Shown here: piece after piece, positions 1-52,999 of the stretch
Position numbering within the stretch: position 1 is the stretch's first letter
Layout: every line of letters starts with the position of its first letter
From: Haplosporangium gracile
Lineage: Eukaryota > Mortierellomycota > Mortierellomycetes > Mortierellales > Mortierellaceae
NCBI GenBank assembly: GCA_015499985.1
Contig: JAAAUF010000149.1
Location: 328-53,326 of the forward strand
Direction: 5' to 3'
DNA: 52,999 nucleotides
Position numbers and translations under genes: made by a program
Notes under the pieces: generated by a model
Told to the model about the DNA's origin: nothing
The model's input: the letters and a program-made list of their open reading frames with translations, nothing else
Databases searched by the model: none

Positions 1-2865
1 GAACGGCAATTCTCCTGCTGTCTTATCGCTCATCTATTTTTATTTGCTTGCTTTATGGACAGAAGCAACAAGTGGCACGAGACCTAATAGCCTAGAAACC
101 CCACAATGCGAACACAATATCCCATGTGCCTTAATAATTATGCTATATCTAGAGGATTCAGACACAAATAATAGTTAAAGACGCTAAAGAGGCGATGAAC
201 AAGAGAGCATGTAAATCGGGCAGAAAACACATCTAGACGGTATCGGTGAGATGAAAATATAACACGCTGGATAAATGACAGAACAGAGAAGTAGAAGAAA
301 TGATGAAAAAATGAATAAAGTGTACACTCGCCGAGAAACGAAATTGCCGCAGAAAAACATTGTTGTGAATCTATTCTTTCCCGACCTTTCTTCCCACGGC
401 CATTTCTCGCTATTTCATATAAAAAGCATGCCATGTGGTCTGAGTGAATCTTTCGACAGTCTCTCCTTTTAGCTGTATATCTTATTGGCAGTGTACATAA
501 AAGTGTTTTAACAAAGCCCTTTACTTGAGCCGAATGAATTCCAAGTGCATATTTATTTTGTTTTTTGAAACAAAAAACGACGAAAGGGGTAGTCCTGAGA
601 CGAATATGATGAATTGATCGGGGACGAAGAAAGTAGACAGAAAAGAGGGTTAAAGCTGTCAAAAACAAGCGCCATAAAAATAAGGTGTTTTGAAAATGCG
701 TAGGAGAAACGATATGAGAAGCACCAAGAAACACATGAAAACGCGTAGAAAAGATAGATGAAGGGTGGGACCGAGATGAAATAATACAACGCTAGGGTAG
801 GGGTCACATCGTGCTACCAAAGCGCCCTTATCCTCATTGATCGTACTTGAATATCCTTGTTGTTTACGTTGTTTTTATTTCTGTATTGTTGACGAACGCA
901 TAACAAAAAGGTAAAATGAGATGCACGTAGCCGAAATATCCTTGCTGTTGGCATGTTTATTTATTTTTTTGTTATTTTTTGAATTAAAATATAAAGACAA
1001 GAAGGACAAAAGGCTTCACATCCATAAATCGATTGAGTGTACTTTTTGAACTGATCGAAAAAAATGAAAAGAAATAAAAATTCACCTCCTCAATGGGTCG
1101 ACGCGCAGGAAGTTGAGGATTCAATCAAACAATCAATGTAAAGAGGAGGAAAGTTGCAGGACAAATTAGGCCAAACAAAATCCTCTTTCTTTTCTTGTTG
1201 TATATTTTTTTTCTTCAATTTATTAGGATAGAGTCATGGGAGGAGGAGGATAGCTTATCGAGACCTTGGACCCTCTGAATTATTCTCTTCTTTTTTTTTT
1301 TTTTGCATTTTGGTACACATGAGCAAGTAGTATACAAAAATACACCTTTTCAGAAATCAAAGGCTCTTTCAAGGGCTTGTACACAATCAGACGAAAGATC
1401 GTAGGAAGAAGTAGAGCGGATAAAAAGAAGCAGCTGACATCGAGTATGTGTATCGGTGTAGAAAAGAAACCATACCATTATCCTTGTCCTCGTCCGCGTC
1501 CTCGATCTATTTGGCAAAATTCGTTTTTTTTTTTTTCTTCCTTTTGTCCAGTCGAGATGCGACAGTCACGTGTGTTTCTCCCAACTTTTTTGTATTCAAA
1601 ACGTGGATATGGAAAAATATCAAGGCTTTCCAATATCGATGAAACAACAGATCAATCCTTTTTTTTTTTTCAACGGGTCCTATAAAGTCCAGTGACCATT
1701 CCAGGAAATGAAGAATGTGTTAATGCAAAAAAAAAGGAGGGTATGTCAGGTCTTTTGTCATAGATATATCGCGCGTGAATTTCTTTTTCCATTTCGATAA
1801 CATGAATGATCTGACTACGACCAGCTTTATCGCGGTTGATGAGACGTTTTCAGAACAGCGGACAGATCAAATCAAACAAACAAAGGACATGAGAGATTTC
1901 AAAGCCAAAAAGATATCTTTTCCATGTGTTGATCTGTTTGCATAAAAAGAGCGTCAATAGATTAGAGGCAATAGATAATCAGCGGCCTTCGACATGGGGA
2001 CAAAGTATGGCGAAGCAATAACTGAAAAAGGCATTATTATGCATGTAGCTTTCTTTACAACATTGGAAATAAAACTGCCTATCAAAAGTTGAAGCACAAA
2101 ACTTGTTGATTTGCATCGCCTTGCTGACAGATTACAATTTCTTTGGACTAAAACAACCCCGCGCATTCGCTTGTAAAATGTGGACTGACTAATTACGCGC
2201 CTATGCGACCGCGCTTGAGACTAGCGGTTGTTGTTTTTTCTTCTGAAAGGTGAATACCATGGCAGCGAGTACAATGGAGATCGGCTATCGTTGAGGTATT
2301 GTCTTTAAATGAATACTAAAAGAGGGACACAGACAGAAAAATTTATAAACCTCTCGTGCACGAACAAATCAGCGGCACCCGACATCAGCTTCAGGCGTAG
2401 GAGAATCCTAAAAGCACCGTGTGGGTGGTGGTATGGTTGTCGACTTGAACAATGAGAACTATCCGGCTCAACAGCGTACTGTATCGGATATGTGGGAGTA
2501 CATGGATTATCCAAGGCAAGCCGTTAACCCATCCAATGTATCGTTTCACATTTGTTAATATGCTATTTGAAACGAGCTGCAGTCACAATAAAATCATTGG
2601 GTGCTAAAGGTCATGGTACAAAGAAGCGGTACTCGTCGCCAATGATTACAGAAAAAGAGCTTTCGGAAGATCATTATTGAACCTTGATCTTTGCATAAGT
2701 GTTGAGAAATTAAAGAGGTTAGTCTATTAAGACCTCAATTCACTATCTTCTAGCTATATTATTCTTAAAAACTTGCAAGGGTCTATCGTCCATGATCGTT
2801 GTTGTTCAACAGCGTTTGAGAAAAGGTATGACTCGCAAGGGACAGCAGCATCCCCAACGTCCGTG
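1..2865. other. AT-rich intergenic region, no supported gene
   Basis: I see no supported gene here. The longest open frames (138-734 on the minus strand, 1377-1685 on the plus strand) are rich in F, S, R and K, cross homopolymer T or A tracts, and match no family I recognise. Long T runs occur near 1290-1303, 1525-1535 and 1660-1670. At the left edge a minus-strand ATG at 33-31 opens 11 codons to the window border and could be the start of a neighbouring gene, but that is too short to judge. Confidence 0.6.
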
Positions 2866-4700
2866 CTTATCAAAACGAGTCAAGGAGTGCCCCATGGAGA
2901 CCTCAGTCTACGTTCCACAAATGATCATTCAAAACGAGTAAACAGACATTCATCGTCGCCTATCTGTGATCTTTTAAAATTTTCATGTCATACAAAAAAA
3001 GGCTGTTTGCTCCAACTCCAATCCGAAATTATCGAGTATTCATTTAGAACGCGTAAAGGGAAGTACATCGTCACGGTGATATTTTTCTATGAGCGACCAT
3101 TTATGATGTCTCAAAATTGATCCATAGAGACCTCGATCCACGACCTTAAAAAAATTCAAACGTATCAAAGTAGAGTCCACTGCGACCTGAATCCGCAATC
3201 TTAAAATGAGCATCAAAAAAGGAGTAAAGTAAACGAACTAGATAGGAGTCGATATTGTTCAAATGTGAATTAAAGTGGGTAAGGAAATAGTCCACAAGGA
3301 TATCAATCCGTTATGTTCAAGTGATTATTCAAACGCAAAAAGGGGTGGTCCATTATGACTTGTCCTGAAATTTTTAGTTGGTTATTTAAAAAGTGTAAAG
3401 CCATTGTCTACGGCCATGACCATCCGTTATTTTCAAAAGACGTACAAAAAGCGCCAGAGGCTACCGATGTAACAGTCGATTCATGATGCTCTAATTTTTA
3501 AATTTAAGCCATGGAAAAGGCGAGCCTTAAAGACACTAATCCGCCTTCTCTATATTTGTTTCAACTGTAATAGAGATCTCCCACAGTGACCTGGATCCGC
3601 ATTCATCAAAAGAACATTCAAAACGTGTGAAAGCGTGAACCTCAAAACAAGATCTGGGGTCCTAATTTCATTTTAATGTAGGAAAATTCTAATTACAATA
3701 AGGCCACGCTAGTCCAAGTTCTCCAATGCATCATTCAAAATGCGTAAAGAAATAACCCATCGGGATATTGAGCTCGCGTGCTCCTAATGAGGAATAATTG
3801 AAACGCGTAAAGTGGTAGTCCACAGGGCTATCAAATTCGCGAACTTGAAATAATGTTTAGAAAATAGAAAGACAGTGATTGCCTGGATCAGAACGCTAGA
3901 TGTTAAAAAAATAGCTACGGGAAGGGCAAAGGGATCGCACAAATGAAGAGAAGTGACTCAACACACTTTTCGATCAAAATCGCTGCTGTTCGGCAATGCA
4001 TTCGAAGACAAAGGAAGGACGACCTCTCCATGATGTCTATCCGCGACAATCATATATTTGTTTGAAAGCGTCAAAGGTCATACAGCGTGACCTCACCCTC
4101 GACGTCTAATTTTTTAAAGACGATTAAATGGAACGCGGCCACGCCTCGAATTCATAACCATCAGTGAAGGGAATTCCATCCTTCCTCGCCGAACGAGCAG
4201 TCAAAAAGTGTAAAGGCGTCGCTCAAAACAACATATCTTTGAGTTCGATTTATATTCAACGCAAGCAAAGTGCGGAAGCTGAACCACCAGAGCCTCAATC
4301 CGCTATTTCAAAATGCCGTTTGAAACGCGTAAAGACACACCATCCATGCGAATATTAATCCGTCATCTTCAGTTTTATTTTAAAACGCGCAAATGGTGGT
4401 ACATCTTGAAGTTAATCCTTCATCTTCAATTTAGCGTTCGATATATGCATGGAGTGCGACGTAGTCCACACACATCTCAACCTGCAATGTTCAAATGGTT
4501 ACTCACAGCTCCTCAAGCTCCCCGACCCTGAATCCGTGCTTTTCAACTTTTCATTCGCAACAAATGAGGGGTCACACACAACGATATTAATCCATGAGCT
4601 CAATTTTTTTAATCAGTTGTATAAAGGGGTGGTTCACCAGGATTTTAATTCACGTTCTCCATCTGATTGTTCGCATCAGACAAAGAAATCATTGAAAAGG
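2866..4700. repeat. Degenerate tandem repeat (minisatellite), unit about 58-64 bp
   Basis: Diverged copies of one unit recur at intervals of about 58-64 bp. The core is close to ATTCAAAACGCGTAAAG, then GGTAGTCCAC, then GACCTCAATCCGC, then a TCTTCAA-like stretch before the next core. Clear cores start near 2871, 2930, 3045, 3618, 3736, 3800, 4320 and 4379. Between them are weaker copies carrying the GTCCAC and CAATCCG parts (for example near 3175, 3290, 3345, 4465 and 4630). Copies differ by many substitutions and small indels, so this looks old and decaying. The unit does not keep a reading frame and no protein is suggested. Its function is unknown. Confidence 0.75.
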
Positions 4701-5348
4701 ATGTAAAAATTGTTGTCTTTTCAAAAATGTAGCTATAGCGATATACAGACTCGTTGACAAAGGTATAAACCGATTGCGAAGAACAACTTTGGGATACATT
4801 CTAGTATCTACTCTGTTATTCAACTCAAGTCCGTCAGTCCTTTTTCGACTAAAGAATACTAACTTTTCTTTTTCAATTCAACCGCGTCCCAAATGTCATG
4901 AGAGAAAAGAAAACACTAACGCGGTTACATATAGTTTGAGTTCGCGTCGAGATCCCTAATCCTCACAAAACTTCTTGCTTCAGATCATTTGTCCCTCCAC
5001 TACAAGAAAAAAAAAGTCCGTATCCTTTGAGTAAAAACAGAAAATACAAAAAAAAAAAATCGGGAAAAAGAAGAGAGGCATGAGCATATTTAAGTATTTA
5101 AGTATCGGTTAAATATCGGTGCCCCTTTGTCCGGATATGATGATGACTCTGTAGTCTAGTTAATCGCACCTTTACTGTAGTATTTGTCTCTTTTCACGTA
5201 TTGCAGAGAGAGAGAGACAGAGCAGCTGAACTGACAAGTGTTTCTTTGGTGCATCACAGACTCGTATTCGCTTTATTCGCTACCGGTTGAGGGTATTGCA
5301 GCTATCCTACAATTAGAAGGCATTGTTAACCCTTGTGACTTGGCGCAT
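4701..5348. other. Spacer downstream of the secreted repeat protein
   Basis: No gene is supported here. The stretch lies 3' of the minus-strand secreted-protein gene and contains A-rich runs (5010-5060) and a short GA repeat near 5206-5220. The open frame covering 5238-5909 on the plus strand is an antisense shadow of the 45-bp repeat. Confidence 0.5.
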
Positions 5349-5876
5349 TTAGTACTTGACGAGGCGGGAGGTGGCGATGGTGCGTCTGGGAGGCTTCGAG
5401 GTGATAGCGGTAGAGACGATAACCGTGGGCTTGAGAGGCTTCGAGGTGATAGCGGTAGGGACGATAACCGTGGGCTTGAGAGGCTTCGAGGTGATAGCGG
5501 TAGAGACGATAGCCGTGGGCTTGGGAGGCTTCGAGGTGATAGCGGTAGAGACGATAACCGTGGGCTTGAGAGGCTTCGAGGTGATAGCGGTAGGGACGAT
5601 AACCGTGGGCTTGGGAGGCTTCGAGGTAATAGCGGTAGGGACAATAACTGTGGGCTTGGGATGCTTCATGGTGGTGACAGAGGTCAAGGTCCAGGAGGGG
5701 ACAGGGACAGAGGAAGGGATGACTGCGCGAACGAAAAAGTCATCAGCTTGAACCGCTGCCTGACGTTCAGCGGCAACGACCCAATCATCCTCAGCGGCAG
5801 CGATGGTTTGAGGGAGAGCTTCGATACAAGAGGCGATAACCAGGGTGGTGGCAACAAGGAGGGAGAGAATTTTCAT
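5349..5876 (-). CDS. Small secreted protein with 15-residue tandem repeats
   Basis: This is a single-exon gene of 175 codons. The start chosen is the ATG at 5876, because the frame then opens with a classical signal peptide: MKIL, a hydrophobic core of about 12 residues, and a small-residue cleavage region near residue 20. An upstream in-frame ATG at 5945 would bury that signal, and it sits at the predicted transcription start below a TATA box. After a short acidic spacer, the protein is six copies of a 15-residue unit of the form KPTVIVPTAITSKPL, rich in Pro, Thr, Val and Ile, with a weaker seventh edge. It ends with a short basic tail. There are no cysteine pairs or catalytic motifs. I recognise no family. 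The layout suggests a cell-wall or extracellular protein, which is inference. Copy number could vary between strains without breaking the frame. Confidence 0.7.
   Translation of the reverse strand: MKILSLLVATTLVIASCIEALPQTIAAAEDDWVVAAERQAAVQADDFFVRAVIPSSVPVPSWTLTSVTTMKHPKPTVIVPTAITSKPPKPTVIVPTAITSKPLKPTVIVSTAITSKPPKPTAIVSTAITSKPLKPTVIVPTAITSKPLKPTVIVSTAITSKPPRRTIATSRLVKY
5392..5661 (-). repeat. 45-bp in-frame tandem repeat, six copies
   Basis: Six near-identical 45-bp units begin at 5392, 5437, 5482, 5527, 5572 and 5617. They differ mainly at a few positions (for example tagaga versus taggga, and ttgaga versus ttggga). Because 45 is divisible by three, several frames on both strands stay open through the array and generate spurious antisense open frames. 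Confidence 0.95.
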
Positions 5877-5974
5877 GGTGGTGTTGGGATAAGGGTAAGA
5901 GGGAAGTAGGGGAAGACTATTTGTTTTTGAGAGATTGTTCGACAAGGGAATAGAAATGAGGTGTACGGTTGTGC

Positions 5975-5982
5975 TTTTTATA
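5975..5982 (-). promoter_or_regulatory. TATA box of the secreted repeat protein
   Basis: On the minus strand this reads TATAAAAA. It lies about 100 nt upstream of the chosen ATG (5876), placing transcription initiation near 5945-5950 at usual spacing. This supports use of the ATG at 5876 rather than the one at 5945. Confidence 0.6.
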
Positions 5983-5989
5983 CGAAAAA

Positions 5990-7054
5990 TAGAAGCACCA
6001 GGGCGTCGAAACTTCTACTAAGAACTGCAGTTGTTGTTATTTTTTTTTTATCATTTCGAAAAGGAAGTACAAAGTCCTAGGGCAATGTATGCTTGGGATG
6101 CATCTGGTATTTCCAAAATCTTCATGTAGGGTAATATACAGTTTCTGGCGCAAAAGAGAAAGGTTAGAGATTGTTATCCTACGCCAAGTTTTGCTATTAC
6201 CTTTTTTTCTATTTTCCACTCCCCACGTAATCTATTGAGTGTAAGTCTCACATCACCAACCCATTGAGTGGAGCACGAAAATGAAATAAACAAACCAAAA
6301 ACACAAGGAAAAACAAACGCATGGGTGCTTAAGCGCGCGCGCGAGCGATTAACAAAAACCATCGAAAAAAACAAGTATTTGGGTGCAAGGATAAGTGGGT
6401 TTATGCATGCGGGAACGCAAATTGACCAGTTGGGATCAAGCAAGAGTCGAAAAATATATGCCAGGGACTCTATTATTGGTTTTCGTCATACCCTGCATGG
6501 GCCAAAAATTTACATTTTGTTTCTGTGTTCATTACTGGTAAACCATTGCAAATAATAAAAAGAAAGAAAAACAAGCAAGTGATCATGTTGGCGCCAATCC
6601 CTTGCCTAGTTGATTCAGCGGATGAGACGTTGCGCCACAAGGAAATAACCTCAATTGGTCTTCGCGCGTAGACGCGCCGAAAAACTCTGATGATCCTTCT
6701 TTAGTAATGATAAGTGAACATCACGGAATGATTCTTTACGCCCACAAAACAAAAATCTTAGAGAACATGTCGGGATCCCTTACTCATATGATAGCGCCAT
6801 ACACCCAGCAAATGGTTATGCATGGGCACCAATTTTCAAAAATTACCGAGGGAACCATTCCCCATTTATTCAATCTACAATGGGTGCACAACATTCCCAA
6901 TCTGCATGAAGACAATTTATAACTGTCGGCCAAAATGATCTTGTCACGAATGGTACTATGTACATGTCTATTTTATTCGATATCTCGTCTCTCATTATTA
7001 CATATTGCGACACCCACAAAAAAAACACAAGCAGCAGCCAATACCCTCTACACT
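5990..7054. other. Intergenic region between secreted protein and EF-G2
   Basis: No supported gene. It contains a CG-alternating run near 6331-6345, a perfect palindrome TTGGCGCCAA at 6588-6597, and a near-perfect palindrome around GCGCGTAGACGCGC at about 6663-6677. A 71-codon open frame at 6707-6922 has no recognisable family. Confidence 0.5.
6972..6977 (-). terminator. Poly(A) signal AATAAA for EF-G2 gene
   Basis: AATAAA on the minus strand, about 80 nt past the stop codon of the EF-G2 gene at 7055. Confidence 0.45.
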
Positions 7055-9973
7055 CTATCCACCACGCATCTCTTTGATGAGATCGCGTTGCCGGTCAAAG
7101 TCCATCTCGCCATATCCAATAACCTCCATCGCAAACTTGGCAGTACCACCCGTCAAAGCCCTCAACGCGGCATCATATCCTAACATCGACGAAAGTGGCA
7201 CCTGGGCACGAATAGACCGGCGGTCCGACATGGTTCCAACGGCATCTGCTGAAGAAGAAGTGGCAGGGGAGCTGGCAGAGCCAGGTCCGGTATATGTTGA
7301 ATCGGGAGGTGCGTACACTTGGAATTCAATCTCGTCCTCTTCTTGGTGAGCGGTGCTATCGTTGTCTTGACCCAGACTCAAGACACGGCCTCTTCTCGTT
7401 CCACTAATGTCGCCAATGACTGTGCCGACATCCTTCTCGGCCACCTCGACACGAACATCCATAATGGGCTCGAGCAGGACCGAGTTGTTGTCGGTGTCCC
7501 CGGCCGAAGAGTTGCCTCCTAATCGAATGGCCTCCGTCACAGCCGCAGCCACACATGATGAGATCGCTGCAGGAGTTGACTCCCCACCATAGAGATGAAG
7601 ATCCGTCAGGCGAACCTTTAGATGCGTCTGAGCATAGCCGAGCAAAGGTCCTCGAGAGAGTGCAGAGAGGATCCCATTCTTAATCGAAGTCCTCAAGACA
7701 GGAACGGGCAAGTCGGTCGATCCTGTCGGAATCACTGTTCCTAAGGCTGCAGCCTTCTCAGCTGCTGCAAGTGCTCCTGCTTCATCAGCGCCGGGTGATT
7801 GCTCCGAAAGCGACACAATGATCTCGTTGCCGTCGTACTCCTCAGGTCCCATGTGGATGGTTGCATCGGCTTGACCCTTCTTGCCCTTCTTACCAGCTTC
7901 AGTCTTTGAGGAGCTGTTGCCGCTGTTGCCACTCTCAGGTGCATATTCGTCCTCCTGATCCTCGAACCGCTCCAGACGTTCAACAGTGACACCGACCCTA
8001 GCACGACCACGCTTGCCAAGAATCTCACGGTCATACTCCCAGGCAGGAACTTCTGAAACAACACCAGTACCGCGCATCGTCTCCTTGAACGAAATCCTCA
8101 TGCGTCCCATCTCGGCCTTGACCTTAAAGTCGCTCACCAGCCTCTCCTTGGCAACCTCCAGATGCAGCTCACCCATTCCACCCAGCAGAGTCTGGCCAGT
8201 CTCCTCATCCACCCGCATACCTAATGAGGGGTCCTCTCTGATCAGTGCCTTGATCGCCTCCTCCACAGGCTTCTCGTCCGAGGTCGACATGGGCTCAATG
8301 CTCGCAAAGAACACGGGCGAGGGAACTTTGATTCCACTGAGAGCAAGACCTTTGCGAGTGTCATGACCATCCAACAATGTATCTCCCGTCCTTGTATCCT
8401 TGAGACCCAAAACGACGCCAATGTTGCCCTTGGTGATATGTGGGATCTCCTCAACGTCCATGGCATACATCTGAAGAAGTTTGTTGGCTCGCTCCTTGGT
8501 ATGTGTTGAGCTGTTCCAAAGCTGAGCACGTTCGTTCAATTGTCCAGCGTAGACGCGAACAAAGACCATGGGTCCGCGGCGAGCATCGTGTACCACCTTG
8601 AAGGCCAACGCACAGAGTCTCTCCTTGGGTCCGCCCTTTCCAATCTCTACAACCTTTCCGTCCGACATGCGACCCATTGCTGCAGGTCTCTCCTCAGGTG
8701 AGGGCAAATAATCGACCACCGAATCCATGAGGGGTTGGACTCCGATGTTCCTGAAACTGGCTCCACATAAAACGGGGACGATGGTTGACGACAGGGTCAA
8801 ACGACGAATGGCGGCCTGCAGGTCCTTTGCCTCGATCGCCATGTGATCCTCCAATGTCAAGAACAACTCGATAATATTCTCATCCAGTGCCGAGAGTTGC
8901 TCCACCAGAGCGACACGAGCTTTGACTGCCTCCTGGTAGACCTCCTGATTTGGGTAACTGGAATCCAGAAGTGATCTGTCCACCTTGGCGCCTTTCGACT
9001 CCGAGTCCCAGCGGAGGACCTCCATTGTGAGAACATCAATCACTCCATTGAACTGGGTATCACTAGTTCCTTGAAGAGACTCCATCAATGGGATCTGAAC
9101 GACCACAGGACGACAACCCAAGCGCGTCCTCATTTCTCGCACAGTCCTGCCGAACCCAGCTCCAGCGCGGTCCATCTTATTGACGAAGGCAATCCTAGGG
9201 ATTCCTTGCCGAGCTGCCTGCTGCCACACTGTCTCTGTTTGAGCTTCAACTCCTGCAACAGCATCTAAGATAGTGACAGCTCCGTCGAGGACACGAATTG
9301 ACCGCTCAACTTCAATGGTGAAATCGACGTGTCCGGGAGTGTCGATCAAGTTGATGCGGTGGTCCTTCCAGCCGAAGGTGATTGCTGCAGAGGTAATAGT
9401 AATTCCTCTTTCCCGTTCCTGCTTCATGTAGTCCATAATAGTATCTCCACTGTCAACATCTATTCATAATTTAAAGTTGTTAACGTGATGAGCACGTCGG
9501 CCATGGCGTGAGAATAATTCGGTCAATTGTGAATAAAGGCGCAAGTCAATGGAGTCGGATCTTCATGGTACATACCTCCGATCCTGCGGGTGAATCCAGC
9601 ATAATGAAGCATGCGTTCCGTGGTTGTCGTCTTTCCTGCGTCAATATGCGCAATAATTCCAATATTCCTGGCGTTCTTAATCGCCTCGTCCGTCTTGTGC
9701 GCTAATTAATTCGCCAACATGTTTCACATGGTTAGTACTAATATCGAATATATCTTCTCAAGAAAACTAGGCGACTGGGGCATACTTATGTTTGAACATA
9801 CCGTGTGAGCTGTACCATCGACTTGACTGGATGGGCATGAACGCCTTACGTGCTGCCGCTGTTGCTGTTGTCCTGGCATGGAGTCGGTGCTGGTGTTGGC
9901 ATGATGTCCATCGCGAGAATGCAGTCGTGCTCTGACGGACCGCCGATCGGATGGCTCCTGCGGGGACCTGCAT
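7055..9973 (-). CDS. MEF2: Mitochondrial elongation factor G2 / ribosome-releasing factor 2
   Basis: Translational GTPase of the EF-G family. The mitochondrial EF-G2 branch (yeast MEF2, human GFM2) works with ribosome recycling factor to split mitochondrial ribosomes after termination. The model is join(9973..9802, 9701..9576, 9459..7055), 900 aa, with introns of 100 and 116 nt. The ATG at 9973 begins an Arg/Ser-rich presequence with almost no acidic residues, consistent with mitochondrial import. The P-loop AHIDAGKT lies near residues 75-82, DTPGH near 139-143 and NKMD near 193-196, followed by EF-G domains II-V and a glycine-rich C-terminus. Joining exons 2 and 3 at 9576/9459 gives the family motif GDVDSGDT. 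Two low-complexity insertions (Ser/Lys-rich near 7870-7935 and Ser/Ala-rich near 7225-7290) make it longer than bacterial EF-G. It is divergent from the XPG-family gene. Assignment to EF-G2 rather than EF-G1 is by overall resemblance and less certain than the family itself. Confidence 0.9.
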
Positions 9974-10314
9974 TGTTCGTTCTCGGTTTGAGTTGAATGA
10001 AGAGTTGGTGCGCTGTCGAAGTGGGGCAGGGGTGCTGTATGGAAAGAAGGGAGGAAGAAGGAAGGACAAGAGGCGATTCTGTCCGAGGGTGCCTGGTGCG
10101 TATTGCCGTTCGACCGAGTTCACACGGTGTGTTTGGACGCCACCAAAAAGGCAATTTTGTGACTGGAGTTTCTGCGCTTTTAGAGTTGATGCTCGATTGA
10201 CGCAACAGACGCCCAGTCCAGTTGCCTTTCTCCTCCACCCCTTTCAATCACGCTCATCTTCTCTCCCTCCCTCACTACTCCCACCACAATTTCTCAACAA
10301 CATAGTCCACGCAG
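9974..10314. promoter_or_regulatory. Shared divergent promoter, EF-G2 / XPG-family nuclease
   Basis: These 341 bp separate the two start codons on opposite strands. They contain GCCACCAAAAA at 10139-10149, a word that recurs in other promoters of this window, and a pyrimidine-rich stretch just before the plus-strand ATG (10225-10305), typical of fungal transcription start regions. The precise start sites cannot be read from sequence. Confidence 0.6.
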
Positions 10315-13044
10315 ATGGGTGTCAAGGGATTGACGGCCCTCCTCCAGCGACTGGCCCCCGACGCCGTCAGGACCCAGCATATCTCTCACTACAAAGGAAA
10401 ATCCCTCGCCATCGATGTCAGTTGCTTTCTCAACCGCTTCAGTAAGTCGTGCAGCCACTTAGACCTGAACATTATGCGTACTTTACAACTCACAAAATCT
10501 AACATGTACGCACGTTCCCACACAGTTTACACAGTAGACCCACACCCTGCACGCGTCCAACGCGGCCTGTACCGTCTCTGCATCTTCCTCCACCTACACG
10601 ACATCCGGCCCATCTTTGTCTTTGACGGACCCGATAGGATTATCGAGAAAGAGCAAGAAGGGATCCGAAGAGAGGCTATGAAGGAGAAAGTCAAGAAATC
10701 CTTTCAGCTAGAAAAGGTCCGAAAGGCACGACTCAAGGGGTTGAAGGGGTCGACGCAGATTTTACACGATTTCTCGTCAGAGGAGGTTGTTTCTATTCTG
10801 GAGGATATGCGGAAACAGGAAGGTGTTGGTGAGGGTAGTAGCGTTGGTGGTGGTGATTCCGGTGGTAGGCGTGCTCCGGTGACATCAGCAGCGTCTGCGA
10901 CTTCTGGCGTTAGCGAGGGTGGGGGCTCTGGTCGCCTGGATAAGGTCGCACCTGCAGTAACCGCGCCAGCAGAATCAACAACGACCTCATCAGATCCGGG
11001 AACTATGACAACAACACCAACGACACCAGCGCCATCAAAACTCTCAACAACCGTCACAACGCCAATAGAAAAGTCAACGAAGGACAACAACAACAAGGAG
11101 TTATTAGCTCCACAGCAAGAACTACATCTCGCAAAGATATACGATCTGCTAGAGGAGGATCCTATCTGGACGGACGAGGAATCCTCCTGGACTATACCCA
11201 CGCTTCCTGACGAATTCTACCGACGACTCGAGCAAGAACATAGCAAACTTTTGACATCATACGGTAGCGACCCCTACAATAACACCACTTCTGTCGTTGG
11301 ACAGGAAGATCAGCAACTTGCAGGGTTACTTGGCGGTACAGATGAGGGGGTATTTGAAGAGTTCGACACTTTTGAGCGGGAGCTGGATATGTTGGATCGT
11401 ATGGAACTGGATGTCGACACTCTTGGCGGAATGGATGTCATCTACGACCTCTCAGATCAGGCGACGGTACCTGTCGGTGACGAAGATGGTGCATGGCATT
11501 CACTACCGCTGGTACTCAAGACCGGAACCAGCATACAGAATCTCTTCTCGCCTTCTGATCATCCTCCTACCGCCCCTCCTGAGCCACCAAGTCCTGAGGA
11601 AGAGGCCGCCGCTATGAAAAAACGCGTCCAATCGGTACTAGAGGAGTATATTCGGTCGGCCGAGAAGGGTTCAGGTGAGGAAATGGAGGGTTTGGCTGCC
11701 GCTTCGACAAAGAAACAGCGAGTGTTGGATGAAATGGAGCAGAAACTGATTCAGGAGATCATGGAGTATGCTGGTATCGAGTCTCAAATGAATCCAGTCG
11801 CGGAAGTCGCAGAGACCACGACATGTGATTCAGATGTGACCTCTTTGTCACAGGAAATTTCGTCCGCAGAATTGGCACCAGCAAAGGAGGTCGAAGCGGC
11901 ACCAAAGGAGGCCGAGGCGGCACCAAAGGAGGAATACACAACAGCTTCGACAACAGGAATCGAGCAGTTGATCCCGGAGATGGTACCAACGAACGTCACA
12001 GAACCTGTTTGGTCTGTGGACTTTGATCCAAGCGAAACATCGGAAGCCCTGATACGGGACGACCTAGTACTCACGATGGAAGGCGCTGATCAAGAGACCG
12101 ACACAACAACACCGCCACCAACCGAAGTACCGGACCAGGACCTAAAATCAATGATCCACAGCGTCCTCTCGGCACACCGCCAAATCTTCTCAACCCTCGA
12201 ACGACGAACCCTACGTGTCACCCGTCCACTCGTCATATCCTGCCAACGACTCCTCGTCGCCATGGGCGAGCCCGTCGTCGAGGCAAAAAACGCAGAAGCA
12301 GAGTCCGTCTGTGCGCATTTGACGACTTTGGGGTTGACGGACGCGTCGGTGAGCGAGGATACGGATACGGCCGTGTTTGGGAACGGGTTGTTGTTGCGCC
12401 AGGTGGGGGCTACGGGAGATCGGGATATTATTGAGATTGATCCGGTTGTGGCGCGGGAGCAGCTTGGGTTGAGTAGAGATGCGTTCAGGGATTTGTGTAT
12501 CCTCTGCGGTACTGACTTTTCTGGTGTAAGCTTTTCTCATTGCCTTATCCTGTTGCAAACCTTTGGTTTTTTCAACGTCCTTGAGGCGCACTGGCTGACC
12601 TATTTAAAACCGATCATTTCTTCTGACTGATAGACAATGGAAGGAATTGGCCCAAAAAGGGCCGCAAAGCTGATCCAATACTACGGAAGCATCGAATCCG
12701 TCATGGCCAACAGCGGCTACAAGCCCCGGCCAGATTTCGTTTACGACCGCGCCCGTCGCGTGTTTGACCGGACGCCTACCGTGCCCCTCGATCCAGCAGT
12801 CTACAAACGCAAGCCCGAGGTCCAGCCATTGCTGCTCGAGCTGCTGTTGAAGTACGACATTAATCCCGAGGAGATCGAACAGGAACTGTTGAACGGACCC
12901 AAGACTGAGGAAGGGTCGGATGGTGTTGCTGCATTTGGACAAGACACAGACTCGCAGGGTTCAGGAGGAGCATTTGGCGGTAGGAGTGGTATGGGTATTG
13001 ATCCCTTCAAGGCGACAGTCATCAACATCCCCTCGCCACCGTAA
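10315..13044 (+). CDS. XPG/FEN1-family structure-specific nuclease with long acidic linker
   Basis: Model join(10315..10441, 10526..12525, 12634..13044), 845 aa. The N-terminal XPG domain starts MGVKGLTALLQ, with metal-binding Asp near residue 34 (AIDVS) and the FDG Asp near 76. The internal domain begins near residue 585 and keeps the acidic cluster (AEAE near 627-630, EDTD near 651, CGTDF near 704), followed by the helix-hairpin-helix GIGPKRAAKL. All seven acidic active-site positions known from FEN1 therefore appear present. Between the domains lies an acidic, Ser/Thr/Pro/Glu-rich linker of about 450 residues, as in XPG/Rad2 and unlike FEN1 or EXO1. No PIP box is visible at the C-terminus. 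The paralogue identity is unclear: the N-terminal sequence is not a close match to Rad2, EXO1 or FEN1. Intron 1 (84 nt) is in frame and has no stop. Intron 2 (108 nt) has an in-frame stop. Confidence 0.85.
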
Positions 13045-13134
13045 AAATCAAATCTCTCCACACTTTCATAATAATACTCGCCATAAGCCCACCAAAAATG
13101 AAAAATGTCGGCATGAATGCAAATGCTGGATTTT

Positions 13135-16022
13135 TTACTCATTGTATATATCGTACAGTTCCAAAAGTGTTTCTTTGGCCTCATCAAACTCCTCGGTGTT
13201 GAGGCCACCAGTAACATCAGCGTCGAATTGAGGCAGTAGGCGCAGGTTGATTTTTCTGACGGAATCTGAAAGCGACTGTAGGTGCCAGCGTGTTGTAGTC
13301 GATACTGCCAGTCGCGAGATTGTTGGCACCGAGTTGACTAGAGGTCGTCATTTTGCATCGTATGAAGAGATGAGACTGTTAGCGGCTAATCTACTGAAGT
13401 GAAAGTTTCCGAAGCAATGCCCTGGTGTGAAGTGCTTACCTTTGCTTGTACCATCCTCGCGATTGTTCGCTGGCGATCGTCTATTATTGAAAAGCAAGTA
13501 CGACGAGAGCGTTAACTTTGATCTTGAAATGCGGCATGTGAGTAAAGTAGTCTCATCCGCAGGTGAAAGTATCCATACTCGGTATTCTGGTATCCTTCTG
13601 TGGTCAACCCTTGGAAGAACCGTGGGAAGGATGTTGGGATCGGGTACTTCAGTGGAGCGTGAGTCCTATAGAGTTTAAAGTAAACGCGCGTATGAGCTAT
13701 AAAAGTTTCACACGTAACAACTACATTAATCACTTTCCTGTTTGAAACTTACTTGAAGTCGCCCAATGACTTTCCGATAGGCAAGGTGTCAAGCATCTCA
13801 TCCACAACCTCACGCGGCGTCTTTTGTGTTCTGTGATTTGGAAGAAAAAAAAAGCAACAAAAAACAACAAAAAAAAAACGCGTTAAGTCTCTCTTGACCG
13901 ACTACAAGTGATCTCATATTTTAGGCAGAAAATGGTGAAACTTACCCTGCCGCATATTTGGCAAACTGGTTAATCTCCAAACCTCGCAACACAACTGACT
14001 GAGAAAACACTTGGTCATCCTAAGTGAAGAATGTCAAAGACGCCACAGTTAGTAGGTGCGGACGAAATTCCTGCACACTCAAAAAATCCCCTGGACGTAA
14101 AGAGGTGACATACCTCGTCCGAGTTCCTAGATGATAGGTCCAGAAGAGGCGAGAACTTTCCTGTAAGGTTGGGCAGCTTGCTTCCACCGAATGGAAACGG
14201 CAGTCCTGTTGATAACGTTCCAATGGTTGTTACGTTCCTCCAGTTCAGAGCTCCAATCATATCAGCCATGAAGACACCCCCACGGCGCAGTCTATTCACG
14301 CGATCGGATAGTCATAGTTAGCTATGCTACCGCTCAAATTTGTTAAGAATCAACGTTATAAGAATGCTAAGTATACTTGCCTACAGGGCAAAAGCGCATT
14401 ATCGATGCCTGTGGAAATAAAGGCGCTTGCATGGTATCGGTTGGAGGGCTATCGTACATAAATAATGAGAGTGGTCAGCATTATCGCGTCGGATCACATG
14501 CGGAATAAACGGGTCACAACGAAGCACAATATAAAACTTACGTCAAATCGAATGTTCTTTGTCCATCCTTGAGGTGACAACATTGCACGCGTGGGTGCCC
14601 TGACAGGCACATAGAGTGATGAAAGTCTTGAAAGGTTGGTCATGGCCAATGTTTCATTCACAGCCGTCGTCTGTCTTTCCCTCTGTCAATGATAAAAATT
14701 GAACCGCCGCGCTGTTAGGACGATTTATAATGCAAACTTCCAAATCCGCAAGTATTAACGATGGTGAGAATAGCGCCTTACCATTGTCGAATTCTTGCCC
14801 ATCTTTTCGTCGCTCAAGCCGTATGTCACTACAGTCGCCTTAGGATAATCCTCGCGAAGCTGTTCCAAGTAGCTGACTGCATATCCACCCCAACCATCCA
14901 GAACGTCCGCCATCACTTGGAAGCCCTATCGTTCAGAAAGCAAGCGTGTTAGTGCTAGGGTCGTGTAGTCCCGATCTTGCATTCGAATTTGTACTAAGCA
15001 TATGGATATGACGTACCTGCAATTGGTCGCACTCCTCTGTAAACAGTCGAAAGTTTTCGTCATAGGTTTCCTTCTCCTAGAAGGCAAATATGAAGTTCCT
15101 GTCAGCCATAACCCGAAAAACTAAAGTCTTCAATGGCGCTTGGATTAAGTTTAGAACAGCCTCGTGTCGTACCTTCTCAGTCTCAATGAAGGCGGCTCTG
15201 CCGTATGAAAACACGTCAAAGGGCATAAACTTGCTGTCCATCTGGTATCCAGTCAGGGTGACCATTGATTTTGGGTGAAAATATACGCGATTGTAGTCTG
15301 ACCACGTCCGAATCTCATTCAGTTCCACACTGTCCTCCCCTTCCTCAGTCGCCAACTAGAAACAAAATGACATGCTCTTTTTAGTGTCTTTAGTAACGAT
15401 CCAGTAGCCATGCTGTTGACTGAAAAGGCATGTGCAGCGTTTACACTTACGCCTAATTCTTCGTCCTCCAGGTGCTTCTGGTATGCCGACTTTGAGTATT
15501 CCTGCTCCTGGAAGGTCTCCATCTTCGAGAGGTCCCTGTTGATTCAGAATCAAAACATATATTAGCTAGATATCTGCTAGTTAGCCGAGATTGGTCAGAG
15601 TTTGTGTGTGTAAACTAGCTATCTTACCACGAGAGATCGTATTGCTGTTGGTAATGATCCTGAGCTGGTGGAGCCTCGTAGAGTTTGTACTTGTTGATAG
15701 ATCCAAATCCGCCCTTGAGGTCATAGATCAGTGTTCTGGGTGTGTAGGTTTCAACACCTTTACTGGTCATCCCGATCCTGTACAGACAATCATGGTTGAC
15801 AAGCTCTGGGGTTGTCTCCTCCTCATCTTCTGGTTGCTGGTAGTTGAAGTGTGCTTCCTATTTTCACAGAAGTAAAAAATTGCCACCATATTTAGCTATT
15901 TGTGGATTGATATCAGCCTGAATATAAGAAAAGAGAGGCATGTTGTTTACCTGTGTATTCCAGAAGTGTGCTCCGACAAAGTTGGCAAAGTGACCAAACT
16001 GGAGGGTAACAATCTCGTGCAT
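13135..16022 (-). CDS. DML1: Misato/DML1-like tubulin-related protein
   Basis: Thirteen exons (minus strand): 16022..15951, 15857..15628, 15535..15451, 15355..15173, 15076..15017, 14925..14782, 14682..14542, 14448..14381, 14291..14114, 14019..13946, 13830..13753, 13480..13440, 13337..13135. They sum to 518 aa with phase kept at every join. The family (yeast Dml1, animal Misato/MSTO1) combines an N-terminal segment with tubulin/FtsZ-like folds and affects mitochondrial distribution, mtDNA inheritance and microtubule organisation. The N-terminus MHEIVTLQFGHFANFVGAHFW is the family signature. A tubulin-like glycine segment (DGWGGYA) occurs in exon 6, and conserved motifs such as SPLLDLSSR occur in exon 9. 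Length lies between yeast (about 475) and human (570). Intron 8 uses a GC donor (AG|GCAAGT). It is divergent from the BLOC-1 gene and convergent with the XPG gene, with only 90 bp between stop codons. Confidence 0.92.
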
Positions 16023-16213
16023 GGTCTAAGAAAGAGATGTATGATTCCTCGGGGGCGGAGGAGGGATCGAATGATGGGCAGGAAAGGAATGAAAAATCAA
16101 GAAAAGGAGCGAACGTAGAAAAAATAAAAAAGTTCAGAGGCAGAGACATTTTATCCTTTTGTTCTTTTTCTTCCAACAAGTCACGTCTGCTCCTTTTTAA
16201 CGCAGACGACACC
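16023..16213. promoter_or_regulatory. Shared divergent promoter, DML1 / BLOC1S4-like
   Basis: Only 191 bp separate the two start codons, so both promoters must lie here or overlap the genes. The plus-strand side ends in a pyrimidine-rich tract (16150-16200). No clear TATA box is visible. Confidence 0.5.
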
Positions 16214-17060
16214 ATGAGCGACAACACACATTCGACGACACCTACAACCACCAATGCCAACACACCAGACACTCATGTCGCAGCCACACCAGAAGTAACA
16301 ACGACAGAAGCAACGGCATCATTAACCCAGCAGGAGAGAATTGCCACCAAGGAAACTTTGGCCACTGTAGGGCCAGTTGCTGCAGAGCTCGCACAGGAGT
16401 TCAGCATAGAGTCTCTATCTGCGCCAGCTGTCAAGGAAGCACAGGGTCAGATCCAAACTGTGGCGCTCCAGATGGACGGGATCAGAACTCAAGTCGGCCA
16501 GGTACCGCCTATCTTTGGACTATAGCCATGGGAAGTTCGCATTGCTCTTAATTACTCCCTATTGGTGTCTCGCTGTTAACCACACGTTCTCGGACGGCAT
16601 CATATAGATCAATGACCAATTGCCAGGACTGAACCAGCAGACAGAAGCGCTTATCGAAGGAGCAGAGGCACTGGAGCAGATGTACAAACAAATTGATGCA
16701 CTGGCGGTATGTGTCAGACGTCACACGAGTACTCGTTATGCTTCTATGACTTGGCGGCAACTTCCAAGCAACAAAGCTGGGTTCTTATTAGATTACTCAA
16801 TTGTATTGATATTAGATCATGGTCGAAAGCGTGGCAGCAACTGTTCAGGATGTCAATGCCTCCATGGACCAGGCAGAGCGCGATTTGACCTCGTCTGCAT
16901 TACAGCCGCTCCAGGCCGTGCTGGAGACTTTCAAAATGGTACGAACAATTCTTACTGAAGCCATCAATCAGGTTTAGTACCACTATTGATTTTTCAAGTC
17001 TAACAGTGTTCCTCTCTATTCTCTCTTACACTTTTTTAGGGACCAAAGGGATTTCGGTAA
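16214..17060 (+). CDS. BLOC-1 subunit 4 (cappuccino)-like coiled-coil protein
   Basis: Model join(16214..16501, 16608..16706, 16816..16938, 17040..17060), 176 aa, with phase 0 at every junction and introns of 101-109 nt. The first 45 residues are Thr-rich and disordered. Then comes a helical segment with an LPGLNQQTEALIEGAEALE stretch, followed by MYKQIDALAIMVESVAATV and MDQAERDL. This matches the layout of animal BLOC1S4/cappuccino (YxxIDxLExFVxMVxxxV, then a QxxxAExEL segment). BLOC-1 is a coiled-coil complex acting in endosomal sorting and biogenesis of lysosome-related organelles, and fungi have a reduced version. The last exon codes only six residues (GPKGFR). It is divergent from DML1 and followed within 160 bp by the UNC-45-like gene in the same direction. 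The family call rests on short coiled-coil similarity, so it is moderate. Confidence 0.7.
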
Positions 17061-17217
17061 CGCGTTCGAAAATAAAAAAAAAGTTCCCATTTTTCTCATG
17101 GCTGATCAACGTACACGTGATATGGAGCTGGCAACCCCCTTTTTTTGACTTAGCGAGCTTTGCGCTCCGTGAAAGAATCATCATTTTTGTCATCACCAAT
17201 ACAAACTACGCAACCCC

Positions 17218-19614
17218 ATGTCGGCAACCATTGAGCACGAGGACAAGGTCAAGGAGCTGCTTCAAACTTTGAAAGTTGGGCAGGATGTACAAACTTCCCA
17301 CATCACCGACCTCACCACCGCATTCGTCGCCGCCGTCGCCAAAACTACAGACAACTCGACAGTCAGACAGCAGCAAAAGGACTACCTCAACTACTGCCAT
17401 ACCATCCTCTCAGAGCAACTGCCTACCGAGGACCCCACAGACGACTATACAAGTGCGCTTCATCAATTGCAGGGAGCTGTGCTCAAGTCTCTCCTCCGCC
17501 TTGTCATGAATGACGTCCCCTTTGTGGAAGCCTTAATTGACAGCGACGTTCTCGCTGACGTCCTCCGCTTGCCCAGCACCGTCGCCTCCCTCATCTCTAT
17601 AGTGGAGCCAAGCGTCAAGTCAGCATCAGCACCTACAGGCCCAAAGCCGACACGTCCTCAGGATCTCAAGCCCATGGCAGCCATTCTCCTCTCCAAATCA
17701 TTCGAAACCGCGTCAAACAAGGAGCACGTCAGGGACAAGAGCACCGAGATTATTTTGACCGATATCGGATCCGACAAAGTCAAGACGCGCGCTACAGGAT
17801 TCCAGTCTCTTCATCTGGTCTTCCAGGCAGATATGGCGATCGGCTGCGCCATACTGGCCAAGGAGGGCCTCTTGGTGGAACTCATGGACTGTATTGAGCT
17901 GGAACCCGAGGATATCCAGATCACGTTGACAGAGTCGCTTTCAATGGCCTGCGCGGATGCAAAGACAAGGACTGCGATTGGCCTTCACTGCTCCGAGTTT
18001 TTAAAGTCGATTGTGATGCGTGGCGTCACCAAGAACCAGCACTTGAAGGGAGCGGCGGCTGTTGCGTTGACGAAGATCTCGTTGTCAGAGTCAAGGAAGG
18101 ACCCATCTGTCGGCATGAACGGACTCGACGGCGCCTCAAAGCAAGCTCCATCAAATGGATCCAACAACTCGGCCGAGGAAGAAACTCAACTGGCGAAGCT
18201 TTTCTCGACATTGTTGAAGGACGACAAGAACGACAAGAACAACGGGATTCAACTCAATGCCGTCGAGGGTCTTGCCTACGCCAGTATTCAGGGACCAGTC
18301 AAGCAACTGATCATCTCCGACAAGGCTCTCCTCCTTTCCTTATTTCAGCTCGGCGAGGACACCAAAAACAACCCCCTTAAGTACGGTCTGATCATCATTT
18401 TCAACAACCTCACCGCCTTCCGTAAGCGCCTCAGTCCCGAACAGGAGCAGATGTTGAAGCTGAAGAAAATGGCAGGAACCCTCCCCAAGAGCGAATCAGG
18501 ACGCCTACAGAACCAGGACGACGACCCACTGGATGACGAGGCTGTGGTAAACCAGAGAAACATCACACTGACCAAGCTGGGCATCATACCTGCCCTTCAC
18601 GCCATTGGACACCAAGCCTCAGAGAACATTCGACAAAGTCTGGCTCAGGTCTTGAGGAACCTCATCACACCCCCAGAGACACGTGGGTTGTTAGTCCAAC
18701 AGGGCGTCGTCCGACTTTTGATGCCCATGGCTTTACAACAACAGCAACAACAGCAACAACAGCAGTCCCCAGCCTCCGAAGCGACCAAAACCGCAGCGAC
18801 TCAAGCTTTGGCCAAGCTGTCGATCACCCTCGATCCTCGCCTTACCTTCAAGAACCAGCGGATACCCGAGTTAGTCAAACCCCTGATCTGGCTGCTGGAA
18901 AGTACTGATCAGTTGTGTCAGTTCGAGAGTCTCATGGCCTTGACGAACCTCGGATCTATGGGCGATGTTCAGGTGCTCAGTCTTATTGTTCAGGATGGAG
19001 GAATCGAGAAGATGGAGAACCTTCAGTTCTCAGAGCACAACCTAGTTCGTCGCGCTGCCACGGAGGCACTCTGCAACATGATCTTTTTCGAGCCCGTCTT
19101 TGAACTGTATAGCGATCCCAAGCGAGGAAAGAACAAAATCCATCTGATGCTGGCGTTGTGTGATGCTGATGACTTTATGACACGGAGGGCGGCCTCAGGA
19201 GCATTGGCGGTGTTATCGACGAGCCCGGAGGTATGCAAGATGATCATTGCACAGACGCGTGGATTGGAGATCTTGAGGAGCCTTATCACCCTGGGTGTCT
19301 CTGGGTCCCAAACCGATGCAGATGAGGTGGAAGCCAAGGCGATTGAAGATGTGATGTCGGACCAGGAGGCTGTTGTGGTTGACCATGCGGTTGCAGTGGG
19401 CCGGATGGACGAGTTGCGACACCGAGGAGCAGAGTGCTTCAAGAATCTGATTACGATTGGTGGAAAGGATATCAGCGAAAAGATTGCAGCGGAGGGCGGT
19501 ATCCAGCAGCTTGCGCAGTTGATTCAGACGAGCCAGCACGAGGCTGTGCGGTACTGTGCTATGGAGGCACTGAAGGCCATGTCCGACCAGGGCATCCGTC
19601 TCCAGCAAAAATAA
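17218..19614 (+). CDS. UNC-45/She4/Rng3-type UCS-domain myosin chaperone
   Basis: Single exon, 798 aa. The protein is almost entirely armadillo-like helical repeats: a central domain followed by the C-terminal UCS domain, recognisable in segments such as KYGLIIIFNNLTAFRK, FESLMALTNLGS and VRRAATEALCNM. Family members fold and stabilise myosin motor domains, sometimes with Hsp90. There is no N-terminal TPR domain as in animal UNC-45. The first 100 residues are helical and unlike a TPR, so the architecture resembles fungal She4/Rng3. Two insertions interrupt the repeats: a polyglutamine run at 18736-18764 and a charged linker near 18450-18550. The ATG at 17218 is the first in frame and follows a T-rich leader. 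Unlike its neighbours it has no introns, and its coding strand is GC-rich. Confidence 0.88.
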   Translation: MSATIEHEDKVKELLQTLKVGQDVQTSHITDLTTAFVAAVAKTTDNSTVRQQQKDYLNYCHTILSEQLPTEDPTDDYTSALHQLQGAVLKSLLRLVMNDVPFVEALIDSDVLADVLRLPSTVASLISIVEPSVKSASAPTGPKPTRPQDLKPMAAILLSKSFETASNKEHVRDKSTEIILTDIGSDKVKTRATGFQSLHLVFQADMAIGCAILAKEGLLVELMDCIELEPEDIQITLTESLSMACADAKTRTAIGLHCSEFLKSIVMRGVTKNQHLKGAAAVALTKISLSESRKDPSVGMNGLDGASKQAPSNGSNNSAEEETQLAKLFSTLLKDDKNDKNNGIQLNAVEGLAYASIQGPVKQLIISDKALLLSLFQLGEDTKNNPLKYGLIIIFNNLTAFRKRLSPEQEQMLKLKKMAGTLPKSESGRLQNQDDDPLDDEAVVNQRNITLTKLGIIPALHAIGHQASENIRQSLAQVLRNLITPPETRGLLVQQGVVRLLMPMALQQQQQQQQQQSPASEATKTAATQALAKLSITLDPRLTFKNQRIPELVKPLIWLLESTDQLCQFESLMALTNLGSMGDVQVLSLIVQDGGIEKMENLQFSEHNLVRRAATEALCNMIFFEPVFELYSDPKRGKNKIHLMLALCDADDFMTRRAASGALAVLSTSPEVCKMIIAQTRGLEILRSLITLGVSGSQTDADEVEAKAIEDVMSDQEAVVVDHAVAVGRMDELRHRGAECFKNLITIGGKDISEKIAAEGGIQQLAQLIQTSQHEAVRYCAMEALKAMSDQGIRLQQK

Positions 19615-19863
19615 ATTTCATGCGCCACCAATTTCTGAGTGAATGAAACGTCACCGTATGATATGTCGTAGTGGAGCCTAAGCGTCACCGATCTGCGAGG
19701 CCAGTCTTCCTTCCTTGGAGTTCTTTTTGATTTTTCCCCCTGGGAGACACAGGTAGAAAGTTATATCTGACAGCGAGAGGTTATTGCTTTTTCCTTTTTC
19801 TTCTTTTCCACTCAGACCGCATCTCCCCCTTCTTTTCATCTCACCTCACATCTCACATTCACA

Positions 19864-22398
19864 ATGGTTGACGCAGCACCAGCACCCAAGACCGGAGGCG
19901 GATCCTTCAAGGACAAGGACAAGCCCGTCGAGGTCAGACTCTCTAACATCATCGCCGCCAAGGGTAATACAAACCTCAAGAAAAAAATAACGCTTTCTCT
20001 TTCACATCCCTTTTTTTATATTTCGCGTTCATTGTGTGAGGGTTTCTTGTACCTGGCTGGCGGCTGGCAAATCAGAAAGAACACGAATGTCATCTCAACA
20101 GCGTATCAGGAATGCGCGGCTCGGACACCTCTTCGATGCACGCAGCCAACAGAAGCAACTAGAATGGAACACGACATCTCGAGCTGATCACACCAGATTT
20201 GACCATCGAACACGAGATCAGCGATGCTCTCTTTCAACGACCTCAACTTCTCTTCCAGGAACAACGCTTATCCAAACGACACCAACTCGAGAGATACTTT
20301 TCCCTTTCAATCTACTGCGCTTTGACGATCTGTTTATCCAACAACGTCTTCCTTCAGCAGTTATCCGGCTCTGCCCTCGACGCGCCGTCTTGCTGACAGT
20401 GACAGTCAGCACCGATTTCCTGAACACTGAACTGACACTGTGTTTATTCCTTACTCTTCGATCTATAGCTGTCAGTGATGCTGTCCGTACTTCTTTGGGT
20501 CCCAAGGGAATGGACAAGATGGTAAGAACGCGGCGACATGTCTGACACGACACTTTTGCGCTGCAACGTACAAACGACACAACACACAGATCAACTCACC
20601 GACTTTTTTATTCTGATCGACTGCCCTTAGATCAAGACTAGCAACGGCGAGGTTATCATCACTAACGATGGTGCCACCATCTTGAAGCACATGGCTGTTC
20701 TCCACCCCGCTGCCAAAATGGTAAGCCGTCAACACATTTCTATATGTCGACCAGAACTCACGGGGTAAACGACGGGGATACATAGAAGAAGGAGCATTCA
20801 CCAGCGATCACTTTGATTCTTTTTCCACATAGTTGGTCGATTTGTCGGCTGCTCAGGATGTTGAGGCTGGAGATGGTACTACCTCAGTCGTTGTTTTGGC
20901 AGGATCGTTGCTCGGAGCTGCCCAAAAGATGTTGAACAAGGGCATCCACCCCACCACCATTGCAGAATCCTTCCAGAAGGCTTCCCACAAGGCCAACGAG
21001 TTCTTGACCGAGGTCGCCACAAAGTTGGACCTTGCCGACCGCGAGTCTCTCCTTAAGAGTGCCAGCACCTCGCTCAACTCTAAGATTGTTTCACAGTACT
21101 CTGGATTGTTCGCTCCCATTGCTGTCGATGCTGTCTTGAGAGTCATTGAACCCGCCACTGCCATCAACGTCGATTTGAAGGATATCCGCATTGTGAAGAA
21201 GGTTGGAGGTACCATCGATGATACCGAGTTGGTTGACGGTCTTGTCCTCGCTCAGAATGTTGTCAAGTCTGCCGGTGGCCCCACCAGAATCGAGAAGGCC
21301 AAGATTGGTTTGATCCAGTTCCAGCTCTCTCCCCCTAAGCCCGACGTAAGTTTCTTGATCTTGTAAATTTGATGTCTCAAGGGCATTTGTCTGTTATATA
21401 TGAAATGATGGCTGAACATGCTATTTAATATTTGACTGTGTAATAGATGGAGAACCAGATTATTGTCAACGACTACCGTCAGATGGACAAGATTTTGAAG
21501 GAGGAGCGCCAGTACTTGCTCAACATGGTCAAGAAGATCAAGAAGTCAGGATGTAACGTTCTCTTGATCCAAAAGTCGATTCTCCGTGACGCTGTCAACG
21601 ACCTGTCGCTCCACTTTTTGGCAAAGTTGAAGATCATGGTTGTCAAGGATATTGAGCGTGACGAGATCGAATTCATCTGCAAGAGCACAGGATGCAAGCC
21701 CATTGCCGACATTGATTCATTCACAGAGGACAAGCTCGGATATGCCGATCTCATTGACGAGGTCCAGGCTTCGGGCTCGCGTGTCGTCAAGGTCACTGGA
21801 GTCAAGCATGCTGGGAAGACTGTCTCGATTCTCTGCCACGGAGCCAATTCGCTCGTTTTGGAGGAGGCCGAGAGATCTCTCCACGATGCCCTGTGTGTTA
21901 TCCGCTGCTTAGTCAAGAAGAAGTATTTGATTGCCGGAGGAGGAGCACCAGAGATTGAAGTTTCGTTGAGATTGCAGGAGTACGCCAAGGCATTGCGCGG
22001 TATGGAGGCTCACTGCTTCCAGGCTTTTGCTGAGGCCCTGGAGGTCATTCCCATTACCCTTGCCGAGAATGCTGGTTTGAACCCCATTGCAATTGTCACG
22101 GAATTGCGCAACCGCCACGCCCTCGGCGAGACCACCGCCGGTATCAACGTCCGCAAGGGAGCTATCACGAATATCTTAGACGAGAACGTCATCCAGCCCC
22201 TCTTGGTCTCCACGAGCGCCATCGAGCTGGCTGCCGAGACCGTCAAGATGTTGCTCAAGATCGACGATTTGGTACATTTTTGTTTATTGCTGTTGTTCTT
22301 GTTGACAGTGAATGTATGCAGCGATATGTAATGAGCGACTTTTTTTTCTAACCTGTCAATTTTTCATCATTTGTTTTTTTTAGGTCCAAACACGATAA
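19864..22398 (+). CDS. CCT4: T-complex protein 1 subunit delta (CCT4)
   Basis: Model join(19864..19963, 20469..20521, 20631..20720, 20833..21345, 21447..22271, 22384..22398), 531 aa, close to yeast Cct4 (528). This is one of eight subunits of the cytosolic TRiC/CCT chaperonin that folds actin and tubulin using ATP. Group II chaperonin motifs are present: LGPKGMDKM after exon 1, NDGATIL in exon 3, the nucleotide-binding GDGTTS near residues 94-99, and GGGAPE in the last third. Delta-specific segments are [30 protein letters not shown] and the C-terminal KIDDLVQTR. The last exon encodes only VQTR plus stop. Intron 1 is 505 nt, four to five times longer than the others. The gene is convergent with the next one, with 104 bp between stops. 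Confidence 0.96.
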
Positions 22399-22443
22399 AT
22401 TTACAACATCCAACCTAACCTTTCTTTCTAGTTTTTTTCTCAC

Positions 22444-22449
22444 AATAAA
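22444..22449 (+). terminator. Poly(A) signal AATAAA after CCT4
   Basis: AATAAA on the plus strand, about 46 nt past the CCT4 stop codon and within the 104-bp spacer shared with the convergent downstream gene. Confidence 0.5.
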
Positions 22450-22502
22450 CATTTGTTTCTGCATCTGGACTCGTTATTGCTGTTGGCGGTTCTGATGATC
22501 TT

Positions 22503-25168
22503 TTATTGAAGGGCGTCAAGACGTACTTCGAGTGCGTTGAGCGGATTGATGGATGAGGCTGGTCCAAACATGGCCCTCCAAAGGTTTGACGACGACATTA
22601 GAGAAGAATCCTGCTGAAGGTCAGATATATCCTTTAACGCTTTTGTGATTTGTGTCCTGTCTTGTAAAAGTGTACTGGAGGGTAATTGGAGGGCAAGAAG
22701 TTGAAAGGCTACACCAGCAAGCAATAGTGCAGAACTAGACATCGAATCGGACGAAGACCTGTGGTCGATGCGTTGTAAGAGTGGAAGAAGATGTTCAAAG
22801 AGGCGGGTCAAAAAGACACCATAGATACTTGGCTGGGCAGGGTCACCGTAGTTGTCGTTGTTGTTGTCGACGATGTTTTGGGATTGGTAGGAGATCCAAG
22901 TAGACTCCTTATGGGCTGGGAAGAGGAGGCAGAAGAGTGTGAGGCAGAGCTCTAGGTCCTCACTGAGGTGATCGAAGGTTGGTGTTGTAGTTGTAGTTAC
23001 TGCTGAGGACGTATTGAATGAGAATTTGGGCTCACTTCTGTAGACCATGCTTGCGAGGAAGATGTCTAAGCAAGTTGCCTTTATGTCTTGAACCTATTCC
23101 ACGAACGAAGCTTTGAAAGGTGAGTGTTGCCTATTCAAATACTTCAGTATTGACTACAAGTTGGTAACATGAACAAAGAAAAATACCTTTTCTCGGGCAA
23201 GAAGAGTGGGACTAAAGGTCTCTTCAAGGTCCCTGCAAGCTTCCAAACTCAAGGCGGTCATCCAGAGCAGTCTTGGTAAAAAGTGCTCAGGTGCGACAGG
23301 GACCGATAGCAGGAGCTGCTTCAAGCTGTCATGCAGTCTCTCAACCTTGAACACATCAATATGGTTTCCATTTGAAGCCTTGAGGGACCTGGATAATTGT
23401 ACACCCGCACTTGTCAAGTGGCGTTGCGACTTTGCAAGGACGTCTTGATAATCTAGATATATGAGTAGCACCTGCTCAAAAGCACTATTCACGCCATCCA
23501 TATCAAACATCTCCGAATCCTTGGAGAAGAGAGGAGTCTGGCTACTGAGAACAGGTCGCACTTGCTGCTGGCCCGTGAGAACATGTAGAACACCCTCTGA
23601 GAGAATTTCAGAGGGGACAAAGCCTAGCTCGAGGAGGGAGGGTGAGATCCCCATTGTACGAACAGTGTCGAGGAACAAAAGCATTTGTGGCCTGCACTCG
23701 TCTAAGTAACAGGAGACGATATAGTCGCGGTTTAGGAGAGCCGCCCAATGCGTTGTTGGCATGAACTATGACATGAATCGTTGGAATTTTGAGTATGAGA
23801 GTAAAAGCCAATAAGCGCGTCATGTCAAAAAATGAATATTGAAGACCAGCGGTACCTTGGTGATGAGTTCTGGACTGTTGTAACGCGAAGGTTCTGATAC
23901 AGCGTTCTCAAAGTACTGGTACATCCTATTGGGAGAAGAAATATTAGCCGTTTGGTATGCTACATTTTGATTGACGGTTCAACGGAGGCGCGGTATCAAT
24001 GTGAGGAGAGTATTCAGTGGGCGGTACCTGAACTTGAGCTGTTCTAGTGTAGATGTAGGTTGTCGTGACCCAATCTTCTTTGCGACGCGTTGGACCAACG
24101 ATCTGAACTCGACATCTTCATATGAGTTTTTCAATAGCTACGAGAATGAGAATCAAAAAATCACAATTATTGATAATGCTTGAATATTGATGGTGTAACG
24201 TTCAATGGGATTTAGAAAAGAGAGGAGAGTGAATTACCAGGTTGTCAATCTTTTCAGAAAGTTGTATCCGAGTCTCCAAATGATGCAAGACGAACTCTGC
24301 AGGTCCCAGGATAAACTTGAGCATGGATGTGCGCGCATAGAGAGGAAGAGGTTCTTCACACGTCATTTCTATGCATATTGAAGTCGCCAGAGTACGAAGA
24401 GGGTCTAGGCCGAGGTTGCTGCGTTAGATGTGCTATCATTGTCGAGCTCGCGGCTAAGGAAACAGCAGAAAGAAGTGTAGCTTACAGCAGCAATCGGTGT
24501 CTTTCAGATGAATGCAGAGGGAAAGTAACCGCTCGCATCCATGTACTTCAGCACCGTCGATGATGGATGCGATTACTACATTGAACACGGCGCGCGCATT
24601 GGCCTACAGTTCAGTTGAAAGAAGCCAGAAATTGTCAGTTTTGAGAAGTAAGCGCACCTGAAAGAGTGAGTCTTAAATTGTTAAAAATAAAAAATACCTC
24701 AATGGAATGCTTGAAGGAGACGAGTGGTTTGCGTAGGTTGACGGTCGCCCAGAATAAAAAGTCTATTATGGTGATGTTGGTGAACTCTGCTTCCCAGGAT
24801 GCAGCCAGTAAGGTCGCTCTGGCCGATCGTTGCTCCTGAGTAGTGTCACCAGGTATTATGAATTGTCGAGCGAGGGAATGTTCTTGTGTGAAGGTCTGCA
24901 GTTCGCGGAATAATGGCGAGAGGGAAGGACTGAAGTTGATGGTAACAGTCGTCGAAGCCTCCTTGTAGAAGAGGAGCGTGGCTGCCAGTAGTCGGTCTGC
25001 CTTTTGGACGTCGGTCTCGTCCTTGGGTGGGTTCCTGGACTGGTTGTCATGGTTTGAATGTGGAGAGGAGGAATGCAGGGGCGTGTGTTGCTGTTGCTGT
25101 TGCGAATGAAAGTAGCTATGTGTTGATGTTTTAATGCGAGTCCTCGATTCGGATACTTTGTGGTTCAT
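22503..25168 (-). CDS. Unrecognised 701-aa helical protein, seven exons
   Basis: Model (minus): 25168..24698, 24603..24486, 24404..24238, 24137..24028, 23925..23856, 23765..23187, 23093..22503, 701 aa, with phase consistent throughout. For exon 3 the acceptor CCTAG| at 24405 is needed to keep frame; the nearer one leaves a stop. I do not recognise the family. The first 55 residues are low complexity (Ser, His, Gln, with a short polyQ). The remainder is Leu-rich and looks alpha-helical throughout, HEAT/ARM-like in feel but without a repeat I can define. It is broken by an Asn/Asp/Thr-rich loop near the C-terminus (22860-23030). There is no signal peptide, membrane segment or catalytic motif. 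It shares a 204-bp divergent promoter with the BRCA1-like gene, which hints at but does not show co-regulation. Confidence 0.8.
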
Positions 25169-25372
25169 GGTTGCATGGATGGTTGATCAAGACGAGGTGA
25201 ATGTGTAGGAGGCGGTGATGTTAACGATCTCAGACAACGAAAGTTCCTTTTCTCTAGCGCATAAAAAAATGGTGGCGTTCGGCACCGGTCACATATAGCG
25301 ACGTTTTGGTGATCAACAACACCCTCGCTTCACTTTCACCCTCATCGCTGCACCACTACATTAACACCCTGA
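25169..25372. promoter_or_regulatory. Shared divergent promoter, 701-aa protein / BRCA1-like
   Basis: 204 bp separate the start codons. At 25264-25277 the plus strand reads AAAAAAATGGTGGCG, the reverse complement of the CGCCACCATTTT-type word found in other spacers of the window. Confidence 0.5.
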
Positions 25373-27664
25373 ATGCACTCAAAAACGAAAATCCACAACC
25401 ATAATAGCATACCTCAGGATGAGGATGAGTCTGATGGCGAACAGGAGATCCTGCCAGACACTACGGTCGGAATTCTGCGTCGCATGGCAGAAGAGATCAA
25501 ATGTCCCATCTGGTGAGCGACCAAGGAATGCCAGTTCTTTTCAACCTTTATTTTCTCGTATTGGGTCTTATTGTATAGGAAACCTAAGAGACGTTGTGCC
25601 CGCACTTTCAAGTGAAAAAAATCATTGACGCGTCTCAAACTTCTATATGATAGCTTAGGAACGATGGAGAGACCCATGTCAACAGGCTGTAACCACACCT
25701 TCTGTCACGATTGCATCCTCCACGCGCTGAGCCGCAGTGATGGCTGTCCGCTTTGCAAGACACATATCCACAAGCGAGGGTTAAACAGAGTTGACCACCT
25801 TGAGCAGGTCATCGAAGCTTTTAACCAGCTCAAGGAGGCGTTTGAGCAAGAGGATGGCCACAGTAAGTTCTTTAGAAACCTCAGTCGGCTTTGGTTGCCA
25901 CCAAAAAATTGCTCTTCAGTTGACAGCTCCCTTACAAAAGCGAAAAAATTATTCTGTTCCTCTTGAACGCGACGTTCAATTGGCAGCATTGTCCCAGGCA
26001 TCTAGGCATTTCGAAACTGAGCCCCAGGAGAACTTGACACAGCTGTACCCATACCCTGAAAAGACGAGCGAGTCCTCTCCAAGTACATCATCCAAACCTG
26101 TCAATCCCTCTACTACCTCATCTATTACAAAAATCCCTACTACTACTGCTGCTGCAACGCGTTTTCCCACCGCGGAACCAGCACTTTCCTTCCGTCAGCC
26201 CTCACTTCGCATCCATGATTCCCCTTCCACACAGTCAACCTTGCCCGAACAAAGCCAGTATATTGAAGAAAGCGATGCGATGAGTGATATGGACTGCTTT
26301 GATGTGGATCTGGATAGTGTATCTGCAGATCAAGCGGCTCTTTTAGCCGAGAAGATGTTGGCCATGATGTTTCTTGGTCCTTCGAACGAGTCATCTACTC
26401 TGACTTCACGCCCCATTTCTTCTCGCAGAACTGATCATGTAGTGTCACAGAGTTGTTCGCCCACGCATACAGCTGTAAAGCAAGAGAGCAACGTTGACTA
26501 TGACGAAGATGAGCCTACACAACCACGGCAAGATCACATACAGGTTAAAGCGGAGGCACCATCGAGTATTGACTTGTACTTCAGTGGTGCTACTCAAGAG
26601 AGGGCGTCAAGCGAGGTCAATATAGTTATCTGTGGGACATATCTTGCATCACAGAAGAAGGTAAGGTTTTGCATAGCTTGCACAATTTCAAGTACTAGAA
26701 ACGTCACCTCTAACTCTGTTTTCGTTTCCCTATTTGTGTTCTAGACGCGGATGGACGGTGTGATCAAGAGCCTCAAAGGCAAGGCGATCAATGAGCTGAC
26801 GAGTAGGCCGACCCATATAGTCATGGATATAAGTAAGCCAAATGCTCACCTGCAGATGGCGCGGTGGTGTGTCATTTGGTTGTCGTAACTAATACAACGT
26901 CCTCTCGCCTCCTTCGTCCTCAGCACCCGAACAATGTCAGAAAGGGGGCGGCAGAACCGTCAAATTTTTCATGGGCATTCTTTACGGCTCCTGGGTTGTT
27001 CGATTTGATTGTAAGTCTCATTCATATCCTATGTTGCGCGCTGTTTGGGAAGGATGAGAGGTAGTGCTGACAATTTACAACAAATGCTTTGGTAGGGATT
27101 CTTGCGTCGCAAGAAGCAGGATACTGGGTGGACGAGACTTCATACCAGATTACCGACAATGAGATGAAATGCAATCCAGCAAAACTCTCCCGAGCCAGTC
27201 GCTCACGAGGGGTAAGTCCTGTAGGCGCTGTTTACTCTCATCTTTGTAGATTGCCCCTATCTTGTTCTAAAATAAGCTGTCCTGTACTCATTGTCAAACA
27301 CCATTAGGATCCTCCACTGTTTACAAACTATGAGTTTCAACTCATTGGTCCATTCGTGACACCGACAAGGGACGAAATGGAGCTGATGGTTAAGACTGGA
27401 GGCGGGACCACTGTTTCTAGGCTCTCACAGTGCGACCGATCTACCGCAATCAACGGCAGTGGTGACTTCACAAAACATGTGTTGTTGTACGATCAGACCA
27501 ATGATGGAGTGATGAGTCTCAAGAAACTCAAGGCGGACATAGGATCGATTCTGGCGCAGGGACGTTCGATTGGAAAAGAGGTTTCTATAGTTCCTTGTAA
27601 GACTCTGTTGGATTGCATTTCTCAGTATGATATGGACAAGATGGTTGAGACTGTTCCTTCGTGA
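25373..27664 (+). CDS. BRCA1/BARD1-like protein: RING finger plus tandem BRCT
   Basis: Model join(25373..25512, 25654..25862, 25927..26660, 26745..26832, 26924..27010, 27096..27211, 27308..27664), 576 aa. A C3HC4 RING lies at residues 44-81 (C44, C47, C59, H61, C64, C67, C78, C81), flanked by helices as in BRCA1. The middle (about 115-345) is Ser/Thr/Pro-rich and disordered, with a short coding polyT/A stretch. Two BRCT repeats fill about 350-576, with GILYGSWVVRFDW ending the first and GPFVTPTRDEMELMV opening the second. RTxK at 401-404 matches the phosphopeptide-contacting R1699/K1702 of human BRCA1. The equivalent of S1655 is Cys352. There are no ankyrin repeats, so it is not a full BARD1, yet BRCT2 (GGGTTVSRLS) resembles BARD1. 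Family role: E3 ubiquitin ligase in homologous recombination. S. cerevisiae and S. pombe lack it. I am sure of the architecture and less sure of BRCA1 versus BARD1. Confidence 0.88.
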
Positions 27665-28143
27665 GTGTATCGCCTTACTTTTCCCAGTTGCCGATCGTTC
27701 CTCGACCTCTTATGAATATAAAAAAAACTACCGTCCATTGCATCATATATTCCTGAGTCCTGTCCTCGGATATGAAAGTTGCTCATTTGGTCCGACGCGT
27801 CAAATATGACCAATTGAAGCCCTGCGCATGCCATTGTTTTTATTCTATGATATGGTTTTTATTCCTTGTTGCCTATTGGCGTGGGGTGAGTTGTTGCCGT
27901 TTGTCCATTGCGATAATCATTCCCGTAGTCTTCTGTGTGTGCGGCTCAGTCGTTGTACAATGTCGCGCTTGAGAAAAGCTTGCGGATCAAACTACTGCAA
28001 GTGGGTTGGCTGTTGCTGTTGTGGTTGAAAGTCGAGTAAGCGGTTGTGATGGGTAAAAGTGAAGGAGTGAGGAGGGACGAGATCCAGTTGTTGATGTCTC
28101 GAATTTTGGTGGCGACATTAAAATTGGTTGAACGATCGCAAAT
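27665..28143. other. Convergent 3' spacer, BRCA1-like / 80-aa protein
   Basis: 479 bp between two stop codons on opposite strands. The open frames within it (for example 27828-28028) are short and unlike proteins. It probably holds both 3' UTRs. Confidence 0.5.
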
Positions 28144-28622
28144 TTATGCGTCCTGGGCGAGTCTCCTCTCGCGGTTGGCGAGAAGAACTTCCTTGCGCTC
28201 CTTCAACAACTCGTTTTGTCTCTGCTCAACGTTGTGAACAAAGTATCCGACGCCTCCGAGAGCAACAGCGGCAGCACCGTATCCGACGAATCCTAATTTG
28301 ATTGTCAGTGCAAAATCATTCCAGCGTTAGTTACTGGTTCTTGGTCCGCCTGTAGTCCCAATCATTCTGCTCTTTGTTCTGCCATATGCTCCTTAAGTCT
28401 AAAGGGTGCATGTCTCCTGCTGCATGCGCGACAAGATCTCTCCGGTGTAGCTCTAGTCCTTGATTCGACCAGACGTGTCCGGACGTCCGCAAAAAAGGCA
28501 GAAAGAAAAGGCGACGGATTTCGCTTACCGCTGATGATGGGGCGGCGCTGGATGGTAAGGGCGACGGCACGGGCAGCAACGCCAAAGGTAGCGAAACCAG
28601 CAACACTTGTAATGAGGGCCAT
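28144..28622 (-). CDS. Small 80-aa membrane protein, probably mitochondrial
   Basis: Two exons (28622..28529, 28292..28144) give 80 aa; the intron is 236 nt. The ATG at 28622 opens a hydrophobic N-terminus (MALITSVAGFATFGVAARAVAL), then a basic turn (QRRP), a glycine/alanine-rich membrane-like segment (FVGYGAAAVALGGVGYFV) and a charged helix rich in E, R, K and Q that ends RRLAQDA. The layout (short positive N-terminus, one or two membrane spans, amphipathic charged tail) is typical of small accessory subunits of inner mitochondrial membrane complexes, but I cannot name the family. The splice junction falls within a glycine codon and phase is kept. It is divergent from TRA1. Confidence 0.75.
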
Positions 28623-29408
28623 TGTAGGAGAATATGTAGTGTTGAAGTGAGGACTGATGGCAAAGATCTCCGGCGGCCCTTCTTCAGAGATCTCCGGAGA
28701 GGTAGCGAATGCAGAGCCTTAGTCTTCGGTGACTTCAGTAGATTTACAGAAGTCACGTGCTACTAAAATGAATTCTCGAGTGGGATCGCCCACTTTTTTT
28801 GATTTTTTTTAGATTCCTTCCCTCGGTTGCCCGCCAACCACTTCTTTCGTCCTTTTCCCACTCATTCTTTTCTGCTTCTTTCATCTTTCTCTTCTTCACA
28901 CTTACAACTCCACCAGGGATTCACATCCATTTTCTTCCTTTCCCTTCCTCCTCTCTACATTCACACTAATAACCATCCACCATTCTCAACGGCATCAACA
29001 TCAAAGTCACGCTTTTCCTCTCCTTCGCTACCCCATTTTTTTCTTACAAAACACCAAACCTCTCAGGGGAAACAAAAATAAGGAAATAAGCGTCGCCCGT
29101 CCCTGCTTCAATTTTTATAACCAACTCGGCCAAAATTTAACAAGCTCGACGCGTCCGCTCTTGGCAACAAACTACTTGTCTTCTCCTTCGTTACCACTGA
29201 CAACATCAAAGACTCGAATCCTTCTGCTTACTATAACAGCGACACCATTTACTTCACGAGCTTCCCCTCAGGTAATAATATAACACACAGCGAGTTGGTC
29301 CTAAGACGATTAATTTCAGGCGTCAATCTCAAGTGGTCTAGGAACTGACCGAATACGACTGTTGTTTTTTTTTCTGTTGACTTTTTAGACACATAGCACA
29401 TACACATC
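28623..29408. promoter_or_regulatory. Divergent promoter and TRA1 5' leader with probable UTR intron
   Basis: This 786-bp spacer carries a strongly pyrimidine-rich plus strand from about 28800 to 29060, then a leader before the TRA1 ATG. A probable 5'-UTR intron spans 29272-29389: donor CTCAG|GTAATA and acceptor CTTTTTAG|ACAC. That would leave the initiator 19 nt into the next exon (ACATCATGGCC context). Antisense to the leader no gene is supported. Confidence 0.55.
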
Positions 29409-32400
29409 ATGGCCGCACCTGCAGTAGTCAACTGCGAGGTCTTTGCGACACGACTCTCCGATCCAGCTTTGGGTAAGGCGACAGCAATATTTGTCAGGCG
29501 CAGAGCCATATGCATTTTACAATCCCACGATCAAAATGGTAGATTATGGACAGTTTATTGACACTCTCTTTCTATTGGCAACAGATGTGAAGCTGAAGGT
29601 TAAGATTGCCTCTGAGCTGAGGGACTCAGTGGAGATTTTTCAATCAGTGGAGTATGCGCGCTTCCTCTCGATCCTGATGCCAGTCTTTACAGATATCCTT
29701 ATGAACGGACAACCCGTCTTTGCTAGCAACGCCCCCGAGCAGGTATGGAGCAAAAACTCGCCACCTCTGTTTCCATCTTTCCGTGATGCAACAGAAATTT
29801 TAGTCGTTCTCTCTTACTCGTTTTCCAGTACGTTGCTAACATGTCATTACTCCATTCGTTGCTATAGAAACTGCGAAGCACAATTCTGGAGATCTTACAT
29901 CGGTTCCCTCATAACGACTCTTTCCGCGCATACGCCCCAGAACTTTTGAAGCTGTTGATGCATCTCCTCAGGGTGGAAAACGAGGACAACGCAGTGACAT
30001 GTTTAAAGACAATCATTGATCTGCATCGGTCGTACAAGCAGATTCTTGAGAGCCAAGTTCAACCATTCATCGACATTGTGCAGGAGATGTATCGCAACAT
30101 GGAACAGACCGTCAAGGATCAGTTCGACAACCCAGGAACCCCATTGGGCCAAACGGTATGAACCTTTTGCGACTGGGTACTGTCGTTTGCAAGACTACGT
30201 TTCTGTCTGTTTCTGAGCCAGTTTTTTAACCTATCGCCACTTTTGCTGGTTGTCATAGCCTGGTGGACCATCTGCCTTTACATCGCCTCGACCGGTGTCA
30301 CCGGCTTCAGAACTCTCTGACCAACCCTCGAAGATCCTTGCCAAGAGTTTGTTCAGTTTCAAAGTCTTGACAGAGTGTCCGATCATCGTGGTTCTTCTCT
30401 TCCAGACCCATCGCCAATTCGTCAACCCCAACATTGCCACATTCGTCCCCTTGATCATTCAGGTAACAAGGGGCTTTGTGATTATAATGACGTACTGATT
30501 TTGTGTGAGTTTGATAGCCAATCTGACCACTTTTAATATTATTTGAAATAATAGACGCTGGGCTTGCAAGCCAGTCAGCAAGCAGAGGCGCAAAGGTTGG
30601 CGAGCGCGCATGGCGAAGTGTTTGTGGGAGTCAGTCCGGCGATTCGCAACAGGACAGTATACACGGAGTTTATTGTGGCACAAGTCAAGGTAGGACGCAC
30701 CCCTTGGCATAATCCTAGTATTCTTGTAATAACACCAACTACGACTAAGCAACGGTCAACTAACACGACATATTCATTTTTTAGACAATGTCGTTTCTTG
30801 CATATATCCTTCGTGGATCAGCCAACGTATTACGGCCTCACCAGAATGCGATCCCAGACTTTGTGATTCGACTCTTGCGCGATTGTCCACCAGAAGCAGC
30901 AGCAACCCGAAAGGTACCGCTTCGCATCCTCTGCAGCTCAACTTCAGGCATTTTTCACAGGAAATGGAATACTAACGCCGCTTCTCACTCTTAACAATAG
31001 GAATTGCTCGTGGCAACGCGTCATATCTTGTCGATTGACTTTAGGCAGTCGTTCGTGCCAAAAATCGACATTTTGTTAAATGAGAAGGTTTTGGTCGGCA
31101 CCGGTGTTACATCTCACGAGACGCTTCGACCACTGGCTTACAGTATGCTTGCCGATCTGGTTCATCACGTCAGAGCTGAATTGACGCCAACACAGCTCGC
31201 CAAGACGGTATACATATATTCAAGGAACTTGCACGACCAGAGCCTCGCCTCTAGTATTCAGACTATGTGTGCCAAGCTTCTGTTGAACTTGGTCGATTGC
31301 ATTGTGCGCATCCCCAACGGCGAAGGTATAGTCCATATTCTGGACATATTTTGTTATGCCTCGACGGATCCTCTTTTCCCGACAGCATCTAATCAAGTTT
31401 TATGTTATAATTAATTAGGCAAGATTTTGTTGATCAAGATTTTGGACACCTTCACCAACAAGTTTGCGGCATTGAACTTGGCTTTCCCCGGCATCTTGAA
31501 GCAAGCGGAGCGGAAAAAGAACGGCGACGAGACGTCGGAGGATGACTTTGACTTTGAGAAAGCACGCTCGATTCACACTGCCTCAAGCTCAACAGATATC
31601 CCTGTGGATCCTGCTAAAGGTAATTTTTTTCTTTATTTGCATATGGTTTGACGCTCTGCCGTTTCGATTACTTATCTTCTGCACGATACTAACCTAGATT
31701 ATCTTGCATTATAGATGGGCGATTTTTGTTCAAGAACTTGGTGGCAGGACTGAAGACGATTCTTATCAATCTCAAGAACTTGAACGAACCCAATACTGCA
31801 GGAATGACGAACGCAGTCGCCCGGGACTATGTCCAAGAACAGTCCGAGATATTCACGCGTCTCTTTCAGGAGGGCTTGAAATGTTTCGACTACTACACGC
31901 TCGACGGCATCGACAACCCCACAGCTACACCAAAACCAGCAAACGACAAATCAAACCTGGATGCCACTCCAACAGGCCGACTCGGACCCACGTCAAAGGA
32001 GGAGAAGGAGACACTGGAGCATTTTGCTCTGGTGTTCACGATAGCCGACCCTGCCATCTTCCAGGAAGTGTTCACGTCGCAGATGGGCTTTTTGTTCGAC
32101 CAGACTCTCCTCAACATCTCGCTCCTGCAGATCCCGCAGTTCTTCCTCGCCAACGAGAACGTGTCCCAGAACTTTGCAGGAATCTTGTTCCGGTTCCTGG
32201 TGGATCGACTCGACAAACTCGGAGGCGAGGACCAGAACTACTCTTCGGTCATCCTTAGACTCTTCAAACTGGCGTTCATGGCTGTCACTCTCTTCCCTGA
32301 TGCCAACGAGATTGTACTCCAGCCTCATCTTGGCAACATCATCATGAACTCGATCAAACTTTCAACAAAGGCTAAGGAGCCCGTCAACTACTTTGTGCTT

Positions 32401-35400
32401 TTGCGCTCTCTGTTCAGGAGTATTGGTGGAGGCCGATTTGAGTTGCTCTACAACGAGGTCAAGCCGTTGCTTCAGGTGTTGCTCGAGGGACTCAACAGTC
32501 TTCTTGCTTTGGCCAACAAGCAGCATATGCGAGAGCTCTTCGTCGAGCTCTGTTTGACAGTGCCCGTTCGCCTTAGTGTATTGCTGCCCTACCTGAACTA
32601 CCTCATGAACCCTCTGGTATTAGCTCTCCAGGCAAGCCCAGAACTTGTGAGCCAAGGCCTCCGGACGCTGGAGCTTTGCATCGACAACCTAACACAGGAG
32701 TTCTTGGACCCCATCATGGCTCCTGTCATTACAGAATTGATGAACGCCCTCTGGAAGCACCTCAAGCCTCTTCCTTACAGCCCGGTTCACAGTCATGCCG
32801 CCATGAGAATTCTTGGCAAGCTCGGTGGCAGGAACCGCAGGATGCTCAAATACCCACCCAAGCTTCAGCATCATTCGCCTGCAGATGTTGGTGTCGATAT
32901 CAAGATCTACTTTGACCCAACACTGAAGCCTCACACTTTGCCTCTGGATTCTTCCTTGGCTCTCGCTGCTCAGACTTTGGAAGATCCCAACGCTAACATC
33001 TTTTACCGCGAGCATGCTTACAAGTTCCTCAAGGGCTGTGTTCCTCTCCTCATCGACACTTCGCTTGGACCTGAGAACCTGGATGAGCAGATCCAGACCC
33101 GTATCGCTATCTTTTCGCCACAGGAGGCAACGTCTCGACTCAGCATTGTCACCAACGCCATGGATGTCGACAAGGAGAGTGGCGACCTCGGAAAGTTTGA
33201 AAACAGGCGGCCCCAGGCACCCCGGTCACCTCCCTCCACCAAGAAGCTGGCTCAGGAGCGTGCGTTGAACCTTGTCCTGAGATCGCTCTTCATGGCGGCT
33301 TCAATCGATGAGCTCAAGGACGACGCATGGCCATTCCTTCAGGGTCTTATCCATCACTTTGCTCTCCTCCAGGTCGGTGAGGCTTTGGATTTCAAGGAGT
33401 CCAAGTCCCTCACCTTCGACGTACACCACATCAAGGGCCAGCTTCACTTGGACACCAACATCTTTGTGGACGCTGTTGTCGACATTATGACGTCGGAAAA
33501 CCTTCCCCTTCGCAAGTTGGCTGAGTCGGCCCTCCAGCTCCTGCACGAAACCTGCGTCACCGTCACTTCAAGCAAGGATGTCCTCTTTCAGCTTCCCGTG
33601 TTCCATTTGTTTGCGACGCGCTTCTCTTCCAGCTGTTATAAACAGGAATGGTTCCGCAAGAGCGGGGGTTGCTTTGGTATTTCAATCATGTGCTCACAGC
33701 TGGATATGGGCGCCAAATGGATGCTGGATCACGAACTTGAGTTTGTCAAAGCCCTGCTTTACATCCTTAAGGACATGTCGCCCGAACTTGCCACTGGAAA
33801 CGTTGAGGATGCTACGCAAACGTTGTCGCACGTCCTCAAGGTCTGCAACCGCCCCGAGGACAATGTCGAGTCGGCTGATCGCCAGGCCAAGTTTAACAAC
33901 CTGATCGGCCTCTTGATCTCCGAACTCTCCAACTCCAACAGCTCTGTGCGTGAGACGATCCAGTCCTCCTTCCAACTGCTCGCAGATTTGACTGGAAACG
34001 ACGTGACTGAGCTCCTTAAGCCTGTCCGTGAGCGACTCTTGTCACCCATCTTTGCCAAGCCCTTGCGAGCCCTTCCTTTTGCCATGCAGATCGGGCACAT
34101 TGATGCGATTACGTTTTGCTTGTCTCTCCGACCACCATTTTTGGACTTTAACGATGAGCTCGTCCGTCTCCTGCACGAAGCGTTGGCGTTGGCCGATGCA
34201 GAGGACCAAGCATTGGTTCCAAGGACTTCACAGTACAAGAACGCGTCTTCGCTCATCAACCTCCGCATTGTCTGTATTAAGCTGCTCTCCGCCGCAATGG
34301 CCTGCAACGACTTTTGCTCGCCCAAGCAGAGCACCACCCGCCAGCGCATCATCTCGGTCTTCTTTAAGTCTCTTTACAGCAAGTCTTCCGAGGTCGTTGA
34401 GGTTGCCAACAAGGGTTTGACGCAAGTGCTGGCGCAACAACACAAGCTGCCTCGCGATCTTCTTCAGGCTGGTCTTCGTCCTATTCTTATGAACCTTTCG
34501 GACTACAAGCGTCTCACTGTTGCCGGACTCGAGGGATTGGCACGTCTTTTGGAGCTCCTGACGAACTATTTCAAGGTCGAGATCGGAAAGAAGCTGCTGG
34601 ACCATCTGCGTCAGTGGGCCGAGCCGACGATGCTTCAAGAGTGTGCTGGCAAGCCATTGAGCGAGAACCAGGAAATTCGCATCATTGTTGGAATTCTAAA
34701 CGTTTTTTGCCTGCTACCCCAGGCTGCCAACGTGTTCCTGGATGAGTTGGTAACAGTGGTGCTTGACATGGAGGGACACCTTCGCCGCTCGATGTCCAGT
34801 CCCTTCAGACAGTCCCTTCTCAAATTCCTGAATCGTTACAGCGACGAGTCGGTCGATTACTTTTTGGATCGCCTCACCGAGGAACGCCACAGCCGCTTAT
34901 TTGTGGATCTCCTATCGACCGAGTTTGCAGCCCCCCTGCGCGCTGAGATTGTCAGGAACCCCGAGAAGCTGATCAAGAAGACGTTTGCAGATGCCGACGC
35001 CGCCGTCCAGTTCCACGGACTCACGATTACCCGCGCTATCTCCAAGTTCAACCCGGACTTTATCCCCACTAATCGATCTGTCCTCGACGCGCTTTTAACC
35101 ATGTGGCGTGCACCCGGCCGCTTGGAGCGTCTTCAGAGCGAGGATACATTGTCGTTGGCGAGACTTCGCGAGTCCCAGTACTTGGTCGAGGCATTCATTC
35201 TCTACCTTGGTCAGAACAAGGACGACGTCGAGGTCATTTTCGAAATGATCAGCATCTTTACTCAGGAGACGGTCATCGACTTCAGCTTCCTTAAGATGTT
35301 CTATATCGAGGAGATCGCTATCAAGGCGCCTGCCTCTAGGAAGAGAGCTATCCTGGAGCACTTCCTCACCATGTTCCAGGACAGGGCCATCCCCCAGGGT

Positions 35401-38400
35401 GTGAAGATGCAATCTCTCCGCGTGATCATCAACCCCATGCTCCTGGTCGCCTTCACCCGCGGACCCTCAGACTACCAGGCTGTGATCGACCACGCCATGA
35501 TCTCCGAGATCCACTCCAAGATCTGGCAGCCGCTGTTAAACGAGACCTCGGACGACAACCAGTACTCGGACGACGCTTTGAGGATTGAGCTGCTCCAGAT
35601 GACTTCGCTTATCCTCCAGTTCGCCTCAGACCTGATCGCCGATGCACGCAAGGACATCATCATCTTTGGTTGGAATTACCTCAAGATCGACGATATCACA
35701 GGAAAGCAGGCAGCCTACGTCCTGATTGCTCGATTCATTGCAGCCTATGACACTCCAAGCAAAATTATCATCCAGATCTACGTCGCCCTTCTGCGAGCCC
35801 ATCAATCAGAGGCCCGAGCCTTGGTCAAGCAGGCTCTCGACATTGTAGCTCCAGTTCTGCCAAAGCGCATTGTCATGACCGCCGATTCGCCCAAGAACCC
35901 AACTTGGGCACGTTGGACGCAGCGCGTCCTTGTAGAGGATGGCCACAGCGGATCCCAGCTGGTGAATGTTTACCAGCTCATTGTCCGTCACCCTGACCTT
36001 TTCTACGAGAGTCGCGAGCACTTTTTGCCCCAGATTGTCACGACTCTTTCTAAGCTGGGTCTGGTTCAGACAGCAGGAGTCGAGAGCAGGACTTTGACCA
36101 TCAACCTTGCCGAGCTGATTTTGAAGTGGGAGCGCCGCCGCATCGCGGAGCTTAAGACTGCCATGGATGTCGACACCCCGGATGCCCCGGCTGTGACAAC
36201 AACAGCCACCGCGGTCGGAGGATCCTACACTCCCAACCTTGGATTGCGTGAGAACGTGCTCAGCTTTTTGGTCCGATTCGCCTGCGCCTTCCCTGAGCCT
36301 TTGCAGAAGAAGGGATTACCCTATCGTGCAGCGGAGCTTTTGAAGGAGTTCTTGGGACCTGATTACTGGCCCGAGGTCAGCATCAAGCTGACGTTCTTTG
36401 AGCGCACACTGTTGCCCCCAGAGCTCACAGAGCTGAACCAAGTGGTCGCCTGCAATTCGTTGGATGTCCTCCTTATCCTTCTCAAGAACAGGCCCGGGCA
36501 CTGGTTCCTCGCCAACATTTCTCAGCTCTACCGCCTTTTGGACAAGTGTCTTCTTTCCGATAACCCAAGGATCGTCAACAGCCTTCAGCCCATCATCGAC
36601 CTGATCTACAAGCATATTTCCGCTTCAGTCGCCGCCTCGGCCACTCTTTCGTCCGATGTGACCTCGTTCATTGCTGCTGTCGATGCCATCATCACTGATG
36701 GACTTCACAACCTGACAAATCTCTTCTCGGTTCTCACGCTTATCCAGTCCTCCTGCCAGTACCGTCAGGACGCGATTGATGCCTTTGTTCCCGGTGTCAT
36801 GAAGGTTGTGAGCAAGTTGACTAAGGATCACGTTGCTCCCGCGCAGGCAGGCACTAGTCAACCAAGCGGGCCTGACTCGCCCAGCAACCTGCTCATCTTG
36901 GCTTTGAGACTCATCAAGTTGAGAATCTCTCATCTCGGTGACCAGCGCCGTTGGTACCTGACGTCGCTGATCCAGCTTATTGAAAAGTCCACAGATGTCG
37001 AGTTGTCGCGTGCTATTCTCGACATGGCGACTGAGTGGGTCACTGGCAAGACCGAGACTTTCCCGACGATCAAGGAAAAGGCCAGCTTGATGGTCAAGAT
37101 GATGTGTCTTGAGAGCCGTGGCGACAAGAAGCTGGTCGAAGATTTCTTGGAGCTGGTGGTCACCATCTACAACGACCCCAGCTTTGCGCGATCTGAGCTC
37201 ACTGTACGACTTGAGCAGGCGTTCTTGATGGGAACACGGAGCGATAATCCCAAGTTGAGAAACCAGTTTGCCGAGATTTTCGATCGCAGCATTGGTCGAT
37301 CCTTGTACACCCGACTGACGTACGTTATTGGTGGTCAGTCTTGGGAGTACCTCGGCGGCCAGTGCTGGCTCCAGCAAGCATTAGACATTTTGTTTGGCGT
37401 TGTGATCAAGTCGAGAGTCTTGTCGCTGTCTTCCGATGGCCTGCAGACCAAGCCGATTCAGCGTATTGGTGTTACGTTCGGTGAAAAGAAGGAGACAAGT
37501 GTAGTGGCGTCCTCGCTCGAGTTGACAGGCTTCTTGACGAAGCATCGCGAGTTCTTGGCCCAGATCAACCAGTTGAGCACCAATGATGTGATACTGCCAC
37601 TCAAGCAACTCCAGCATCTCGATACGACTGTCACCCACCGCCTCTGGACCGACCTTTTCCCTCTCTACTGGTCTGCCACCACGACCAAGGAGAAGCAAGA
37701 GTTGACCAAGATCCTGATCCCATTGCTCGCCAAGGAGTATCACAACAAGCAGATGGATGCCCGCCCCAATGTCATTCAGGCCCTCTTGGAAGGTATCTCG
37801 CGCTGCACGCCCGCCATCCGCCTCCCTCCTCACCTTGTCAAGTACCTCGGCAAGAAGTTTTGCGCCTGGCACATTGCGACCAACCTCCTCCAGAACTCTG
37901 TTCCCGATGGCAAGCCTAGTGATCTCGGCGGAGCCAAGGACGAGGAGAAGCTCCGCAACAGTACCTTGGACGCGCTTGCTGAACTTTATGTTACCCTTGG
38001 AGAGGACGACATGTTCTATGGACTTTGGAGACGTCGGTGTCTTTACTCTGAGACCAATGCCGCCATCTCATACGAACAGAACGGCATGTGGCAACAGGCG
38101 CAGATCATGTACGAGAGCGCTGTGAACAAGGCCAGGACCGGTGCGCTTCAGTTTACCGAGTCGGAATATTCGCTGTGGGAGGATCACTGGATTACCTGTA
38201 CTCAGAAGTTGCAGAGCTGGGACATCTTGACGGATCTTGCCAAGCACGAGAACAACACGGAGCTTCTGCTGGAATCGAACTGGCGCATGTCGGACTGGAC
38301 CGCTGACCGGGAGACTATGGAACAACTTGTGTACTCTATCACCGAGGCACCCACTCCCCGACGACGTGTCTTCGAGGCTTTCTTGGCCCTGATCAAGGCT

Positions 38401-41400
38401 AACCAGCCCCACACCCAGTCGACTGAGACCAATCCTGCCGAGTTTGTCAAGCTGTGTGACGAGGGTGTCCAGCTCTCACTCTGGAAATGGCATACCTTGC
38501 CCGAGATTGTTTCGCAGACTCACGTCCCTCTCTTGCAGGTCTTCCAGCAGTTTGTGGAGTTGACAGAAGCGAACCAGATTTACCAGAGTCTCGCCAACAC
38601 GACAGCTCTCAATCTCGAGTCCAAGTCTCAGGACCTCAAGAGTACGTTGCAGACCTGGAGAGAACGTTTGCCCAACACCTGGGACGACATCAATGTTTGG
38701 AGCGATCTCGTTGCCTGGCGTCAGCATATCTTCTCTGCCATCAACAAGACGTACCTCCCTTTGATCCACCAGTTGCCATCGGTCACCCCGGGAGCAGGAG
38801 GATCCAACTCAAACTCGTTTGCCTACCGCGGTTACCATGAGACTGCCTGGATTATCAACCGGTTCGCCCACGTTGCCAGGAAGCACCAGCTCTCGGAGGT
38901 GTGTATCAACCAGCTCACCAAGATCTATACCTTGCCCAACATTGAGATTCAGGAGGCGTTCTTGAAGCTGCGCGAGCAGGCCAAGTGTCATTTCCAGAAC
39001 GAAGCCGAGCTGACAACGGGATTGGAGGTCATCAACAACACCAACCTGATGTATTTCAGTCCCAACCAAAAAGCCGAGTTCTTCACGATGAAGGGAATGT
39101 TCCTCGCGAAATTGTCGCTTCACGACGAGGCGAACATGGCGTTTGTGAGTGCAGTCCAGATCGATCTGGGTCTTGCCAAGGCCTGGGCAGCATGGGGCAA
39201 CTACAACGACCAGCAGTTCAAGGAGAAGCCCAAGGAAATCACGCTGGCTAGTCACGCCGTCAGTTGTTATCTTCAGGCTGCCGGTATCTACAAGAACTCC
39301 AAGTCTCGCAAGTACCTTGTCCGCATTCAGTGGCTCATGACCCAGGACGACAGCCAAGGAACCGTCTACCGTGCCTTCGATGCTTTCAAGGGCGAGGTCC
39401 CTGTCTGGTACTGGATCACTTTCATTCCTCAACTGTTGGCTTCCTTGACGCATTTGAAGGAGGCCAAGCATGCTCGCCATATCCTCATGAAGATTGCCAA
39501 GACCTATCCTCAGGCATTGCACTTCTCCTTGCGTACCTTGAAGGAGGAGTACACGTCATTGAGAAAGGGGCAGCAAGTTCAACAACAAGCCCAGCAGCAA
39601 CAACAACAACCCTCTGCTCAACAGGGAACTCCTGGCCAGGCTGCAACTGGCTCTGCGGCCAACACGCCTGCGACACCCACCACATCTGCAGCATCCTCGG
39701 TCAGCACCCCTACGACCCAGGCGGCTCCAACGGCGACCACGCCGACGACTCAGCCTGCGTCCGCGGCAGAATCTAGCCCATCTGCTGCCGCTACTCCCGC
39801 TACCAATGTTGCTAATGGGCCTCAATCGCCCCAACCAGGAACTCCTAATGGAACTGCAGGGCAGCCAGCTCAACCCCAGACTCCGAAGGAACTGACGCCT
39901 CAGGGGCAGCAACCTACAGCTGGTCAGCCTGCGCAGCCTGCACAACAGGCTCAGCAGGCCCAGCAGCAAGCTCAACAACAGGCCCAGCAGCAGGCTCAGC
40001 AACAAGCCCAGCAGCAAGCCCAGCAACAACAGGCACAACAGCTGATTATGCAGGCTCAGAACCAGGTTCAGGCCACAGCACAGCTCCTCACTAAGTCTCA
40101 GGCGCAGCTTCAACTCCATGCCCAAGCTCTCACCCATGCTCAGGCGACATTGCAGGCGCTCGTTCAACAGTCACAGGCCCCTGGACAGCAGACGCCCGTC
40201 CAGGCGCAAGCGCAACAACAAGCTCAGGCCCAGGTTCAGGCACAGTTGCAGATCCACGCGCAGACCCAACAACAAGCGCAAAATCAAGCACAGGCCCATG
40301 CCTTGGCCCAAGCGCGACTTGCACAGATCACGGCCCAGTTCCCCGCCGCTGCTCTCAACACTCCCGGCGTTTCGCAGATTCGCAAGCCTTGGGAGCATGT
40401 GGACGATATCATGAACATTCTTAAGACAGCCTTCCCCCTCTTGGCTTTGTCTATGGAATCGATGGTAGACCAGATCCAGCAGCGCCTCAAGCCATCTCCC
40501 GAGGAAGATATGTACCGTCTCATCGTCGCCCTCTTGACCGACAGCTTCCAGGTACTATGTCGTCGCTTTTTTTTGGTTTGCGGCCTTGAATGTGCAATGG
40601 GTATGATGCGCAATGCATATGATGATAATTTGATAATTGACGTTGTCTCATCTTATTTTGTCCTGTATCTAGCAATTGTTCCAGAGGCTAATTCTCAGCA
40701 GCGAGAACGAGCAGCTGTCCGCTGTTACTGAGGCTAACTTGAACCGATTCTCGGAGAACTTGTTTCAGCCTCAGGTCAAAGCTGCGTTTGTGCACGACTT
40801 TATCACCAATAAGCCTACTCTCAGTCAGTTCGTGACGAGACTGCAGCGCTGGAGGGATAAGTTTGAGGACATTCTGGACAACAAGCCACGCCGTCAGCAG
40901 CTCGAGAACTGGAGCCACTACTTGGCCGAGTTCCAGCATCAAAAGTTTGACGACGTGGAGGTCCCTGGACAGTACCTGTTGTTGAAGGATAACAGCAATG
41001 ACTTTGTCAGGATCGACCGGTTCGAGTCAGAGGTCGAGTTGTTGCGTGGACCAGTCAACTGCAGCCGACGATTAACTATTCGTGGACATGACGGCAGCAT
41101 CCACCCCTTCATTGTGCAGCAGCCTGCTTCGCGTCAAGGACGCCGTGAAGAGCGCGTCATGCAGCTCTTTAGAATTCTTAACGGGTATGTTGCTTTTACA
41201 TGTTTGACAGCTGGCTCAATGTGTCTATTTGCATGTCATAGAGCTTGACTAACAACTTCAAAATGACAAATAGAATTTTGGAGAGAAAGAAGGAGAGTAG
41301 GAAGCGCAACTTGTTCTTCCATCTTCCGCTTATCATCCCATTGGCACCACAGATTCGCATCCTTCAGGATGATCCCTCGTACGCGTCGTTGCACAGCATC

Positions 41401-42291
41401 TATGAAGAACACTGCAACATGATTGGTATCCATAAGGACGATCCGATCATGTATTACACCGCCAAGGTCAAGGCCGGATTGGATATGAAGAAGCAGACGG
41501 ACATGTTGAACCTCAAGATGGAGATTGCGGATGAGATTGCATCCAAGATGATTCCAGACACGATCCTTACGGACTTTATGACTCGCAACATGAAGACGTA
41601 CACGGATCTCTGGATGATCAGGAAGCAGTTTACGACTCAAATGGCGTCTGTTACATTCTTGACGTACATCATGAGCATTGGTCATCGTTTCCCGACCAAG
41701 TGGTTCATTTCCTTGCAGACTGGAAACGTCTGGACCTCCGATATGCTTCCAGGTAAACTACTTTTCTATTTTTTTTTCTCATCTCGTTGTTATCATGTTG
41801 TTTTAACAGAAAGTGAATATTGATCAACTTTTTGTTCACTCCCTCAAATATTTTTAGTATTCTCGCCGTCGACGACAACGTTTTCGAACTCTGAGCCCGT
41901 ACCGTTCCGATTTACGCCCAACATTCAGCACTTTATTACCCCTACAGGCGTTGAGGGTGTGTTTACGAGCGCATTGATGTCGATTGCGCGCTGCCTGACG
42001 GAGCCCGAGTTCGAGTTTGACCAATACTTGGGTATCTTTATCCGTGACGAGCTAGTGAGCTGGTTCGCCAACGGCATGAAGCCCCTGAACGAGCAGAACC
42101 TGGGCGAGCGTGTGACATCGACGGTGGATCAGGTCCTGAAGAGGACTGCGTTATTGTCATGCAAGCCTGAGCGGGAGAAGGGTCGTAACAACAACATCCC
42201 TGCGAACCAGACGCTCCTTGATCTGATTTCGCAGGCCTCGAACCCTCTCAAGTATGCCCAGATGGATTGCTCCTGGCTCCAGTGGTTGTAA
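29409..42291 (+). CDS. TRA1: TRA1/TRRAP pseudokinase, SAGA and NuA4 scaffold
   Basis: Twelve coding exons: 29409..29472, 29585..29742, 29868..30155, 30259..30462, 30555..30689, 30785..30913, 31001..31325, 31419..31619, 31715..40551, 40673..41184, 41274..41752, 41858..42291, giving 3921 aa (yeast Tra1 is 3744). Exon 9 alone is 8.8 kb. Tra1 is a PIKK-family protein without kinase activity that binds transcription activators and recruits the SAGA and NuA4 acetyltransferases. About 2,500 residues of HEAT-like helices precede a FAT domain, a PI3K-like domain (NLFFHLPLIIPLAPQIRI, then GHRFPTKWFISLQTG) lacking the DFG motif, and a FATC tail ending QMDCSWLQWL. Between FAT and kinase-like domains lies a Gln/Ala-rich insert (about residues 3120-3375). 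Exon boundaries were set by frame and consensus. The ATG at 29409 is the first in the leader after the probable UTR intron. Confidence 0.96.
39574..40335 (+). repeat. CAG/CAA-GCN low-complexity tract coding Q/A-rich insert in TRA1
   Basis: An imperfect mix of CAG, CAA, GCN and CAR-GCN codons, densest at 39570-39615 and 39930-40065 (alternating QQA units) and continuing as QAQ-rich sequence to about 40335. It stays in frame and has no stop. A Pro/Thr/Ala-rich section (39620-39900) separates the two Q-rich parts. It lies where FAT meets the PI3K-like domain. Confidence 0.9.
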
Positions 42292-42339
42292 ACTAGGAGG
42301 AAAGACAACAATACAAAAGAAAAAGAATGAAGCGAAGAC

Positions 42340-42345
42340 AATAAA
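42340..42345 (+). terminator. Poly(A) signal AATAAA after TRA1
   Basis: AATAAA on the plus strand, 49 nt past the TRA1 stop codon at 42291. Confidence 0.5.
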
Positions 42346-42721
42346 CTTGTAGAGTGAATACAGGTATGGTTGCATAAGATGCACGAGCCATTGTGACTTG
42401 GCAACATTCTTACGAACAGGTGTGAGTAGGTACGGAAAGAGAAGATTTTATTTTTTTATGTGAAGTAATTGTGGGCCAAAGTAGAATAGAGGAAAAGGTG
42501 TGTATAGTTAGCAAAGGGTGGAGAAAGCAGCAAAGGAAGAGAAATAAAGATACAAAGTATAGGGACGGGGTAGGTATGAAGTATCGTAGCGTGAACAGGT
42601 TCTTCATGGTCCTGTCCGCAATCAGGCAAGCGTGCGTCCTATCATCTACTACCAGAAGTGAGGCTGCTGCTGACCAAAGATGGCGTTAGCTTGAAGCTGT
42701 TGGACTACATTTACCTAGATC

Positions 42722-43226
42722 CTAATGATGATGCTGGCGCTGCTTCTCGAGCTCCCTCTCTCGTCGCTGTTGTTTCTCTTGCCCCTCTTGTTGACGGTGA
42801 CGCTTCTTCTGCTCGGCCTGGATGTCCATGATCGCTAAGTGGAGACGGATCTTGTCGCGTTGTTCGATCATCCTCAGCGTCTTCTCGTGGTGCTAACATA
42901 AACATGAAATGAGTGAGAGGAAAAGCAAAGCTGTTGGTTAGCCTGTGCGTGTAATTTTGACTTTTTTTTTGCGTGTTTTGAAGAACAAAAAAGAAAAAAG
43001 AAAGCATGCGGGTTGGTATTATACCGACTTGAGATAGGCGAGCGTCATCTTCAACTGACGAAGCGCAACAGATTGAGTATGCAAAGGGTGTTGTCGTATG
43101 TGGCGATGTTAGTAGTGGTGTTATTACTAGTTCCTTAGTCGATGCTTTGCAGGGCGCTTGTGTTGGTGCGAGGGAAATGGAGAACGCGATTGTTGACGAT
43201 GGTGGGAGATCTGAGGTTGTTGGCAT
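42722..43226 (-). CDS. Unrecognised 99-aa charged coiled-coil protein, three exons
   Basis: Model (minus): 43226..43128, 43054..43025, 42892..42722, 99 aa, phase 0 at both joins. Support comes from consistent splice signals: donor CTA|GTAATA, a perfect branch-point word TACTAAC 46-50 nt before the acceptor CGTCAG|, donor TCG|GTATAA and acceptor GTTAG|. The second exon is only 30 nt. The N-terminal third is Ser/Thr/Pro/Ala-rich and the rest is a long charged helix (KSHHEKTLRMIEQRDKIRLH onward) ending in a basic Gln/Arg/Glu run and HHH. I recognise no family. Earlier exons could exist, because the frame is open only back to a stop at about 43255. It is convergent with TRA1, with 430 bp between stops. 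Confidence 0.5.
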
Positions 43227-43613
43227 TAGTGCTCTCGATGGTAGAGGTGGTTATTGTTGTAATCCTGATGTTCCTGGTGGTCCTGGGTATTCGGACGGGG
43301 CTTTTCTTTTTGCTGTGCATAGGTGCTTAAGTTTCTGTATGTCTTTGAAAGTTAACGATGGGTAGGGAGAGGTGTGCTTGTGTTTTGTTGGATGAAGAGA
43401 GAAAGCTAAATTTTCAGCTCGAATTTCTGTTGCCACCAAATTTCATGTGCAGGGTTCCCCCCTTTTTTTTATTTTCTCAATTCTCCGAAATTTCCTTTCT
43501 AATGAATGTATGAGAAAAATAAATGTCGCAGAAAAGGAACTACAGAAACAAAACCAAAAAGTCATACACATTCAGTTGCCACAAAAGCCACTTTTCATTT
43601 CTTAGGAATGGCA

Positions 43614-44744
43614 CTATTGAAGGTCTGCTTTGCCGCCAAAGGTAGCAACAGTGCCCGCAACAAGGGCAATAATCTGGTCAGACTGCTTGTTATCAACCGA
43701 GACAGGAATCGACTGACCAGTTCTCTGGATATAGTACTCGGGGGTGACCACATTTCCACGGAGGGAGGCGGCGGCGTAGATCTTGTTCTTGTCAACGATC
43801 TCAATCGACGTGAATCCGGTCTTGCCGATAGTCGTACGGGCCAGTTGGATGGACGATAAAGAGACGAGGTGGGAGCATTCGTCACGGGCGGCCCAGTCCA
43901 CGTACTTCTGGAAGTTCTTGCCTGGAAAGACAGTGGGCTTGGAGGTATCGACACGTTTGGCGGGGACGACTTGGATCAAGTCCTGGACCCAAGGGTGAGT
44001 GGCGACGTCGGGTGGGGAAACGATTTTGATCTTTTTGTTGACGGCCTCGTGCTTGGATAGGTCGGCTTTCAGGAGGTTCATCTCACGGGTGGTGGCCAGC
44101 CTCCACCTGGTGCGGTAATCCAAGTCACGAGCAGTTCCTCAGCCGTGCTTGTCACTGGGGTAGTATGGGTAAAACACCATCCGGTTTGGCTTGAACGCCT
44201 GCCAGATGGTAGTTGATTCATGAGTAACGCCGACGGGATTGGTGTCGCTCGCAATCTTTTCAGAGTAGTACAAGGTCGACTCATGTTTCTAGCCATTACC
44301 ATCACAGTTAGGCTTCATGGTCTAGATCAAGCTCCTGTCAGAGTTCTTTGCAGATCCAATGCAAACAGGGTAGGCCACATGATGCCTATCCTTCTCGGTA
44401 TGGGCGGTGAAAACAAAGAAGGTGGTCCACGCTTGCTCTCACAGGACTGTTTGTTTTGGTAAACGCGAGTACGGGTGGGGCTGGGTGCAATGGCGACACA
44501 GAAGAGGAGAATATCCTTTGGAACTGCAGCTTTGGCGCCGACGGCGTTAGAGTAGATGGGGGAGGAGGAGTCGTGGACGGCGTTGTTTTAGTGGGCGCCC
44601 AAGGCGTCGGCGGCTTTGTGATCGTACTTGACGAGGTTTGCGAAGAGGACTGAATCATTGGTGGATGGGGTTGTGGGTGCGGCGTGGACGATTATGGCCA
44701 AGGAGGTGGCCAACAGGGCGAAGAGGATGGTTGAGGTTTTCATG
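43614..44744 (-). pseudogene. Broken secreted-protein gene
   Basis: The ATG at 44744 starts a good signal peptide (MKTSTILFALLATSLAIIVHA) preceded by a TATATATAAA stretch near 44910-44922. The frame then meets TAA at 44590-44588, although coding-like sequence continues (KAAVPKDILLFCVAIAPSP). A frameshift near 44425-44460 moves the reading frame, which resumes with FFVFTAHTEKDRHHVAYPV and is interrupted by further stops (a TAG after SDRSLI near 44322, a TAG after CDGNG, and a TGA after SDKHG near 44142). The last 165 codons are intact (GTARDLDYRTRW to GGKADLQ). One lineage of damage through one recognisable frame, with signal peptide and C-terminus both preserved, fits a recently decayed secreted-protein gene. 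Family unknown. Sequencing error could explain one break but not all of them. Confidence 0.72.
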
Positions 44745-46430
44745 GTTGGATGTAGAAAGGGGTCGTGGGTAGTGCAAGGGAGGGATTGTTGTTGAGACTG
44801 AGGAGAAATGGGGTTTGGTAGGGGGGTTAATGGAAGTAGGGGTAGGTAGGTGGCGCTGGGTGGAAGGAGGCTCGAATTGAGTGAAGAACAAACAAAAAAG
44901 TGGGCTTTGAGATTTATATATATGGCTATCTCTGAAGTTGAAGGCAAGTTGAACTCACTGAACAGAGTCATTGAACCTTAGTGAAGCAGATCAAAACTTT
45001 CGCATGGCAGATTGCTTGAAATTGAGTGAAAGTAAGCGCTGTGTCTTTTTTTGTTGAGTGTAGAAACTGTTACCATTATGCAAACCTGAAAAAACGATGT
45101 TGGTAGGTATTAATCAACTGAACCCAATCCAAGATCCGATGGAATTGGACGGGAAAAAAACGAGTTCATATGCGAGTAATGATATCTCGTATTCGCCATA
45201 GATCCCCTTGAGATCTACCAACGATGGTACTGTATTGCCAAGGAATTTGGAATTAGGACGGATCGTAGGATAACTCTTGTCCTTGCTATGTTGGACAATG
45301 AAAAAAAAAATGAAGAGTTCCCGTTTGAACATATAAATACGTATTATCGCTGTTGACAACCTCGAAATTGAAAAACGTGTGATTGCTCTCATCATTCATA
45401 AAAACTCCGTCTAATGCCGAACCCCTCTCCTTGTTGTGTTGTCTTTCTGTGTTTTATTGTCAAAGAAATGAAAGAAAATATTGCGCGCGCGTCTGCATAT
45501 TTGGCCAAGATTTAAAATAGGAGAGCATCCATGTAGGATACAATTTTTTTTTTTACCTTCGCAATATCGAGAGCACACGAAACCCATGCACTGCTACATG
45601 TAATATTGACCTTGCGTGCACCGTATTTTCATAATCAAGTTCAAAAGTTATGATTTCTCTCTTTGCTACCATCGCAACCATTAGTTGAACTCTTCATAAA
45701 CCATAAGCATTAAATATCTATCGGTTTATTGAACTAAAGGCCATCGGAGATAGGCAGGGTATTTGCTGATGGATATCCTAGAGAAGCTACGCGCAACATT
45801 CAGCAATCATACACTTAACTCTTTGTTGCCTTTTTTCCCCTTCATCAAAGGAGGCATTTACAGTATTTCCGGGGTCACCAATCAGCCTTCATAAAAATGG
45901 GCAGTGCAAGCCTTGTGGGAGATCGCACTCATTTGTACAGAAAACAAAAAAAAAGGCAAGAGGTGAACTAACTGAGGTTGGGAGAGGTTGAAGGCGCGAT
46001 TATATCAGAGCGTTTGGTTTTTCATTGACTCGTTAGAATTGAGTAGCACCTGAAGACTGTCCGTTAGAATGGGAGTAGCATAAAAAGACGAGAGAGCACT
46101 CTTTTTTCTTTTGACCTTGTGGTCCCTGTGCTGCGTTCATAACAGAACGAACGCTGTAGTAATTGGAGCGGATGGCGCACACCATGCTCGTCCCATCACC
46201 AAGGGGGAGTAAAAACAGCTTGTACAACAACTTTGTTTTTTTTTTATTATTATTTTTTTATTTGCCACCAAATTTGTTTGCGTCATCCAAAGACACGCTG
46301 CATTTTTTTGTTGTCTTTTTGCACTGGAGTTTTATATCAATTTCTCATACCGCAAGTGTGCTTTTTACCCTACAACGTCGTTCTCTTCTCCACTCAGTCT
46401 TTGTCTCTCGTCTATTGAAAATAAAAGTTG
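44745..46430. other. Intergenic region, no supported gene
   Basis: The first 200 bp are the promoter side of the broken gene. Beyond about 45000 I see only AT-rich sequence with A and T runs, a CG-alternating run near 45483-45491, and GCCACCAAATTTG at 46264-46276. Open frames such as 45114-45395 (-) and 46163-46615 (+) are not supported as genes, except for the relic at the end of the latter. Confidence 0.5.
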
Positions 46431-46783
46431 CACAGGTCAATAATGATAATGTAAATGACGATGGTGGTGGCGAGGCACCTCACGAACCTCAAGAGATGGA
46501 TCTGGATAGCCACAAGGAAAAACTGACGGACACAACGGGTGTGATTGAGTTGATGCCTCGGGCAAGGAGAGCTGGACCGTCCTTGGACTTGAAGGCTTTG
46601 TGTCTGCAGAATTGACTATGGGGTCGGTCTCCTAGTGAACTTGTCGAGATGATCTGTCGCTGTCCAAACGTGGAAACCCTGACGTTCGATAATTGCATGT
46701 CCACCCGCACGATCGACACCACGGCGATTGCTCGGGCTCTCAAGAAAATAAAAGAGTTGAAGCCGAAGTACATGATAGCGTAA
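46431..46783 (+). pseudogene. LRR-like (F-box-type) gene relic
   Basis: One plus-strand frame reads through an acidic lead (NDDGGGEAPHEPQEMDLDSH), then LDLKALCLQN, a TGA at 46613-46615, then SELVEMICRCPNVETLTFDN and RALKKIKELKPKYMIA before TAA at 46783. The pattern of short leucine-spaced segments with 'CPNVETLTFDNC' is that of LRR regions accompanying F-box proteins, which are numerous in Mucoromycota (established only in general terms). With no N-terminal domain, a single LRR pair and an internal stop, this looks like a fragment of a dead copy. Confidence 0.5.
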
Positions 46784-46966
46784 AAAGGATGGACTACGCC
46801 AGCAGAAAGAACGCTAGTCTTTGTTTTTAATTCATTCGTACGAAAACTGAAATGAGAGACGTGACAATGGTTGTGGTTGTGCAAGAAAAATAAAGGCTAT
46901 AATACAGAAAAAGGACGCAGGCTGGGCGAGAACAGAAAACATATAAAAAGCGAAGAGTTGTCAAAT

Positions 46967-49115
46967 TTACTCCTTTCTCTTCTTCTTTTTGACGGGGCCC
47001 GGAGTTCCAGACTCGTCGCCAGTGCCCTCCCGCTTGACGCCAAAATTTCCATCAGCATTGGATCCCAACGAGACACCACCCGTTGCTCCTCCAGTACCGC
47101 CGGCAGCCGAACCAGTCACAGCCGACGAAGATCCAGAAGAACCTCCGCCACCCAAACTGCCTCGACGCATCTTGACCACCTTCAAATCTGATTCGAGTTT
47201 GTCGGCCTGCTTCTTGATATCCAACAGCGTTACAATATTGCTCTGGACCTGGTCCCACTTTGCCATCACAGTTGCGGTCGGCATCGCAGGCTTGAACGGC
47301 AATCCCAAAGTAACCAACGCGGACTGAACACGTTGCTGCTTGGTCGAAACGATTGGGGTCATCTTCTGCGATCGAAGGTACGCGCCTGGAGTAAGCTTCT
47401 CTTTCTTGACGGCAGGTGGTGGCAAGATCGCAGAAGCCGACGACGGTCCACCAGGGCCATCCGATGCGTTCGAAAGACGACGATGATTTGATGAAGAGCC
47501 TTTAAGAGCGTTGCCACCAGATGTCGCAGTGGTAGGTGTTGGGGGCGCAGAGTCGTCCGCCTGAACAGATCCCTTGGGTGCCTTCTTCCTCTTCTTGGGT
47601 GTTGATCCGCTTGCAGCAGCTGCTGCTGCTGGCGTAGCGGCAGTGGCACCACCCTTCCCAACCAATGGAGACAGGGGTCCATTAGCACTCGAGTGACCGC
47701 TTCCACCTGCGCCGCCTGCAGCACCTGAAGCAGAGGGGCTTGAGGAAGAAGGGATGGTGATCGAGTTGCTGGGTATAATGATTCCGGTCCCCGGTCCGCC
47801 TCCTCCCGCGACACCCACCTGTCCCGCGAGTCCTGCAGATGTCGGTCCACCAGGTCCATAGATGTCGCGTGTATTGAGTAACCGCAGCAAGTTCTCGCGT
47901 TCCCTCGTAATCTTTTTCTCGTTCTGGTCAATCCTCCTCGCCTCCAAGTACAACGCCTCTTCTTCCTATTATTTTTTTTCAAGTGCAATCGTAAACGCAT
48001 TAGCAATTTTTTTTAAATCAATCCAAATAAAAAGCAAGGAGTTCCGCACCAAAAAAAATAAAATCAAAGGACCTTACCTCAATTTGCTCGGGGGTGCGGA
48101 TGTTGAGGATCTCGAGGTTCTTTTTGCGCTCAATCTCACGGTTCTTGTCATAGGCCATCGAAGACAACAGCTGAGCCTTCTCCACAGCCTGCGAGGCGTC
48201 GCTCATACGAATCTTGGTCAGAATCCTGTTGATGGCATAGTATCGATGTTTGAGGTCCTCCATTGATCGTGTTTTGGCAGGCGTAATGCTTACGACAGCC
48301 GTAGATGTTGAAGCTGTCGCAATTGCTGACTTGGAGTCTGATACAGTGGCGGTAATTGCGGTCGTTGCTCCAGTAGTGGTAGAAGTGTCGCCTCCCTGAG
48401 TGGCCTTAACGGAGCTCTCTCCTGATCCAGAAGCTGCTACGCTCGCATCCTTCATGGGTGTGTCCTCTCCTTCCTTCTTGGTAGCATTGGGGTCGCTCTC
48501 AGAAATGACCAGATTGTTCCCGTTATAATATTGCAGCGCCAACCGATCAGCCTCCTGAGGTGGCCATTCGTACCGATCCTGAATGACGACCCATCTCAGA
48601 TCAAACCTCCTGCAAAGGTCCCAGAGATAGCTTGTCTCTTCCAGTGTCCAGTCCGGATCCTTGAGATGGGATGTGTATTCCTCGGGAGAGAAGCTAATAA
48701 GGTTGATGGATTTGTTACATTTGTAGAAACGATACTCCTCGTTGGGGTCGGTCCTGGTTTTTTCCCAGTGGCGCAGAATCAAATCGTCATCTCTCGAAGG
48801 ATTCACAAATGGGCGCCACGTCCTATCATAATTTTCGCGGTAAATAAATGTATGTTAGCGTCCTGTACACTTTTCTCTTCGCCCAACAAAAAAAAACACA
48901 GCCGACAGTACATACCAGTTGACGGCTTTTTTGCTGACGTTGAGTTTTGGCTTGTATGTGGGGTTGTTGAAGGCGACGGTGGAGACATTGTTTCCGATGA
49001 GGCCGTAGAGTTCACGACTGATGCCGTCGGGCTTGCGCTCGGTCTTTTGGACCCGCCTGACCTGGTCCGATGCCTTTAGCTGAAAGATCTCGCGGACATC
49101 GTTTCCTGTCGCCAT
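46967..49115 (-). CDS. SWC4: SWC4/EAF2 (DMAP1) subunit of SWR1 and NuA4
   Basis: Three exons (minus): 49115..48916, 48822..48078, 47965..46967, 647 aa; introns are 93 and 112 nt and phase is kept. SWC4/DMAP1 is shared by the SWR1 remodeller (H2A.Z exchange) and the NuA4 acetyltransferase. The N-terminus carries ISRELYGLIGNN and NVSKKAVNW|TWRPFVNPSRDD. A SANT/Myb-like domain follows near residues 120-175 (DPDWTLEETSYLWDLCRRFD, then WVVIQDRYEW). After a Ser/Thr/Ala-rich spacer comes the conserved DLKHRYYAINRIL helix, then a charged coiled coil. The C-terminal half has Gly/Ala/Ser/Pro-rich stretches around a second conserved block (STKQQRVQSALVTLGLPFKP) and a basic end KKKKRKE that could act as a nuclear localisation signal. 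It lies 4.7 kb from TRA1, another NuA4 subunit. Confidence 0.93.
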
Positions 49116-50914
49116 CTCTGTGTCAGTGTTCTGCTTGTCTCAGGTGCTGTTGTGAATGGATGTTCCTGTATGTTCGTGGTGTTTTTTTGTCGATTGATTT
49201 ATTGATTGCTTGATGGGTCGTGGTGGCGGCGTTTTAAAGGTGAAGAAATGAGTTAGAGGGAAAGAATTGAACCGCTGAAAAAAATTTGAATTCGACGTAG
49301 ACTTGCGGGAAGTAACGGAAAATTTAATGGAAATAAGGTCTCCTTAAGAGTGACTGATTTTTGTCTCAGCGAACGCGAAGCAGTGTGAGGGGTTGGACCA
49401 TGCGAAAGCACTTCTTCCACTTTTGTCCATTTACTTTTTCTTCTTCCTCTTGTTCCATTCTCCCTTCTTGTTTGCCGATCGACTTTTAACAAGCACAATA
49501 ACAATCTAGAACACACAAGCACCTTCTCTAGGCCTGAACCCCTTTGCCCGACTCTTCAACAGACTCGTTGCTACCGCCTCACGCCACTCGAACACACACG
49601 CAATCTACAGCAGACAACAAAAAGCAGCAAGAGTAACCTACCTCAACCCACAAGCTCCAAAGCAAACGTACAAAGAATCGCATTGTCGCTGTCAGTGTTA
49701 CTTTTTCTCAGTCCTCTGGTCTCGCCACCGCTCCTCGTCGCCCTCCTCTCTTTGGCTGCTGTCTCCGTCTCTATCGTCGCCGCAAAGTCAAAGCAACGCC
49801 ACCATATGGTAAGAAACCACACAACAACCAAAAAGGTCTATGCAGTTACAAACAAACACCCGTTAACAGGTCATGGAAAACATTCACAGTCGGGAGCCAG
49901 GAGCTTATACAGGAGACAACAAAAGAAAGATGCAAGAGAATGCATGGATGCCATGCGTGTGTGCCTGTGGCATTCACAAAAAGAAAGCCATGGCCTTTCT
50001 CTATTTATTTCGAACCACGGACACAACACACACCACATGCATCATATATCTCGTTCTTTAAAGTCGTACATGGCATTTGGGTATTGGAAGAGATAACAAA
50101 AGGGACAGAGAAAGAGGGAGGTGAAGTGGTACGCAAGGCTAATTGTTTTTGGTGTTCATAAAGTTGAACCTTTTGGTACTCTTTATTCCTTTAATACACT
50201 ACCCCATCGTCAACTCTCGCTATCTATCCTTCGCAGCCCCTCTTTTTCTTCTTTTCTTCTTTCTCCTACTTTCTTGCTCGCTTGCTTCCTTTTTCTTGTT
50301 CTCCCTTTTTTGCTTCGTGTCTTTGTATCCCTTTCTTTTTTTCTTCCTTTTCCTTGTCAAACTTTCCCGCGAGAGGTTGACTGTGCGAGTGAAAAGGAGA
50401 AGAAAAAAAAGCCAAGTAGAACCCAGGGGCGGAAGTAGAAGGAGGTAGTCGACTACCAACTAAGGACGACCAAGTAGACAGAGAGGCAATGAAGACCATA
50501 AAAACAACAATGAACGAAGTCGAATGCAATGAAGGTTTAGGTTGGTTAAAAGGAAGGTGGTCCCCTGTTCAACGTGACCTTTTTTTCATCCTTCTTTTGC
50601 TCATGAAAGGAAGAGATACCATTGGGGAGACAAACCAACCAAACCAAGAGGAGAAAACCTTTTTTTTTATTCTTCTTTTGTTCATTCACTCTTCACGTTC
50701 TGCACACAACAACCTTCATCAACACCAAAAACGTTTTTTTATCTTCCTCGTTATACTCAGTCTTTCCTTCACACCTTTTCCTTCACCCCTCGCACTTCAA
50801 ACCCGCCCTACCCCAACACTTGACACCTTGTGGTCGTGAATACAGGCTCCCACACCCCTACCCTGGCTTGGTTCTGCCAGACAGCCAGTCTCCACCTTCA
50901 ATTCTTCCTTCCCA
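49116..50914. other. SWC4 / GID8 divergent intergenic region
   Basis: A 1.8-kb spacer between divergent start codons. Near SWC4 the minus strand carries a GCCGCCACC word (49222-49230). From about 49400 to 49805 one plus-strand frame stays open for over 100 codons and ends in hydrophobic sequence (ALSLSVLLFLSPLVSPPLLV) just before ATG|GTAAGA, but it has no in-frame ATG and no recognisable family. From 50200 to 50365 and from 50660 to 50815 the plus strand is strongly pyrimidine-rich, as expected of leaders upstream of GID8. Confidence 0.5.
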
Positions 50915-52918
50915 ATGCCCTCATCGCCCAACATGTCTGCGCCTTCACTGCCCTCCTCCTCTTCAACAACAACATCAACAACCACTACAGTTCCTGCTCC
51001 ACCTCCCTCTCACCCTGTAACATCCAATAATGCTTCACCGCCAATATTCTCGGGAAATATCCCTCGGTTGTTGGTAGCAGGTTTGCTATGGATCACCCTA
51101 GTTGTCACAGCCGCACACCTCTTTCTCCTCTCCCATCTGGGCTTCATTGTCCTCAACTGTTTTTCACACTTGACAGCACCGCCTCCATCCTCCTCTAATC
51201 CCAATCCCTCGACAGGATCCTCCTTACGCCGTCATAGTCGTCCATCTGGCTCAACGGAAGATTCTCGCAACTCATCTAATTCATCTTCTGCGCTATCATC
51301 TTCCTTTCGACTCAATGATAATGACTCTACTCGGTCCCTCATTAATCGGTATCAGTCCAATTCTCAGACTTCAAACCAATCTGCCAATGCCGGCGGCATG
51401 GCTAAGAAAGTAATCTCCAAAGATGAATGGAATGCCCGTCTTGCCGAAGTTCAAGTTGATCGCGAGTAAGTTTGACGTTTGTTATTGTTGCCTTTGTTCG
51501 ATTTACCCAATTGCTATACAAAGAGACATGTGAGGCAGGCAGGGGTTGGTTGGTTGGTTTGTTGATTGTTTTTGTTGTTGCCTCTCCTGAATGGACGTCC
51601 AATACTTGTTTGCTTATATTCTTTGACTGGTTATTGACGCTTCTTTATTCTTGTACTTGTATCGGTGCGTTTATCTTTTTTTTTACTGCTCTTCTATAGT
51701 GACTTGAACAAGCTGATTATGAACTATTTGATCATCGAGGGATACAAAGATGCGGCAGAAAAGTTTAGTCAGGAGAGTGGAGCCAAGCCGCCTGTGAACC
51801 TGGAGTCGATTCAGAATCGCATGGTCGTACGAACTGCCATCCAACGTGGCCATATCGAAGAAGCCATTGAGCGTGTCAATGACCTCAACCCAGAGGTAAC
51901 CCTATTGCTTGTCTTTTTCTCTTTTCCTTCAATGTTGATACTGTCTGTGACATGATGTAGAAATTCAGGCAAAAAACTGTGTAACTAATCGAATCATGCT
52001 TTCATTCACCCTGCATACATACCTCCATGTTGTGTATCATTACGCCTCTGTCCTATCTCTGCCCTTGTTTTGTTCCCTCCCTCCTTTCCCTTTCTTTTCC
52101 ACTTTACCTTCCACCATTTTCCCGTGCATGCATATTTGTCACTTGTAGATCTTGGATACCAACCCAAAACTATTCTTTCACCTACAACAACAACGTTTGA
52201 TCGAATACATTCGCGAGGGACGGGTCATGGAAGCGCTCGAGTTTGCGCAGGAGGAATTGGCGCCACGTGGTGAAGAGAACGTAAGTGGTTTTCTTTCATG
52301 TGCACTGTCGCTCATTTTGTTCGAGGCAATTGTGGTTATTACAGTGACTAGTTTCTTGCGGTCAATAAGTTAACAAAAAATGACCTGACTTTTTTTTTTT
52401 TTGTGTGCCCATGATAAAATAGCCCGAGTTCCTGTCGGAATTGGAGCGTACCATGTCGTTGCTGGCGTTTGAGTTGAACAGCCCTTCACCAGTGAGCGAT
52501 CTGTTGACACCTGCGCAGAGACAAAAGCTGGCGTCTGAACTCAACTCTGCGCTGCTACTTTCTCAATCACAAGAGAAGGATCCCAAGGTACTTTTTATAT
52601 TGATTGACATCGACAGGACTGCTTTATGTGGAAAGTTTTTGTTTTTACCCCGGACACTTCAATCGAATCGAACCAAAGAGGAAAAGATATCTCTTCCCTA
52701 TGCGCCTTTTCTAACAAAGCAATCTCGTTTGTTGTGACTCTTGTAAATAGTTACCTGCATTGTTAAAGATGTGTTGGTGGGCTCAGCAACAGCTTGATGA
52801 ACGGTGCACGTACCCAAAGATCAAAGATTTCACAAAGGCGGAGCTGGTCATGGAACCCATGGGTGCTGTTGGCGGGGGCTCTCAGGGATCGAGCTCCAGT
52901 GCCGTCGCCGGAGCGTAA
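50915..52918 (+). CDS. GID8: GID8 (CTLH E3 ligase complex subunit), possible long form
   Basis: Model join(50915..51465, 51700..51895, 52149..52280, 52423..52587, 52751..52918), 403 aa from the first ATG. The conserved core begins at the in-frame ATG at 51398 (242 aa, near the usual GID8/TWA1 length of about 230). It holds a LisH motif ([14 protein letters not shown]), a CTLH domain ([20 protein letters not shown]) and a CRA domain. GID8 is a scaffold of the GID/CTLH ubiquitin ligase, which in yeast degrades gluconeogenic enzymes on glucose. The upstream 161 codons are open, Ser/Thr/Pro-rich, and contain a hydrophobic stretch ([20 protein letters not shown]) that could span a membrane. No GID8 I know has one. 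The extension might be translated or might be leader sequence. Annotators would be safe with the short form. The C-terminal tail is Gly/Ser-rich. Confidence 0.88.
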
Positions 52919-52999
52919 AAAATTATGTCCAAGAGGATCGCAAGAGACGAGTCGGCGTTTTTTTTCGTTTTCTGTCAGTCGCGTTTCTTTCTTTTTTTT

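What the first reader, a model, noticed from the sequence alone, without database searches (positions are those of the whole stretch)
25373..27664. BRCA1/BARD1-like gene in a fungus
The deduced protein has a C3HC4 RING with BRCA1-like flanks and a tandem BRCT at the C-terminus, with RTxK at the phosphopeptide-reading position. The best-known yeasts lack BRCA1 and BARD1. The protein mixes traits: a BRCA1-like RING, a second BRCT closer to BARD1, no ankyrins, and Cys in place of the phosphate-binding Ser1655. It may represent an ancestral or single-subunit form, so whether a partner exists matters.
Basis: partly seen in the sequence, partly recalled or inferred. Interest (0 to 1): 0.8.

Follow-up and report, generated by a model that had tools for sequence, protein, structure and literature searches.

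The report
Fungal BRCA1 gene with BARD1 partner
This soil fungus carries a gene of the BRCA1 family, the human breast-cancer DNA-repair gene, and a second gene elsewhere in its genome looks like the usual partner BARD1, so the two-part repair machine that yeasts lack appears to survive in early-diverging fungi.

Summary
Window 25373-27664 (+) holds a seven-exon gene whose 556-aa product is identical to a Haplosporangium gracile database protein (Mortierellaceae): C3HC4 RING, long disordered middle, tandem BRCT. The RING is BRCA1-type by PDB search, controlled pairwise scores and residues. The BRCTs fit BRCA1 and BARD1 about equally, and better than Crb2 or 53BP1. Eleven organism names appear in both homolog lists. 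I conclude that this is the BRCA1 subunit of a BRCA1-BARD1-type E3 ligase; dimerisation and activity are inferred. BRCA1 homologs in early-diverging fungi are already in print; a 2014 survey implies BARD1 in some fungi without naming them in the text I saw. New details: a near-invariant motif just after the RING (35 of 39 fungal sequences, 0 of 14 animal BRCA1 scanned), and Cys for the BRCT phosphate-binding Ser in the BRCA1 subunit where the BARD1-like family has Thr-Gly.

The parts
25373..27664 (+). BRCA1-like gene, seven exons, 556 aa
   Evidence: Spliced product identical to P0001
25502..25756 (+). C3HC4 RING (residues 44-81), split by intron 1; flanking helices 31-41 and 94-114 in the AF2 model
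   Evidence: Pfam; PDB (human BRCA1 1.7e-14); AF2
26022..26063 (+). Conserved short motif PQENLTQLYPYPEK (residues 129-142), unstructured in the model
   Evidence: 35 of 39 fungal sequences; mean column entropy 0.64 bits against 1.11 for the RING block
26283..26369 (+). Conserved stretch in the linker with two predicted helices (residues 216-222 and 230-244; CFDVDLDSVSADQAALLAEKM)
   Evidence: AF2 (block means 74 and 80 for residues 221-240, 46 and 56 on either side)
26619..27637 (+). Tandem BRCT (residues about 328-548), across exons 3-7
25513..25653 (+). Intron 1, inside the RING
   Evidence: GTGAGC..TGATAG

Best explanation
The gene encodes the BRCA1 subunit of a BRCA1-BARD1-type heterodimeric E3 ubiquitin ligase of a Mortierellaceae fungus. 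Shown here: its RING is BRCA1-type by sequence and keeps the E2-side Ile and the basic residues after the last zinc pair; the model gives it two flanking helices; a second gene on C381 encodes a BARD1-type RING-tandem-BRCT protein. Inferred: the two RINGs pair through flanking helices, the window subunit binds the E2 and anchors on the nucleosome acidic patch, the pair ubiquitylates histone H2A, and the BRCTs and the post-RING motif dock it at DNA damage to favour homologous recombination.
For: RING alone against the PDB: the four best are human BRCA1 (1.7e-14 to 1.2e-13); no BARD1 chain among the 48 at 1e-5. C381 protein: human BARD1 RING 9.2e-10, no BRCA1 RING among the 60 rows shown of 89. 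Local scores against shuffles that keep Cys and His: window to dog and fish BRCA1 z 12.9 and 10.9, to human BARD1 6.9; C381 to human BARD1 z 9.5, to fish and dog BRCA1 7.2 and 3.9. RING tree: one branch, 96/85, sets vertebrate BARD1 plus four fungal BARD1-like rows apart from the BRCA1 rows. Letters between the second and third zinc Cys: 11, with Ile before the second Cys, in all 28 of 39 fungal BRCA1-like rows that match the RING pattern (11 do not match); 12 in all six of 24 BARD1-like rows that match. In A3 (26 rows) the position of Ile26 is Ile in 22, gap 4; Lys65 is Lys in 22, Asn 2, Gly 1, gap 1; Lys70 is Lys 23, Arg 2, gap 1; Arg71 is Arg 25, gap 1 (human numbers and roles recalled). 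A mixed profile search, limited to 7994 candidates, finds fungal rows, then vertebrate BRCA1 (7e-45 on), long before the next family (LONRF, 7e-16). The genome also has a BRCA2 OB1 match (8.6e-35) and a Sae2/CtIP match (1.2e-9).
Against: No experiment on dimerisation, E3 activity or repair. BRCA1 rows are not a well-supported clade of their own in the RING tree (61/58 fork that also holds CHFR, LONRF and two own-genome RINGs; one clade not rejected, p-AU 0.378), a clade of fungal BRCA1-like plus vertebrate BARD1 is not rejected either (p-AU 0.316), the weevil row joins Topors, and the own-genome RING C635 stands next to the BARD1 rows at 92/92. Window RING to LONRF scores z 7.3, above BARD1, and a RING2-BMI1 chimera comes close to BRCA1 (1.4e-13). 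BRCT1 alone matches microcephalin best (3.7e-7), then BARD1 (1.2e-6), then BRCA1 (1.2e-5). The BRCT tree is unresolved; holding the BRCA1 rows together costs 10.8 log units, p-AU 0.078. Foldseek by E-value puts BARD1 BRCTs first. No animal BARD1 is among the 46 rows of the mixed profile search. No PALB2 WD40 match, in a search that rang in no control genome. The AF2 model of the BARD1-like relative P0038 is poor (pLDDT 38), so its RING helices are unproven.
Confidence: 0.84

Rival explanations
1. A single-subunit RING-BRCT protein that does the work of both BRCA1 and BARD1.
Against: A separate BARD1-type gene on C381 with a complementary RING; 11 organism names in both homolog lists.
Confidence: 0.04
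2. The window gene is the BARD1 ortholog, as the database name says, and C381 is something else.
For: Names; Foldseek ranks BARD1 BRCT first; BRCT1 alone scores BARD1 above BRCA1.
Against: RING identity, spacing and E2-side residues are BRCA1-type, while C381 has the BARD1-type RING.
Confidence: 0.05
3. A lineage-specific RING-BRCT ligase that fused a generic RING to an MCPH1/MDC1-type tandem BRCT independently of BRCA1.
For: BRCT1 alone best matches microcephalin; RING trees are short and weak.
Confidence: 0.07

Closest known systems
Animal BRCA1
   Same: N-terminal C3HC4 RING with flanking helices, Ile and basic residues on the E2 and nucleosome side, long disordered middle, C-terminal tandem BRCT with R-T-x-K
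   Different: 556 aa instead of over 1800 in human (recalled); Cys, not Ser, at the BRCT phosphate position; a fungal post-RING motif; no BRCA1 serine-rich Pfam domain among the matches; no PALB2 found, without a control
Animal BARD1
   Same: Tandem BRCT of similar fold; C381, not the window gene, has the BARD1-type RING
   Different: Window RING is BRCA1-type; C381 has no Pfam ankyrin match and, like 13 of 24 relatives scanned, a W-C-C...C-C zinc-knot-like stretch
'BRCA1' of early-diverging fungi in PMC11061109 and 'Brca1' of Mucorales in PMC12818731
   Same: Published as BRCA1 homologs; PMC11061109 reports expression in L. transversale (Mortierellomycotina)
   Different: Neither main text holds the word BARD1; I did not compare their sequences with the window protein
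Crb2, Brc1, Mdb1, Rtt107 of yeasts
   Same: Tandem BRCTs in DNA-damage signalling (recalled)

Membership tests
BRCA1 | N-terminal C3HC4 RING of BRCA1 type with flanking helices | tested here: met
BRCA1 | C-terminal tandem BRCT of the BRCA1/BARD1 fold | tested here: met
BRCA1 | Phosphoserine pocket Ser1655-Gly1656 and Lys1702 (recalled) | tested here: inconclusive
   Lys in 21 of 26 rows, gap 5; the Ser position is Cys in 18, Thr 3, Ala 1, gap 4; binding not testable here
BRCA1 | A BARD1-type partner in the same genome | tested here: met
   C381 gene
BRCA1 | RING heterodimer and E3 activity | not testable with these tools
   Needs biochemistry
BRCA1 | Coiled coil binding PALB2 | tested here: inconclusive
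   Short predicted helices in the middle; no PALB2 match, and that search rang in no control genome
BRCA1 | Phylogenetic placement with animal BRCA1 | tested here: inconclusive
   One RING branch sets BARD1 rows apart (96/85) but the BRCA1 clade itself is weak; BRCT unresolved
BARD1 | BARD1-type RING (window protein) | tested here: not met
   No BARD1 chain among the 48 at 1e-5; BRCA1-type spacing
BARD1 | Ankyrin repeats before the BRCTs | tested here: not met
   No ankyrin Pfam match in the window protein or in the C381 protein
Rad18 | RING grouping with Rad18 | tested here: inconclusive
   In one search the window RING does not group with C635, Rad18-like by eye only; no named Rad18 row was in the tree
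Crb2/53BP1 | Tandem BRCT of Crb2 type | tested here: inconclusive

The most novel reading that the evidence does not exclude
Early-diverging fungi keep a complete BRCA1-BARD1 ligase that reads chromatin differently from the animal one: the BARD1 subunit has no ankyrin H4K20 reader, phosphopeptide reading has moved to its BRCT (Thr-Gly and Lys), the BRCA1 subunit's own phosphate pocket is altered (Ser to Cys), and a fungal motif (NL[TS]Q-x-[YF]PYP) right after the RING recruits an unknown partner in place of PALB2.
Probability: 0.25. Interest if true: 0.72.

Novelty: new member of a known kind. Interest (0 to 1): 0.48.

Why it matters
BRCA1 has been described as missing from fungi: a 2021 paper states that databases hold no fungal BRCA1 (PMC8483008, passages read). 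[quoted passage not shown] The near-invariant motif gives a direct handle on an unknown interaction.

Tried and rejected
Single-subunit reading: rejected after finding C381. Other RINGs of the genome as partner: I printed open frames for 11 of the 67 RING matches besides the window's own. By eye and from memory, C302 looks TRAF-like with WD40, C718 and C950 Bre1-like, C464 and C70 SNF2/Rad5-like, C289 LONRF-like, C1040 Vps-like, C635 Rad18-like, the C381 frame at 37.8 kb CHFR-like; C110 and C596 I did not name. None was Pfam-tested. Cross of 67 RING matches and 15 BRCT matches: contigs with both are C240, C381 and C407; on C407 they are 22 kb apart on opposite strands. This cross cannot exclude a third gene: the BARD1-like RING itself, split by introns, was not among the matches.

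C309 was considered as BARD1 and looks like a different tandem-BRCT protein (by eye); it served only as an outgroup row, made of two exon frames put together.

The BRCT tree and single-BRCT searches did not decide BRCA1 against BARD1. AF2 of the BARD1-like relative P0038 gave pLDDT 38 and was not searched further.

Literature: ten text searches. Seen: PMC11061109 (abstract, section 5, second half of section 4, passages), PMC12818731, PMC8483008, PMC3969565, PMC10639053, PMC9779921, PMC10553808 (passages only). [quoted passage not shown] the figure naming them is not held. Searches were loose (408 and 538 papers, ten listed each, none of these naming BARD1). So I cannot say that fungal BARD1 is not in print, only that I saw no description of one. 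On rechecking I lowered overall interest from 0.50 to 0.48 for this reason.

Full report
What is there. The window (contig C240 of a 37.5-Mb, 1157-contig genome) holds at 25373-27664 (+) a seven-exon gene. Its spliced 556-aa product is identical to P0001, a Haplosporangium gracile record (Mortierellaceae). P0037, the H. gracile record for the partner gene, comes from a contig of 43,076 bases, the length of C381; the contig given for P0001 (57,545) differs from C240 (53,326), which I leave unexplained. My first gene model kept 20 extra residues at the start of exon 3; the 12 relatives aligned lack them and a downstream acceptor removes them.

Family. The first database search gave 36 proteins: P0001-P0035, from Mortierellaceae-type fungi, one unnamed record (P0028) and Basidiobolus, and P0036, an unnamed ankyrin-BRCT protein (7990 candidates scored). 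They are named, apparently automatically, now BARD1, now 'Breast cancer 1', now hypothetical. A profile made from five BRCA1-like and five BARD1-like fungal rows found Umbelopsis, Dimargaris and a second Basidiobolus, then vertebrate BRCA1 (7e-45 on), and at 7e-16 the next family, LONRF; no animal BARD1 is among its 46 rows. So BRCA1-like genes occur in Mortierellomycota, Mucoromycota, Kickxellomycota and Basidiobolomycota.

RING. Alone against the PDB its four best matches are human BRCA1 (1.7e-14 to 1.2e-13); a RING2-BMI1 chimera follows (1.4e-13), then TRIM proteins; no BARD1 chain is among the 48 at 1e-5, and in the whole-protein search the BARD1 RING scored only 0.02 on its own. With shuffles that keep every Cys and His in place, the window RING scores z 12.9 and 10.9 with dog and fish BRCA1, 7.3 with LONRF, 6.9 with human BARD1, 6.2 or less with three others. 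In the 26-row alignment A3 the residues that in human BRCA1 contact the E2 and the nucleosome (Ile26, Lys65, Lys70, Arg71; recalled) are kept: Ile in 22, gap 4; Lys in 22, Asn 2, Gly 1, gap 1; Lys 23, Arg 2, gap 1; Arg 25, gap 1. AlphaFold2 models the RING and its two flanking helices with block means of 82-96.

Partner. A search of the same genome with the Basidiobolus protein (later also Pfam BRCT) pointed to C381. There, six exons (C381:33081-33139, 33297-33353, 33473-33618, 33725-34260, 34365-35495, 35617-36246, +) give an 852-aa protein with a C3HC4 RING, no Pfam ankyrin and a tandem BRCT (Pfam BRCT matches are weak, 0.006 and 0.0049). Its RING matches human BARD1 (9.2e-10; no BRCA1 RING among the 60 rows shown of 89) and scores z 9.5 with human BARD1, against 7.2 and 3.9 with fish and dog BRCA1 and 6.6 or less with the other four. 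It has 12 residues between the second and third zinc Cys, as in the six of 24 relatives that match the RING pattern and as in BARD1; the 28 of 39 fungal BRCA1-like rows that match have 11. Rows that do not match are mostly models without an intact RING. The H. gracile record P0037 lacks the first RING exons; P0038, P0039 and others have them. By name, 26 organisms are in my BRCA1-like list and 20 in the BARD1-like list; 11 are in both (typed). For three of the 11 (H. gracile with my C381 model, Linnemannia elongata, L. zychae) both sides have an intact RING; records of one name may be different strains.

Trees. RING tree, 27 rows: one branch (96/85) sets the six BARD1 rows (two vertebrate, four fungal) apart from the BRCA1 rows. 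The BRCA1 side is weak (61/58) and holds other RINGs too, the weevil row joins Topors by long branches, C635 of this genome stands next to the BARD1 rows (92/92), and neither one BRCA1 clade (p-AU 0.378) nor a grouping of fungal BRCA1-like with vertebrate BARD1 (p-AU 0.316) is rejected. Tandem BRCT tree, 21 rows: no resolution between BRCA1 and BARD1; one BRCA1 clade p-AU 0.078, one BARD1 clade 0.224; the only vertebrate BARD1 row was cut in the second BRCT. The orthology claim therefore rests on the RINGs, on architecture and on the presence of a complementary pair.

New details. Right after the RING helices, in a stretch that the model leaves unstructured, lies P-x2-NL[TS]Q-x-[YF]PYP-x-K. 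It is in 35 of 39 fungal sequences scanned (the expression allows 1-3 letters after P and His for Asn) and in none of 14 animal proteins scanned, 13 vertebrate BRCA1 and one weevil. Its mean column entropy is 0.64 bits, against 1.11 for the RING block, 1.48 and 1.64 for the BRCTs and 2.3 to 2.6 for the linkers; of all 14-column windows one, at the RING's first helix and zinc pair, is lower (0.58) and one equal. It is probably a docking peptide (inference). BARD1-like rows share W[TS][YF]DCGPT[FL] in 17 of 24 (of the seven without it five are short models of 517-617 aa), and 13 of 24 have a W-x-C-x2-C...C-x2-C stretch.

Pathway. The genome has a BRCA2 OB1 match (8.6e-35, C1065) and a Sae2/CtIP match (1.2e-9, C1). 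No PALB2 WD40 match, in a search without a positive control.

Mechanism. In animals the BARD1 ankyrins and BRCTs read H4K20me0 and H2AK15ub while the RINGs form a separate nucleosome module (PMC10639053, passages). The fungal pair keeps the RING module and the BRCTs but not the ankyrins. I infer a heterodimeric ligase that ubiquitylates H2A near breaks and steers repair toward recombination, with targeting by BRCTs and the new motif rather than by ankyrins.

Prior knowledge. [quoted passage not shown] its set held five fungi, and its figure is not held). A 2021 paper says no fungal BRCA1 is in the databases (PMC8483008, passages). A 2024 paper reports BRCA1 homologs in early-diverging fungi, with expression in L. 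transversale, and its main text does not hold the word BARD1 (PMC11061109). A 2026 paper disrupted a 'brca1' gene (KOG4362) in Mucorales; its main text holds neither RING nor BARD1 as a word (PMC12818731, passages); whether that is the same ortholog I did not test. The gene itself is thus a new member of a known kind. I saw no description of a fungal BARD1, of its missing ankyrins or of the motif, within ten searches, two of them loose.

Noticed in passing
G000:C381:33081-36246 (+), locus L034: BARD1-type partner gene; the H. gracile database model P0037 misses its first RING exons, so the RING is not annotated.
   Followed up: yes
window 26022-26063: Near-invariant post-RING motif of fungal BRCA1-like proteins, absent from the 14 animal proteins scanned; function unknown.
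   Followed up: partly
P0037-P0047, P0058, P0059 (BARD1-like middle region): W-x-C-x2-C...C-x2-C zinc-knot-like stretch in 13 of 24 BARD1-like proteins, which have no ankyrins where checked; two short strands at this place in an otherwise poor AF2 model.
   Followed up: partly
window 31693-40728 (+): A single open frame of 3012 aa matching Tra1 (HEAT ring, FAT); DMAP1-like and SANT frames at 46970-48854 (-) would encode another subunit of the same kind of acetyltransferase complex (complex membership recalled).
   Followed up: partly
window 10306-12627 (+): Frame with XPG N-terminal and I-region domains (nuclease of the XPG/Rad2 kind), another likely DNA-repair gene 13 kb from the BRCA1-like gene.
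   Followed up: no
window 7058-9463 (-), 17173-19611 (+), 21447-22328 (+): Frames matching an elongation-factor-G-like GTPase, an UNC45-like ARM protein and a Cpn60/TCP-1 chaperonin.
   Followed up: no
P0036: An unnamed ankyrin plus BRCT protein resembling the C-terminal half of BARD1; origin unknown.
   Followed up: no
G000:C381:37796-37894 (-): A RING frame on the opposite strand just downstream of the BARD1-like gene, CHFR-like by eye.
   Followed up: no
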